A DNA stretch of 53,001 nucleotides from contig JAHIWG010000098.1 of the NCBI GenBank assembly GCA_018816345.1, positions 1 to 53,001 of the forward strand, in the 5' to 3' direction. The position numbers and the translations under genes are program-made. This DNA comes from Spirochaetota bacterium (GTDB lineage: Bacteria; Spirochaetota; Spirochaetia; Treponematales; UBA12059). The notes below the pieces were generated by a model. The model searched no databases. It was not told where the DNA came from and was given only the letters and a program-made list of their open reading frames with translations. This document shows, piece by piece, positions 1-53,001 of the stretch (position 1 is its first letter; each line of letters begins with the position of its first letter).

Positions 1-83
1 CCGGGAAGGAATGGGGAACCCGGAGATACATGGACATGAGCAGGCTCAACGGCATGGTCACCGTCGAGATCCTGGACGCGTAG
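1..83 (+). CDS. C-terminal end of a truncated CDS, unknown product
   Basis: A reading frame open from the window edge ends at TAG 81-83 and encodes about 26 residues ending VTVEILDA. Codon use (GTC, ACC, GAG, ATC, CTG, GAC, GCG) matches genuine genes of this window, so this looks like the tail of a real protein whose body lies outside. No family can be assigned from so short a tail. An overlapping frame at 11-223 has poor codon use and was not called. The 216 bases from here to the next gene show nothing I can name. Confidence 0.5.
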   Translation, partial: GKEWGTRRYMDMSRLNGMVTVEILDA

Positions 84-299
84 CCCGCGATAACCGGATG
101 GGGGCGCCGCCGCAAATGTGCGAAAGTATGTTGACGTTATCCGATCCGTCGCTTCAATCGATAACACGGGCCGGACTTCCAGGAGCGACATCTGCCGCTA
201 TTTTATCTCGGGGCTCTTCATAGGTGTTTAAGGGCCAATCAAGAAGGGAACATGCGAAAGAAAGGGGATTCCCAAAATACGAGATTCTTATCCGCGTAC

Positions 300-857
300 C
301 TATAGCGCGTTCTTAACGATTATTTCTATAGGTTCTCCATTAACTATGCATCTAACTAGACACTCATCGATGCCGGCGGAATCCTTCGGGATAGAAAGTA
401 CGAATATTCCTCTATATCTCTTCCCTGCTTGGACTTTAAAACTGGCGTCCAATGTCTTACGGTCGATTATTTTGTAGAAAGCGGCGTTTAAATCCTCTCC
501 GACGAAGGGTCGCCAATATTGAAGCAAGTCATCCTTGAAAAGCGTCTTCGACTCGATGACTTGTCCATCCGCGCTCGCCGCTATAGCGGATATTTTTACA
601 GTTGCCGGGTCGGATCGAAGCATAGAAAATTCTAAGGCTATGAATTTATTCGTCGATTTGCTGATTATCGATTTCCATTCGATAAGGGGATTCAGCGAAC
701 CGCGGCTAAATGCTCTCACTTCCTCAATACTTAACCTTCTTATAGTCGTCGTTACCTCATCTATGGCGCTAGGAGTCGGCGCCGACGCACAGGAAGTAAG
801 ACTCAACACGCCCATTACGAAGGCGGCGATACAGGCAGTCCGGCCGTTTAGGCCCAT
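300..857 (-). CDS. Small predicted lipoprotein, AT-rich
   Basis: This 185-residue protein starts MGLNGRTACIAAF and has a hydrophobic stretch ending in a lipobox LTSC (Cys23), so it should be lipid-anchored and exported. The ATG at 857 is chosen because GGAGG lies 5 bases upstream; a TTG four codons earlier would place that site inside the gene. The mature part is mixed alpha/beta with no motif I recognise. The gene is visibly richer in A+T than its neighbours (ATA, AGA and TTA codons are common), which suggests recent acquisition or weak selection. It lies just past the terminator of the outer-membrane protein gene and has no obvious promoter of its own, so read-through may drive it. Confidence 0.75.
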   Translation of the reverse strand: MGLNGRTACIAAFVMGVLSLTSCASAPTPSAIDEVTTTIRRLSIEEVRAFSRGSLNPLIEWKSIISKSTNKFIALEFSMLRSDPATVKISAIAASADGQVIESKTLFKDDLLQYWRPFVGEDLNAAFYKIIDRKTLDASFKVQAGKRYRGIFVLSIPKDSAGIDECLVRCIVNGEPIEIIVKNAL

Positions 858-867
858 ATTATCCTCC

Positions 868-899
868 AAAACAAACGGCCCCGCATCTCTGCGGGGCCG
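868..899 (-). terminator. Rho-independent terminator of the outer-membrane protein gene
   Basis: A perfect 9-bp stem (876-884 with 891-899) and 6-base loop are followed on the minus strand by TTTGTTTT (868-875). It sits 25 bases past the stop of the barrel protein gene. The Shine-Dalgarno sequence of the lipoprotein gene begins directly after the T tract. Confidence 0.9.
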
Positions 900-923
900 A
901 AGAATCGAACTTACGCTCGAAGC

Positions 924-1868
924 TTAGAAGCTGTAGCTGTAGAAAGCGTAGACGCTGAAGCCAGCGGGCGTCATGACAGGAATGCCGGCGCCGATTTCGA
1001 TGGAGCCGGAGTCGACGTTGTAGTCGAGGTACGGGTCGATCGAGATGGTGAGGTCGGTACCAGCGAGGTCGATGCCGACGCCGGCGCCGATGGCGCCGAA
1101 GTCAAGGGCGTACTCGACGTTCGGGGTCACGTTGAGCGCGAGGGCGTCGGTGATCGTCTGCTTCGAGGAGAGCTGGAGGGTGAGGGCGTCCATGGTGTAG
1201 GCGACGCGCTCCCAGATAACGTAGGTGCTGGTGTCGAAGGTCAGCTTGGCCTCGACGCGAGCGAGCACGTTCTCGATGGCCTTGACGTCAACGCCGGCCC
1301 ACATGACGTTCTCGCCGAGCTGATAGCCGGCGACGATGTTGGCTACGTCGGGGATGGCATAGGCGAGACCGAAATCGGTGCCAGCGAACTGATCGGCGAT
1401 GGCTACGGTGTTGGGGAGGGCTACCGGCACGAAGGCGCCGATCTTCAGGCCGTCGATCGGGGCGAGGATGAACTCGGCGCCGGTCACTCCGTCGAAGTTA
1501 CCATAGGCGTTGTACACGGTGGCGAAGGTGTAGTCGTCGAGCTTACCGAGCTTTACCTTGATCATGTTGTCGAGGAAACCAGACCACATGTAACCCTGGG
1601 TAATGACCGGGGCGGAGAAGTCGTTGCTCTGGAGGCGGAACTTCAGTCCGCTATTGCCAGCGGTGAGCTGGGCATTGAGGCGAACGCGGAAAGCATCGGG
1701 AACAGAGCCATACCAGCGATCGAACTTGAGGCCCGCGCCGTCGCCGTTGGCGTACACAAGACCACCATAAAGAGCTCCGCTGAGCTTGAGAGCCGGGGCA
1801 TCATCCTGAGCGAAAACGGCACCGCCGAGAACGGCGAGGGCCAGAAGAAGCACTATAGCTTTCTTCAT
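924..1868 (-). CDS. Outer-membrane beta-barrel protein, spirochaete-type
   Basis: The 314-residue product begins MKKAIVLLLALAVLGG and has a classical signal peptide cleaved after AVFA-Q (about residue 20). The mature chain alternates polar and apolar residues with many Gly, Tyr and Asp, as in transmembrane beta-strands, and ends YSYSF. A C-terminal aromatic residue is the usual BAM-recognition signal. It resembles the roughly 300-residue barrel proteins common in Treponema and relatives; substrate unknown. AAGGAGG sits 7 bases before the ATG. A near-consensus sigma-70 promoter, a 5'-terminal stem-loop and a strong terminator frame the gene, so it is probably a major, abundant envelope protein. 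Confidence 0.85.
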   Translation of the reverse strand: MKKAIVLLLALAVLGGAVFAQDDAPALKLSGALYGGLVYANGDGAGLKFDRWYGSVPDAFRVRLNAQLTAGNSGLKFRLQSNDFSAPVITQGYMWSGFLDNMIKVKLGKLDDYTFATVYNAYGNFDGVTGAEFILAPIDGLKIGAFVPVALPNTVAIADQFAGTDFGLAYAIPDVANIVAGYQLGENVMWAGVDVKAIENVLARVEAKLTFDTSTYVIWERVAYTMDALTLQLSSKQTITDALALNVTPNVEYALDFGAIGAGVGIDLAGTDLTISIDPYLDYNVDSGSIEIGAGIPVMTPAGFSVYAFYSYSF

Positions 1869-1891
1869 CTAGATTCCTCCTTGTAGGAATA

Positions 1892-1932
1892 AGCGGGGGA
1901 CTAGGCCTATGGTCTAGCGCTCCCCTTAGCTT
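1892..1932 (-). other. 5'-terminal stem-loop in the barrel-gene leader
   Basis: Read on the minus strand, the leader begins one base after the predicted start (about 1933) with AAGC-GGGGA-CTAG arms that pair with CTAG-TCCCC-GCTT, with small internal loops. A stem at the extreme 5' end of an outer-membrane protein mRNA is a known stabilising arrangement (as in enterobacterial ompA). That role is inferred here. Confidence 0.5.
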
Positions 1933-1939
1933 TAGGGCG

Positions 1940-1968
1940 AGTATACCAGCGCGAAATTCAGGTGTCAA
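1940..1968 (-). promoter_or_regulatory. Sigma-70 promoter of the barrel-protein gene
   Basis: On the minus strand TTGACA (1963-1968) and TATACT (1940-1945) are separated by exactly 17 bp, predicting a start near 1933 and a leader of about 64 bases. It is one of the two best promoter matches in the window. The stretch 1969-2137 behind it is AT-rich and holds no other feature I can support. Confidence 0.9.
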
Positions 1969-2137
1969 GGAAATTTTAGGAGACGGAAGTTATTTTATGA
2001 CAAATTTAACATAAAATGTCATGATGATATACAATATATAAGAGTTCCCTTATCTAATATCGGCAAAAGAGCAGGATCGATTAGCGATATCCGATAATCA
2101 CCAAAAACTATTTATAAGCGCCCGCCCGAGCCCCGTA

Positions 2138-3349
2138 TTACGCGTTCCAGGCGCGCGCGGTCTCCTCGAAAGCCGCTCTTGAGCCTTCGATAGTCGCCTC
2201 GGGCACGCAGTAGCACAGCCTGAACCATCCGGGGTAGCCGAAGCCGACGCCGGGGACGGACAGGACGCCGCGGTCCTTGAGTGCCATCGCGAAGGCGACG
2301 TCGCGGGACTCGCCGGGAACCGTGGCCGGACCGCCAGCCGGGACCTCGCAGAACAGGTAGAAGGCGCCCTCGGGGCGGGCGTAGCGGATGCCGGCGCCGT
2401 CGAGGATGGCCGCGAGCATGTCGCGGCGGCGGCCGTAGCGCGAGACGTCGGCCTTGGCCCGCCAGCTGGCGGCGACCGCGCGCTGCATCAGGGCGGGCGC
2501 GTTCACGAAGCCGAGCACGCGGTTCGAGGTAGCGAGCCCCGAGACGAGCAGGGCCTTCTCGGCGCAGGCCGGGTTGACGGCGACGTAGCCGAGGCGCTCG
2601 CCGGGGATGGAGAGGGTCTTGGAGAAGCTCGACGCGACGAGGCTCTCGGGATAGGCCGATAGGACGGGCGGCACGAAGACCCCGTCGTAGACTATGTCGC
2701 GGTACGGCTCGTCGACGACGAGGTAGGGCGCGCGGCCGGTCTTCAGGGCGTGGGCGGAGAGCGCCGAGGCGAGCGCCTCGATGTCGGAGCGGGGATAGAC
2801 CCGGCCGGTGGGATTATTGGGGCTGTTGATTATGACGACGGCAGTCCTGGGAGACAGGGCGCGGGCCACGGCCTCCGGATCCAGGGAGAAGTCCGGCGCG
2901 GAGTCCGCGACGACGAGGGCGCCGCCGCTATTCTCGACGTAGGCCGAGTACTCGGCGAAGTACGGCCTGACGACGACCACCTCGTCGCCGGGGTTCAGGA
3001 CCGTGCGGAGTATCACGTTGAGCGCGCCGGCCGCGCCTACGGTCATGACGACGTCGTCCGCCTGGGTGGGCACGTCGTGCTCGGCGGCCACCTTCTGGGC
3101 CATCGCCTGGCGCGCGAAGCCGTAGCCCGAGTTGGTCATGTAGGCGTGGGAACCGGGCTCGTCGCTAATAGCGGCGGCCCTCAGGGCGTCGAGGAATTCG
3201 GGCGGCGGCTCGAGGTCGGGGTTGCCGAGCGAGAAATCGAACACGGCCTGCGGCCCGAGGCGGGCCTTGAGCTCTATCCCGGCCTCGAACATCTTCCGTA
3301 TCCACGAGCCTCGCTCGAGCCCGGCCCTCATCGCGTTCGCTATCGGCAT
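2138..3349 (-). CDS. Class I/II PLP-dependent aminotransferase (aspartate aminotransferase-like)
   Basis: This 403-residue enzyme should transfer an amino group between an amino acid and a 2-oxo acid in the cytoplasm. It has the fold-type I signatures: substrate-loop LGNPD near 41-45, NSPNNPTGRVY near 175-185, DEPYRDI near 213-219, and the Schiff-base lysine in SSFSKTLSIPGERLGY (Lys244). Length is normal for the family. The substrate cannot be told from sequence: aspartate, alanine or aromatic amino acids are all possible. It is divergent from the DUF438 gene at 3431, and a TATAGT-like -10 lies in the 81-bp gap. AGGA precedes the ATG by about 9 bases. Confidence 0.88.
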   Translation of the reverse strand: MPIANAMRAGLERGSWIRKMFEAGIELKARLGPQAVFDFSLGNPDLEPPPEFLDALRAAAISDEPGSHAYMTNSGYGFARQAMAQKVAAEHDVPTQADDVVMTVGAAGALNVILRTVLNPGDEVVVVRPYFAEYSAYVENSGGALVVADSAPDFSLDPEAVARALSPRTAVVIINSPNNPTGRVYPRSDIEALASALSAHALKTGRAPYLVVDEPYRDIVYDGVFVPPVLSAYPESLVASSFSKTLSIPGERLGYVAVNPACAEKALLVSGLATSNRVLGFVNAPALMQRAVAASWRAKADVSRYGRRRDMLAAILDGAGIRYARPEGAFYLFCEVPAGGPATVPGESRDVAFAMALKDRGVLSVPGVGFGYPGWFRLCYCVPEATIEGSRAAFEETARAWNA

Positions 3350-3430
3350 TTGGAAATCCTCGCTTTCTTCGCGTTTCGAGGGTAGACTATAGCACGGCTC
3401 AGCCGCGCGCGGCAGCCCGAGGAGGTCGCC

Positions 3431-4729
3431 ATGACCGACGTGAATCAGTCCGAGTCCCGGAGGATGGCCGGGTTCGACGCCCTGCTGGACGCGATGATAG
3501 CCGGAGGCGACGCCGGGGCGGTAAGGGCCGCCGAGGCCCTGATAGCGGACGCCCGGCCTCAGGACCTCGTGAACGCCGTCGATACGGCGGTAGCCAAGGG
3601 CGTCGACTCGGCGCTCCTCAAGCCGGCGGTCTCCAGGCTGGTCAACCTGCTCTCCTCGCCGCTATCCCGCCATCGATGCTCGCCGCCGCCGGGAGAACGG
3701 CTCTTCTCGTCGCTCGTAGCGGAGAACGCGGGCCTCCTAGCGACCCTCGAGCGCTGCAAGCCCTTGGCCAAGGCGATTAACGACCCGGGATTAACGCCTG
3801 AGGCGCTTCTAGGCGCGGCTACCGGCCTCCGCGCCCTCGTCGGCGAGCTCGGGTCGATAGAGATACATTATAAGAAGAAAGAGAACGTGCTCTTCCCCTG
3901 GTTCGAGTCGCGCTATCCGCAGTACCGCTGCGTCCGCCTGATGTGGGAGATCCAGGACGACGCTAGGCTGGGGCTCAAGGAGCTCGCGGCGCTCCTGGAC
4001 GGCGCGATTGGCGCGATTGGCGCAACGGCCGTACCGTCAGAGCCGCCCGTACCGTCAGAGACGCCCGCGCCGGGCGGGGCGCTATTCGAGCGAGGACCGG
4101 TTAACCGGGCGATAGGCAGGCTGTTCTTCGACCTTAACGCCAACGCCCTCCGCGAGGAGCTCGCGCTCTACCCGGTGATGATGGCCCTCATGGCCCCTTC
4201 GGACGGGGAACGGCTCTTCGGGCAGACGCGCGAATACGGGTACGCCTTCCTGGACGACGCGGCTATCTCGCGGCTCGAGAGCGGAGCCGCCTTTCCGGCG
4301 GCGGGCCGGTCCGGCCGCGTCGCCGCCGGAGGCCTAAGCGGCAGGACGGGAGCCCTGCCGAGCGCGGTCCTGTCCGCGATGTTCTCTACCCTTCCCGTGG
4401 ACATGACCTACGTCGACGGGAACGACAAGGTACGCTGGTTCTCCGACTCCCCGAGCCGGATATTCCCGAGGAGCCCCGAGATACTGGGCCGGGACGTACG
4501 CAATTGCCATCCCGGCCGAAGCGTCGGCAGGGTCGTCGCCATACTCGATTCCTTCAGGCGCGGCGAGAAGGAACGCGAGGCGTTCTGGATCTCTATGAAA
4601 GGCCGCTTCATCCATATAGAATACTTCGCGCTGCGAGGGCCGGACGGCGCCTACCTGGGCGTGCTCGAGGCGAGCCAGGACCTTACGGAGCTACGCTCGC
4701 TGACCGGCGAGAAAAGGCTGGCGGACTAG
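3431..4729 (+). CDS. DUF438-type protein with degenerate hemerythrin region and PAS domain
   Basis: The 432-residue protein has the DUF438 layout: helical N-terminus (about 1-100), hemerythrin-like region (about 100-270) and a C-terminal PAS domain (about 310-425, with VDMTYVDG and the conserved Cys359-His360 in NCHPGRSV). In the middle region the first ligand segment IHYKKKENVLFP is kept. The histidine of the KHDE segment seen in the paralogue at 7545 is replaced by EIQDD, and the HPIHTY segment is lost. A Pro-rich, repeat-derived linker (GAIGAIGATAVPSEPPVPSE) is inserted. It probably no longer binds a di-iron centre and may keep only PAS-based sensing. It lies 17 bases before the EFR1 gene, probably one operon. 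AGGAGG precedes the ATG. Confidence 0.8.
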   Translation: MTDVNQSESRRMAGFDALLDAMIAGGDAGAVRAAEALIADARPQDLVNAVDTAVAKGVDSALLKPAVSRLVNLLSSPLSRHRCSPPPGERLFSSLVAENAGLLATLERCKPLAKAINDPGLTPEALLGAATGLRALVGELGSIEIHYKKKENVLFPWFESRYPQYRCVRLMWEIQDDARLGLKELAALLDGAIGAIGATAVPSEPPVPSETPAPGGALFERGPVNRAIGRLFFDLNANALREELALYPVMMALMAPSDGERLFGQTREYGYAFLDDAAISRLESGAAFPAAGRSGRVAAGGLSGRTGALPSAVLSAMFSTLPVDMTYVDGNDKVRWFSDSPSRIFPRSPEILGRDVRNCHPGRSVGRVVAILDSFRRGEKEREAFWISMKGRFIHIEYFALRGPDGAYLGVLEASQDLTELRSLTGEKRLAD

Positions 4730-4746
4730 CCGGCGCGGGGGGATAA

Positions 4747-5802
4747 ATGAGCAGGATCGTCATCGCGGTATTCTCGGGCACCGGCAACGCGCGCCGGGCG
4801 GCCCGCATCGTATCGGGAGAGCTAGGAAAATCGGGGAAGGGCGTCGAGCTCGTAGACCTCGCGGCCGGCGAGGCCGTCCCGGCCCTCGGCGAGGGGGACC
4901 TCCTGGTCGTATGCTCGTCTACGCTAGGCTTCTCCCCTCCTTCGACCGTGATGGATAGGATACGCTCGGCTCCGCGGTCTAACGGCGCCTACGCGGCCTA
5001 TATAAGCGTCTGCGGCGCGACGGGCGCCAAGGATAGGATAATGCGCGGCTGGAGCGGGGCCGCGTCGATGATAGCCTTCTCCGCCCTCTCCAGGAAAGGC
5101 TTCGAGCCCGTCGGGTCGGCCGACGTATCCTACCCCGAGAACTGGACCCAGGTCTCGCAAGCGGCCGTCGGCGAGGCCCGGGCGGCCATGCTCGAGAGCG
5201 GCGACGCCGAGGCCCTCGGGTTCGCCCGATCGATCGCCGCGAACGACCGCGTTTTCGTCAGGCGCAACCTAGCCACGCGTAGCCTCGGCCGGTTCATCGG
5301 CCTCGTTTTCAGGCTCCTCGCGCGCAGGATGCTGGGGAGGCTCTACATCGCCGACGACGCCTGCACCGGCTGCGGGCTATGCGCCGAGGCATGCCCGTCG
5401 TCGGCCATAGCCATGAAGGACGGCTCTCCGTCGTGGACGGCTGACTGCTCGGCCTGCAATCGCTGCATAAACGCCTGCCCCGCGGCCTCCATCCAGACGT
5501 CTACGGCCAGGCTCGCGATATTCGCCGTCGTCAACGTCGCGGCCATAGTCGCGTCGGCCCCCGCCGCGCGGGCCGTACTAGGCGGGCTCGCGCCGACGCT
5601 CTCGGGGATAGGCCTCCGTGCGGCCGCCTTCGTCCTGGGCGTCGCTCTGTACGCGGCCTTCACCGCGCTCCAGATAGGCCCGATGGACGCGCTCGTCCAG
5701 GCCATGGAGCGCTCGCCCAGGCTCAGGCGCTTCTTCACGGCCAGCTTCACGAAACGCTTTACGCGCTACCTAGCGCCGGGATTCGAGCCAGGAGCGAAGT
5801 GA
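4747..5802 (+). CDS. EFR1-family flavodoxin-ferredoxin membrane protein
   Basis: The 351-residue protein combines a flavodoxin-like N-terminus (FSGTGNARRAA at about 9-19, an FMN phosphate loop), two [4Fe-4S] motifs (CTGCGLCAEACP near 206-217 and CSACNRCINACP near 234-245) and hydrophobic segments near 255-275 and 290-312. EFR1 proteins are thought to shuttle low-potential electrons; the partner is unknown. The formate dehydrogenase 4 kb away is a possible electron source in this organism (inference). It follows the first DUF438 gene, so redox or oxygen sensing and electron transfer may be linked. Its 3' end overlaps the convergent fusion gene by 44 bases. Confidence 0.85.
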   Translation: MSRIVIAVFSGTGNARRAARIVSGELGKSGKGVELVDLAAGEAVPALGEGDLLVVCSSTLGFSPPSTVMDRIRSAPRSNGAYAAYISVCGATGAKDRIMRGWSGAASMIAFSALSRKGFEPVGSADVSYPENWTQVSQAAVGEARAAMLESGDAEALGFARSIAANDRVFVRRNLATRSLGRFIGLVFRLLARRMLGRLYIADDACTGCGLCAEACPSSAIAMKDGSPSWTADCSACNRCINACPAASIQTSTARLAIFAVVNVAAIVASAPAARAVLGGLAPTLSGIGLRAAAFVLGVALYAAFTALQIGPMDALVQAMERSPRLRRFFTASFTKRFTRYLAPGFEPGAK

Positions 5803-7366
5803 GGGCCTCCCGCATGCGCCCGGGGACGGCGATCGCGTCGCCGGCGCTCCCCGGGGCCGCCGGCCACCGGTCGTAGCGGACCGTATACAGGTCGTCGAGC
5901 TTCTTCGGGGCGAGGTCCGCGGGGCACGAGGCGTGCATATGCGCAGGGTAGTTATAGCCGAACGATAGCTCGTAGAAGCCTCCCGGCCCCGCGACCGACA
6001 CGACGGCGGCGGCCAGGGCGGCCTGATGGAGGAAGAGCCGGCGCGCGGGCGCCGTCAGGGCCGCCAGCACCGCGGGGTCGGCGCAGGCGGAGGCGAGCCC
6101 ATCGCGCCACGCGGCGAGGACGCCGGCCCCGGGCCTGACCGCCAAGAGCCCGGCGTTGAAATAGGCGCCTATGGGCTCGCGGTCGATTATGGTCGTCACC
6201 GGGAAGTCGCGGGAGGGCTCGGCCCCGCAGGCCGCGTAGACGGCCCTCCAGAAGTCGTCGGACCCGGCGCCCCAGGGTCGGCCTATCAGGCGGTGGTGCA
6301 CCGGCTTCGCGGCGACGACGGCTCCGGCGGGCAGTAGCAGCTCGGAGGGCTCGCGGACGAAGACCGTATCGGGGTCCATCCAGACGACGACGTCGGCCTT
6401 CCCGGAGGCAAGGCGCTCGGCGGCGGCGGCGGCGCCCGCCTTGGCCGCCAGGGGGAACGAGTCTATGCGAGGGTCCGGCTCGAAGCCGACGATCTCGCAG
6501 CCGAGGGCCTCGAGCCCCGCGCGATTACCGGCGGGAACGGCCTCGGGACCGCCAGGCGCCATGCAGATCACGGGGGAATCCCTCATCGCGCCGCCCCACT
6601 CGCGGAGGCTGCCTACGAGGAGCGCGGCCTCCCTGGCGGCGTCCGGCGTCAGCATGAAGGCGAACAGCGCGGAGCGGGCCGGGGCGGAGGCGACCAGGGG
6701 AAGCGCGGGGACGCCGTCGGGGGAGCCGTCGGGGGAGCCGTCGGACGAACGGCCGGCCCGGTCCGCCCTCGCGCGGCGGGCGTTGTCAGCCGCTATCCTC
6801 GCGGCCTCGCAGGTCGCGCTCCTATAGTACTTGCTCCGTAGAGACGTTACGAGGAAGCCGTCGACGACGGGCGGAGGGGCGTCGCTCTTGCCTCGGCGAT
6901 CGGCGTAATCGACGTAGCGAGCCCCGGCGGCGAGGTAGTCGTTCCGGTAGTCGGGGTGGCCGGTCATCGTCCTGCCTGAAAGGACGCCCGCGGCCGCCAG
7001 CACCAGCGAGCCGCGGCAGAACGCGACGACGGCGAGCCCTGCCTCGTCAGCGCGGCGAACCAGGTCGAGCGAGGCGGCATCGGCGACGAGCCCGGCGTAG
7101 CCCTTGCCTGGCGCGACGACCAGGACGTCGTAGGCCGAGACGTCGGCTATGCCGCTCGAGAGCCTCAGCCTCCCTACCGCCGCGGCCCGGGCCGTCCGGA
7201 GGGCCATGCCGCAGGGCTTCAGGGTCGGTTTCGAGGAGACCAGGGTCAGTTCCCACCCGAACGACTCGAGCCGGGAAAGGATGCCCGGGGCCTCGTCCTC
7301 GATCGTCAGGTTCGCTCCCCATCCGTCGTCGAGCATGACGATGGCGCGTATCGGCATCGTATCCAT
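5759..7366 (-). CDS. DJ-1/PfpI domain fused to a glycosyltransferase-like domain
   Basis: The 535-residue product starts MDTMPIRAIVMLDD; AGGAGG 8 bases before the ATG at 7366 fixes the start (the frame stays open further upstream without good codon use). Residues 1-200 form a DJ-1/PfpI domain with the nucleophile-elbow Cys117 in AFCRGS and GHPDY/DGFLVTS segments like those of PfpI proteases, chaperones and deglycases. A Ser-Asp-Gly-Pro repeat linker (about 206-220) joins it to a second domain (about 230-535) with VVWMDPDTVFV, a DxD motif at 331-333 typical of GT-A nucleotide-sugar transferases, and a late YNYPAHMH segment. I know of no common fusion of these two families. The activity is unproven. 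A TATAAT lies upstream at 7461-7466 on this strand. Confidence 0.72.
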   Translation of the reverse strand: MDTMPIRAIVMLDDGWGANLTIEDEAPGILSRLESFGWELTLVSSKPTLKPCGMALRTARAAAVGRLRLSSGIADVSAYDVLVVAPGKGYAGLVADAASLDLVRRADEAGLAVVAFCRGSLVLAAAGVLSGRTMTGHPDYRNDYLAAGARYVDYADRRGKSDAPPPVVDGFLVTSLRSKYYRSATCEAARIAADNARRARADRAGRSSDGSPDGSPDGVPALPLVASAPARSALFAFMLTPDAAREAALLVGSLREWGGAMRDSPVICMAPGGPEAVPAGNRAGLEALGCEIVGFEPDPRIDSFPLAAKAGAAAAAERLASGKADVVVWMDPDTVFVREPSELLLPAGAVVAAKPVHHRLIGRPWGAGSDDFWRAVYAACGAEPSRDFPVTTIIDREPIGAYFNAGLLAVRPGAGVLAAWRDGLASACADPAVLAALTAPARRLFLHQAALAAAVVSVAGPGGFYELSFGYNYPAHMHASCPADLAPKKLDDLYTVRYDRWPAAPGSAGDAIAVPGRMREALTSLLARIPALGSA

Positions 7367-7544
7367 GGGTTCTCCTCCTAGGCACGCGGCCGGCGCGACG
7401 GCGTCGCGGCGCTCGGGCGAGGAATCGGCCGGAATCCCCGGTCGATCGAGCGCGCATCGATTATACCGCATCCCTCGTTCCGCGATTTGCAAATTTCGTT
7501 CGCCGACGCGAGAATTACGGCGTCGTGCACGATTCGGAGGCGCT

Positions 7545-8777
7545 ATGAGCGAGGACCAGACGAACGATAGGGGCGAGGCGGACCGGGCGGGCCGCCTCAA
7601 GGCGATCATCGACAAGCTCGCGGCCGGAGCGAGCCCCGATGCCGTGAAGAAGGAGTTCCACGACCTCATCAAGGGCGCCGACGCCTCCGAGGTGGCCGCC
7701 CTGGAGCAAAGCCTCATCGAGGGCGGCATGCCGGTCGAGGAGGTCCAGCGACTCTGCGAGGTCCATGCCGACGTATTCAAGGCCGGGCTGGAGCGGGGGG
7801 AGAAAGCGGAGCGGATGCCAGGCCATCCTATCCACACCTACATGGCGGAGAACCGCGAGGCCAGGAAACGGGCGCGGGCGCTCCGCGTGGCGGCCTTCGC
7901 CGGCAACCTCGAGGCGATACGCGAGGCGGCCTCGGGACTCAGGCCTATCATCGTCCATTTCGAGCGCAAGGAGAACCAGCTCTTCCCGTACCTCGAGAGA
8001 ACGGGCTTCTCGGGGCCGTCCAAGGTCATGTGGGGAAAGCACGACGAGATCCGCGCCGCTTTCAAGGAACTGGATTCCGCTATAGGCACCGACTACGCCA
8101 AGGTCGCGAGGCCCAAGGCCCGGGAGCTGGCGAAGAGGGTGCGCACGATGCTCTTCATGGAGGAGAGGATACTGTTCCCCAACGCGCTCAAGCGGCTGAG
8201 CGACGCCGACTGGGCCGCGATCCGGCGCGGGGACGACGCGATAGGCTACGCCTGGGTCGAGCCTGGCGCCGTATGGGACCCGGGCCTCGCGGACGGACGG
8301 ACGATCGAGCCGTCGGTCGGCGCCTATCCTAGCTTCGGCGCGGCCGTGCGGGACGCTGAGGCGAGAGCGGGCGGGACCGTACCGCTCTCCGTCGGGGGCC
8401 TGACCCCGGACTGCCTGGACCGCGTCCTCAAGAGCCTCCCCGTCGACCTTTCCTTCATAGACGCCGACGACAGGGTCATGTACTACTCCGACTCGCCGCG
8501 CAGGGTCTTTCCCAGGAGCCCGGGCGTCATAGGCCGCGAGGTGCGTAATTGCCATCCTCCCAAGAGCGTCGCGAAGGTGGAGCGAATTCTCGAGGCCTTC
8601 AAGAACAAGGAGAAGGACGAGGCCGAATTCTGGATCGAGATGGACGGGCGGTTCATCGTCATCTCCTATAAGCCGATCTACGACGGAGAAGGGAACTACC
8701 TCGGCACCCTCGAGACGAGCATGGACGCTACCGGGATCAGGGCGATGCGGGGCCAGCGCAGGCTCCTCGACTGGTAA
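7545..8777 (+). CDS. DUF438 protein: hemerythrin-like domain plus PAS domain
   Basis: This 410-residue protein is the intact paralogue of the gene at 3431. The N-terminal DUF438 helices (about 1-90) precede a hemerythrin-like region with HPIHTYMAEN, HFERKENQLFP, GKHDEIR and FMEERILFP, the His/Glu pattern expected for a di-iron site. A PAS domain (about 285-400) carries DLSFIDADD and NCHPPKSV and ends near RRLLDW, the usual DUF438 terminus. Hemerythrins bind O2 or sense redox in anaerobes, so an O2/redox sensor is the likely role; no output domain is present. Start ATG 7545 is chosen from CGGAGG 5 bases upstream and because codon use degrades before it. Confidence 0.87.
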   Translation: MSEDQTNDRGEADRAGRLKAIIDKLAAGASPDAVKKEFHDLIKGADASEVAALEQSLIEGGMPVEEVQRLCEVHADVFKAGLERGEKAERMPGHPIHTYMAENREARKRARALRVAAFAGNLEAIREAASGLRPIIVHFERKENQLFPYLERTGFSGPSKVMWGKHDEIRAAFKELDSAIGTDYAKVARPKARELAKRVRTMLFMEERILFPNALKRLSDADWAAIRRGDDAIGYAWVEPGAVWDPGLADGRTIEPSVGAYPSFGAAVRDAEARAGGTVPLSVGGLTPDCLDRVLKSLPVDLSFIDADDRVMYYSDSPRRVFPRSPGVIGREVRNCHPPKSVAKVERILEAFKNKEKDEAEFWIEMDGRFIVISYKPIYDGEGNYLGTLETSMDATGIRAMRGQRRLLDW

Positions 8778-8812
8778 ACGGCGCCCCGTCCCGCCGGGCC
8801 TATCGATTCCGA

Positions 8813-8840
8813 CTTGCCGACCGGAAGGAAAAGCGGCAAG
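8813..8840. repeat. Inverted repeat before the SDR gene
   Basis: CTTGCCG and CGGCAAG form a perfect 7-bp inverted repeat around a 14-base loop, between the DUF438 stop and the SDR start. The loop holds a GGAAGG that would otherwise be a poorly spaced ribosome site. No T tract follows, so it is either an operator or an mRNA hairpin. Confidence 0.35.
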
Positions 8841-8848
8841 CTATACGC

Positions 8849-9697
8849 ATGGAAACGCGACAGAACGGACCGGGCGTAGTGATAACGGGCGGCACCCGCG
8901 GCATAGGGAACGGCCTCGCGAAGGCCTTCCTCGCGCTGGGAGCCAGGGTAGTCATCAGCGGGCGCGACGCCGGAGTCGTCGACGCTGCCGTAGCGGCCCT
9001 CCGCGCCGGCCTCGGCGCGGGGACTGGCGGAGGAGCCGGGAACGGCGAGCCGGAGCGCGCCTTCGGCGCGGCCTGCGACGTGAGGAGATGGGAAGACGTC
9101 AAGCGCCTCTGGGACTTCGCGGAGGCCTCGCTCGGGGAGGTCGATATATGGATAAACAACGCCGGACTCGGGCAGCCGCAGGCTGACCTGGAGGACCTCG
9201 ACCCGGCGCTCGTCGCGGCGCTCTTCGACACCAACTGCTCGGGCGCGCTCTACGGCTGCAAGGTCGCCCTGGAGGGCATGAAGAAGCGCGGACGAGGCGC
9301 CATCTATAACATGGAGGGACTCGGGTCCAAGGGCGAGCAGGTCCGCGGCATGACGGCCTACGGAGCCTCCAAGCGGGCGCTCTCCTATATCACCGACTCG
9401 GCGGCCCTGGAGGCGCGCGGCACCGGCGTCGTGGTCGGGGCCATGATGCCCGGCATGACCGCGACCGACCTGATCATAGGCGAGTACCGCGGCAAGCCCG
9501 GGGAGTGGGCCAAGGTCAGCAAGATCTTCAACATTCTCTCCGATACCGTAGAGACAGTGGCGCCGTGGCTGGCACGGCGAGCGCTCGAGAACCGGCGCAA
9601 CGGCCGCCGCATCGTCTGGCTCACCGGAGGCAAGGCGGCGTGGCGCTTCATGAGCGCTCCCTTCGCTAAGCGGAGAATATACCCGGACCAGCTCTAG
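8849..9697 (+). CDS. Short-chain dehydrogenase/reductase, NYC1-like
   Basis: The 282-residue protein has the NAD(P)-binding TGGTRGIGNG (about 13-22), NNAG, and the catalytic Y171GASK175. Upstream of the Tyr the usual Ser region reads YNMEGLGSKGEQ, close to the NMDGxGS segment of plant chlorophyll b reductases (NYC1/NOL). It therefore belongs near that SDR branch rather than to the common FabG type; in bacteria the substrate is unknown. The start is uncertain: no well-spaced ribosome site precedes the ATG at 8849, and an in-frame GTG at 8879 just before the nucleotide-binding strand is an alternative. It is followed, after a 63-bp gap with its own promoter, by the formate dehydrogenase genes. 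Confidence 0.82.
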   Translation: METRQNGPGVVITGGTRGIGNGLAKAFLALGARVVISGRDAGVVDAAVAALRAGLGAGTGGGAGNGEPERAFGAACDVRRWEDVKRLWDFAEASLGEVDIWINNAGLGQPQADLEDLDPALVAALFDTNCSGALYGCKVALEGMKKRGRGAIYNMEGLGSKGEQVRGMTAYGASKRALSYITDSAALEARGTGVVVGAMMPGMTATDLIIGEYRGKPGEWAKVSKIFNILSDTVETVAPWLARRALENRRNGRRIVWLTGGKAAWRFMSAPFAKRRIYPDQL

Positions 9698-9725
9698 GCC
9701 GCGGAAACCCGGACCGACCTTTTCT

Positions 9726-9754
9726 TTGACTCGGAGGCTCGGCGGTCCTATACT
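9726..9754 (+). promoter_or_regulatory. Sigma-70 promoter giving a leaderless formate dehydrogenase mRNA
   Basis: TTGACT (9726-9731), a 17-bp spacer and TATACT (9749-9754) predict a transcription start at 9761, which is the A of the ATG. No ribosome site exists between the -10 and the start codon. This is the clearest leaderless arrangement in the window. Confidence 0.85.
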
Positions 9755-9760
9755 TCTGGC

Positions 9761-11542
9761 ATGGAAAGCCGCGAGAAGCTGATCGAATCGCTCGGCGAGG
9801 CCCAGGCGCGCTCGGGGCGGAACTGGATATCCCCGGCCGACGTATCGGAGGCCTCGAACCGCCTCGGCCTGTCGGCCGCCGCGGTCAAGGGCGTAGCCTC
9901 GTACTACTCGATGCTCAGCCTCGAGCCCCGGGGGAGGCACGTAATCAGGATGTGCGCCTCCCCCGTATGCCGCATGGCGGGATCCCTCGATCTGCTCGCG
10001 GTAGCCCGGGCCGCCTCCGGCGCCCCGGTAGGCGGGACCGACCCGAGCGGGGCGTTCACCCTGGAGACCTGCCAGTGCCTCGGCCGCTGCGCCGGGGCCC
10101 CCGCGATGACGGTCGACGACCGCGCCTACGCGCGGCTCGACGCGGACCGCGTCGCCGCTATCATTACCGCCACGGCCGGGGCGGACGGACGCCCCTCGGG
10201 CGGCTACCCGGAGGACGGCTCCGCCTACGCCGCGCGCATCGACGTCGCGTCCGGCTCGCCAAAGGTCTCCCTGCGCTACGACCTCTCGGACCCCGCGGAC
10301 TCGGGCGAGTACGGCCGCGCGGGCGGCTGGGCCGGCCTTAAAGCCGCCCTCGCGATGCCGCCGGACGCCGTCGTGGAGGAACTATCGCGGGCCAAGGTCC
10401 GCGGCCGCGGCGGGGCGGGCTTCCCGACGGGCCAGAAGGAGCGCGCCGCCGCCGGATCCGCCTGCGTCGAGGGCCGGGGCTGCGAGCGCTTCGTCGTGTG
10501 CAACGCCGACGAGGGCGAGCCTGGCACCTTCAAGGACCGCGTCATCATGGAGCGCTCGCCGCTCCTGCTCCTCGAGGGCATGCTGATATCCGCCTACGCC
10601 ATAGGCGCGAGCCGGGGCTTCATCTATATACGGGGCGAGTACGGCCCCGCGATAGCGCGGGTCCGGGCCGCCGTCGACTCGGCCCGCCGGGCGGGCTACC
10701 TGGGCCCGAGCGTCATGGGAACCGCGTTCTCGTTCGACGTCGAGCTACGTCTGGGGGCGGGATCGTACCTCTGCGGGGAGGAGCTGACCCTGATAGAGTC
10801 GCTCGAGGGCAAGCGGGGCTACCCGCGCATCAAGCCGCCCTTCCCGGCGGAAGCCGGCTTCCGCGGCCGGCCGACCCTCGTCAACAACGTCGAGACCCTC
10901 TCCGCCCTGCCCTGGGTGATAGAGCGCGGGGCGGACGCGTACCTCGCCCTGGGCGCGGCCTCCTCGCCGGGCACCAAGGTATTCTGCCTGTCCGGGGACG
11001 TCTCGCGCCCCGGGTACGGCGAGTGGGAGATGGGCGTCGGCCTGGGAGAGCTGATAGAGGCGGCGGGCGGCGCGATCGGCGCGGACGGACGACCCGCGGA
11101 GAAGCCCCTCGCGGTCCTGCTCGGCGGGGCGGCCGGCACCTTCGTACCGGGCGACGCGCTCGATCTCCGTATGGACTACGACTCGCTCAAGGCCGCCGGG
11201 GCGACGCTCGGCTCGGGAGCAGTCATCGTCCTGGGGCCGGGCCGCTCCGTCCTCGACTCCGTCTCCGCGATCATGGACTTCTTCGCCCACGAGTCGTGCG
11301 GCAAGTGCGTGCCGTGCAGGGTCGGCACCGCGAGGCTCGCCGCCTCGGCGCGGGCGCTCGCGGAGAAGGCTCGCGACGCGGGCCTGCGCGATGCGGGCCT
11401 GCGCGACGCGGACCTTCGCGCCGGGCTCGAGGCCATGGTCGCCGACGCCGAGCGCATCGCCAAGGCCTCGCTCTGCCCCCTCGGGCAGTCTCCTATACTG
11501 CCGCTCCGTAGCGCCTCGACGAACCTAACGAATCTCCATTGA
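9761..11542 (+). CDS. NAD-linked formate dehydrogenase flavin subunit, NuoE-NuoF fusion
   Basis: This 593-residue protein passes electrons between NAD(H) and the formate dehydrogenase catalytic subunit. Residues 1-135 are a NuoE-like thioredoxin-fold [2Fe-2S] domain with Cys65, Cys70, Cys106 and Cys110. The rest is NuoF-like: GRGGAGFPTG (about 215-225, NADH/FMN), CNADEGEPGTF, GAGSYLCGEETL-type FMN loop, and the [4Fe-4S] motif ESCGKCVPCR (about 511-520) with the last ligand in SLCPLGQS. Fusion of the two subunits is known in HoxF- and FdsB-like proteins. A short in-frame repeat (DAGLR DAGLR DADLR) lies before the last Cys. The mRNA is predicted leaderless. The catalytic gene follows 13 bases later. 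Confidence 0.9.
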   Translation: MESREKLIESLGEAQARSGRNWISPADVSEASNRLGLSAAAVKGVASYYSMLSLEPRGRHVIRMCASPVCRMAGSLDLLAVARAASGAPVGGTDPSGAFTLETCQCLGRCAGAPAMTVDDRAYARLDADRVAAIITATAGADGRPSGGYPEDGSAYAARIDVASGSPKVSLRYDLSDPADSGEYGRAGGWAGLKAALAMPPDAVVEELSRAKVRGRGGAGFPTGQKERAAAGSACVEGRGCERFVVCNADEGEPGTFKDRVIMERSPLLLLEGMLISAYAIGASRGFIYIRGEYGPAIARVRAAVDSARRAGYLGPSVMGTAFSFDVELRLGAGSYLCGEELTLIESLEGKRGYPRIKPPFPAEAGFRGRPTLVNNVETLSALPWVIERGADAYLALGAASSPGTKVFCLSGDVSRPGYGEWEMGVGLGELIEAAGGAIGADGRPAEKPLAVLLGGAAGTFVPGDALDLRMDYDSLKAAGATLGSGAVIVLGPGRSVLDSVSAIMDFFAHESCGKCVPCRVGTARLAASARALAEKARDAGLRDAGLRDADLRAGLEAMVADAERIAKASLCPLGQSPILPLRSASTNLTNLH

Positions 11543-11555
11543 AGGGAAAACGCGC

Positions 11556-14339
11556 ATGCCTAACGAAGCCATTAGCATCACCATAGACGGAACGGCCGTG
11601 AAGGCGGAACGGGGACGGCTCCTCATAGCCGTGGCCAGGGAGGCGGGCTTCGATATACCCAGCCTGTGCTGGCACCGCAAGCTCAGCCCCACCGGCGCGT
11701 GCCGGCTGTGCATCGTCAAGGTCGCTGGCATGCGGGGCCTCGTCACGTCGTGCTCCACCGCCGTCGAGGACGGGATGCAGGTCGTCGCCTTCGACGAGGA
11801 GCTCGAGTCGGAGCGGCGCTTCATACTCGCCTCCCTGATGACCGAGGTAGGGCTCGGCACCGACGGCTCGCACCGCGACGAGTTCGCGGAGCTTTGCGTC
11901 CGCTACGGCCTGGCCGACGCCGCCTCCCCTCCCCGTCCCCGCTCCGCGGCCGACGGGCTGGCCCTGATCCGGGCGACCCCGAGGCCTATCGACGACAGCT
12001 CGCCGGTCCTCGGCTTCGACCCGTCCAAGTGCGTCAAGTGCTTCCGCTGCGTGAAGGCCTGCGACGAGGTGCAGGGCAAGGGCGTCATAGGCGTCCTCGG
12101 CCGCGGCACGGAGTCGTACCTGGCCGCGGGCATGGACGGCTGGGGCCGATCCGAGTGCGACGGCTGCGGCGAGTGCGTCCAGCTCTGCCCCACGGGCGCC
12201 CTCGTCGAGAAGCCTAACCGGGCCGCCATCGCCGCCGCCGCGGCGGGCGGAGCCGCGGGCGGCGTACGCAAGGTCCGGACTACTTGCTCGTACTGCGGCG
12301 TAGGCTGCCAGCTCGAGCTCTCGACCCTCGGCGGGCGCATAGTCCGAGCCGACGGCGTCGAGGGAGTCCTCCCCAACGACGGCCGCCTCTGCGTCAAGGG
12401 CCGCTTCGGCTACGACTACGTGGAGAGCCCCGAGCGCCTCACGGTCCCCCTCATTAAGGAGAACGGCGCCTTCCGCGAGGCCAGCTGGGACGAGGCCCTC
12501 GACGCCGCCGCGGCGGGCTTCCTGGCCGTCAAGGAACGCTACGGCCCCGACGCCCTGGCCGGGTACTCGTCGGCGAAGTGCACCAACGAGGAGAACTACC
12601 TCTTCCAGAAGCTCGTGCGCGTCGCCTTCGGCACCAACAACCTGGACTACTGCACCCGCCTCTGCCACGCCTCCACGGTGACAGCGATGCTCAAGGCCCT
12701 CGGCGACGGCGCGGCGACCAATTCCATAGAGGACTACGAGAGCGTCGGCTGCGCGCTCGTCATCGGCAACAACATGATAGAGACGCACCCGGTGACCGCG
12801 ACCTACCTGAAGCGCGGCCTGGCCCGCGGCGGCCGCCTCGTCGTCGTCGACCCGCGACGGACGCCGCTGGCCGCCCTCGCCGACGTCTGGCTCCGGCCCC
12901 GCCTGGGCACGGACGTGGCCCTGCTCAACGGCATGGCCCGCGTAGCCATAGAGGAGGGATGGATCGACGAGGGCTTCATAGCCCGGCGAGTCCTCGGCGG
13001 GGCGGAGAGCCTGGAGGCGCTCAAGCGGGCGGTGGAGCCCTACGACCGGGCCGAGGTGACCCGCATCACGGGCGTCGACTGGGACGATATGCGGGAAGCG
13101 ACCAGGCTATACGCCACCGCCGAAACCTCCGTCATAGCCACGGGCATGGGCATGAGCCAGCAGGCCGTGGGCACCAACAACGTCTTCGCCCTCATCAACC
13201 TGATGCTCGTCACCGGCCAGGTAGGCAAGGAGGGCGCCGGCATCAGCCCGCCGAGGGGGCAGAACAACGTGCAGGGCGCCACCGACGTCGGCGCCTCCCC
13301 GATATTCTACCCTGGCTACATACCCGCCTCCGACGACGCCAACCGGTCGCGCGTGGCGGCGCTCTGGGGCTACCCGGCCGCCGAGCTGCCCGGGGTCAAG
13401 GGACTGTCCACCGTGGAGATCATGAAGGCGGCCGGCGAAGGCGCGGTTCGCGGCCTCTACGTGATGGGAGAGAACCCGCTGCACACCGACCCCAACCTGA
13501 ACCACGTCGAGGAGGCCGTGGGGCGGCTCGACTTCATGCTGGTCCAGGACATTTTCATGACGCCCACCGCGGCGCGGGCCGACGTCGTGCTGCCGGCCGC
13601 GAGCTTCGCGGAGAAGGACGGCACCTTCACCAACTCCGACAGGCGCGTGCTCCGGGTACGAAAGGCCGTGGAGGCCCCGGGCCTGGCGCGGGACGACGCG
13701 TGGATAATCCAGGAGGTCGCCAGGCGCATGGGCCGGCCGATAGGCCCCTACGGATCGTCCGCGCCCTACCCCTCGGCCTCGTCGATATGGGACGAGATAG
13801 CCGAGGCCGCCCCTATCGTGGCGGGGATCTCGTACGGCCGCCTCGAGGCCGGCGGCGTGCAATGGCCCTGCGCCGACGCGCGGGACCCCGGCAGGCGCAC
13901 CCTGTTCCTCGAGCGCTTCAACACGCCGGACGGCCTGGCCAGGATAACCCCCGTGGCCTACGCGTCCGGCGCCGAGGAGACGGACTCCGAGTACCCGCTC
14001 ATCCTCAACACCGGCCGCATCCTGTACCAGTACCATTCGTCCACGATGAGCCTGCGGAGCGGGCCGCTGTCGGCCTTCGCCAAGGACTCGTACGTCTTGA
14101 TGCACCCCGACGACGCGCTGCGCCGCGGCCTGGCCGACGGCCTGCGCGTCCGGGTGCTCTCGCGCCGCGGCGAGCTAACGACGACGCTCCGCGTCGACGA
14201 CGGCGTGACGCCCGGGGAGACCTTCATGCCGTTCCATTTCCCCGACGCCCTGGTGAACAAGCTGACGCGCGACGTGCTCGACCCTTCCAGCCGTATCGCG
14301 CCACTCAAGCTGAGCGCGGTACGGGTGGAGGCCCTATGA
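11556..14339 (+). CDS. Formate dehydrogenase catalytic subunit, Mo/W-bis-MGD, Cys-type
   Basis: The 927-residue enzyme interconverts formate and CO2 at a molybdenum or tungsten pterin centre in the cytoplasm. In order: a NuoG-like [2Fe-2S] domain (1-80; CWHRKLSPTGACRLC); two [4Fe-4S] motifs (CVKCFRCVKAC and CDGCGECVQLCP, about 160-215); a further [4Fe-4S] motif CSYCGVGCQ (about 248-256); the molybdopterin body; and a dinucleotide-binding domain (about 800-925). The metal ligand is Cys370 in DYCTRLCHAST, where selenoenzymes have Sec. The His-Cys [4Fe-4S] cluster usual between the first two segments is absent. With the NuoEF fusion it forms an NAD-linked complex; electron bifurcation is possible but unproven. 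Confidence 0.92.
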   Translation: MPNEAISITIDGTAVKAERGRLLIAVAREAGFDIPSLCWHRKLSPTGACRLCIVKVAGMRGLVTSCSTAVEDGMQVVAFDEELESERRFILASLMTEVGLGTDGSHRDEFAELCVRYGLADAASPPRPRSAADGLALIRATPRPIDDSSPVLGFDPSKCVKCFRCVKACDEVQGKGVIGVLGRGTESYLAAGMDGWGRSECDGCGECVQLCPTGALVEKPNRAAIAAAAAGGAAGGVRKVRTTCSYCGVGCQLELSTLGGRIVRADGVEGVLPNDGRLCVKGRFGYDYVESPERLTVPLIKENGAFREASWDEALDAAAAGFLAVKERYGPDALAGYSSAKCTNEENYLFQKLVRVAFGTNNLDYCTRLCHASTVTAMLKALGDGAATNSIEDYESVGCALVIGNNMIETHPVTATYLKRGLARGGRLVVVDPRRTPLAALADVWLRPRLGTDVALLNGMARVAIEEGWIDEGFIARRVLGGAESLEALKRAVEPYDRAEVTRITGVDWDDMREATRLYATAETSVIATGMGMSQQAVGTNNVFALINLMLVTGQVGKEGAGISPPRGQNNVQGATDVGASPIFYPGYIPASDDANRSRVAALWGYPAAELPGVKGLSTVEIMKAAGEGAVRGLYVMGENPLHTDPNLNHVEEAVGRLDFMLVQDIFMTPTAARADVVLPAASFAEKDGTFTNSDRRVLRVRKAVEAPGLARDDAWIIQEVARRMGRPIGPYGSSAPYPSASSIWDEIAEAAPIVAGISYGRLEAGGVQWPCADARDPGRRTLFLERFNTPDGLARITPVAYASGAEETDSEYPLILNTGRILYQYHSSTMSLRSGPLSAFAKDSYVLMHPDDALRRGLADGLRVRVLSRRGELTTTLRVDDGVTPGETFMPFHFPDALVNKLTRDVLDPSSRIAPLKLSAVRVEAL

Positions 14340-14407
14340 TGCCTTCCGCGGCCGTACGATAGCCAACGTGAAAGCCGGACTCGCGCCGTCCGTAGAAAGG
14401 GATACTC

Positions 14408-15586
14408 GTGCTTATCATAAAGAACGCGCTCGTCTATGCTCCTTCCCCTATCGGCTTAAGGGACATAGCCATAGCGGGAGGGAGGATACTCGCCATAGAG
14501 GAGCGTATCGACGAGACGCGCTTGCCCATCGCCCACGAGGTGGTTGACGCGAACGGGGCGATCGTCGTCCCGGGCTTCATCGACGGCCACGTGCACGTGA
14601 CTGGCGGCGGCGGCGAGGGCGGCTTCAGCACGAGGACGCCGGAACTGCGCCTAGGCGACGCTACCCTCGCGGGCGTCACGACGGTCGTCGGCGTCCTCGG
14701 CACGGACGGCGTCTGCCGGAGCGTGGAGGCCCTCGTCGCCAAGACCTACGCGCTCCGCGAGGAGGGCATATCGGCCTGGTGCTATACCGGCTCCTACCGC
14801 GTGCCCGCGACGACGGTGACCGGCGACGTCATGAAGGACGTCATGCTCATAGAGCCGGTGATAGGAGCGGGCGAGATAGCCGTCTCCGACCACCGCTCCT
14901 CGCGGCCAAGCGACGACGAGCTGGCCCGGATCGCCGCCGGGGCCCGCGTCGGGGGCATGCTGTCCGGCAAGGCCGGCGTCGTCAACGTCCATCTCGGCGA
15001 CGCTCCCGACGGGCTCGGCCCCCTGGAGCGCATAGCCGCGGCCGGAGACATTCCGCGCGCCCAGTTCATCCCCACCCACTGCAACAGGAACCCTGCGCTG
15101 TTCGCCAGCTCTATCGCCTGGGCGCGTTCCGGGGGAAGGGTCGACTATACGGCGAGCACGGTACCGGCCTTCCTCGCCGACGGGGAGACGAGCGCCGCCG
15201 AGGCAGTCTCGAGGCTCAAGGCCGAGGGCGTCGACATGTCGCGCGCGACGGTAACCAGCGACGGGCAGGGCAGCCTGCCCCGCTTCGACGCGGCCGGCAT
15301 CATCACGGGGCTGGACGTCGGCTCGTGCTCCAGCCTCCTAGGCTACCTCCGCGAGGCCGTCGGGACGAGGGGCCTTTCCCTGGAGGAAGCGCTGGCGCCC
15401 ATCACGTCCAATCCCGCCGCCGCGCTCAGGCTGCCGCGCAAGGGCAGGCTCGAGGCGGGCATGGACGCGGATCTGGTCGTGCTGACGCCCGAGCTAGGCG
15501 TAGGAACCGTCGTCGCCAGGGGCCGGGTCATGGTCAGGGACGGCGGGCAGGTTGTCCTAGGCGTATTCGAGCGACGCGAGGACTGA
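14408..15586 (+). CDS. iadA: Isoaspartyl dipeptidase (beta-aspartyl peptidase)
   Basis: The 392-residue amidohydrolase cleaves beta-aspartyl dipeptides left by protein damage and turnover. It matches E. coli IadA along its length: metal site His61-x-His63 in GHVHVTGGGGEGG, VVGVLGTDG, YHVP-like YRVPATT, SDHRSS, the PTHCNRN segment and SSDG-like TSDGQGS. The bridging carboxylated lysine of E. coli IadA (VKCAISDHRS) is Glu156 here (GEIAVSDHRS), a substitution also seen in other amidohydrolases. It starts at GTG 14408 behind AAAGGG. It follows the formate dehydrogenase pair by 68 bases. Function with the CocE hydrolases and APC permeases downstream in peptide catabolism is an inference from proximity. 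Confidence 0.9.
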   Translation: MLIIKNALVYAPSPIGLRDIAIAGGRILAIEERIDETRLPIAHEVVDANGAIVVPGFIDGHVHVTGGGGEGGFSTRTPELRLGDATLAGVTTVVGVLGTDGVCRSVEALVAKTYALREEGISAWCYTGSYRVPATTVTGDVMKDVMLIEPVIGAGEIAVSDHRSSRPSDDELARIAAGARVGGMLSGKAGVVNVHLGDAPDGLGPLERIAAAGDIPRAQFIPTHCNRNPALFASSIAWARSGGRVDYTASTVPAFLADGETSAAEAVSRLKAEGVDMSRATVTSDGQGSLPRFDAAGIITGLDVGSCSSLLGYLREAVGTRGLSLEEALAPITSNPAAALRLPRKGRLEAGMDADLVVLTPELGVGTVVARGRVMVRDGGQVVLGVFERRED

Positions 15587-15622
15587 GGCCGAGGAAGGAA
15601 GGCAGCCGACGGTAGGCCGTGC

Positions 15623-15628
15623 TATACT
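15623..15628 (+). promoter_or_regulatory. -10 box of a leaderless GDPD mRNA
   Basis: TATACT followed by six bases puts the predicted start at 15635, the A of the ATG. No Shine-Dalgarno sequence precedes the codon. No good -35 is visible at 16-18 bp. Confidence 0.55.
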
Positions 15629-15634
15629 CGCGCG

Positions 15635-16648
15635 ATGAAAGCCATTGAGGGAACAGAACGGGAAACGAGCCATCGCCCTCGTCATGCGCTCGTCCAAAGG
15701 GCTAACGCGAAGGCGCGCGCCGTGATAGCCGGCGTCGCGCCCGCCGCGGCCATGATCGCTCTCGCCTGCCTCGCCGCCTCGTGCGCGGCCTCGCCCGCGG
15801 CCGCACCGAGCGGCGCCGCGACCATCGCCAGGCCGGCCGATACGGGGCCGGGGCCCCTGCGCGTCGGGCATCGCGGCGCCGCCGGGCTCGCTCCGGAGAA
15901 CACGCTGGCCGCCTTCGCGGCCGGGGTCTCGCACGGCGCTGACGCCATAGAGTTCGACGTGAGGATGAGCGCCGACGGCCGCTTCGTCGTGATCCACGAT
16001 CCCAAGGTTGACAAGACTACTCTCGGGAAAGGGCCGGTCGAGGCCCTGCCCTACGCTAGCGTCGCGGCCCTCGACGCGGGCGCGCGATGGAGAAGGCCCC
16101 TGGACGCGCCTCCGGGACTCCCTTCCGACTACGGCCCCCAGCCCGTACCCAGCCTCGAGGATGCCCTGGACTTCTTCGCCGGGCCGCTGGGCGCCTCCGC
16201 GGGCCTACAGGTCGAGATCAAATTCCGGGAGGACGGGAGCCGCTATCCCGGCGTCGAGGAAGCGGTCGTCGAGGGGCTCCGATCACGAGGCCTCCTAGGG
16301 CGGGCCGCCGTCATATCGTTCGACTTCAGGACGCTGGCGGCGGTACGGGCCCTCGAGCCGGGGCTCAAGACCTGCGCGCTAGCAGGCAAGGCGTTCTTCG
16401 CGGCCATGAAGGGTTCGAGCCCGAGCGCCATAGCCTCGGCCCTCGCCGCCGCGGGCGCGGACGGCGTCGGGCTAGACGAGCGATACCTGTCGGAACGGCT
16501 CTACGTCGAGCTCAGGGCGGCGGGCCTCGCGATAGGCGCCTGGACGGTGGACGACCCGGCGAGGATGCGCGAGCTCGCCAGCCTCGGCGTCGATTTCATA
16601 ACGACCAACCGCCCGGACCTGCTCGTCGCCGCCGTCCCGCGGCCCTAG
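15635..16648 (+). CDS. Glycerophosphodiester phosphodiesterase, lipoprotein
   Basis: The 337-residue enzyme hydrolyses glycerophosphodiesters to glycerol 3-phosphate and an alcohol. A long basic N-terminus is followed by a hydrophobic segment and a probable lipobox LAASC (Cys50), so it should be lipid-anchored outside the cytoplasm, as GlpQ is in Treponema and relapsing-fever Borrelia. GDPD motifs: GHRGAAGLAPENT (substrate and catalytic His), FDVRMSADGRFVVIHD (metal ligands and second His), QVEIKFR, and late AWTVDDPARM. The first ATG is supported by the -10 geometry. It overlaps the convergent transporter gene by 4 bases. Confidence 0.88.
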   Translation: MKAIEGTERETSHRPRHALVQRANAKARAVIAGVAPAAAMIALACLAASCAASPAAAPSGAATIARPADTGPGPLRVGHRGAAGLAPENTLAAFAAGVSHGADAIEFDVRMSADGRFVVIHDPKVDKTTLGKGPVEALPYASVAALDAGARWRRPLDAPPGLPSDYGPQPVPSLEDALDFFAGPLGASAGLQVEIKFREDGSRYPGVEEAVVEGLRSRGLLGRAAVISFDFRTLAAVRALEPGLKTCALAGKAFFAAMKGSSPSAIASALAAAGADGVGLDERYLSERLYVELRAAGLAIGAWTVDDPARMRELASLGVDFITTNRPDLLVAAVPRP

Positions 16649-17883
16649 AGCAGTATCCCGACGAGGCCGGCTATCGCTATGGCCGCGAAGTTGGTGACCA
16701 GGGCGGACGCGGCCTCGACGTCGGGCGCCAGCTCCGCCTCTATGGCGGCGCGCGTCCCATCGTCGGCCGAGACGGAGCCTATGACGCCCCTCGCGACGAC
16801 CATGGGTGGCGGCATGCTTATCATGCAGGCCGAGGCTATGGCCAGGCCCCTGTACGCGCTGCCGGCGAATCGCTTGCCTAGCGCCGCCCCGACGAGCCCG
16901 ACGACGGAGGCTCCGACGGCGAGGACGGCGAGGGTCGGGCCCGCGAGCGCGAGCACTACGCCCGGGGGCGTGGCCGCGAGGCTGTCCGCCATCAAGGCCA
17001 TGAGCCCCAGCATGAGGAAGCCCATGGCCCCGGACTTTACGAGGGGGTCTCGCTCGAGGATGCCGAGCCTGGCGAGCAGGGCCCCGAGCACGAGTCCCGT
17101 GAGGGCGGGGTGCACGCCCAGCCGCATGAACACGGCGCCGTAGAGCCAGCGGTTGAAGACGGCCACGAGCATCAGCGCGGCTAGATAATACGAGATAGTC
17201 CTATAGCGCCCCGGGATCCGCTCGCAGAGCGGCGCCCGCGACGGCGCGAGCCCGGCCGCCACCGAGGCGGAATCGGCGGAGACCCTGGCCCCGGCTCGCG
17301 GCTGAGCCGCCGCGCCGGAGCCCGCGGTCGTTCCCGAGGCGCGGAGAGCCGCGAGCCTGCCGGCCTCCTTGCGCGTCGCGAAGGCGAACAGCGGCAACCC
17401 GAAGAAGCCCTGGGCCATGAATATCATCCACGGGAGGGCGGCGAGGCCAGGCAGCTTGCGTATCGCGGAGTTGGACGCTATCGCGCACGCCGCGCCTCCA
17501 CCGACGACGGGGCCGATAGACAGCAGGGCCGCCTCTCGCCCCACGACCGGAGACATCCCGAGGCCCAGGACGACGGCCAGGGCCGCGGCGCAGGCCAGGC
17601 CTATCGCGACGGCCCCGCGCCTGGCGCGCAGGCTCTTGAAGTCGAGCAAGGTTCCCGAGTGGACGATGAGCACGTTGAATGCGATGAACCCCACGTCGCG
17701 CATCCTCGACGCGGAGACGAAGTCCTTAGGCAGGACGCCGAGCGCGAAACCCGCGACGCATAGGGCGCCCAGGGCGAGCGGCAGGGATATCCTCGACTTC
17801 GTCGCTATCGCGAGCGATTGGGACGCGAACACGATCAGCAGGAACGCGAGCAGGCTCAGTTCGAAGCTCCACGGCATAGGCAT
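16645..17883 (-). CDS. Multi-pass membrane transporter, family not assigned
   Basis: The 412-residue protein is hydrophobic throughout, with about 10-11 membrane segments in two halves split by a charged, Ala-rich cytoplasmic loop (about 165-220). GPVVGGGAACAIASNSA in the first half and ASACMISMPPPMVVA in the second look like the paired re-entrant or discontinuous helices of secondary carriers of the GltS or DUF819 type. I could not place it firmly. GGGAG lies just before the ATG. It is downstream of the first CocE gene on the same strand, separated by a 16-bp tandem repeat, and could export or import a peptide breakdown product (inference). Confidence 0.6.
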   Translation of the reverse strand: MPMPWSFELSLLAFLLIVFASQSLAIATKSRISLPLALGALCVAGFALGVLPKDFVSASRMRDVGFIAFNVLIVHSGTLLDFKSLRARRGAVAIGLACAAALAVVLGLGMSPVVGREAALLSIGPVVGGGAACAIASNSAIRKLPGLAALPWMIFMAQGFFGLPLFAFATRKEAGRLAALRASGTTAGSGAAAQPRAGARVSADSASVAAGLAPSRAPLCERIPGRYRTISYYLAALMLVAVFNRWLYGAVFMRLGVHPALTGLVLGALLARLGILERDPLVKSGAMGFLMLGLMALMADSLAATPPGVVLALAGPTLAVLAVGASVVGLVGAALGKRFAGSAYRGLAIASACMISMPPPMVVARGVIGSVSADDGTRAAIEAELAPDVEAASALVTNFAAIAIAGLVGILL

Positions 17884-17940
17884 AGTCTCCCGCCCGCTAA
17901 GGCGCGTAATAATAAGAGCCGCGGAGCTCGTCGAGCGTCC

Positions 17941-18020
17941 CGCGGCGTCTGGAGTAGCCGGCGTCTAGAAGAACCGGCGTCTAGAAGAACCGGCGTCTGG
18001 AGGACCCGGCGGTCTGAGCA
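17941..18020. repeat. Five tandem 16-bp repeats
   Basis: Five units of 16 bp start at 17941, 17957, 17973, 17989 and 18005, with consensus (A/C)CCGGCGTCTRGARGA. Units 2 and 3 differ at one base; the outer ones diverge more. The array lies between the first CocE gene and the transporter gene. It is contiguous with no spacers, so it is not a CRISPR. Confidence 0.85.
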
Positions 18021-18041
18021 ACCGGTAACGGGGGCGGCCCC

Positions 18042-19883
18042 TTAATGCGTGGCGCCGGCCCCGCTGCCGCCGAAGCTGCCGCCGCCGTCGAACGACTGCA
18101 GCCAGTTCTCGCCGGGGGTCGACGGGATAAGGGGCAGGAGCACGTAGGACTGGTAGTCCTTGTCGCGGTATATCTTGTAGTTGATGGTGGTGGCGCTGGG
18201 TATCGGGCCCATGTTGCCCACCTTGCCCATCCACGTGCCGTCCTGGTGCTCGAACGAGTCCATCGCCTTGATCTCCAGCTCTAGGCAGGTGCCCGGGTCG
18301 AAGACCATGCCGATGGGGTTTATCTCGATGGTGTATTCCCTGATCTCGCCGGGCGTGACCGGGACGCGCTTGGTGTGGTCGTGCGCCGGCCGGCCTATCT
18401 GCGAGCGCGCCGGGTCGAGCCGGTGCGAGGCCTTGAGCGAGCCGGTGCGGCACAGCGGCATGCGCGTCCCGCCCTGGGTTATCTGCCACATCTTGACTAT
18501 GAAGTTGGCGTCGGGGGCGTCTATCGAGGCGAAGAGATGCAGCTCCACGGGACCGGTGAATTCCATAGGCTTACTGAACCTGTCGGTCCGGTAGACGAGC
18601 GTCTCGACCTTGGTCGTGATGTTGGGCGGGCGATGCGTGAAGCTGTCCGGGGGCAGGTTCCCCTCGGGATCGGATTCCCAGCGCATCTGGCCGAAGGTCC
18701 GGAGGAACAGCTTCTTCCACTCGGTACGGGCCAGCGGGTACTCGTGCTCGTAGCGGTAGCCGCGGCCTATGATGTTCATCTTGTACCGCGGCTCCTCGAG
18801 GATTCCGGTGTCGACGCCCTTCATCCAATGGTCGTACCAGCGGAGGCACTCCTCGTTCATGAAGCGGTAGGGAAGCTCCATGCCGCCGTAGGCCTCCATC
18901 ACGCCGCAGCGCTTATAGACGTCCAGCTCCTTGGCGTTCATCGCGTTGAAGACCGGCGCGCTCCAGCGGCCCGTGGGAGCCCATCCGCACTTCAGGTACG
19001 TGGGCACCTTTACCTTGTCGTAGACGTTCTTCGCGGAGCGCTGGGCCCAGAAGGGGCCGTCCTCGGGATGGAGGAGGTAGTCGAGGTAGAAGGTATGGTA
19101 CTTCGGGGGCCAGGTGTTGAAGATCTTGTTGAAGTACGAGATGATCGCGATGTCCGGGTCCTTCTGGACCTCCTTCATCCGCTTCTTCATCTCCTCCTCG
19201 GAATACATCTTCGAGGACCAGGTGACCGGGTTGTTGGCGGGGCATAGCTCCCAGTACATCGTCATGTAGGTATTCGCGACGCCGCCGTAGTACCCGTGCT
19301 GATAGTAGTCGTCGGTGTACGACAGGGGCATGATGCAGGTCAGGTGCGGGGGCTGCAGGGCGGCGACGAGCATCTGGATGATGCCGTAGTACGAGTAGCC
19401 GAGCATCGCTACCTTGCCGTCGGAATGACCGTACTTCGCGCCGAGCCACTCGATGACGTCGTACGCGTCCTCCTGCTCCTGCGGGTTATAGACGCCGAGG
19501 AATTCGCCCTCGGACATGCCGATGCCCCGGGGATCGGGGATGACGAAGACGTAGCCGCGCTGGACGAAGAACTCGATGTCGCCGGCCTCGAGGCTGTGGT
19601 CGAAGTAGAGGGACGAGCCGGGCAGGGCGCCGCGCTTCATCGCCTGCATGGTCTTGCCGTAGTCGGCCCACGACAGGAGGACGGGAGCCTTGTCCAGCTC
19701 GGCCGGCCGGTAGATATCGGCGTAGATCTTGACGCCGTCGCGCATGGCTATCTCGACGTTCTCCTCGAAGACCATCGTGTACCGGGGCTTGGAGAGCTTG
19801 TCCAGGTTCTTCGTATATCGCCTATCCCAATACGGCGGGATCTTCGTCAGACCCGACGCCTTCGTGAAATCTTCAAGCATCAT
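18042..19883 (-). CDS. CocE/NonD family hydrolase (peptidase S15-like), paralogue 1
   Basis: The 613-residue alpha/beta hydrolase belongs to the CocE/Xaa-Pro dipeptidyl-peptidase group, which cleaves esters, acylated amines or X-Pro dipeptides. The nucleophile Ser164 lies in LGYSYYG; VIPDPRGIGMSEGEF (about 114-128) is the usual oxyanion-side block; the C-terminal third is the beta-jelly-roll domain. No signal peptide is seen, so it is probably cytoplasmic. It ends in a Gly/Ser-rich tail (GGGSFGGSGAGATH). It is very close to paralogue 3 and less so to paralogue 2. AAGGAGG precedes the ATG. Upstream, TGTC-N8-GACA is centred at -41.5 of the predicted start, so Crp-type activation is expected. 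Confidence 0.88.
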   Translation of the reverse strand: MMLEDFTKASGLTKIPPYWDRRYTKNLDKLSKPRYTMVFEENVEIAMRDGVKIYADIYRPAELDKAPVLLSWADYGKTMQAMKRGALPGSSLYFDHSLEAGDIEFFVQRGYVFVIPDPRGIGMSEGEFLGVYNPQEQEDAYDVIEWLGAKYGHSDGKVAMLGYSYYGIIQMLVAALQPPHLTCIMPLSYTDDYYQHGYYGGVANTYMTMYWELCPANNPVTWSSKMYSEEEMKKRMKEVQKDPDIAIISYFNKIFNTWPPKYHTFYLDYLLHPEDGPFWAQRSAKNVYDKVKVPTYLKCGWAPTGRWSAPVFNAMNAKELDVYKRCGVMEAYGGMELPYRFMNEECLRWYDHWMKGVDTGILEEPRYKMNIIGRGYRYEHEYPLARTEWKKLFLRTFGQMRWESDPEGNLPPDSFTHRPPNITTKVETLVYRTDRFSKPMEFTGPVELHLFASIDAPDANFIVKMWQITQGGTRMPLCRTGSLKASHRLDPARSQIGRPAHDHTKRVPVTPGEIREYTIEINPIGMVFDPGTCLELEIKAMDSFEHQDGTWMGKVGNMGPIPSATTINYKIYRDKDYQSYVLLPLIPSTPGENWLQSFDGGGSFGGSGAGATH

Positions 19884-19913
19884 GACAGGACCTCCTTAGG
19901 AACTTGTACCACG

Positions 19914-19956
19914 ATAGTAGCAGGAGCGCGCGCCATCCTATGTCGCGGGCACGACA
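19914..19956 (-). promoter_or_regulatory. Promoter with Crp/Fnr-type operator, site A
   Basis: TGTCGCGGGCACGACA (19941-19956) is a TGTCG-N6-CGACA palindrome. On the minus strand a TACTAT hexamer (19914-19919) predicts a start at 19907, putting the operator centre at -41.5, with a 24-base leader to the CocE gene. No -35 box is needed at a class II site. Confidence 0.72.
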
Positions 19957-19964
19957 GACGAGGT

Positions 19965-19996
19965 AAAAAAAAGCCGCCGGGACGGATCCCGGCGGC
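19965..19996 (-). terminator. Rho-independent terminator of CocE paralogue 2
   Basis: A perfect 10-bp stem (19973-19982 with 19987-19996) with a 4-base loop is followed on the minus strand by eight T. It begins 7 bases past the stop region of the upstream gene and separates it from site A of the next gene. Confidence 0.93.
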
Positions 19997-20002
19997 GCGT
20001 CG

Positions 20003-21796
20003 TCAATCGAACGACTGGACCCAGTTCTCGGGCGGCGTGCCCGGTATGTACGGCATCACGAGGTGGGACTGCCGCTTCGCGTCGCGGTAGACGCGGTAGC
20101 AGATCGAGGCCGCGCTAGGTATCGGCCCCATGCTGGCGACCTTGCCCGTCCAGCTGGACTTATGGCTCATGTTGGGATCCATGGCCTTTATCTCGAGCTG
20201 GATGCGATGGCCGGGCATGAAGACCTTGCCCGAGGGGTTGATCTCTATATGGTACTCCCTGACCTCGCCGGGCTTGACGGGGACGGACTTGGAATGGTCG
20301 TGCACGGGCAGCCACGGCGTCGATTCCTCGGGCACGATCGGGTGAGAGGCCTTGAGGGCGCCGAAGCAGGGCATGTAGTGGCGCTCCCCGTTGGGGTACA
20401 GCTCGTGCACCTTGACCACGAAATTGGCGTCCGCCGCGTCTATAGACGCGAAGAGGTGCAGCCCGATGGGGCCCGTGAATTCCATGGGCCTGGTAAGGGG
20501 CTCGCTCGTGTACGTGAGGCTCTGCACCTCGGAGCTGATATTAGGCGGGTTGTGCACGAACGCGTCGGGCGTTATGTCCGCCTCGGCGTCCGGCTCCCAG
20601 CGGAGCCTCCCGAAGCTCCGTAGGTAGAGCTTCTTCCAGGACGTCCTCGCGAGCGGCCATTCCCGCTCGTAGCGATAGCCGGAGCCGAGGATGTTGAGCT
20701 TTATAGGGGGCTCCTCCATCATGCCGGTATCCACGCCCTTGAGCCACAGGTCGTACCAGCGGAGGCATTCCTCGTTCATCGAGCGGTACGGGAGCTCGAG
20801 CTCGCCGTAGTCCTCGACGTTGACCCGCTTGGGAACGGCGAGCTTATCGGAGTTGAAGGCGCGCAGGAGCGGCGTCACCCATCGGCCGTTGGGCGACCAG
20901 GCCGAGTTGAGGAAGACGGGCACCTTCACCTTGTCGAGCATATGCCGCGCCGAGCGCTGGGCCCAGAACGGGCCTTCCTCGGGGTGCAGGAGGTAGTCGA
21001 GGTAGAAGCTATGGTAGGTAGGCGGCCAGGTGGTCAGTATCTTCTGGAAGTACGAGTTGACGGCCATGTCGGGATCCTTGGCCCGCTCGGCCATCCGGCG
21101 CCTCACCTCTTCCTTGGAATACATCTTCATCGACCACGGCACGGGCGCGTTGGCCGGGCAGAGCTCCCAGTACATCGACATGTACGTATTGCCGACGCCG
21201 CCGTAGTAGCCGTGCTGGTAGTACTCGTCGGTGAACGACAGCGGCATGATGCACTTGAGGCTGGGCGGCTGCTGGGCCGCGACGAGCATCTGCACGATGC
21301 CGAAGTACGAGTACCCGACCATGCCTACCTTGCCGTCGCACCAGTCCTGAACGGCCATCCACTCGATGACGTCGTAGGCGTCCTCGTGCTCCTGCGGGTT
21401 GTAGATGCCGTAGAACTCGCCCTCCGACTGGCCGATGCCCCTGGGGTCGGGGATGACGAAGACGTAGCCGCGGCTCACGAAGAAGTCGATGTCGCCGGCC
21501 TCGAGGCTGTGGTCGAAGACCAGGGACTCGGGCGGCTGGGGCCCGCGCTTCATCGACTGTATGGCCTTGCCGTACGGCGACCACGACAGGAGGGCCGGGA
21601 AATCCCCGTCCGCGTCGGGCCTGAAGACGTCGGCGCAGATGCGCGTCCCGTCGCGCAGGGTCATCCAGACGTCGCGCTCGGCCTTGACGCCGTAGAGCGG
21701 TTTCGAGAGCTTGTCGATGTTCTTCACGTAGCGCCTATCCCAGTACTGAGGGATGCGGCTCAGGCCCGAGCTGCTCAGGGTCTCATCGATCGACAT
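20003..21796 (-). CDS. CocE/NonD family hydrolase (peptidase S15-like), paralogue 2
   Basis: This 597-residue protein is the second CocE-type hydrolase. Ser163 is the nucleophile in VGYSYFG; the shared N-terminal block YWDRRYVKNIDKLSKP and VIPDPRGIGQSEGEF are kept. It differs from the other two across the C-terminal jelly roll and lacks their Gly-rich tail, so its substrate may differ. The start at 21796 is set by GGAGG 5 bases upstream; a TTG four codons earlier would bury that site. It is bounded by terminators on both sides, so it is a single-gene transcript. Its upstream region has no perfect TGTC-N8-GACA site but has a direct repeat at 21865-21897. Confidence 0.87.
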   Translation of the reverse strand: MSIDETLSSSGLSRIPQYWDRRYVKNIDKLSKPLYGVKAERDVWMTLRDGTRICADVFRPDADGDFPALLSWSPYGKAIQSMKRGPQPPESLVFDHSLEAGDIDFFVSRGYVFVIPDPRGIGQSEGEFYGIYNPQEHEDAYDVIEWMAVQDWCDGKVGMVGYSYFGIVQMLVAAQQPPSLKCIMPLSFTDEYYQHGYYGGVGNTYMSMYWELCPANAPVPWSMKMYSKEEVRRRMAERAKDPDMAVNSYFQKILTTWPPTYHSFYLDYLLHPEEGPFWAQRSARHMLDKVKVPVFLNSAWSPNGRWVTPLLRAFNSDKLAVPKRVNVEDYGELELPYRSMNEECLRWYDLWLKGVDTGMMEEPPIKLNILGSGYRYEREWPLARTSWKKLYLRSFGRLRWEPDAEADITPDAFVHNPPNISSEVQSLTYTSEPLTRPMEFTGPIGLHLFASIDAADANFVVKVHELYPNGERHYMPCFGALKASHPIVPEESTPWLPVHDHSKSVPVKPGEVREYHIEINPSGKVFMPGHRIQLEIKAMDPNMSHKSSWTGKVASMGPIPSAASICYRVYRDAKRQSHLVMPYIPGTPPENWVQSFD

Positions 21797-21864
21797 GGAA
21801 TCCTCCAAGAACGTTGATGTAGCGCCGCGACAGAGGCGGCAGATTCCGTTCGGTACTATTTTTC

Positions 21865-21897
21865 ACCCGGATCATGGAGGCCGACCCGGGATCATGG
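21865..21897. repeat. Direct repeat upstream of CocE paralogue 2
   Basis: ACCCGGATCATGG and ACCCGGGATCATGG recur about 19-20 bp apart, about two helical turns, between the permease terminator and the CocE gene. The spacing suits a dimeric regulator, but none is identified. Confidence 0.45.
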
Positions 21898-21903
21898 TAG
21901 CGG

Positions 21904-21939
21904 AAAAAGGAGCCGCGGCACGGAATCAACCGCGGCTCC
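21904..21939 (-). terminator. Rho-independent terminator of APC permease 1
   Basis: A perfect 10-bp stem (21909-21918 with 21930-21939), 11-base loop and, on the minus strand, five T. It lies 30 bases past the permease stop. Confidence 0.88.
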
Positions 21940-21968
21940 GCTTATGCGCGGGTGCTAATACGCCGGCC

Positions 21969-23354
21969 CTACGCCTTCGAGGCCAGCTTCGCGGCGGCCA
22001 GCTTCTCTCGCTCGGCCCACGGCTCGTAGGGCTTCTTCATCGTCGCGAGCATATCGACGCCGTGCTTCGACTTGAGGTACTTGGCCCGGCCGAGGACGTA
22101 CGCGAAGGCCACGACGTAGAAGACCGCCATGGTGATATAGTTCTTCGGGGCCATCTGCTTGAGGACGTAGCTTCCCAGGAGGAGGCAGAGCGCGGACGCT
22201 ACGACCACCACGATGCAGTTGAGCCAGTGGGGGACGTTGAGGAAGGCGGTCTTGTACGAGGAAGGATACTTCACGGGCAGCCAGAAGACGGCGGCGAGGA
22301 TTATCGGGGACAGGAGCAGGCCCGGTATCGACGTGATGTTGATGACGTCCGTGAGGTTGAAGCCGGCCGCCATCGCGAGGACCGCTATGGCGGTATTGAG
22401 CCAGATGGCGTTGGCGGGAGCCCCGTGCTTGTTTATCTTCATGATCGCTGCGGGATATAGGCCGTCTCGGGCCGCGGCCATGTGGCAGCGGGAGAACATG
22501 AGGATGGCCGAGTTGATGCTGGTCACGACGGCCAGGAGGGCGCCCCCGGATATGAAGAAGGTCAGCGCGGTCGGGGACATGAATATCTTGGCCGTGGTGG
22601 CGAGGTTGTCTATCTTGAAGAACTGCGGCATGACGCCCACGGTCACGTAGGCCATGGCCGCGTAGATGAAGGCGGTCACGATCGTGCCGACGATGAACGC
22701 TATCGGGATATTCTTCCCGGGGTTCTCTATCTCGTCGGCTACGTACATGAGGGCGTTGGCGCCCATGAGGCTGCCGTGCATGATGCCCATCGCGGCCCAC
22801 AGCTTGGACAGCTTGAAGGTCGTGGATAGCACCGCGCCGAGCGTCACGACGGTATTGCCCCATCCCATGAAGACGTACAGCCCTATGGCGGAGAGCAGGA
22901 CGACGACCATCACGTTCTGCACCCACGAGGCCAGCTTGATGCCGTAGAGGGTGAGTATCGTGAACAGGATCGTGATCGCCACCGAGACGACTACCACGGG
23001 GGCGCTCGGCACCAGCATCGCGAAGTACGTCCCGAAGGTCAGGGCCATCGTCGCGACCTTCATGGGCCCGACGACCAGGTAGTTGATGGAATGCAGTATT
23101 CCGACCGACGGGTGGATTAGCCTCGTCAGGTGCATGTACGAGCCGCCGCTCGCCGGCAAGGCGGAGGACGTGACCATCTCCGGCCAGGTCTTCACGAATA
23201 CGAAGACCGAGGCGAGGATGAATCCCCATACGATGCCGTTCCCCCCTATTATCTTGATGGCTATCGGCGTCGTCGCGAATATGCTGGCGCCGACGATGCT
23301 GCCGATTCCCATCAAGATGCTGGAGAATAGGGTCATCTTCTTGTCTTTGTTCAT
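21969..23354 (-). CDS. APC-superfamily amino acid permease 1
   Basis: The 461-residue protein should carry amino acids or related amines across the inner membrane by cation symport or exchange. It has about 12 hydrophobic helices and the APC helix-1 motif GIGSIVGASIFATTP (about 16-30), which unwinds to bind the substrate amino and carboxyl groups. The start at 23354 is chosen from TTGGAGG 5 bases upstream; the open frame continues upstream without APC-like sequence. It lies between CocE paralogue 2 and the divergent Crp/Fnr gene. Operator site B is centred at -40.5, giving an 86-base leader. The substrate is unknown. Confidence 0.88.
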   Translation of the reverse strand: MNKDKKMTLFSSILMGIGSIVGASIFATTPIAIKIIGGNGIVWGFILASVFVFVKTWPEMVTSSALPASGGSYMHLTRLIHPSVGILHSINYLVVGPMKVATMALTFGTYFAMLVPSAPVVVVSVAITILFTILTLYGIKLASWVQNVMVVVLLSAIGLYVFMGWGNTVVTLGAVLSTTFKLSKLWAAMGIMHGSLMGANALMYVADEIENPGKNIPIAFIVGTIVTAFIYAAMAYVTVGVMPQFFKIDNLATTAKIFMSPTALTFFISGGALLAVVTSINSAILMFSRCHMAAARDGLYPAAIMKINKHGAPANAIWLNTAIAVLAMAAGFNLTDVINITSIPGLLLSPIILAAVFWLPVKYPSSYKTAFLNVPHWLNCIVVVVASALCLLLGSYVLKQMAPKNYITMAVFYVVAFAYVLGRAKYLKSKHGVDMLATMKKPYEPWAEREKLAAAKLASKA

Positions 23355-23446
23355 AGAACCTCCAAATGGCGAGCTGCCTACGGTCGCGACCTCGCGGACC
23401 AAGCCGCCGACCGTTAGTAATCGTCGAGAACCCCGACCAGACTTGA

Positions 23447-23488
23447 AGTATACAGGCGCTCCCCGATCGCTATGTCGCGCAGGAGACA
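23447..23488 (-). promoter_or_regulatory. Promoter with Crp/Fnr-type operator, site B
   Basis: TGTCGCGCAGGAGACA (23473-23488) is TGTC-N8-GACA. On the minus strand TATACT (23447-23452) predicts a start at 23440 and an operator centre of -40.5 for the permease gene. The same site is at about -96 for the divergent regulator gene, so it may also serve autoregulation. Confidence 0.75.
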
Positions 23489-23539
23489 GACTGAAGCCCA
23501 AAAATAAACGGTCCGGACCGCGTTAGCCGGCGAAAAAGA

Positions 23540-23570
23540 CTGACAGCCGGCGCGCGAACTCGTCTATAAT
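23540..23570 (+). promoter_or_regulatory. Promoter of Crp/Fnr regulator 1
   Basis: A perfect TATAAT (23565-23570) is preceded by CTGACA (23540-23545) at a long 19-bp spacing. The start is predicted near 23577, leaving a 20-base leader with GGGAGG. Confidence 0.6.
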
Positions 23571-23596
23571 GGCGCTATCACGCGGGAGGTATAGGA

Positions 23597-24334
23597 ATGC
23601 TACCGGATAAAAAAGCCAGCGAGATTCTATCATGCCTCAAGAACTGCCCCCTATTCGACCAGGTCGGCGACGACGTCCTCCGGAGGCTCTCCACGGTATG
23701 CGCCATCAAGCGGGTGGAGAAGGGAGCGGTGCTCTTCACCGAAGGAGAGGCGTCGAGCTCCCTCTTCGTTGTCATGAGCGGCTCCGTCGTCGAATACGTG
23801 ACGGGGCCGAACGACCTCGAGCTCGCAGTCAAGGAAAGGCGTCCGTTCGACTATTTCGGGGAGATAAGCATGCTCATAGAGGAGCCTAACTTCGTTACCG
23901 CCATAGCGTCCCAGCCCTCGGTCCTCGCCGTCATACCGCGCAACGAGTTCCTGGCCCGTACCAGAACGGAGCCGTCGATCTCGCAGCACATCATACGCGT
24001 GCTCGCGCATAGGCTGCTGCTGTCGGCCCATCACCAGATAGCGTTCCTCTACCTCGACGCCTCCTCCCGGCTCGCGTACCTCCTCCTGACGCTCGAGGCC
24101 GAGTCCGGGGGCACGGGCGTCGTGACGTCGTCGCAGGAGAGCCTCGCCCAGCGATGCGGCCTGGCCAGGCAGACGGTCGCGAGGCTCCTGGGCGAATGGA
24201 AGGACGCGGACTGGATTAAGACGAGCCGCGGCAGGATCGAGGACATAGACACCAAGGCGCTCAACCATATACTGACGATGTCGTGCTACGACAAGGACAT
24301 CAACGCCATAGGCGACCTCAACAGGAAATGCTGA
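23597..24334 (+). CDS. Crp/Fnr-family transcription regulator 1
   Basis: The 245-residue protein has a cyclic-nucleotide-type beta-barrel (about 15-125), a dimer helix and a winged HTH (about 175-235). In the phosphate-binding cassette FGEISMLIEEPNFVTA the Arg-Ser that CRP uses for cAMP is missing, so another ligand is likely. It has no FNR-type N-terminal four-Cys cluster. The recognition helix reads R191-Q192-T-V-A-R196, against Arg-Glu-x3-Arg in CRP. It is divergent from APC permease 1 with operator B between them and is a close paralogue of the regulator at 29054, sharing an unusual C-terminal MSCYDKD. Predicted activator of the CocE/APC genes. Confidence 0.9.
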   Translation: MLPDKKASEILSCLKNCPLFDQVGDDVLRRLSTVCAIKRVEKGAVLFTEGEASSSLFVVMSGSVVEYVTGPNDLELAVKERRPFDYFGEISMLIEEPNFVTAIASQPSVLAVIPRNEFLARTRTEPSISQHIIRVLAHRLLLSAHHQIAFLYLDASSRLAYLLLTLEAESGGTGVVTSSQESLAQRCGLARQTVARLLGEWKDADWIKTSRGRIEDIDTKALNHILTMSCYDKDINAIGDLNRKC

Positions 24335-24337
24335 GCC

Positions 24338-24367
24338 GGGGCCGGGCGCTCGCGGCGCCCCGGCCCC
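24338..24367. terminator. Hairpin between convergent regulator 1 and APC permease 2
   Basis: A 12-bp GC stem (24338-24349 with 24355-24367, one bulged C) lies just past the regulator stop and before the permease stop. No T tract follows in either direction, so termination is inferred from the convergent position. Confidence 0.55.
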
Positions 24368-24375
24368 CGCGAGCG

Positions 24376-25773
24376 TCAGGATGCCGCCTTGGCGGAGAGT
24401 TCCTTCTCCCTCTCTATCCACGGGGCGTACGGCTCGCGCATCTTCGCGTAGATGTCTATCCCCTTCGCCTTCTTGAGGTATCGCCAGCGTATCCACGTAT
24501 ACGCGGCGGCGATGGCGTAGAACGCTACCATTATGATCCACGTCCGCGGCGTCATCTTAGCGATTATGGACCCTCCCAGCAGGAAGCTTAAGGAAGCGGC
24601 TATCACGACGAACACGATATTGAGCCAATGGGGGAACCGCAGGAAGCAATCCTTATAGCAGAGAGGATACTTCCTCGGCACGAAGAAGATAGACAGGAAG
24701 ATCACCGGGTTCATGACGAGGCCGGGCATCGAAACCATGAGCAGGATCTCGTCGAGGTCGAGCCCCGATATTATGGCGACGACTCCTATCGCCGAATTGA
24801 GGACGATCGCCCATCCCGGCACGCCGAACTTGTTGATCCTCGCGATAAAGGCCGGGAAGACCATGTCTCGGGCCGCGACCGAATGGGAACGGGAGAACAT
24901 CAGGATAATGGCGTTAATGCTCGTGGCGACCGCCAGGAGGGGACCCCCGACGATGAAGAACGCCAGGAGCCTGGGCCCGAGGTAGGTACCGGCCGACGAC
25001 GCCAGGTTAAGGGAGCGGTCGGAGAGCCACTTCTCGAGGGGAATGGCGCCGATCGATACGAACGCCATCAGCGCGAATATCAACGCGCATATGAGCGTGC
25101 TCAGGATGAAGACTATGGGGATAGTCCTTCGAGGATTCTCTATCTCGTCTGCCGCGTACATGAGCACGTTCGCGCCGATGAGGCTGCCGTGGAGGAGCCC
25201 CATCGGGGCCCATAGCTTGGAGAAGGAGATGGCGGGCGCCAGGACCTCCTTGATCGAGATGCTGGAACCCGGGATACCGCCGAAAATGAACACGGCGAGG
25301 GCGGCGAGCAGCACGATAACCGAGACGTTCTGTACCCAGCCCGAGACCTTGACGCCGAACAGGGACAAGGCGGTGAATAGGACGGCGATGAAGACGGCGA
25401 CCGACCGGGGCGGCAGCGACGGTACCAGCACCTTGAAGTACTGCGCGAATACCATCGCGAGTATGGCCACGTTAATAGTCCCTATGACGAGCTGGTTGAA
25501 GGCGTGAACGACGCCGAACGACGGGTGCACGAGCCGCGTCAGGTGCATATACGCCGATCCGTTGGCCGGCAGGGACGAGCTCATGACGATCTCGGGCACC
25601 GTCTTGAAGAAGACGAATATCGCCGCCAGGAAGAATCCCCAGACGACCCCGTTACCCACGAGCCGGATGACGAGCGGGGTCTTCGCGAAAATACCCGCTC
25701 CTATGATCGCGCCGACTGCCATGAATAGACTCATGGAGAAAGACATCTTCCTGGACGCAACGCTCTTTTCCAC
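24376..25773 (-). CDS. APC-superfamily amino acid permease 2
   Basis: The 465-residue protein is a paralogue of permease 1, with about 12 membrane helices and the helix-1 motif AVGAIIGAGIFAKTP. The start is taken as GTG 25773 (reading MEKSVASRK), 6 bases after GGAGG; a longer frame upstream has an Arg-rich, un-permease-like sequence. It is divergent from CocE paralogue 3. Its own operator, site D, is centred at -41.5 of a predicted start at 25841. With permease 1 it probably brings in the substrates, or carries the products, of the CocE hydrolases. Confidence 0.88.
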   Translation of the reverse strand: MEKSVASRKMSFSMSLFMAVGAIIGAGIFAKTPLVIRLVGNGVVWGFFLAAIFVFFKTVPEIVMSSSLPANGSAYMHLTRLVHPSFGVVHAFNQLVIGTINVAILAMVFAQYFKVLVPSLPPRSVAVFIAVLFTALSLFGVKVSGWVQNVSVIVLLAALAVFIFGGIPGSSISIKEVLAPAISFSKLWAPMGLLHGSLIGANVLMYAADEIENPRRTIPIVFILSTLICALIFALMAFVSIGAIPLEKWLSDRSLNLASSAGTYLGPRLLAFFIVGGPLLAVATSINAIILMFSRSHSVAARDMVFPAFIARINKFGVPGWAIVLNSAIGVVAIISGLDLDEILLMVSMPGLVMNPVIFLSIFFVPRKYPLCYKDCFLRFPHWLNIVFVVIAASLSFLLGGSIIAKMTPRTWIIMVAFYAIAAAYTWIRWRYLKKAKGIDIYAKMREPYAPWIEREKELSAKAAS

Positions 25774-25847
25774 TCTAGGCCTCCTATCGATGCTGTCGCC
25801 GCTCCTTCGGGACCTATCGCGCATCCCCGCGGCCGCTTATCGACTAC

Positions 25848-25890
25848 AGGATACGGCCACGCCGTCGCGCCGAGTGTCTCAATAGCGACA
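25848..25890 (-). promoter_or_regulatory. Promoter with Crp/Fnr-type operator, site D
   Basis: TGTCTCAATAGCGACA (25875-25890) is TGTC-N8-GACA. On the minus strand TATCCT (25848-25853) predicts a start at 25841 and a centre of -41.5. The leader to the GTG of permease 2 is 68 bases. Confidence 0.68.
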
Positions 25891-25934
25891 TAGCCATGAT
25901 TCCCGCCCGGTTCTCCGGACGCTATTCCGAGGCG

Positions 25935-25946
25935 CCTCGATCGAGG
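25935..25946. promoter_or_regulatory. 12-bp perfect palindrome between sites D and C
   Basis: CCTCGATCGAGG is a perfect palindrome in the divergent region between APC permease 2 and CocE paralogue 3, about 11 bp from site C. It could bind a second regulator; none is identified. Confidence 0.35.
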
Positions 25947-25956
25947 ATACCCGCTC

Positions 25957-25999
25957 TGTCGCAATTAGGACAGAGCGGTCCCCGACTCGGGCGTACAGT
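25957..25999 (+). promoter_or_regulatory. Promoter with Crp/Fnr-type operator, site C
   Basis: TGTCGCAATTAGGACA (25957-25972) sits inside a longer perfect 10-bp inverted repeat (25951-25978). TACAGT (25994-25999) predicts a start at 26006 and an operator centre of -41.5, with a 24-base leader identical in length to that of CocE paralogue 1. Confidence 0.7.
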
Positions 26000-26029
26000 G
26001 TGTATAAGAACGCTCCAAGGAGATGCTTA

Positions 26030-27874
26030 ATGACAAGGGACGAGTTTAAGGAGATCTCTGGCCTCGACGATATTCCGTTATACTGGGACAGGAGGTACGC
26101 CACCAACCTCGACAGGCTTTCCAAGCCGGGACGGCCGTCCCGCCTCGAAGAGAACGTACCGATAGCGCTACGCGACGGGACGACGATATACGCCGATATT
26201 TACCGGCCGGACGACGACGGCGAGTACCCCGCCCTGCTCGCGTGGTCGGCCTACGGCAAGACGATGCAGGCGCTGAAGCGAGGCTCGCTGCCGGGATCGT
26301 CGCTCTATTTCGACCATAGCCTCGAGGCGGGCGACATAGACTTCTACGTCAGCCGCGGATACCTATTCGTCATTCCCGATCCCAGGGGCATCGGCGTATC
26401 CGAAGGCGAGTTCCTGGGGATATATAATCCGCAGGAGCAGGAGGACGTCTACGATACCGTCGAGTGGCTCGGGAACGACTGTCCCTGGTGCGACGGTTCC
26501 GTCGGCATGCTCGGATACTCCTACTTCGGGCTCATACAGACTCTCGCGGCGGCGAAGAGGCCGCCCCATCTCAAGTGCATCATGCCCATGGGCATGAGCG
26601 ACGACTACTACCAGCACGGACACTACGGCGGGGTCGCGAACACCTATATGACGATGTACTGGGAGCTCTGCCCGGCCAATAACCCCGTGACGTGGTCGTC
26701 GAAGATGTATACGGAAGAGGAGATGAGAGCGCGGATGCGGGAGGTCCAGAAGGATCCGGACATAGCCGTCGTCTCGTACTTCAACAAGATATTCAACACC
26801 TGGCCCCCTCGATACCATACCTTCTTCCTCGACTTCCTGCTGCATCCCGAGGACGGCCCCTTCTGGAAAGAGCGCTCGTCGGGCCCGATATTCAAGGACA
26901 TCGAGGTACCCGTCTACTTCAAGTGCGGCTGGGCCCCGAACGGGAGGTGGAGCGCGCCCGTATTCGCGGCGATGAACTCGGCCGAGCTCCGGGCCTACAA
27001 GCGATGCGGCGTCATGGAGTCGTACGGCGGCATGGAGCTGCCGTACCGATTCATGAACGAGGAGTGCCTGCGCTGGTACGATCATTGGCTCAAGGGCGCC
27101 GACACGGGCATCGTGGACGAGCCTCCCTTCAAGCTGAATATCATAGGGAGGGGCTACCGCTACGAACGGGAATGGCCGCTCGCCCGGACCGAATGGAAGA
27201 AGCTGTACCTCCGGACCTTCGGCCAGCTACGCTGGGAACCCGACCCCGAGGGCGACCTGCCGCCGGACTCGTTCACGCATCGGCCCCCTAACATCGCCAC
27301 CGGCGTCGAGACGCTCGTCTATAGGACCGACAGGTTCAGCAAGCCTATGGAATTCACCGGCCCGATAGAGCTCCGCCTCTTCGCGTCCATAGACGCGACG
27401 GACGCGAACTTCATCGTGAAGGTCTGGCAGATAACCCAGGGCGGGACGCGGATGCCGCTATGCCGCTACGGGGCCCTCAAGGCCTCCCACCGGCTCGACC
27501 CGGCGCGCTCGCAGATAGGCCGGCCGGCGCACGACCATACGAGGCGCGTTCCCGTCGTTCCCGGGGAGATACGCGAGTACGTGATAGAGATAAATCCCAT
27601 CGGCATGGTTTTCGATCCCGGGACCAGCCTAGAGCTCGAGATCAAGGCCATGGACCCGTTCGAGCACCAGGACGGGACATGGATGGGAAAGGTTGGGAAC
27701 ATGGGACCCATACCGAGCGCTAGCACCATCAATTATAAGATATACAGGGATAGGGACCATCGATCGCACATCCTCCTGCCTCACGTGCCGAACAGCCCGG
27801 CCGACTCGTGGCTCCAGGGGATCGGCGAGTCCTCGTCCTTCGCGGGCGCCGGAGCGGCGGGAGGCACGCATTGA
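26030..27874 (+). CDS. CocE/NonD family hydrolase (peptidase S15-like), paralogue 3
   Basis: The 614-residue protein is closely related to paralogue 1 along its full length. Ser164 in LGYSYFG is the nucleophile; VIPDPRGIGVSEGEF and the C-terminal jelly roll are conserved, as is a Gly/Ala-rich tail. The start at 26030 is set by AAGGAG 7 bases upstream. It heads an operon: its TGA overlaps the TTG start of the C-S lyase gene, which in turn overlaps regulator 2. Operator C places the operon under the predicted Crp-type control, so regulator 2 is probably autoregulated. Confidence 0.88.
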   Translation: MTRDEFKEISGLDDIPLYWDRRYATNLDRLSKPGRPSRLEENVPIALRDGTTIYADIYRPDDDGEYPALLAWSAYGKTMQALKRGSLPGSSLYFDHSLEAGDIDFYVSRGYLFVIPDPRGIGVSEGEFLGIYNPQEQEDVYDTVEWLGNDCPWCDGSVGMLGYSYFGLIQTLAAAKRPPHLKCIMPMGMSDDYYQHGHYGGVANTYMTMYWELCPANNPVTWSSKMYTEEEMRARMREVQKDPDIAVVSYFNKIFNTWPPRYHTFFLDFLLHPEDGPFWKERSSGPIFKDIEVPVYFKCGWAPNGRWSAPVFAAMNSAELRAYKRCGVMESYGGMELPYRFMNEECLRWYDHWLKGADTGIVDEPPFKLNIIGRGYRYEREWPLARTEWKKLYLRTFGQLRWEPDPEGDLPPDSFTHRPPNIATGVETLVYRTDRFSKPMEFTGPIELRLFASIDATDANFIVKVWQITQGGTRMPLCRYGALKASHRLDPARSQIGRPAHDHTRRVPVVPGEIREYVIEINPIGMVFDPGTSLELEIKAMDPFEHQDGTWMGKVGNMGPIPSASTINYKIYRDRDHRSHILLPHVPNSPADSWLQGIGESSSFAGAGAAGGTH

Positions 27875-29073
27875 CGGCCGCGGAAGACGGCGCGTACGAC
27901 TTCGACGCGCCGATCGACCGGCGCGGCACCGGATGCGTCAAGTGGGACCTCCTCGGGCGGGCCTTCGGCAACCCGGACCTCATCCCCCTATGGATAGCCG
28001 ACACCGACTTCGCGGCGCCCGACGAGGTCGTCGCGGCGCTACGGGCGAGGTTGAATCATCCCGTATTCGGCTACACGACGGCGCCGGACGACTTCGCCCC
28101 TTCGCTCCGCGACTGGCTGGCCCGGAGGCACGGGTGGCGGCCCGACGCGTCGTGGATAGTCCCCGCGGAGGGCCTCGTCGCGGCCGTCGCGATGGCGATG
28201 AACGCGCTCACGCGCGAGGGCGACTCCGTCGTCATCCAGCCTCCCGTGTACGATCCGTTCTTCGGCGTAGTAGAGGCCAACGGCCGACGGCTCGCGCTCA
28301 ACCCGCTACGGAGGAGCGCGGCCGGCCGCTGGGAGATGGATCTAGCCGGCCTCGAGGCCCTGTTCGAAGGCGGCGCCCGGTGCATGATACTCTGCAGCCC
28401 GCACAACCCGGTCGGGAGGGTCTGGACGGCGGGCGAGCTCTCGGAGCTCGCGTCGCTATGCGCCCGCTACGGCGTATTCATCATAAGCGACGACATACAC
28501 TCGGACCTGGCTCTCGGCCCCGTCCCCTATACGCCTATCGGCGCGGTCCCCGGGGTCGACCCCGACAGGCTCGTCTCGTGCTACGCGCCGGGCAAGACGT
28601 TCAACCTCGCCGGGCTCAAGGGCTCCGCCGTCGTCATCCCGGGCGAGCGCGCGCGCAAGTCGTTCTGCGCCTACCAGGAGCGGTTCCACGGCTGCAAGCC
28701 CTCCGCGACCGCGTTCGCCGCCTTCGTCGCGGCGTATCGCTCCGGCGACGCCTATGCCGACGGCCTGGCGCGATACGTCTCGGGCAACGCCCGCTACGCT
28801 AGGGAATTCATAGCGTCGAGCATACCCAGCCTCGCGGCCGAGGAGCCGGAGGGTACGTTCCTCATGCTCGTGGATTGCTCGACTCTCGGCCTCGAGAGCT
28901 GGGATCTCGTCAATTTCTTCAAGGACGAGGCCGGCGTCCTCTTCTCCAGGGGAGCGGCGTACGGCGAGGCCACCAAGGCGTACGTAAGGATGAATATCGG
29001 TTGCCCGAGGTCGACGCTCGAGACGGCGCTCGGAAGGGTCGGGGACGCGTGCCGTGGAAAAACCGGACGATGA
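27871..29073 (+). CDS. PatB/MalY-family PLP-dependent C-S lyase
   Basis: The 400-residue enzyme should cleave carbon-sulfur bonds of cystathionine, cysteine or S-conjugates to pyruvate, ammonia and a thiol; MalY/PatB members can also act as aminotransferases. Signatures: FDAPIDRRGTGCVKWD at the N-terminus, PLWIADTDF (about 39-47), CSPHNPVGR (about 175-183), SDDIHSDL and the PLP lysine 242 in PGKTFNLAGLK. The start is TTG 27871, overlapping the CocE stop as TTGA, with GGGAGG 6 bases upstream. In this operon it may process sulfur amino acids released from peptides (inference). Confidence 0.86.
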   Translation: MTAAEDGAYDFDAPIDRRGTGCVKWDLLGRAFGNPDLIPLWIADTDFAAPDEVVAALRARLNHPVFGYTTAPDDFAPSLRDWLARRHGWRPDASWIVPAEGLVAAVAMAMNALTREGDSVVIQPPVYDPFFGVVEANGRRLALNPLRRSAAGRWEMDLAGLEALFEGGARCMILCSPHNPVGRVWTAGELSELASLCARYGVFIISDDIHSDLALGPVPYTPIGAVPGVDPDRLVSCYAPGKTFNLAGLKGSAVVIPGERARKSFCAYQERFHGCKPSATAFAAFVAAYRSGDAYADGLARYVSGNARYAREFIASSIPSLAAEEPEGTFLMLVDCSTLGLESWDLVNFFKDEAGVLFSRGAAYGEATKAYVRMNIGCPRSTLETALGRVGDACRGKTGR

Positions 29074-29770
29074 CGAGGATACCATCGCTTGCCTCGCGCG
29101 CACGCAGATATTCAAGGAGCTCTCCGCGGAAAGCCTGCGGCGGCTCGCGGCGGTATGCTCGAAGAAGCGGATACCCAAGGGCTTCGTCCTATTCGTGGAA
29201 GGAGAGCGGGCGGAGCAACTCTATATCATAATGAGGGGCGCGATAGCGGAGTACGCGACGGGGCCGAACGAGATAGAAGTAATAATAAAGGAATTGAAAC
29301 GGGGCGATTATCTAGGCGATATCGGCATCCTAGTGGACGAGCCGCATTACATAACCGCGATAGCGTCTCAGCCGACGACGGTCCTCGTCCTCTCGAGGAA
29401 CGAATTCCTCTACCGCGTCCGCACCGAGCCCTCGGTTTCCCAGACGCTCGTCAAGACGCTCGCGCATCGCCTGCTCCTCGCGGCCCGCCATTCGATAGCC
29501 TACTCGAACCTCGACTCCACGACGAGGCTCGCGTACCTCGTCCTGACCCTCGAGAGGCAGGAGGGAGGGAAGGGCTTCGTCTCGTGCTGCCAGGACGACC
29601 TCGCCCGGCGTTGCGGGCTGGCCAGGCAGACGGTAGCCCGCGTCCTCGGGGCCTGGAGGGACGCGGGGTGGGTCCGGACGAACAGGGGCCGCCTCGAGGA
29701 TATAGATACCGCGGCGCTCAACCGCATCCTGCCGATGTCGTGCTATGATAAGGACACCGACGTTATCTGA
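29054..29770 (+). CDS. Crp/Fnr-family transcription regulator 2
   Basis: The 238-residue protein is the paralogue of regulator 1 with the same layout and matching residue positions: beta-barrel, dimer helix, and winged HTH with R191-Q192-x3-R196. The cassette LGDIGILVDEPHYITA again lacks the Arg-Ser for cAMP. Both proteins share RTEPS(I/V)SQ, LAHRLLL and the terminal MSCYDKD, so they probably bind related ligands and the same DNA site. The GTG start overlaps the lyase gene by 20 bases, meaning translational coupling. It has no promoter of its own and should be expressed from operator C. Confidence 0.9.
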   Translation: MEKPDDDEDTIACLARTQIFKELSAESLRRLAAVCSKKRIPKGFVLFVEGERAEQLYIIMRGAIAEYATGPNEIEVIIKELKRGDYLGDIGILVDEPHYITAIASQPTTVLVLSRNEFLYRVRTEPSVSQTLVKTLAHRLLLAARHSIAYSNLDSTTRLAYLVLTLERQEGGKGFVSCCQDDLARRCGLARQTVARVLGAWRDAGWVRTNRGRLEDIDTAALNRILPMSCYDKDTDVI

Positions 29771-29855
29771 GGCCCCGGCGCGAGGCGCGGTGGCCGTCGC
29801 GACCGGGCCGGCCCGTCGGGCTACGCAGGAGTCCTGGCTCCAAGGAGGAATCGCG

Positions 29856-30638
29856 GTGAATCCTTTCCTGTTATCGGCGATCGCAGCTATCGCGGTGAAC
29901 GGAGCGTTCTTCGCCTACGCCGTCGCTAAGAAGACGGACGTCGTCACCGACCTATCGTACAGCCTCTCGTTCGCCCTCGTCGCGGCGGCCTTCATCGCAA
30001 CGGGAGCGTCTTCGGGGCCCGTCGCGCTGGCGCCGGCCGCGCTCACGGTCGTCTGGGCGGCGAGGCTAGGCGCCTACCTGTTCGGCCGCATACGCGTCGC
30101 CAAGGTCGACCATAGGTTCGACGGCATGAGGGAGAAGCCGCTCAAGTTCGCCAGGTTCTGGATCCTGCAGGCGGTAGCCGTGGCTGTCATCCTGCTGCCC
30201 GTCTCGTCCGCCGCGGCGGCCGCCGCGAGGCTCCGCGGCTTCGGCGCGTTCCAGATACTAGGCGCGGCGATGTGGCTCGCGGGCTTCGCCCTCGAGGTCG
30301 CGGCCGACGCGCAGAAGTCGGCGTTCAAGAAGGCCGGGAAGCCCGGCTTCATCGCTACGGGGCTGTGGAGCTACTCCCGCCACCCCAATTACTTCGGCGA
30401 GGCGCTCCTATGGTGGGGGCTCTTCGTCTACGCGGCTCCCGCCCTCAGGGGCGCGCAGTGGCTCGCCGCGCTGGGCCCAGCCTTCATAACGGCGCTCCTG
30501 CTTTTCGTCAGCGGCGTACCGCTCCTCGAGAAGGCCGCCGACGCGAAGTACGGCGCCGATCCGGCCTATATCGACTATAAGCGCCGGACCAGCGTCTTCG
30601 TCCCGTGGCCGCCGAGGCGCGCTACTCGCTCATCGTAA
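29856..30638 (+). CDS. DUF1295 / steroid 5-alpha-reductase-like membrane protein
   Basis: The 260-residue protein has about six membrane helices and the DUF1295 hallmarks: DVVTDLSYS, LGAYLFGRI, and the C-terminal GLWSYSRHPNYFGEALLWWG, the NADPH-binding type block shared with sterol reductases and isoprenylcysteine methyltransferases. The role in bacteria is not settled; a lipid or isoprenoid substrate is likely. The start is GTG 29856 behind AAGGAGG; the frame is open 37 codons further upstream but overlaps the regulator gene there. Its 3' end overlaps the convergent FakA-DegV gene by 17 bases. Confidence 0.85.
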   Translation: MNPFLLSAIAAIAVNGAFFAYAVAKKTDVVTDLSYSLSFALVAAAFIATGASSGPVALAPAALTVVWAARLGAYLFGRIRVAKVDHRFDGMREKPLKFARFWILQAVAVAVILLPVSSAAAAAARLRGFGAFQILGAAMWLAGFALEVAADAQKSAFKKAGKPGFIATGLWSYSRHPNYFGEALLWWGLFVYAAPALRGAQWLAALGPAFITALLLFVSGVPLLEKAADAKYGADPAYIDYKRRTSVFVPWPPRRATRSS

Positions 30639-32433
30639 CGACGGACACCGCTCCCGGGCCGGCGTTGAGCGCCACTACCGACGATATGCCGGTTATGAAC
30701 AGCGGCGGTAACCCGAGAGCGCGCTGGAGCCTCTCCGCCAGCGCGGCGGCCTTCTCCGGCGCGGCCGAGTGGCCGACCGCGTAGTACCGGAGCGGCTCGC
30801 GGCGGTGTATCTCCTCGGCCATCGCCACGAGCTTGCGCAGGTTCGCCTTCTCGGAGAACGACTTGCCGTAGAGGATCGACTTGCCCGCGCCGTCCACCGA
30901 CACGATCGGCTTCAGGTTGAGCGCGCGGGCCAGGAGGCCCTTGAGCGGGCTCACGCGGCCGCCCTTGACCATGTAGCGCAGGCTCGTCACCGATACGAGG
31001 ATGCGGGCCTTGGCCGACCACAGCGGTGCGGCCTCCGCGATATCGTCGGCGCTCGCCCCGGCCTCGGCCGCCTCGGCGGCGCGCAGCACGACGAGGCCCA
31101 GGGAGCCGGACAGGTGCCTGGAATCGACGACGCGTACCCGCCCCCCGGCCCGGTTGGCGGCGGCCGCCTCCCGCCGGCTCGTCTCGCAGGTACCCGACAG
31201 GGCCGCGGACAGGTGCAGGGCGGCCACTCCGTCGTAATGGCCGCCGAGATAGGAATACAGCCTGGAGAAGAAGTGGGCCGGCGGCTGGGCCGTCTTCGGG
31301 AAGGCGCCGCGGCCCTCGGCCAGGCGGCCCAGGCCCTCGGGCGAGAGGGTAAGCTTGTCGAGGTACTCGCCGCCCCCGGCGGACAGGAGGAGGGGTACCG
31401 AGTGTATGCGATGACGCTCGAGCAGCTCCCCCGGCAGGTCGCACGACGAATCGGTGACGATGGCCGTCGACGAGACCCGGTCGTGCGCGTCGGCGTATTG
31501 GAGGCGCATGTCATCGACCTTCTGGCCGGACACGGCGCCGAAGCCGGAGAGCGCCAGCATGACCGACTCGGGGTCGTCGGTATGCACGTGGACCTTCGCG
31601 CGGCCCCTGCCGGCCGCGACTATCAGGGAGTCGCCCGAGCCGGATAGGGCGGCCCTGATAGCCTCGGCGTCCGCGCCGCAGCAGGAGACCAGGGCCTCGG
31701 AGCAATATCGGTAGGCCGGAGGCTCGCCGGTAAAGGCGGGGTGATCTACGCGCGCCGCCGGCCCCATGGCGTCCTGGGCGAGCTGCCCGTCGGCGTCCTG
31801 GGCGACTGCGCCCTCGTCATCCCGGGCGGCGCCGCCGGAAAGGTAATCGTGGCCGCCCTCCACGAACGCTACGAAGCCCGCGGCCCCCGCGTCGACCACG
31901 CCCGCGGCCCTGAGCTCCGCGAGGCGCTCGGTCGTCGACGCGAGGGAGCGCCGTAGGTCGCCGCGGGTGGCGCCGATCAAGTCCACGAAATTAGGGACGT
32001 CATGCGCCCCGCGCGCGAGGGACCGGGCCCACTCCTCGATTACCGAGAGCATCGTGCCGTCCCGCGGGTCGGTGATCGCGGCCTTGGCCCGCTCGTAGGC
32101 GCGCCTGACCGCCCGGGCGAAGTCGTGGGTCTTCATCTCGGCGGACGCGGCTCCCTCGCTCAGGCCCGAGACGAACTGCGCGAAGATGACGCCGGAATTG
32201 CCTCGGGCCGAGATCAGGGCCGCGTCCGCCAGCGCCCCGAGCGTCGAGGACGCGGAAGCCTCCGGCACGGCGCCGGCCACGGCGCCCGCCATAGTAGACG
32301 ACAGATTGGTGCCGGTATCTCCGTCGGGAACGGGGAACACGTTTATATCGTCAAGGTACGCCCTAGACTCGCCGACGCGCCTAGACCCCGCGCTGAAGAA
32401 CCCGTAGAGCTTGTATCCGTCGAGGACCGTCAT
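30622..32433 (-). CDS. Fused fatty acid kinase: FakA-like (DhaL) plus DegV/FakB
   Basis: The 603-residue protein joins the two halves of a fatty acid kinase. Residues 1-200 are a DhaL/DAK2 nucleotide domain (NVFPVPDGDTGTNLSSTM; SARGNSGVI). About 240-325 is the FakA middle domain (YRYCSEALV; KVHVHTDDPESV). About 325-603 is a DegV/FakB lipid-binding domain (IVTDSSCDLP; LSGTCETSR; MVKGGRVSP). In Firmicutes FakA and FakB are separate, and FakB presents a fatty acid for phosphorylation. Here one chain should make acyl-phosphate. The PlsY gene, which uses acyl-phosphate, is divergent from it. The linker at about 215-235 holds a small repeat (AQDADGQLAQDA). GGGAG precedes the ATG. Confidence 0.88.
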   Translation of the reverse strand: MTVLDGYKLYGFFSAGSRRVGESRAYLDDINVFPVPDGDTGTNLSSTMAGAVAGAVPEASASSTLGALADAALISARGNSGVIFAQFVSGLSEGAASAEMKTHDFARAVRRAYERAKAAITDPRDGTMLSVIEEWARSLARGAHDVPNFVDLIGATRGDLRRSLASTTERLAELRAAGVVDAGAAGFVAFVEGGHDYLSGGAARDDEGAVAQDADGQLAQDAMGPAARVDHPAFTGEPPAYRYCSEALVSCCGADAEAIRAALSGSGDSLIVAAGRGRAKVHVHTDDPESVMLALSGFGAVSGQKVDDMRLQYADAHDRVSSTAIVTDSSCDLPGELLERHRIHSVPLLLSAGGGEYLDKLTLSPEGLGRLAEGRGAFPKTAQPPAHFFSRLYSYLGGHYDGVAALHLSAALSGTCETSRREAAAANRAGGRVRVVDSRHLSGSLGLVVLRAAEAAEAGASADDIAEAAPLWSAKARILVSVTSLRYMVKGGRVSPLKGLLARALNLKPIVSVDGAGKSILYGKSFSEKANLRKLVAMAEEIHRREPLRYYAVGHSAAPEKAAALAERLQRALGLPPLFITGISSVVALNAGPGAVSVVTMSE

Positions 32434-32562
32434 CTATAAGGCTCCCTTCGATCGCCGTTCGCGATCGCAGTATCGAATATACATCATTCCATTGCGAGGC
32501 GGCGCAAAAGTCACTCCCGCGCCGCTGAAATTAATGTATAGTCGATCCTAGTCGGAGGCGCC

Positions 32563-33216
32563 ATGGGAATCGTCGTCATCGCCTTGCTCTCCTACCTCGC
32601 CGGATCGGCGCCGACCGCCTTCCTGGTCGGCAGGGCCCGCGGCCTGGATATCAGGAAGCTCGGGTCGGGCAACTCGGGGGCGACAAACGCCCTGCGCGTG
32701 CTGGGGCCGGCGGCCGCGCTCGCCGTGCTCGCCGTCGACGCGGGCAAGGGCGCGCTGGCGGTGCTGGCGATAGCCCCGCTCGCGACATCCTTCCTCCCGA
32801 CAGCCTTCGGCTGGGCCGCTACGATCCCGGATACCGCGATGCGCGCCGTAGCCGGCTCGGCCTGCATACTGGGCCACGTATTCCCCGTATGGCTACGCTT
32901 CAAGGGAGGCAAGGGCGTAGCGACGGGAGCCGCTGTCGTAGCCGCGCTGGCGCCGGGCGCGGCTATCGCGTGCCTAGCCGTCTTCGCGGCCGCGCTCGCG
33001 CTGACACGGTACGTCTCGCTCGGGTCCGTAGCCGCGGCGCTGGCCCTGCCGGCCGCCTACGCCGGCCTGTACCGAGGCGAGGCGTTCTCGCCGTGGCTCT
33101 TCTGGTTCTTCTCGGCCGCGGCCGCCTTGGTCGTCGCCATGCACCGCAAGAACCTAGCGAGGCTGGCGGGGGGAACGGAGCCCCGCCTCGGCGAGGAGAA
33201 ACGCCCGCGGCCCTAG
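32563..33216 (+). CDS. plsY: Glycerol-3-phosphate acyltransferase PlsY
   Basis: The 217-residue inner-membrane enzyme transfers an acyl group from acyl-phosphate to glycerol 3-phosphate, the first step of phospholipid synthesis. Family motifs are complete: GSAPTAFLVGR, GSGNSGATNALR, GHVFPVWLRFKGGKGVATG and HRKNLARLAGGTE. About six to seven hydrophobic segments are visible. A TATAGT at 32537-32542 gives a very short leader holding GGAGG. It is divergent from the FakA-DegV fusion, which should supply its acyl donor, so the pair forms an exogenous or recycled fatty acid route into membrane lipid. Confidence 0.93.
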   Translation: MGIVVIALLSYLAGSAPTAFLVGRARGLDIRKLGSGNSGATNALRVLGPAAALAVLAVDAGKGALAVLAIAPLATSFLPTAFGWAATIPDTAMRAVAGSACILGHVFPVWLRFKGGKGVATGAAVVAALAPGAAIACLAVFAAALALTRYVSLGSVAAALALPAAYAGLYRGEAFSPWLFWFFSAAAALVVAMHRKNLARLAGGTEPRLGEEKRPRP

Positions 33217-33264
33217 CGTAGCGCAGCCGGCGAGGGCTATACTCCGGCTTTCGGGGAGGCTCTA

Positions 33265-33792
33265 ATGGAATGGTACGTCTCGTGGGTATCGAACAACATC
33301 CTGCTCTCGGCTTTCATACAGTTCGCCGCGCTCGGAACCTTGGGCGAGGTCCTCGGGATAGTCGCCTCGAAGCGGAAACCGTCCAATAAGGCCTTCGAAT
33401 GGCTCGCGAAGGCCGTCGTCTGGGGTCTCCTGGGCGTACTCGTCAAGTACAGCTTCACGGGCTTCAAGGGCTTCCTCGCGGCCCTCGTCGACAAGGGCTT
33501 CCTCCCCGCGGCCTGCGAGGACATAACGATACTGCGCGCGCTTTCGCTCTCGGTCCTCACGAACTCGATGTTCGGGCCTCTCCTCATGGTCCTGCACCGT
33601 ACGAGCGACAACCTCATCGCGTGGACCCGCGGCTATAAGGGCATAGAGAAGAGCCTCGCGACCCTGGCCTGGTTCTGGGTACCCGCGCACACGGTCACCT
33701 TCGCGCTCCCGTACGAGTACCAGATAGGCCTCGCGGCCCTCTGGTCCGTGGCCCTCGGCCTGATCATGGGATTCACTAAGCGCAGGTCGTAG
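33265..33792 (+). CDS. Small membrane protein, possibly Mpv17/PMP22-like
   Basis: The 175-residue protein has four hydrophobic helices. Its C-terminal stretch, WFWVPAHTVTFALP followed by a Tyr-Gln and then AALWSV, resembles the W-x2-P-x2-Q-x2-NF signature of eukaryotic Mpv17/PMP22 proteins. N-terminal KPSNKAFEW and the middle FGPLLMVLHR, also Mpv17-like, add some support. Function unknown; this assignment is tentative. GGGAGG precedes the ATG and a TATACT lies at 33238-33243. Confidence 0.55.
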   Translation: MEWYVSWVSNNILLSAFIQFAALGTLGEVLGIVASKRKPSNKAFEWLAKAVVWGLLGVLVKYSFTGFKGFLAALVDKGFLPAACEDITILRALSLSVLTNSMFGPLLMVLHRTSDNLIAWTRGYKGIEKSLATLAWFWVPAHTVTFALPYEYQIGLAALWSVALGLIMGFTKRRS

Positions 33793-33847
33793 GATCTTTT
33801 ACCGTTCGCGCGCCTTTTTTGACATGGACTCCTAGGGGGATACGAGC

Positions 33848-33864
33848 GCCGTATACGATACGGC
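33848..33864. promoter_or_regulatory. Palindromic operator-like site before the MFS gene
   Basis: GCCGTAT-ACG-ATACGGC is a perfect 7-bp inverted repeat ending 18 bases before the GTG start and just upstream of AGGAGG. A TTGACA is present at about 33829 without a convincing -10. The site could bind a repressor of the carrier gene. Confidence 0.45.
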
Positions 33865-33882
33865 CTCGACCTAGGAGGTTCC

Positions 33883-35277
33883 GTGAAAAGCTCGATGGAT
33901 TATCGCAAGGCGATCCTTATTTCCTTGCCGTTCTTCGCTATCACCATTTTCTGGCAGGCCTACGACACCATCATGCCGCAGATCCTCGCCTACCACTTCG
34001 GCATGAGCTCCACGACGCTCGGCATGATCATGGGCATCGACAACCTCGTCGCGCTCCTCTTCCTGCCGCTATTCGGCGCGTTGTCCGATCGCGTCAACTC
34101 GAGGCTGGGCCGGCGCACTCCGTTCATCCTCTGGGGCACGATAGGCGGAGCGATTAGCTTCGTGCTGATGGGCATGGCGGACAACCTCCAGCTCGCCAGG
34201 CTCGCCGCCGCAGGCATACCGCAGAAGCTAGCGGCGGCGACCACCGCCTCCGCCAAGGCGGCGATCATAGGCGAGATAGGCGCGCTCCGGGGCGACAACG
34301 CCGGCGTCTTCGCGCTGATGCTGGGCGCGCTGCTCCTGGGCGTCTTCCTGATGTCGCTCTTCCGCTCGCCGGCCGCGGCCCTCGCCGCCGACGCCTTCGT
34401 CAGGCCCCAGCGGTCCAAGTCTAACGCCGTGCTCAATATCATGGGCGGGAGCGCCGGCGTGGTCTTCCTCGTGCTCAATAAGAGGCTCGCGAGCCTCTTC
34501 GGCGGCTACCTCAAGCTGATGGCCCTTTCCGCCGTCATAATGCTCGTCGGCCTGGCCGTCTACATGATATTCGTACGCGAGCCCAAGCTCATCAAGCAGG
34601 TCGCCGAGGAGAACGCCCGGCTCGGCTTCGTCGAGGAACCGAGCCGGGGCAAGGGCGGCAAGCTGAGGCCGGAGGTCAGAAGGAGCATGCTCTACATCCT
34701 GGCCGTCGTGGTCTTCGTCTACATGGGCTACAACGCCTTCAGCACGCACTTCGCGGTCTACGCCATCAAGCAGCTCGGCATGACCCCGTCCAGCATCTCG
34801 GGCCCCCTCCTCGTCAGGGTCTTCTCGGTGCTCATATTCTGCATACCCTCCGCCATGCTATCGACCAAGATAGGACGCAGGATGACCGCCAGGATAGGCC
34901 TGGCGATACTCGCCGCGACCATAGTCCTCGTTTACTTCCTGACGCCGGAGACCGCTAAACTGCTTACCCCGATATTCGCCGTCTACGGCCTCGGCTTCGC
35001 GATGGTAAGCGTCCACCTCGGGCCGATGGTCGTCGAGCTGTGCTCCACCGCCGACGTGGGCCGCTACATGGGCTACTACTACCTTGCCACCACGGTGGCC
35101 CAGATAGTCACGCCCGCGCTCGCCGGCGTCTTCCTAGACAGGCTCGGGCAGCGCACGCTCGCCCTGTACACGGCGGTCTTCATGGTCCTCGGCTTCGTCG
35201 CGACGTTCTTCATTAAGCACGGCGACGCCAAGCCCGAGTCGGTCTCCGCTTCCGAGGCGCTCGGGGCGGCGGACTAG
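33883..35277 (+). CDS. MFS transporter, SLC45/sugar-type
   Basis: The 464-residue protein has 12 predicted membrane helices. The loop after helix 2 reads GALSDRVNSRLGRRTPFI, and LSDRVNSRLGRR is the MFS motif A as found in SLC45- and GPH-like sugar carriers; VRPQRSKSNAVLNIMGG in the second part of the first half is typical of the same group. A disaccharide or glycoside substrate is likely but not provable. The start is GTG 33883 with AGGAGG 6 bases upstream. It is followed at 13 bases by a GDPD gene, so glycerophosphodiester or sugar uptake may be linked to membrane-lipid turnover. Confidence 0.85.
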   Translation: MKSSMDYRKAILISLPFFAITIFWQAYDTIMPQILAYHFGMSSTTLGMIMGIDNLVALLFLPLFGALSDRVNSRLGRRTPFILWGTIGGAISFVLMGMADNLQLARLAAAGIPQKLAAATTASAKAAIIGEIGALRGDNAGVFALMLGALLLGVFLMSLFRSPAAALAADAFVRPQRSKSNAVLNIMGGSAGVVFLVLNKRLASLFGGYLKLMALSAVIMLVGLAVYMIFVREPKLIKQVAEENARLGFVEEPSRGKGGKLRPEVRRSMLYILAVVVFVYMGYNAFSTHFAVYAIKQLGMTPSSISGPLLVRVFSVLIFCIPSAMLSTKIGRRMTARIGLAILAATIVLVYFLTPETAKLLTPIFAVYGLGFAMVSVHLGPMVVELCSTADVGRYMGYYYLATTVAQIVTPALAGVFLDRLGQRTLALYTAVFMVLGFVATFFIKHGDAKPESVSASEALGAAD

Positions 35278-35290
35278 CTGGGGGCATAGG

Positions 35291-36145
35291 ATGACGACGA
35301 TTCTTATTACGGTATCGCTCGCCGCTATCGCCGTCGCCATCGCCGCGGCGTGGATGATACGGCCTGAGCCCCCCTCCCCGGCGATGCGGCGGGCTCTCGC
35401 GGGGCGGAAATACGCGCACCGGGGGCTCTATGACAATTCCGGGAAGGCCCCCGAGAATTCCATGCCGGCCTTCAAGGCCGCCATCGCCAAGGGCTACGGC
35501 ATAGAGCTGGACATACGCCTATCAGGCGACGGCCGGGTCGTCGTCTTCCACGACGCCGGCCTCGAGCGCATGTGCGGCGACGGGCGCCTAGTCTCGGGCT
35601 GCTCGTTCGAGGAGCTGTCGTCCCTGAGGCTGCTCTCGAGCGACGAGCGGATACCGGCCTTCGACGACTTCCTGGCGGCGGTATCGGGCGCCGCGCCGCT
35701 GCTCGTCGAGTTCAAGACCGGGCTCCCGGGCGGGCCGGGCGCCGGGGAGCTGTGCCGCAAGGCCATGGAGGCCCTCGATTCCTACGAAGGGGACTACGTC
35801 GTCGAGAGCTTCGACTACGCGGTGCTCGAGTGGTTCAGGGCCAACCGGCCCGCTGTGATGCGCGGCCAGCTGGCGATGGGGCTGCGCTGCTACGTTCCCG
35901 CGATGGGCGCTCGGGCCGCGGCGGCCCTTCCGTTCCGCCGCAGGGCCATGCTGTCCTGGCTCCTCTATAACCGCCGGGGGAGGCCGCACTTCGTGTCCTA
36001 TCGGTTCCAGGACGCCGGCCTCGCCCTCGGGCTTTGCCGCGCGCTCGGCGCGATGAGCGCCGCGTGGACGGTCAAGACGCCGGCCGAGGGGGCGAGCCTC
36101 GCCCGGGGCTGGGACGCCATCGTATTCGAGGGGTACCTGCCGTGA
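35291..36145 (+). CDS. Glycerophosphodiester phosphodiesterase, membrane-anchored
   Basis: The 284-residue protein has an N-terminal membrane helix (about 4-22) and a GDPD TIM-barrel: YAHRGLYDNSGKAPENSMPAF, IELDIRLSGDGRVVVFHD, LVEFKTG and AWTVKTPAEGAS. The motifs give both catalytic His residues and the metal-binding Glu/Asp. This is the second GDPD in the window but differs from the lipoprotein type at 15635. The helix suggests inner-membrane attachment; which side the barrel faces is unclear. Its stop overlaps the next start as GTGA. Confidence 0.88.
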   Translation: MTTILITVSLAAIAVAIAAAWMIRPEPPSPAMRRALAGRKYAHRGLYDNSGKAPENSMPAFKAAIAKGYGIELDIRLSGDGRVVVFHDAGLERMCGDGRLVSGCSFEELSSLRLLSSDERIPAFDDFLAAVSGAAPLLVEFKTGLPGGPGAGELCRKAMEALDSYEGDYVVESFDYAVLEWFRANRPAVMRGQLAMGLRCYVPAMGARAAAALPFRRRAMLSWLLYNRRGRPHFVSYRFQDAGLALGLCRALGAMSAAWTVKTPAEGASLARGWDAIVFEGYLP

Positions 36146-36921
36146 AAGACTACGAAGCTACTCCCGCCTACGCGATACCCGAGTGCGCGCCGTTCCTGCT
36201 GGAGAACTCGGGGACGGAATGCTGCCTATGCATCCACGGCTTCACCGGCTGCCCGGCGCTCTTCATGCCCCTGGGCGAGACGCTGTTCGCGCTCGGATAC
36301 AGCGTCTCGGCGCCCTTGCTGCCGGGGCACGGCACGAGCCCGGAGGACCTGAGCGGGGTATCCGAGCTCGAGTGGTTCCGCGCGGCGGCGAGGGAGCTGG
36401 AAAGCCTGCTCGGGCGATACGGGACGGTCCACCTCGTCGGCCTTTCGCTCGGGGGCGCCATAGCCTCGTGGCTCGCCGCCGAGTACGCTAATAACGCCGG
36501 ACTGGGGAGGCTAGTCCTCCTGTCGCCGGGCTTCGGCCTCGCGGAGAAGAAATTCTACTCGGTAGACTATGAGGCCTCTCAGGACATGCTCATACCCCTG
36601 CCGAGGAGGCCGAGCAGGGGCGACGGCATGGACGCGAGCCGCTACGGGTACCCGGCTATGAGCCTCAAGAGCGTGGGCCAGCTCATCCTGGCGACGGAGC
36701 GTGCCAAGTCGTCCCTGGGGTCGATACGGGCCCGGGCCATGGCGCTGTACACCTCAGCGGACGCGGTCGCCGACCCGGAGGAGTGCGCGAAGGCGATCGC
36801 GGCGATCCCGTCGATGGCCAGGGTCCACAGGTACGAGGGGGGGGAGCATAACCTGCTGCTGGGGCCGGACCGCGCGGACGTCATAGGAAGGATCATGACC
36901 TTCCTCGCGTTCAGGGCCTAG
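36142..36921 (+). CDS. Alpha/beta hydrolase, carboxylesterase/monoacylglycerol-lipase type
   Basis: The 259-residue enzyme starts at GTG 36142, overlapping the GDPD stop. It has IHGFTG (oxyanion loop, about 31-36), PGHGTSPEDL, the nucleophile Ser102 in VGLSLGGA, and a late Asp and His (EGGEHNLLLG). These match Est30/monoacylglycerol-lipase-like esterases that split short acyl esters or monoglycerides. Coupled to the GDPD, it may finish lipid deacylation. It ends 4 bases before the stop of the convergent response regulator gene. Confidence 0.87.
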   Translation: MKDYEATPAYAIPECAPFLLENSGTECCLCIHGFTGCPALFMPLGETLFALGYSVSAPLLPGHGTSPEDLSGVSELEWFRAAARELESLLGRYGTVHLVGLSLGGAIASWLAAEYANNAGLGRLVLLSPGFGLAEKKFYSVDYEASQDMLIPLPRRPSRGDGMDASRYGYPAMSLKSVGQLILATERAKSSLGSIRARAMALYTSADAVADPEECAKAIAAIPSMARVHRYEGGEHNLLLGPDRADVIGRIMTFLAFRA

Positions 36922-36925
36922 GCAG

Positions 36926-37642
36926 CTACAGGGCGCGGGCCACGTAGGCGGCGAAGAGGCTCTTCACCGCCTGCGGGCTCATGCTGAACCTCACGCTCTG
37001 GCCGGTCTCCAGCCGGAGGCTGCGGCTCTCCACCGCGTAGACGAAGTCGAGGTTGACGAGGAAGCTCTTATGGCACCGGAGGAAGCGCCCGTCGTCGCAT
37101 AGCCGCTCGAGATCGTCGAGGCGCATATAGAACGACAGGTCCTCCCGTCCGCGGAGATGCACGACGACGACGCGCGCGTCGCTCTCGGCGTAGACGATAT
37201 CGCCTAGGCGTATCCTGTATCGGCCCAGCCTGTTGCTCAGCTGGATGAAGCGCTCCTTCCTGCGCGACAGGCTATCCAAGGCCTGGTCGAGGGCCATCGA
37301 GACGTTACGCTCGGAAAGGGGCTTCAGGAGGTACTGGAGCGCGTGGACGCCGTAGCCGTCGATCGCGTGGCTGCGCGAGTTGGTCGCGAAGACGATGCAG
37401 CAATCGGCTCCGGCCTCGCGCAGCTCCCTCGCGATATCGACCCCGTTGGTCAGGCCCATGTACACGTCGAGGAAGACGACGTCGAAGTCGGCGCCGCCCT
37501 CCCGCGCCATGAGCAGGTCCTCGCCGCTGCCGAACGAGGAAATCTCGAAGCGCAGGCCGCGGCCCCGGGCGTAGGCCGCCACGAGGCCTCGAAGGCTCTC
37601 GAGCTCTGGTTCCTCGTCGTCGCAGATTCCGATACTGACCAT
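36926..37642 (-). CDS. LytTR-family response regulator
   Basis: The 238-residue protein has a receiver domain (1-120; phosphate-accepting Asp59 in VVFLDVYMG; Lys in LLKPLSE) and a LytTR DNA-binding domain (about 132-236; YRIRLGDIVYAES, RCHKSFLVNL). It is the partner of the divergent GHKL kinase. No Shine-Dalgarno sequence precedes the ATG, and a TATATC at 37652-37657 predicts a start only 3 bases upstream, so the mRNA is nearly leaderless. Confidence 0.9.
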   Translation of the reverse strand: MVSIGICDDEEPELESLRGLVAAYARGRGLRFEISSFGSGEDLLMAREGGADFDVVFLDVYMGLTNGVDIARELREAGADCCIVFATNSRSHAIDGYGVHALQYLLKPLSERNVSMALDQALDSLSRRKERFIQLSNRLGRYRIRLGDIVYAESDARVVVVHLRGREDLSFYMRLDDLERLCDDGRFLRCHKSFLVNLDFVYAVESRSLRLETGQSVRFSMSPQAVKSLFAAYVARAL

Positions 37643-37651
37643 GTCAGTATT

Positions 37652-37659
37652 GATATACC
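37652..37659. promoter_or_regulatory. Overlapping divergent -10 boxes for the LytTR and GHKL genes
   Basis: TATACC (37654-37659, plus) and TATATC (37652-37657, minus) share four base pairs, so the two promoters cannot be open together. No consensus -35 is visible on either side. Confidence 0.5.
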
Positions 37660-37673
37660 ATGCTCTCTAGGCT

Positions 37674-39017
37674 ATGAACAGGATGGAAGGACGGCGCTCG
37701 ATGTTTTTCACGCCCATTATCCCGACGATCACGCTCGTTTCCCAGCTTTTCATAGAGTACGGCACGCTCACGAGGCGGCGCTCGGTCCCCGTCCACGTAC
37801 TGGCCCGGCTGCTCTCGTTCCTAGTCGTCTACGGCGGCTACTGGTACCTCAACAGGCTGGGCGTACGGCGCTTCCTCGACTACTACCTGCTGACGCTCGC
37901 CTATCTAGCCGCGTGCCTCTACTTGTTCGCCGAGAGCCCCGCGCAGAAGGTTTTCATGTACTTTACCGTGTGGGGCTATTCCAGCTTCGTCTCGTCGCTC
38001 TGCGCCTGGGCGGCCAGGCTGATCTCCGGCGGCGACGGGATCCCCCTGCGCTACGCCGTCTACGCGGGCGCCCACCTGATTATGGTCCCCCTCTACCTCA
38101 GGTACGTCAGGGGCCGGGTCAAGGAGATACTGGCCCTGTTCGAGAAGGGCAAGCCGATCTACGCGGCGTACCCGTTCCTGGCCTTCGTGCTCTTCACCGT
38201 CATGTTCGGGCCGACGAACGGCCTCGACTCGCCGCGGGGCCTCGCCGTAATGCTCCTCTTCGAGACGTTCGTCGTTTTCAGCTATTACCTGCTATTCTCG
38301 CACTTCCACGCCATCCACGGCATGACGCTCGCGGAGGCCAGGGTCGAGAGCGGCGAGAAGCAGGCCAGGCTCCAGAGGAAATACTACGCGCAGGTCGAGC
38401 GCGGGCTCGCCAAGCAGAGGGAACTGCTCCACGACGCGCGGCACCACCTCGTGGCCATCGCGGCGCTGCAATCCTCGGACGACAGGGAGGCGGCCCGGAG
38501 CTACGTCAGGAGGCTGCTCGACGGGCCGGGCCGGCTCAGCCCCCGCCGCTTCTGCGAGAACGACGTGGCCAACGCCGTCATAGGCGGCTACATCGAGATA
38601 GCCGAGGAGAAGGGCATCGCCGTCACCGCCGAGATAGACCTGCCCGCCTCGATAGGCCTTGACGACTACGACCTATGCACCGTCTTCGGCAACGCCGTGG
38701 AGAACGCCATCGAGGCGTGCCAGCGCATTCCCGAGGGCTCGGCCATGAGGGAGCGCCGCTTCGTCGACGTCAAGTCCAGGCTGGAGAAGGGTCGACTCGT
38801 CATCCGGGTGGAGAATTCCTACGCGAACGATACGACCGGCGCGGGCGTGGCTTTCGCCTCGAGCAAGGGGCCGCTCGGCGGGCTTGGCCTCGAGAGCGTC
38901 CGGAGCGTCGTGGAGCGGCACGGCGGCTGCCTGAGCGTCGAGCCCGGCGACGGCTCGTTCACGCTCTCGGCCCTGCTCTACGCGGATACGGCCGCGGAGC
39001 CCGCGCGCCGGGCCTGA
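37674..39017 (+). CDS. GHKL sensor histidine kinase, AgrC/LytS-like
   Basis: The 447-residue protein has about six membrane helices (to about residue 215), a short coiled linker, the H-box LLHDARHHLVAI (His253 the probable phosphate acceptor) and a GHKL ATPase domain (NAVENAIEAC N-box; GPLGGLGLESV G-box). This is the peptide-sensing AgrC/ComD style. No propeptide or AgrB-like gene is visible nearby, so the signal is unknown. The ATG at 37674 lacks a ribosome site; the ATG at 37701 has AGGA 9 bases upstream and is an equally good start. Confidence 0.85.
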   Translation: MNRMEGRRSMFFTPIIPTITLVSQLFIEYGTLTRRRSVPVHVLARLLSFLVVYGGYWYLNRLGVRRFLDYYLLTLAYLAACLYLFAESPAQKVFMYFTVWGYSSFVSSLCAWAARLISGGDGIPLRYAVYAGAHLIMVPLYLRYVRGRVKEILALFEKGKPIYAAYPFLAFVLFTVMFGPTNGLDSPRGLAVMLLFETFVVFSYYLLFSHFHAIHGMTLAEARVESGEKQARLQRKYYAQVERGLAKQRELLHDARHHLVAIAALQSSDDREAARSYVRRLLDGPGRLSPRRFCENDVANAVIGGYIEIAEEKGIAVTAEIDLPASIGLDDYDLCTVFGNAVENAIEACQRIPEGSAMRERRFVDVKSRLEKGRLVIRVENSYANDTTGAGVAFASSKGPLGGLGLESVRSVVERHGGCLSVEPGDGSFTLSALLYADTAAEPARRA

Positions 39018-39097
39018 TAGCGCTCGCCGTCTACGCGTCCCCCGCCACGCGCATACCGGCCAGCGAGACGTCTAGAGGCTCATCGCGGCGTCGCGGC

Positions 39098-39191
39098 CGC
39101 CCTTTTCGGGCGACGCCTTGGGGCGAGGCGTCGCTCGCGTCCGGGGGCGCCGCCGAGCGCGCCTCGACGGCCGCCGCCCCGAGCGGCGGCC
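39098..39191. terminator. Hairpin cluster between convergent kinase and TRAP genes
   Basis: Three perfect inverted repeats (39098-39112, 39110-39134, 39169-39191; stems of 5, 8 and 9 bp) fill the 183-bp gap between the kinase stop and the DctM stop. The first two overlap and exclude each other. T tracts are weak, so bidirectional termination is inferred from position. Confidence 0.5.
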
Positions 39192-39200
39192 CCGTTTCCG

Positions 39201-40484
39201 TCAGAAGCCCAGCAGCCTCGGTAGGAGCAGCGATATCTCGGGGATGTACGCGATAATGAACAGCGCCGCGACCTCCATGATGATATAGGGCCAGATAGCC
39301 TTGGAGAGCTGCGCCAGCGATATCTTGGAGATTGAGCAGGCGACGAAGAGGCAGGCTCCGACGGGCGGCGTCATGAGGGCGATGTTGAGCGACAGCACCA
39401 TCACGATGCCGAAGTGGATGGGATCCATGCCGATGCCCACGGCGATCGGGTGCAGGATCGGCCCCAGGATGATGAGGGCCGCGGCGATATCCATGAACAT
39501 GCCGACTATCAGCATCAGTATGAGGATCAGGAGGAGGATGAGCTTGGGGTTCCCGGTCGTCTCGAGGAGGAAGGCCGCGATCGCCTGGGGCACCTGGTTT
39601 ATAGCCAGGACCCAGCTCAGGATGCCCGCGGCCCCTATGATCAGGAACACGACGCCCGTTATCCTGGCCGTCTTGATGAGCATAGGCGCCAGGTCCTTCA
39701 GGGACAGGGTCTTGAGGACGAAGAACCCTATGACCAGCGCGTACAGCACGGCGACCGCGGCGGCCTCGGTAGGCGTGAAGATGCCGGTAAGGATCCCGCC
39801 TAGGATGATGACGGGCATCAGGAGCGGTATTATGGCGTTCCTGAAGCCGAGCAGCTTCTCCTTGAAGGTGGTCTTGAGTCCCTTGGGATAGCCGCGCCTG
39901 AACGAGATGAACGTGGTCATGAGCATCAAGAGCCCCGCCAGCACGAGGCCGGGCAAGAAGCCGGCGGCGAAGAGCCCGGCTATCGAGACGTTCATCAGCG
40001 AGCCGTAGATGACCATCATATTGGAAGGCGGGATGGTCGGCCCGATTATCGAGGAGGCGGCGGTGACCGCCGCTGAGAAGTCGGCGTCGTAGCCGTCCTC
40101 GACCATGGCCGGGATCAGCATCGTGCCGATGGCCGCCGTATCGGAGACGGCCGCGCCGGTCATTCCGGCGAAGAATACGCTGGCTATTATATTCGAATGG
40201 GCGAGCCCGCCCCGCACGTTCCCCGCGAGTATCTTGGCGAAGTGGACGAGCCTCGTGGTGATGCCGCCCTTGTTCATCAGTTCACCGGCTAGTATGAAGA
40301 AGGGCATGGCCATGAGCGTGAACATGTTGAGGCCCGAGAAGTACTGTAGCGGGGCCATCGAGAAGAGGCCGACGCCCGAGCCCATGAGGTACAGCCCGGA
40401 TAGCCCGGCCAGGCCCAGGGTGAATCCTATAGGAACCCCGAGCACGAGGAGGGCGAAGAAAATAATGGCGACGGATACGAACAC
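39201..40484 (-). CDS. dctM: TRAP transporter large permease (DctM)
   Basis: The 427-residue protein is the 12-helix membrane subunit that moves substrate with Na+ in TRAP transporters. Family segments: LGVPIGFTLG near the start, MPFFILAGELMNKGG, ASSIIGPTIPPSNMMVIYG, and GMFMDIAAALIILGPIL. Length is typical. The start is GTG 40484 behind AGGAGG. It lies downstream of dctQ and dctP, the usual operon. Confidence 0.92.
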   Translation of the reverse strand: MFVSVAIIFFALLVLGVPIGFTLGLAGLSGLYLMGSGVGLFSMAPLQYFSGLNMFTLMAMPFFILAGELMNKGGITTRLVHFAKILAGNVRGGLAHSNIIASVFFAGMTGAAVSDTAAIGTMLIPAMVEDGYDADFSAAVTAASSIIGPTIPPSNMMVIYGSLMNVSIAGLFAAGFLPGLVLAGLLMLMTTFISFRRGYPKGLKTTFKEKLLGFRNAIIPLLMPVIILGGILTGIFTPTEAAAVAVLYALVIGFFVLKTLSLKDLAPMLIKTARITGVVFLIIGAAGILSWVLAINQVPQAIAAFLLETTGNPKLILLLILILMLIVGMFMDIAAALIILGPILHPIAVGIGMDPIHFGIVMVLSLNIALMTPPVGACLFVACSISKISLAQLSKAIWPYIIMEVAALFIIAYIPEISLLLPRLLGF

Positions 40485-40493
40485 GTTCCCCTC

Positions 40494-41033
40494 CTAGATA
40501 TCGATGACGGTCGTGCCGCGGGGCTTGTCGTCGCCGCGGGCGAACTTGAGCAGGTACATGAGAGTGAGCTGCGCGATGGCCAGGAGCATGGCGACGGGCA
40601 CGGCCGCGAAGGCGATGACCATGGACATATCCAGCGACTGCATCTGCATGTACTTGCCGTCGCGGGTCATGGCCAGCGAATAGTAGAACATGACCGAGAC
40701 GAAGCCGAGGACCATGAGGTAGATACAGGTATGGAAGACCATGCGAACCGGCCTCGACTTTATGGCGTCGAGGATGACGGTCAGGCCGACGTGCTCTTCC
40801 GCCCTTACGCCGAGGCTGATCCCGACGGACGCCCCCCATATCATCAGGTAGCGGCTGATCTCCTCGGTCCAGCTGAGCGGCGCGTTGACCACGTACCGGA
40901 AGAACACGCCCACGATGACCACCAGGGTCATGGCGCCGAACAGGCCGGCGCATAGCGCGCCGCCTATCGCGTCGATGACGTCGGACGCCTTCTCGAGCGC
41001 GGCCGTCGGACCGCCTTTCCCTTCACTCATCAT
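40494..41033 (-). CDS. dctQ: TRAP transporter small permease (DctQ)
   Basis: The 179-residue protein has the four hydrophobic helices of DctQ and the conserved WTEEISRYLMIWGASVG (about 53-70) and EEHVGLTVI segments. It bridges the substrate-binding protein and DctM. AAAGGA precedes the ATG. A 111-bp gap with two hairpins separates it from dctP, which probably sets lower expression than the binding protein. Confidence 0.9.
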   Translation of the reverse strand: MMSEGKGGPTAALEKASDVIDAIGGALCAGLFGAMTLVVIVGVFFRYVVNAPLSWTEEISRYLMIWGASVGISLGVRAEEHVGLTVILDAIKSRPVRMVFHTCIYLMVLGFVSVMFYYSLAMTRDGKYMQMQSLDMSMVIAFAAVPVAMLLAIAQLTLMYLLKFARGDDKPRGTTVIDI

Positions 41034-41047
41034 TGATTCCTTTCACG

Positions 41048-41115
41048 GGCGACGCCGGCTCCCGGGCCGTCGCCTTGACAAAGAGAGGACGGCGCCCGCA
41101 TGGCGGACGCCGTCC
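41048..41115 (-). terminator. Two hairpins between dctP and dctQ (attenuator-like)
   Basis: The first hairpin in transcription order (41087-41115) is an 8-bp stem continued by a 4-bp stem across one mismatch, followed by TCTCTTTG. The second (41048-41074) has a 7-bp stem. Partial termination or 3'-end protection of dctP mRNA is expected, as often seen between binding-protein and permease genes. Confidence 0.6.
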
Positions 41116-41144
41116 CCGAAAACGGCATCCAGGGAACGAGGCGG

Positions 41145-42185
41145 CTACTTGCCCGCCGCGAGATCCTTCTCGGCCTGGGCGATGGCGTCGAAGAACTTGT
41201 TGATCCACTTCTCGCCGTCGGCCTTGTTCTTATCGATGATGAACTCGCGGGCGGCCGGGACGGAGAGGTCGCGGAACTGCTTCATCTCGGCGGCGGTCGG
41301 GACGTAGACCTGCATCGTGGCCGCGAGGGTGGGCAGGCCCTTCTCGGTGGCGTCGATGATGCGGGACAGCCCGCGGCCGGCCACGATCGCGGTCCGGGCG
41401 GCGTCTGAGACGACGGCCTGGAGATCGGCGGGCAGGGAGGCGTAGAACTTGGGATTGATGACCCAGACGTACGGCGCGTAGAGGTGGTTCGTCAGCGTTA
41501 TGTACTTCTGGACTTCCTGGAACTTGGCCATGGTGATGATGGAGATGGGGTTCATCTGCCCGTCGACTACGCCGGTCTGGAGCGAGGTGTAGACCTCGGC
41601 CCAGGCGATGGTTATTGCGGAGGCCCCGAGGGACTTGGCGATAGCCTGGTGGATCGGCGACATGGCGCGGAGCTTGATGCCCTTCATATCGGCCGGCGAC
41701 CTGACCGGCTTCTTAGAGTTGGTGATGGCGAAGAAGCCGCCGGACTCGCCGAAGCCGAGCACCTTGAATCCCGCCTTGGCCTCGATATCTGCCGCGAATT
41801 CCTTGCCGAAGGCGCCGTCGTAGACCTTATAGCCTACGTTATAGCTCGAGAAGGCGAACGGCAGGTTGGTGACGTCTATCAGGGGATAGAACGACGCCAT
41901 GCCGCCGGACGAGGAGATGTACGACTCGACGACGCCGGACTTGACCTGGATCAGCGTGTTCGGCTCGTTGCCCAGGACGCCGCTGGGGAACAGCTCCACC
42001 TTGATGCGACCGTTGGAGTTAGCCTCCACTTCGCTCTTGAAGACGGCCGCCATAGCGCCCGACGCTACCTCGAACGGCGTCTGCGCGTTCAGGTGCGCCA
42101 GTTTGAGCGTATACGACTGCCCGAACGCTACCGCCGGGAGCATCGCCAGCGCGGCGACGACTCCGATGAGATTCCTGCGAACCAT
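41145..42185 (-). CDS. dctP: TRAP transporter substrate-binding protein (DctP)
   Basis: The 346-residue periplasmic protein has a signal peptide (MVRRNLIG to VAFG, cleaved near 23) and DctP-family features: LKLAHLNAQTPF, FPSGVLGNEPNTLIQV, and GIKLRAMSPIHQ, whose Arg normally binds the substrate carboxylate. Organic acids (dicarboxylates, sugar acids, 2-oxo acids) are the usual ligands. The start is ATG 42185 with AAGGAGG 5 bases upstream; the longer frame has no role. A sigma-70 promoter lies 30 bases before it. Confidence 0.92.
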   Translation of the reverse strand: MVRRNLIGVVAALAMLPAVAFGQSYTLKLAHLNAQTPFEVASGAMAAVFKSEVEANSNGRIKVELFPSGVLGNEPNTLIQVKSGVVESYISSSGGMASFYPLIDVTNLPFAFSSYNVGYKVYDGAFGKEFAADIEAKAGFKVLGFGESGGFFAITNSKKPVRSPADMKGIKLRAMSPIHQAIAKSLGASAITIAWAEVYTSLQTGVVDGQMNPISIITMAKFQEVQKYITLTNHLYAPYVWVINPKFYASLPADLQAVVSDAARTAIVAGRGLSRIIDATEKGLPTLAATMQVYVPTAAEMKQFRDLSVPAAREFIIDKNKADGEKWINKFFDAIAQAEKDLAAGK

Positions 42186-42214
42186 AAAAGCCTCCTTATT
42201 AGAAACGAATAACA

Positions 42215-42243
42215 ACTCTAATTCGGAAGCCTTGCGCCGTCAA
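42215..42243 (-). promoter_or_regulatory. Sigma-70 promoter of the TRAP operon with AT-rich upstream tract
   Basis: On the minus strand TTGACG (42238-42243), a 17-bp spacer and TAGAGT (42215-42220) are visible, preceded by an AT-rich run (about 42246-42274) that could serve as an UP element. Confidence 0.7.
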
Positions 42244-42330
42244 TGCAATTATTTTTATATAATTAAATATTTAACCTATCCCGGTTCTCCGCCAATAGTC
42301 CTTTCGGCCACGAAGGGCCGGAGCGCGCGC

Positions 42331-43206
42331 CTACGCTCGCCTCGGCGGCTTCTTTAGCAGCGAGAAGGGGAACGAATCCCGCAGGTACAGGAGCGCTAGG
42401 GCCAGTAGGCCTTGGGCCGCCCCTATGAAGAAGAATATGACGTGCAGGGCCGCGACGGTCCTGAGCATGAAGCATTGGATGACGATCCAGCCTACCAGGA
42501 CGGCGCCCATCGCCCCGCTCGTCAATCCTGAATGCTTGAATCGGCTGATGGCCAGGAAGCCCGCAACCAGGTTGCCCATACCGATGACGGCCATCAATAC
42601 GATGCCGGGTATTAGATAATCCGAGAACGGGCTATTCTTAAGCATCTCCGTCGGCACTCCTAGGGGAGAGACCGGATCGCTCACCGCGGCGAGGCCGCCG
42701 GCCAGGCCGCCGACGCCGACTAGTAGGTGCAATGCTATCGACGCGCCCTTGATCGCCTTCATGCTCGGACCTCCGTCATTCATGGTGATGATAGAATTTT
42801 CATCGGCCAAGCGCCGCAACGATTCGACGGCGGCCTCGGCCTTATCGGATTGTACGAACACGTGATCGTGATAGAACGCCGCTACCACGTTAGCGCTTAT
42901 CCCGGCGCTCGCGAGCCTTCCGGATACCGAGGCGGTCAAGCCCACGGCTTCGAGGCTGGAGTGCACGTTGAGCGTTATGCGCCTCATCGCCGCTTGGTAC
43001 GGCAACCCCGCGGCGTCGGCCGCTTGCCTTTCCAGGATGAGCGTGACTGCTTCCTTCTCGCGCACCACGGCCCATGGCCGGACCGCGGCCGATCGATATA
43101 GGTTCTCAGCCGTCGAATCATCGACGGCGCAGAACACGAATTCGCCTTCGATCAGCTCAGGGTCCATGGTCGAAAGCAGGATGCCCAGGTCAGTCTCTCC
43201 ACTCAT
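42331..43206 (-). CDS. ACT-domain protein fused to a four-helix membrane domain
   Basis: The 291-residue protein has an N-terminal ACT-type region (1-135) like stand-alone bacterial ACT proteins: LGILLSTMDPELIEGEFVF, LTLILERQAAD, ITLNVHSSLEAVGLTA and GISANVVAAFYHDHVFV. These segments bind small ligands, often amino acids. Residues 150-280 add four membrane helices of unknown family. The fusion suggests ligand sensing coupled to a membrane function. No ribosome site precedes the ATG; TATAAT at 43215-43220 predicts a start 2 bases upstream. The gene ends about 145 bases before dctP on the same strand. Confidence 0.72.
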   Translation of the reverse strand: MSGETDLGILLSTMDPELIEGEFVFCAVDDSTAENLYRSAAVRPWAVVREKEAVTLILERQAADAAGLPYQAAMRRITLNVHSSLEAVGLTASVSGRLASAGISANVVAAFYHDHVFVQSDKAEAAVESLRRLADENSIITMNDGGPSMKAIKGASIALHLLVGVGGLAGGLAAVSDPVSPLGVPTEMLKNSPFSDYLIPGIVLMAVIGMGNLVAGFLAISRFKHSGLTSGAMGAVLVGWIVIQCFMLRTVAALHVIFFFIGAAQGLLALALLYLRDSFPFSLLKKPPRRA

Positions 43207-43214
43207 AGGCCGAG

Positions 43215-43220
43215 ATTATA
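43215..43220 (-). promoter_or_regulatory. -10 box giving a near-leaderless ACT-fusion mRNA
   Basis: A perfect TATAAT on the minus strand predicts a start at about 43208, two bases before the ATG at 43206. No Shine-Dalgarno sequence is possible in that gap. Confidence 0.6.
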
Positions 43221-43298
43221 GGAGAAATTCGGGATAGGCAAGCGGCCGGGCCGGGATAGCGGCCATCGCTAACCCTTCCTTTTTCCGCCGCTTTTTAC

Positions 43299-43304
43299 CA
43301 TACT
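43299..43304 (+). promoter_or_regulatory. Putative -10 of a leaderless pyruvate kinase mRNA
   Basis: CATACT predicts a start at 43311, one base before the ATG at 43312. The sequence before the ATG is pyrimidine-rich and has no ribosome site. The match to TATAAT is 4 of 6, so support is moderate. Confidence 0.4.
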
Positions 43305-43311
43305 TACTACC

Positions 43312-44727
43312 ATGAACACCCAGAAGCTTACGAAGATAGTCGCGACGATCTCCGACTCGCAGTGCGATCCGGACTTCCTCCGCTCCCTTTACGAGGCGGG
43401 CATGAACGTGGTGAGGCTCAACACGGCCCACCAGACCCCGGAGGCGTCGGCCAAGGTCGTCGCTAATATCAGGGCCGTCTCGGACACCATAGGCATTCTC
43501 GTGGACACCAAGGGCCCGGAGGTCCGCGTCAAGGGGCTCGCCGAGCCGCTAACGCTCAAGGCGGGCGAGACGGTTACCATCCCCAAGGTCGACGAGGTGC
43601 GCAAAGGCTTCTCCGTCTCCTACTCGGGCTTCACCGACGAGGTGCCCGTAGGCTCCCGCATCCTCATCGACGACGGGGCGATAGAACTGGCGGTCAAGAA
43701 CGTCGCCAACGGCATGCTACTCTGCGAGGTCCTGAACGACGGCCTCCTCAAGGACCGCAAGAGCGTCAACGCGCCCGGCGTGCCGCTGCGGATGCCGGCC
43801 CTGTCGGAGAAGGACAAGACGTACCTCAAGTTCGTAGCCGACAACGGCGTAGACTTCGTCGCCCATTCCTTCGTCCGAAACAAGGAAGACGTGCTGGAGG
43901 TCAGGCGCATCCTCGACTCGTACGGTAGCAAGGCCAGGATCATAGCCAAGATAGAGAACATCCAGGGCGTTACCAACCTGCCGGAGATACTCGACTTCGC
44001 GGACGGCGCGATGGTCGCCCGCGGCGACCTCGGGGTGGAGATACCCTTCGAGCGCCTGCCGGGCATACAGAAGACCATCATCGAGGCCTGCGTCCGCAAG
44101 GGCAAGCCGGTGATCACCGCGACGCAGATGCTCCACACGATGATAGAGAACCCGAGGCCCACGAGGGCGGAGGTCTCCGACGTCGCCAACGCCGTGTTCG
44201 ACGGCACCGACGCGCTGATGCTGTCGGGAGAGACAGCCTTCGGGAAGTACCCGCTGGAATCGGTGCGCACCATGGCCCGCATAGCGACGCAGGCGGAGAG
44301 CCAGAAGCCGAAGAGCGAGTCAGTCGTCAACGACGCGACGCCCAACCGCGTGCGCGACTACCTGGCCAGGAGCGTCGCGCTCTCAGCCCTGCGTTTGCCC
44401 ATCAAGGCAATCATCGCCGACACCGAGTCGGGGCGCATAGCCAGGCTCATATCGAGCTACCGGAGCCACGTGCCCATCTACGCCTTCAGCCCGCAGCTAG
44501 CCACCGTCCGCGCGCTCAGCCTGAGCTTCGGCGTGTTCTCCGAGCAGTCCGACGCGCCCAATACCACCGACCAGCTGGTATCGCGCTCGCTCGAGCGGCT
44601 CGTCGCCCGAGGCGACGTGGAGACCGAGGACCTTGTAGCCGTCATAGGCGGCACGCCCGGCCAGAGCGAGACGACCAACTTCATAGAGATAAACACGGCC
44701 GCCTCCTGCCTCCGGGAGCAGCGCTAG
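43312..44727 (+). CDS. pyk: Pyruvate kinase
   Basis: The 471-residue enzyme converts phosphoenolpyruvate and ADP to pyruvate and ATP, the last step of glycolysis. Conserved: LVDTKGPEVRV, IAKIENIQGV, VARGDLGVEIP, PVITATQMLHTM, PTRAEVSDVANAV and DALMLSGETAFGKYP, plus the C-terminal domain. The K+/ADP loop reads VRLNTAHQ where most enzymes have RxNFSHG, so the usual Ser is Ala; VDFVAHSFVR also differs from VALSFVR. This marks a divergent subtype with possibly altered cation dependence. A GNAT gene follows after 3 bases. Confidence 0.93.
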   Translation: MNTQKLTKIVATISDSQCDPDFLRSLYEAGMNVVRLNTAHQTPEASAKVVANIRAVSDTIGILVDTKGPEVRVKGLAEPLTLKAGETVTIPKVDEVRKGFSVSYSGFTDEVPVGSRILIDDGAIELAVKNVANGMLLCEVLNDGLLKDRKSVNAPGVPLRMPALSEKDKTYLKFVADNGVDFVAHSFVRNKEDVLEVRRILDSYGSKARIIAKIENIQGVTNLPEILDFADGAMVARGDLGVEIPFERLPGIQKTIIEACVRKGKPVITATQMLHTMIENPRPTRAEVSDVANAVFDGTDALMLSGETAFGKYPLESVRTMARIATQAESQKPKSESVVNDATPNRVRDYLARSVALSALRLPIKAIIADTESGRIARLISSYRSHVPIYAFSPQLATVRALSLSFGVFSEQSDAPNTTDQLVSRSLERLVARGDVETEDLVAVIGGTPGQSETTNFIEINTAASCLREQR

Positions 44728-44730
44728 GGG

Positions 44731-45516
44731 ATGCGCGTCGGGTCCATAGCGCTCAGGACGTCGCTCGCCATCCAGCGGTCCTTCGGGATAGTCGAGGACA
44801 GGGGAGACTACCTCGTCCTCCGGACGCCCTCCGTACCGGACTACTGGTACGGCAACTGCCTCGCGATGCCCGGCCCGCCCGGACCGGGCGACTACGCGGC
44901 CTGGACGGCCCTCTTCGAGGCCGAGCTGCCCGGCCGCGCGCATCGCGTGTTCCTCGTAGACGGCGTCGACGGGAACCTGGGCGCGGCGGGGCCATTCCTC
45001 GAGCGCGGCTTCGAGGCCTCGATCCACGACGTGCTGGCGACAGAGTCGCCCCGAAGGCCGGAGCGCCGGCTCGAGGGCCTCGAGTACAGGCCGTTCTCGT
45101 CGGACGGCGACTGGGAGGCGGGCGTCGAGACGAGCCTCGCGGTCAACTCCGGCTCCCCGGGGTATTCGCGCGGCTACGTCGAGAGGTCCTTCGCCGCCAC
45201 GAGGGGGGCCGTCGAGCGGGGCGCGGGCAGCTGGTGGGGCGCCTGGGACGGGAAGCGATGCGCCGCGCAGATGGGCGTCTTCCGCGACGGCGGGCTCGCG
45301 CGCTTCCGGGACGTGGAGACGCATCCCGAGTATAGGCGCAGGGGAGCCTGCAGAACCCTACTCTACCGGCTTTGCGAGGCCGAGACGGCCGCTCGGGGAC
45401 CGTCGACCTTCGTCATCTCGCCTGAGGACGACGCCGTGAGGCGCATATACGAGGCAGTCGGCTTCTCCTTTAGGGAGCGCGTCGTCGACTTCTGCCTTAA
45501 GCCGCCGGACGCCTAG
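44731..45516 (+). CDS. GNAT-family N-acetyltransferase
   Basis: The 261-residue protein carries the GNAT acetyl-CoA loop in the C-terminal half: VETHPEYRRRGACRTLLYRL (about 196-215, the R-R-x-G-x-x pattern) and a following VGFSFRER beta-bulge. The N-terminal half (about 1-120) is an extra, degenerate GNAT-like domain. The substrate is unknown. AGGGG precedes the ATG directly after the pyruvate kinase stop, so the two are cotranscribed. Confidence 0.85.
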   Translation: MRVGSIALRTSLAIQRSFGIVEDRGDYLVLRTPSVPDYWYGNCLAMPGPPGPGDYAAWTALFEAELPGRAHRVFLVDGVDGNLGAAGPFLERGFEASIHDVLATESPRRPERRLEGLEYRPFSSDGDWEAGVETSLAVNSGSPGYSRGYVERSFAATRGAVERGAGSWWGAWDGKRCAAQMGVFRDGGLARFRDVETHPEYRRRGACRTLLYRLCEAETAARGPSTFVISPEDDAVRRIYEAVGFSFRERVVDFCLKPPDA

Positions 45517-45543
45517 CGCCGACACTATACCTGGGGGACAGCG

Positions 45544-46854
45544 ATGGGCATGTACACGAGCTTCCTGACACGAGCGGCCGGCGATAAATCGACTTGGGCC
45601 CGGCGCGGCGCCGGGTGCGTGGCGACCGGCTGTTCAGCGCGCGGTTCGGCGCGCGGCACGACGCGGGGCGCTGCCCTGGCGCTCGCGCTGGCGACGGCGG
45701 CCGCCGGGGCCGCGGGAGCCGACGAGTTCCGGTTCGCGTACGAGAAGGGCGACAAGTACCGGGTGGTCTCCACGGTCGACGAGGACGTCTACATAGACCG
45801 CCGGTACTCCCACTCCGCCGAGATAGTCAACAGGATAGCCTTCGAGGCGGCCGACGGGCGGGCCGACGGCGCTACCCTGCTCCGCGGGGACTTCTCCACG
45901 AGCGTCCGCTACGCCGGCGGCTTCTCCTACGTCGCCGACAGGATCTACCGCTCGGAGTACTGGCAGCTCCCCTCGGGCCGCTACGAGATAGGCCCCGAAT
46001 ACTACATGCCGACGGTACGCCACGTGCCTAGCTTCCCCGCGCGCGACCTCAAGCCGGGCGACACCTGGAACGCCCCGGGCGAGGAGCGCCACGACTTCCG
46101 GGACGATTTCGGCATAGCCGACCCCTACGTCATACCGATAGACGTCAGGTATACCTACGAGGGCCCGGGGAACCTTGAGGGCAAGCCGGTCAGGCTCGTC
46201 CGCGCCGCCTACACCGTCTTCGTCCAGCCGCCGCGGCCGCGCTCCTGGACCGTCGCCTACCCCGTGCAGATCGCCGGCTACTCCGACCAGCTCATCTACT
46301 GGGACCCGGGGCGAGGCGGTATCGCGGCCTACGAGGAGCGCTTCAAATTCGTCTTCGACCTGTCTGACGGCCGGAGCGTCGAGTACCGCGGCGTCGCGTC
46401 CTCGGACGTGGTCGAGGCGACCCGCATGGATAGGCCGGGGCTGGAGCGGGAGATGCGCGACGCGGTCTCCGGGCTCGACGACGTGAGCGTCCAGAGCGAC
46501 GAGCGCGGCGTGACGATAAGCATAGAGAACATACAGTTCGAGCCCGACTCCGCGCGGCTCCTGCCCTCCGAGGCCGCCAAGATCGAGAGGATAGCCGCCA
46601 TCCTCGCCGAGGTTCAGGGACGCGACATACTGGTCAGCGGACACACCGCGCTCGCGGGGACGGCCGCCGCTCGCCAGGAGCTGTCGACAGAACGCGCCAG
46701 GACGGTCGCCGAGGCCCTGATACGCCTGGGCGCCCGCGCGGCGGAGGCCATCACCGTGATAGGCTACGGCGCCGACAAGCCGGTGGCCGACAACGCGACG
46801 GTCGCGGGCATGGCCCGGAACAGGCGCGTCGAGATAACGATACTGGAGAACTGA
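45544..46854 (+). CDS. OmpA-family outer-membrane/peptidoglycan-binding protein
   Basis: The 436-residue protein has a long, basic signal sequence ending near GAAGA-DEF (about residue 60), a novel beta-rich N-terminal domain with many Tyr/Asp, and a C-terminal OmpA domain (about 320-436; IENIQFEPDSARLLPSEAA, ISGHT-like VSGHTALAG, RARTVAEALI, VIGYGADKP, NRRVEITI). OmpA domains bind peptidoglycan and tie it to the outer membrane. The N-terminus encodes a small repeat (CSARGSARG). TATACC at 45526-45531 predicts a 6-base leader. A strong terminator follows the gene. Confidence 0.85.
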   Translation: MGMYTSFLTRAAGDKSTWARRGAGCVATGCSARGSARGTTRGAALALALATAAAGAAGADEFRFAYEKGDKYRVVSTVDEDVYIDRRYSHSAEIVNRIAFEAADGRADGATLLRGDFSTSVRYAGGFSYVADRIYRSEYWQLPSGRYEIGPEYYMPTVRHVPSFPARDLKPGDTWNAPGEERHDFRDDFGIADPYVIPIDVRYTYEGPGNLEGKPVRLVRAAYTVFVQPPRPRSWTVAYPVQIAGYSDQLIYWDPGRGGIAAYEERFKFVFDLSDGRSVEYRGVASSDVVEATRMDRPGLEREMRDAVSGLDDVSVQSDERGVTISIENIQFEPDSARLLPSEAAKIERIAAILAEVQGRDILVSGHTALAGTAAARQELSTERARTVAEALIRLGARAAEAITVIGYGADKPVADNATVAGMARNRRVEITILEN

Positions 46855-46903
46855 CGGATCGAGCCGGGAGGCCGAGCCCGGGATACCAGTACCCGAGGAG
46901 CGA

Positions 46904-46936
46904 GGGACCGCCGGGGGCGGCCCTTGCTTTTTTTTT
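46904..46936 (+). terminator. Rho-independent terminator of the OmpA-family gene
   Basis: The stem GGG-CCGCC with GGCGG-CCC (one bulged A) and 3-base loop is followed by TTGC and nine T. It also insulates the metal-sensor promoter downstream. Confidence 0.9.
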
Positions 46937-46955
46937 ATCCGCGGTATACCTTATA

Positions 46956-46979
46956 TATGTTCACTTGCTCATATGTTCA
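46956..46979. promoter_or_regulatory. Operator-like repeats upstream of the metal sensor
   Basis: TATGTTCA occurs at 46956-46963 and again at 46972-46979 in an AT-rich stretch, 16 bp apart. ArsR/SmtB repressors bind AT-rich sites built from TGAACA/TGTTCA halves, so this is the expected self-operator. A weak -10 (TATACC, 46945-46950) precedes it. Confidence 0.6.
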
Positions 46980-47001
46980 TATATTTACTTCGGAGGCTCA
47001 G

Positions 47002-47373
47002 ATGAATACCGATACGGAGCAGGACCGCTGCTCGTGCTCAATAGTCCATGAGGGCCCGGTCGCCGCGGCGCGCGCCGCGGAGGCGCCGATAGCCAGGCTG
47101 CTCGGCCTGGCGGAGCTGTTCAAGGTGCTCGGCGACCCCAGCCGGCTACGGATCCTGAACGCGCTCGAGGCCGCCGAGCTGTGCGTATGCGACCTGTCGA
47201 CGGCGCTTGACATGAGCCAGTCGGCGGTCAGCCACCAGCTGGCGACGCTACGCGGGGCCAGGCTCGTGCGCGCCCGTCGCGAGGGCAAGGCGATGTTCTA
47301 CGCCCTCGACGACGATCACGTCAGCGAGATCGTGGGCCTGGCGTCGATCCACCTCGAGGAGAAGAAAGAATGA
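47002..47373 (+). CDS. ArsR/SmtB-family metal sensor, CadC-like
   Basis: The 123-residue repressor has a winged HTH (about 35-110; LSTALDMSQSAVSHQLATLR). Two Cys pairs are placed as in CadC: Cys10 and Cys12 in the N-terminus and Cys61-x-Cys63 in ELCVCDL, which together form a thiolate (alpha-3N) site for Cd, Pb or similar metals. On metal binding it should leave the operator. The start is ATG 47002 with GGAGG 5 bases upstream. Its stop overlaps the ATPase start as ATGA, so sensor and pump are one operon. Confidence 0.9.
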   Translation: MNTDTEQDRCSCSIVHEGPVAAARAAEAPIARLLGLAELFKVLGDPSRLRILNALEAAELCVCDLSTALDMSQSAVSHQLATLRGARLVRARREGKAMFYALDDDHVSEIVGLASIHLEEKKE

Positions 47374-49373
47374 GCGCGGATATAGGACGCGAGTGCGGCG
47401 ACGACGGCGAGGCCTGCTGCGCTTCGTGCGCGGCCCACGAGAAGGCCAGGGCGGAAGCGTTCAAGGCCGGCCCCGCCGACGGGAAGCGGAGGCTGTCGCG
47501 CGAGACGAGGCTCCAGATAGCCTCGCTGGCGGCGGCCTCGGCGATAGCGGTAGGCGGATACCTCGTCCAGGCGGCGGCGGGCCTGCCGGGCGCCGCCGCC
47601 TGGCTCACGCCGGCCTCTACCCTCGTCTTCGCCGCGGCGTACCTGCTCGCCGGGAGGGACGTGCTCCTGGCCGCGGCGAAGAACGTCGCGCGAGGCAGGG
47701 TCTTCGACGAGCTGTTCCTGATGTCCATCGCGTCGCTCGGCGCCTTCGCCATCGGCGCGATGGAGGAGGCCATAGGCGTCATGGTCTTCTATAAGGTGGG
47801 CGAGATGCTGCAGGAAGGAGCGGCGGACGAGAGCCGGCGCTCCATCCGCTCGCTGCTCGCCATGCGACCGGACAAGGCCCGCGTGAGCCGCGACGGGCAA
47901 TGGGTCGACTGCCTTCCCGAGGACGTCGTCCCGGGCGACCTGGTCCTGGTGCGGCCGGGCGAGCGCGTGCCCGTGGACGGGATAGTCGTAGAGGGAGCGG
48001 GCTCGTTCGACACCTCCTCCATGACGGGCGAGAGCGCCCCGCGGGCGGCCGGGGCCGGCGACGACGCGCTTTCCGGCTTCATCGCCCTTGACGCCGCTAT
48101 AACGCTCCGGGCGGAGCGCCCGGCGTCGGAGTCCTCGGCGGCCAGGATCGTGGCCCTCGTGGAGAACGCGTCCAAGGCCAAGGCCAGGACGGAACTGTTC
48201 ATAACGCGCTTCGCGAAGTGGTACACGCCCGCGGTCGTGGTCGGGGCCCTACTCGTAGCGATAGCGCCGCCGCTCCTGGTACCGGGCCAGCGCTTCGCCG
48301 ACTGGGCCTACCGGGCCCTCGTGATGCTCGTGATCTCCTGCCCCTGCGCCTTCGTCATAAGCGTCCCCCTCGGGTATTTCGGCGGCCTAGGCGGCGCGGC
48401 CAAGCGGGGCATACTGATTAAGGGAGCCTCGGTGCTCGACGCCCTCGCCGACGCGGGCACGGTCGTATTCGACAAGACCGGCACCCTTACGGACGGGAGC
48501 TTCAGCGTGCGCGAAATATCGCCGGCGGACGGGTTCGACGAGGAGTCCCTCCTCGGCGGCGCCGTGGCCGCCGAGACGCATTCCAACCACCCGCTCGCGG
48601 TCGCCATACGCGACGCCTGGGCGAGCACCGGCAAGCCCAGGCCCGTCTGCGACGACGGCAGCTACTCGGAGATACCGGGGCACGGCGCAGTCGCCCTCGT
48701 GGGCGGAAGGCGCGTGATAGCCGGCGGGGACAGGCTCCTGCATATCGAGGGAGTGCCCCACGAATGCCGCCCGGCCGCCGGGACCGAGATCCATATCGCC
48801 ATCGCCGGGCGCTACGCCGGGCGCATCGGCGTCGGGGACGCGCTCAAGTCCGACGGGAAGTCGGCGCTCGAGCGGCTCCGCGGGCTGGGCGTGCGGCGCA
48901 TCGCGATGCTCACCGGCGATTCCGGGGCCGCCGCCGACAGGGTCGCCGCCGAGGCCGGCATCGACGAGGTCCATCACGGCCTCCTTCCCGAAGGCAAGCT
49001 GGAACGTCTCGAGGCCATACTAGGCCAGGAGAAGGGGCGCGGCTCAGTGCTGTTCGTGGGCGACGGCGTCAACGACGCCCCCGTCCTGGCAAGGGCCGAC
49101 GCCGGCATCGCGATGGGAGGCGGGTCTGACGCGGCCGTGGAGAGCGCCGACGTGGTACTGATGAGCGGGGAGCCTTCCCGGGTGGCGGAAGCCGTTGAGC
49201 GGGCCAAGCGCACCAGGCGCATCGTCACGCAGAACATCGCCTTCGCGCTCGGCGTCAAGCTGGCGTTCCTGGGATTGGGCGCGCTCGGCATGGCGGCGAT
49301 GTGGGAGGCGGTGATAGCCGACGTCGGCGTGGCCCTGCTCGCGGTGCTGAACTCCTCGAGGGCGCTCAGGTAG
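47370..49373 (+). CDS. P1B-type Zn/Cd/Pb-exporting ATPase
   Basis: The 667-residue pump exports soft divalent metals across the inner membrane. It has eight membrane helices, the SCPCAF metal motif (about 323-328), phosphorylation Asp368 in DKTGTLTDG, SNHPLAVAI, and GDGVNDAPVLA. Lys and Asp in the last helices (VKLAFLG, ADVGVAL) match ZntA and indicate the Zn/Cd/Pb subgroup rather than Cu. The usual ferredoxin-like HMA domain is missing; a short Cys-rich N-terminus (ECGDDGEACCASCAAHE) stands in its place. It is translationally coupled to the CadC-like sensor. Confidence 0.92.
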   Translation: MSADIGRECGDDGEACCASCAAHEKARAEAFKAGPADGKRRLSRETRLQIASLAAASAIAVGGYLVQAAAGLPGAAAWLTPASTLVFAAAYLLAGRDVLLAAAKNVARGRVFDELFLMSIASLGAFAIGAMEEAIGVMVFYKVGEMLQEGAADESRRSIRSLLAMRPDKARVSRDGQWVDCLPEDVVPGDLVLVRPGERVPVDGIVVEGAGSFDTSSMTGESAPRAAGAGDDALSGFIALDAAITLRAERPASESSAARIVALVENASKAKARTELFITRFAKWYTPAVVVGALLVAIAPPLLVPGQRFADWAYRALVMLVISCPCAFVISVPLGYFGGLGGAAKRGILIKGASVLDALADAGTVVFDKTGTLTDGSFSVREISPADGFDEESLLGGAVAAETHSNHPLAVAIRDAWASTGKPRPVCDDGSYSEIPGHGAVALVGGRRVIAGGDRLLHIEGVPHECRPAAGTEIHIAIAGRYAGRIGVGDALKSDGKSALERLRGLGVRRIAMLTGDSGAAADRVAAEAGIDEVHHGLLPEGKLERLEAILGQEKGRGSVLFVGDGVNDAPVLARADAGIAMGGGSDAAVESADVVLMSGEPSRVAEAVERAKRTRRIVTQNIAFALGVKLAFLGLGALGMAAMWEAVIADVGVALLAVLNSSRALR

Positions 49374-49383
49374 GCCGGGTATA

Positions 49384-49407
49384 ATCGCCCGTCGCTCGGC
49401 GGGCGAT
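49384..49407. repeat. Inverted repeat downstream of the ATPase gene
   Basis: ATCGCCCG and CGGGCGAT form a perfect 8-bp stem with an 8-base loop, 11 bases past the ATPase stop. No T tract follows. It may protect the 3' end of the mRNA or act as a weak terminator. Confidence 0.4.
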
Positions 49408-49421
49408 ATCGACAGGACGAT

Positions 49422-49446
49422 CCGCATGCATAATACTAGCATGCGG
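49422..49446. promoter_or_regulatory. Perfect palindrome over the promoter and ribosome site of the receiver-PAS gene
   Basis: CCGCATGC and GCATGCGG flank a 9-base AT core (ATAATACTA). The core is -10-like and the right arm runs into GGAGG. It could be an operator or a hairpin that hides the ribosome site. Confidence 0.5.
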
Positions 49447-49457
49447 AGGCCCTTGCC

Positions 49458-51155
49458 ATGAGCGACGATAGCGGAACGACGATCCTGCTCGTCGAGGACG
49501 AGGCCATAATCGCCCTTGCCACCAAGAGGACCCTTGAACGATTCGGGTACCGCGTCGTCACGGCTCCGTCGGGAGAGAAGGCCGTGGCGGCGGCCGAGGG
49601 AACGGCGCGCATCGACCTCGTGCTCATGGATATAAACCTGGGCGTCGGCCTCGACGGCACGGAGGCCGCCGCCCTGATACTACGCCAACGGGACCTCCCG
49701 CTCGTGTTCCTATCGTCCCATACCGAGCCCGCCGTCGTGGACAGGACCGAGGGCATCACCTCCTACGGCTATATAGTCAAGAACTCGGGCGACACGGTGC
49801 TGATCGCGGGCATCAGGATGGCCTTCAAGCTATTCGAGGCCCGCGCGAGGATCCAGGCGCAGAGCGACGAGATAGAGGCGGCCTACGAGGAGATGCAGGT
49901 CGCTAACGAGGACCTCATGCAGACGGTGGACGACCTCAACTCGGCCAACGAGAGGCTCGAGGAATCCGAGAGGCGACTATCGCTAAGCGAGCGCAAGTAC
50001 AGGTCCCTGGTCGACAATAGCCACGATATCATCTACACGCTTAGCCCCGAGGGCGTCTTCACCTTCGTCTCGCCGTCCTGGACGAGGCTGCTCGGGCACG
50101 ACGTCTCGGAGGTCGTCGGCTCGTCGTTCATCCCCTTCGTGCATACCGACGACGTGCCCGCCTGCGTAGCCTGGCTTCGCGACGTGGTGGAGAAGGGCCG
50201 GCGACTAGAGGGCGTCGAGTACCGCGTACGGCACGCTGACGGCTCGTGGCGATGGCATACGTCGAGCGCCGTCCCCATGACGGACGACGCGGGCGCGGTC
50301 ATAGGCTACGAGGGCAACGCCAGCGACGTGACCGACAAGAAGCTGGCCCTCGATTCGCTTCGCGTCGCCGAGGAGCGCTACCGGGAGGCCCAGCGCCTGG
50401 GCAGCGTCGGGAACTGGGAGTACGACCTGAGGACCACCGGGTTCTGGGGGTCGGACGAGGCCAAGCGGATCTACGGCTTCGATCCGGAGGAATCAGATTT
50501 CTCGACCGAGGAGGTCGAGCGTTGCATCCCCGAGCGGGCTCGGGTACACCAGGCCCTCCTCGACCTCATCGGCGAAGGCAAGGAATACGACCTGGAGTTC
50601 GATATTATCCCGAAGGGCTCGGACGATCGCAGGACTATCTGGTCGGTAGCGGAGCTTCATCGCGACGAGAACGGCCGGCCCGCGATAGTGACGGGCCTGA
50701 TACAGGACGTGACGGAGCGAAGGCGGACGGAACGGGCGCTAAGGGAAAGCGAGGCGAAGTACCGCACGCTCTTCGAGGTCTCGCCTCTGGGAATCGTCGT
50801 GTCCGACGAGGCGGGCAATATCGTGGACAGCAACGGCATCGCCGAGCGCGTGCTCGGACTGGGGCCAGCCGATCAGGAGGGCAAGCGGATAGACGGCGAG
50901 GGATGGCGCATCGTACGCAGGGACGGCTCCCCCATGCCCCCGGACGAGTACGCGAGCGTCAGGGCGCTCTCCGAGGAGCGCCTCGTGGAGAACGTGGAGA
51001 TGGGCATCGTCAAGGAGCGCGGCGAGGTGACATGGATAAGCGTGTCGGCGGCTCCGATACCGCTCGAGGGCCTAGGCGTTGCGATAGCCTTCACGGACAT
51101 AACGGAGCGCGTCGGGGCGGAAAAGCGTCCCCGTATTGATCTATCGCTACCATAG
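49458..51155 (+). CDS. Receiver domain with three PAS domains, kinase lacking
   Basis: The 565-residue protein has a receiver (1-125; Asp58 in LVLMDINLG), a coiled coil (about 130-180) and three PAS/PAC units (about 180-300, 305-425, 430-555; each ending VTDKK, VTERR or ITERV). Such receiver-PAS chains normally continue into a histidine kinase. Here the chain stops with AEKRPRIDLSLP right after the last PAC linker, and the next gene's promoter begins inside its last codons. It may be a truncated kinase or a signal-input scaffold for the cyclase next door. GGAGG lies 9 bases before the ATG. Confidence 0.85.
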   Translation: MSDDSGTTILLVEDEAIIALATKRTLERFGYRVVTAPSGEKAVAAAEGTARIDLVLMDINLGVGLDGTEAAALILRQRDLPLVFLSSHTEPAVVDRTEGITSYGYIVKNSGDTVLIAGIRMAFKLFEARARIQAQSDEIEAAYEEMQVANEDLMQTVDDLNSANERLEESERRLSLSERKYRSLVDNSHDIIYTLSPEGVFTFVSPSWTRLLGHDVSEVVGSSFIPFVHTDDVPACVAWLRDVVEKGRRLEGVEYRVRHADGSWRWHTSSAVPMTDDAGAVIGYEGNASDVTDKKLALDSLRVAEERYREAQRLGSVGNWEYDLRTTGFWGSDEAKRIYGFDPEESDFSTEEVERCIPERARVHQALLDLIGEGKEYDLEFDIIPKGSDDRRTIWSVAELHRDENGRPAIVTGLIQDVTERRRTERALRESEAKYRTLFEVSPLGIVVSDEAGNIVDSNGIAERVLGLGPADQEGKRIDGEGWRIVRRDGSPMPPDEYASVRALSEERLVENVEMGIVKERGEVTWISVSAAPIPLEGLGVAIAFTDITERVGAEKRPRIDLSLP

Positions 51156-51163
51156 TGTATAGT
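51136..51163 (+). promoter_or_regulatory. Sigma-70 promoter giving a leaderless cyclase mRNA
   Basis: TTGATC (51136-51141), a 16-bp spacer and TATAGT (51158-51163) predict a start at 51170, the G of the GTG start codon. The -35 and spacer lie inside the 3' end of the receiver-PAS gene. Confidence 0.78.
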
Positions 51164-51169
51164 TAATCC

Positions 51170-52831
51170 GTGAGCATACGCCTGAAGATAGTCCTCGTCG
51201 TGCTTCCCATTCTCATAGTCGCCGTCGTGCTGGCCGGCATGTCCAGCCAGATCGCCGCGACGAGGGCCGTAACCCGGATAGCCACGGAATTCCTCGACTT
51301 CAAGGCCTCCGAGCTGGAGAAGTACGCCGAGAGCCAATGGAACCTGCTCGTGGAGAACGGGGTCTCCGACAGGCCGGACATGGCCGCGGCGGCGCAGGCC
51401 GGAGTCGAGTCGTTCGCGAGGGCCATAGCGCGGAGCTCGACGGAACTGATAATCGCGGCCAGGCCCGACGGCTCCCTGGCGATGCGGACCGCGGCCGTGG
51501 AGGCGACGCCGGAGGAGACGGAGCAACTCAGGGCTCTGTTCGAGGCGGGAGGCAGGGGCTTCCTGCCGCTGGAGCTGGGCGGGGTCCAGCGCGTGGCCTC
51601 GGGCTTCCCGTTCGGACCCTTCGGCTGGTACGCCCTGGTCTCGGAGGAGCGTAGCGCCTTCTACGGCGACGTCGAGGCCATCACCCGCGGCACGGTTATC
51701 ATCCTGGCCGCCTCGATACTCGCGGCCACGGCCCTAGTCCTGCTATTCGTGCGCTACATGACGCGTCCCCTGTCGACGATGGTCGTCGCCATGAGGCGGA
51801 TCATCGACTCGGGAGACCTCTCGGAGCGCGTGCAGGTCGAATTCCCCGACGAGATAGGCAAGCTGTCCCATACCTTCAACCTGATGCTGGACGAGCTGCA
51901 GAAGGCCTACGACCAGATCAAGAAGTACGCCTTCGACGCGGTCCTGGCGCAGAAGAAGGAGGAGAAGGTCAGGCACATCTTCCAGAAATTCGTGCCTCAG
52001 GAGCTTATAGACCGCTTCTTCCAGAACCCCGAGGCTATGCTCGTAGGCGAGAACAGGGAGCTGGCGATACTCTTCTCGGACATACGGTCCTTCACGACGA
52101 TATCGGAGTCGATGCGCCCCGACGACCTCGTCAACTCGCTCAACCGCTACTTCTCGTCCATGGTAGACATCATCATGAGGCGCAACGGCGTCATAGACAA
52201 GTACATCGGCGACGCCATCATGGCCTTCTTCGGCGCCCCGGTCAGGCACGACGACGACGCCGTCTCGTCGGTGCTCGCCGCCCTCGAGATGACCGAGTCC
52301 CTGGACGAGTTCAACGCCAAGCAGAGGGCGGCGGGTAAGCCGGAGTTCAAGATAGGCATAGGCATTAACTACGGGATCGTGACCGTCGGCAATATAGGCT
52401 GCGACAAGAAGATGGACTACACGGTGATAGGCGACATGGTCAACCTGGCGTCAAGGATAGAGGGGCTTACCAAGCCCTATAAGCAGCCTCTCATCTTCTC
52501 CGAGTTCCTGTACGAGAAGGTCAAGGGCGCCTTCCCGTGCCGGCTCCTCGATACCGTGGCGGTGAAGGGCAAGACGAAGGGCGTACGCATCTATACCGCC
52601 AGGCGGTCGGTTAGCCCCAAGGAAGCCGCCGCGTGGGCCAACCACGAGGAAGCCATGGCCACGTTCTACGCGAGGCGCTTCCGGGAGGCGGCCATACTGT
52701 TCCGCACGGTAGCCGACGACCTGGGCCAGGACGACTACGCGTCGGTCTCGATGGCGGAGCGATGCGACCGATACGCCAAGGACCCTCCGCCTGCCGATTG
52801 GAACGGCGTCGAGGTATTGCACGAAAAATGA
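51170..52831 (+). CDS. Class III adenylate/guanylate cyclase with HAMP domain
   Basis: The 553-residue membrane protein has two membrane helices (about 6-28 and 175-197) around an extracytoplasmic sensor domain, a HAMP domain (about 197-250), a coiled linker and a class III cyclase domain (about 295-440). Metal-binding Asp304 (LFSDIRSFTTIS) and Asp348 (YIGDAIMAFFG) are present, as are YTVIGDMVNLASRIE and VAVKGKTKGV. The base-recognition residues look more like adenylate than guanylate cyclases; cAMP is the likely product. The C-terminal 90 residues form a TPR-like helical tail. It starts at GTG 51170 with no leader. Confidence 0.9.
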   Translation: MSIRLKIVLVVLPILIVAVVLAGMSSQIAATRAVTRIATEFLDFKASELEKYAESQWNLLVENGVSDRPDMAAAAQAGVESFARAIARSSTELIIAARPDGSLAMRTAAVEATPEETEQLRALFEAGGRGFLPLELGGVQRVASGFPFGPFGWYALVSEERSAFYGDVEAITRGTVIILAASILAATALVLLFVRYMTRPLSTMVVAMRRIIDSGDLSERVQVEFPDEIGKLSHTFNLMLDELQKAYDQIKKYAFDAVLAQKKEEKVRHIFQKFVPQELIDRFFQNPEAMLVGENRELAILFSDIRSFTTISESMRPDDLVNSLNRYFSSMVDIIMRRNGVIDKYIGDAIMAFFGAPVRHDDDAVSSVLAALEMTESLDEFNAKQRAAGKPEFKIGIGINYGIVTVGNIGCDKKMDYTVIGDMVNLASRIEGLTKPYKQPLIFSEFLYEKVKGAFPCRLLDTVAVKGKTKGVRIYTARRSVSPKEAAAWANHEEAMATFYARRFREAAILFRTVADDLGQDDYASVSMAERCDRYAKDPPPADWNGVEVLHEK

Positions 52832-53001
52832 TGGAGCCCAGGCGCCTTCCGCTTGCCGTCCTAGCCCTGCTCGCTATCGCCGCGACGGCGTTCGCCCAGT
52901 CGGAGAACGCGATGGAGGTAACGTCGCTAGCCATGGACGAGGAGGCGGAGCCGTTCGCGGCAGCGCTAGGCGCGGCGCTCGCCAGGGAGCTGTCCGCCGC
53001 C
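52828..53001 (+). CDS. Secreted or envelope protein, N-terminal fragment
   Basis: A frame beginning ATG 52828 overlaps the cyclase stop as ATGA and runs off the window. Its 58 visible residues show a signal peptide (LAVLALLAIAATAFAQ) with cleavage after AFA-Q, followed by an acidic, Ala-rich stretch. In related spirochaetes envelope proteins such as FecR-domain proteins sit next to cyclases, but nothing here proves that family. Confidence 0.65.
   Translation, partial: MMEPRRLPLAVLALLAIAATAFAQSENAMEVTSLAMDEEAEPFAAALGAALARELSAA

Follow-up and report, generated by a model that had tools for sequence, protein, structure and literature searches.

The window (the whole 53-kb stretch of DNA that was analysed) contains a cluster of genes for CocE/NonD hydrolases, amino-acid permeases (APC) and Crp/Fnr-family regulators, with four perfect TGTC-N8-GACA palindromes, here called operators 1 to 4, in the gaps between them (Table 1). 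The reading frame listed for APC1 starts at a TTG (21969-23501) and overlaps operator 2; judged from the sequence, the gene very probably begins at the ATG at 23355, since a GGAGG lies just before it and the homologue in a genome of the same genus (G004) has the same start. Operator 1 sits directly after the predicted terminator at 19996-19973, which would insulate CocE1 from CocE2. CocE2 has no operator of its own, and the gene before it, APC1, ends in a terminator-like hairpin recognised by eye (about 21907-21938), so that transcription of CocE2 would need read-through or a promoter that escaped recognition. CocE3, PatB, Crp2 and DUF1295 are probably a single operon downstream of operator 4, with the DUF1295 gene as its probable end, and Crp2 itself would then be under the control of the circuit. 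A TATAAT was noticed by eye upstream of crp1 (23565-23570; unlisted by the consensus scan), and crp1 may be constitutive. On the forward strand at 9761-15586, genes for a NuoEF-like fusion, a formate dehydrogenase alpha subunit and a beta-aspartyl-peptidase follow in succession, with no TGTC-N8-GACA in front of them. A membrane protein of about 410 amino acids, starting with MPWSFE or MSWSFE and matching no Pfam or NCBIfam family, accompanies the CocE genes in the three Crp-bearing genomes.

Table 1. Coordinates of genes, operators and promoter elements of the cluster, in the window unless another locus is given
Feature	Position	Strand	Basis or remark
Membrane protein, MPWSFE/MSWSFE start	16645-17883	-	Also L086 3262-4455; L055 from 12178
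CocE1, CocE/NonD (S15-like) hydrolase	18042-19883	-	Domain profiles
-10 hexamer TACTAT of CocE1	19914-19919	-	Gap 21 bp from palindrome
Operator 1, TGTCGTGCCCGCGACA, read towards CocE1	19941-19956	-	Pattern count; -10 at 21 bp
Intrinsic terminator after CocE2	19973-19996	-	Terminator, strong
CocE2, CocE/NonD hydrolase, without own operator	20003-21808	-	Domain profiles
APC1, amino-acid permease	21969-23355	-	Start presumed at ATG behind GGAGG
-10 hexamer TATACT of APC1	23447-23452	-	Gap 20 bp from palindrome
Operator 2, TGTCTCCTGCGCGACA, read towards APC1	23473-23488	-	Pattern count; -10 at 20 bp
Crp1, Crp/Fnr-family regulator, recognition helix ARQTVAR	23597-24334	+	Domain profiles
APC2, amino-acid permease	24376-25774	-	Start presumed at GTG behind GGAGG
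-10 hexamer TATCCT of APC2	25848-25853	-	Gap 21 bp from palindrome
Operator 3, TGTCGCTATTGAGACA, read towards APC2	25875-25890	-	Pattern count; -10 at 21 bp
Operator 4, TGTCGCAATTAGGACA	25957-25972	+	Pattern count; -10 at 21 bp
-10 hexamer TACAGT of CocE3	25994-25999	+	Gap 21 bp from palindrome
CocE3, CocE/NonD hydrolase	26030-27874	+	Domain profiles
PatB-family C-S lyase/aminotransferase-fold enzyme, overlaps CocE3	27808-29073	+	Domain profiles
Crp2, paralogous Crp/Fnr-family regulator, same recognition helix, overlaps PatB	29054-29770	+	
DUF1295 membrane protein, overlaps Crp2	29745-30638	+	

The original prediction had placed perfect palindromes at four positions in upstream regions and had put the chance expectation below one in 53 kb. 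A pattern count of the window recovered exactly these four, in the gaps CocE2/CocE1, APC1/crp1 and APC2/CocE3, and dinucleotide shuffles of the window gave a mean of 0.30 sites, a maximum of 2 and never four. Operator 4 is nested in a longer inverted repeat (CCGCTCTGTC/GACAGAGCGG). The -10-like hexamers were also as described in sequence and spacing, each lying downstream of its site and oriented towards a CocE or APC gene, and the palindrome centres of -41.5, -40.5, -41.5 and -41.5 (operators 1 to 4) are reproduced if the hexamers occupy positions -12 to -7. TANNNT, which covers all of them, is a loose -10 match, and TACAGT is a weak -10.

Pattern searches of the 3.80-Mb assembly found ten TGTC-N8-GACA sites. 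The combined pattern TGTC-N8-GACA-N20-21-TANNNT occurred exactly four times, always in this cluster; the reversed control gave no match, and the six sites elsewhere had no TANNNT at that distance on either side. Three of these six lie inside long open frames resembling real genes (L001, L006 and L007); another overlaps an apparent tRNA T-arm, as seen by eye (L010), and the last two (L008 and L009) do not fall in any clear gene. When one mismatch was allowed in the search for a wider regulon, the only matches outside the cluster were C114:3689 and C131:34279, the latter with its mismatch within the operator. The former (G000:C114:3689-3704; L008 1501-1516), TGTCTCCGCCGCGACA, agrees with the extended consensus described below, making it the fifth such site, and lies about 105 nt before a gene for a small predicted secreted protein, with only CATACT as the hexamer at 21 bp. 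The proposed regulon stands as a real set of sites with predicted promoters, but as a local circuit with one weak candidate elsewhere, not as a wide one, and it is essentially confined to this cluster. The background of the combined pattern in relatives was below one per genome on average. Two AT-rich relatives also had four matches, but these were scattered or equalled by their controls; the signal is the clustering of the sites, not their bare count.

Among 394 genomes of the order, an orthologue of Crp1 was present in only two others, G004 (60% identity) and G056, which belongs to another family (66%), so that the conservation evidence concerns a regulator found in three genomes. In both, the orthologue adjoins the same CocE/APC genes. 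A single-regulator scan of genome contigs found only distant relatives (identity of at most 32%), but says little on spread because its exact-peptide seeds would miss orthologues of 60-66% identity. The gene order in G004 (crp / site / APC, CocE-A, site, CocE-B, membrane protein) is mirrored in the window (crp1 / site 2 / APC1, CocE2, site 1, CocE1, membrane protein), and the position of operator 1 has its equivalent in G004 (L055:10172). In G056, the stretch between crp and CocE-A contains a site whose hexamer, TATCCT, is 20 bp away. Over whole genomes, the combined pattern matched twice in G004 and once in G056, in each case in the orthologous cluster and before CocE/APC genes. The APC operators of this genome (operator 2) and G004 share 14 of 16 bases, against only 7 of 30 in the 30 bp upstream. 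Taking the three genomes together, a -10 at 20-21 bp was present at seven of the eight cluster sites and at none of the 23 other sites (p about 3e-6). The remaining cluster site, a perfect TGTCGCGCGGGCGACA at L054 (G056:C110) 87-102, lies shortly downstream of the regulator gene in G056, close to a contig end, and lacks a -10 at this distance on either side.

The seven operators with a -10 in the three genomes have the extended consensus TGTCgC-N4-GcGACA. Half-site bases 5 and 6 played no part in site selection, and their composition was compared between these seven operators and the non-cluster sites of the same genomes: base 6 was C in 12 of 14 cluster halves versus 9 of 46 non-cluster halves (p = 1.3e-5), and base 5 was G in 9 of 14 versus 10 of 46 (p = 0.005). 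It is most improbable that the palindromes arose by chance, or that their GACA arms are simply parts of ordinary -35 elements (TTGACA). GACA is indeed contained in the sigma-70 -35 consensus, and TGTC-N8-GACA is a short pattern that occurs at background level elsewhere. However, the palindromes lie 20-21 bp from the -10 instead of 16-18 bp, and none of the seven Crp-type promoters matched a -35 hexamer at 16-18 bp from the -10 in more than two of six bases; both spacing and match speak against the GACA arms being -35 elements. Such an origin would also leave the dyad symmetry, the confinement to the cluster and the conservation in two other genomes unexplained, and it is contradicted by the extended symmetry conserved in three genomes.

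The recurrent gap of 20-21 bp between operator and TANNNT in seven promoters of three genomes corresponds to a class II position (centre at about -41.5), and these promoters, lacking a -35, should be weak without an activator. A useful contrast is provided by G012, a genome of the same family, in which genes for CocE-A, APC and CocE-B (49-77% identity to the query proteins of the window) are followed by another open frame, and in which no close relative of Crp1 was found. Here, in the region L085 (G012:C20) 6600-7302, the divergent neighbour is a MarR-family gene, whose position suggests that its product controls the module. The 9.3-kb contig contains no TGTC-N8-GACA, even with one mismatch, and the CocE-A promoter has both a full -35 and a -10 (TTGACA-N17-TACCCT). 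A dyad, ACTTG-A-CAAGT, overlaps this -35, as seen by eye, and is plausibly a MarR operator. The -35-bearing promoter of G012 and the -35-less Crp-type promoters indicate that the same genes lie behind a repressor-type or an activator-type promoter according to the regulator; at the CocE/APC module, repressor-type and activator-type control appear to have been exchanged. The same comparison bears on whether the Crp regulators act at these sites mainly as repressors, with a dimer at about -41 blocking access of RNA polymerase. Crp-family proteins are capable of repression, and these sites do overlap the -35 region, but repression remains an unlikely mode of action: all seven promoters lack a -35 and, unless activated, would be expected to be weak, the fixed spacing of 20-21 bp is needed by class II activation and not by repression, and it is the module with the MarR-family gene that has the full -35.

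Both Crp1 and Crp2 matched PF00027 (cNMP-binding-type) and PF13545 (HTH_Crp) above cutoff. An AlphaFold model built from four sequences had a mean pLDDT of 53, with about 80 in the HTH, and was of poor quality in the rest of the protein. The recognition helix is (A/S)RQTVAR in all four regulators compared, SRETVGR in E. coli CRP (reference identical to 1g6n), SRQTTST in Rhodospirillum rubrum CooA (identical to 1ft9) and TRQTVSV in Carboxydothermus hydrogenoformans CooA, so that the position of CRP E181 is occupied by Q both in these regulators and in CooA. In CRP, E181 recognises base pair 4 of TGTGA, and the CooA operator has C at that place. The known CooA operator consensus is TGTCGGCNNGCCGACA (PMC545781), and by this analogy the operator to be predicted from an RQT helix agrees with the operator found. 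The palindromes might instead serve another regulator whose gene lies elsewhere in the genome, given that assigning a transcription factor to an operator by neighbourhood is indirect and that the genome encodes about ten Crp-domain proteins. This is very unlikely, as sites with a -10 occur only beside this regulator subfamily in three genomes, are missing from the G012 module with its MarR-family gene, and have the TGTC that the RQT helix predicts.

CooA, the CO-sensing Crp-family activator of R. rubrum, Desulfovibrio and Carboxydothermus, is one of the closest known systems, sharing the TGTC-N8-GACA operator and the RQT with which the recognition helix begins. The inner operator bases differ (TGTCgC-N4 here, TGTCGGC-N2 in CooA), as do the targets (CocE hydrolases and APC permeases here, CO dehydrogenase (coo) genes for CooA), and overall identity to the R. 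rubrum protein is about 22%. In CooA the haem ligand is His77 and the region equal to CRP 72-82 is absent (PMC12937710). In the alignment of the present regulators, that stretch is present rather than shortened and contains no His, so that there is no equivalent of His77. E. coli CRP at class II promoters is alike in fold family and domains, and in having a -10, no -35 and a predicted dimer site centred near -41.5, but it reads TGTGA-N6-TCACA with RET, where TGTC is paired with RQT here. Its cAMP-contacting R82-S83, the phosphate-binding pair of the cAMP cassette, is not kept: the four regulators have F-V, Y-I, F-V and P-V in these columns, and the scores against the NCBIfam CRP equivalog were 55 and 66 bits (cutoff 266). 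Haem and cAMP sensing are thus both disfavoured by the residues, and neither CO nor cAMP is likely to be the signal. The best reading, by analogy, would be a CooA-like DNA specificity with no recognisable haem or cAMP pocket, and the simplest guess is that the signal is a ligand formed from the compound that is transported or hydrolysed. In Desulfitobacterium, CprK controls halorespiration genes and has an operator of a different type. CprK is described as a pathway-specific Crp-family member answering an organic ligand (PMC2610375), and to that extent resembles the local Crp-family activator of a catabolic cluster proposed here.

It is highly probable, as far as sequence can tell, that Crp1, and possibly also Crp2, is a class II activator acting on the four predicted operators at promoters with a -10 and no -35. 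The class II Crp-family assignment made originally is supported by the confinement to the cluster, the recurrent spacing, the missing -35 and the helix matching that of CooA. In the circuit that we infer, an intracellular signal would lead the Crp dimer to bind TGTCgC-N4-GcGACA centred at about -41, and the bound dimer would contact RNA polymerase and activate, rather than repress, APC1, CocE1, APC2 and the overlapping CocE3-PatB-Crp2-DUF1295 genes. The circuit would serve to take up and degrade a compound that is peptide-like or an acylated amino acid; 'peptide/amino-acid' is suggested by the S15-like hydrolase and APC families and the nearby beta-aspartyl-peptidase gene. The circuit is of a well-known general type and is itself apparently unreported, as had been supposed: literature searches of open-licence papers gave the CooA motif and no such regulon. 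More tentatively, and with somewhat less than even confidence, the regulators may constitute a distinct Crp-family clade with CooA-like specificity but without haem, answering a new amino-acid- or peptide-derived ligand and exchanged with a MarR-family regulator at this gene module in related lineages, with promoters that have a -35 in the MarR case and none in the Crp case.

The cluster offers a testable pair of operator and regulator, with a defined site, a defined -10 spacing and one helix difference from CRP, in which the change from E181 to Q predicts TGTC instead of TGTG. G012 supplies a natural comparison, having the same genes with a MarR-family neighbour and a -35-bearing promoter. 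With a likely activator assigned to the CocE/APC module, there is also a route to the inducing compound.
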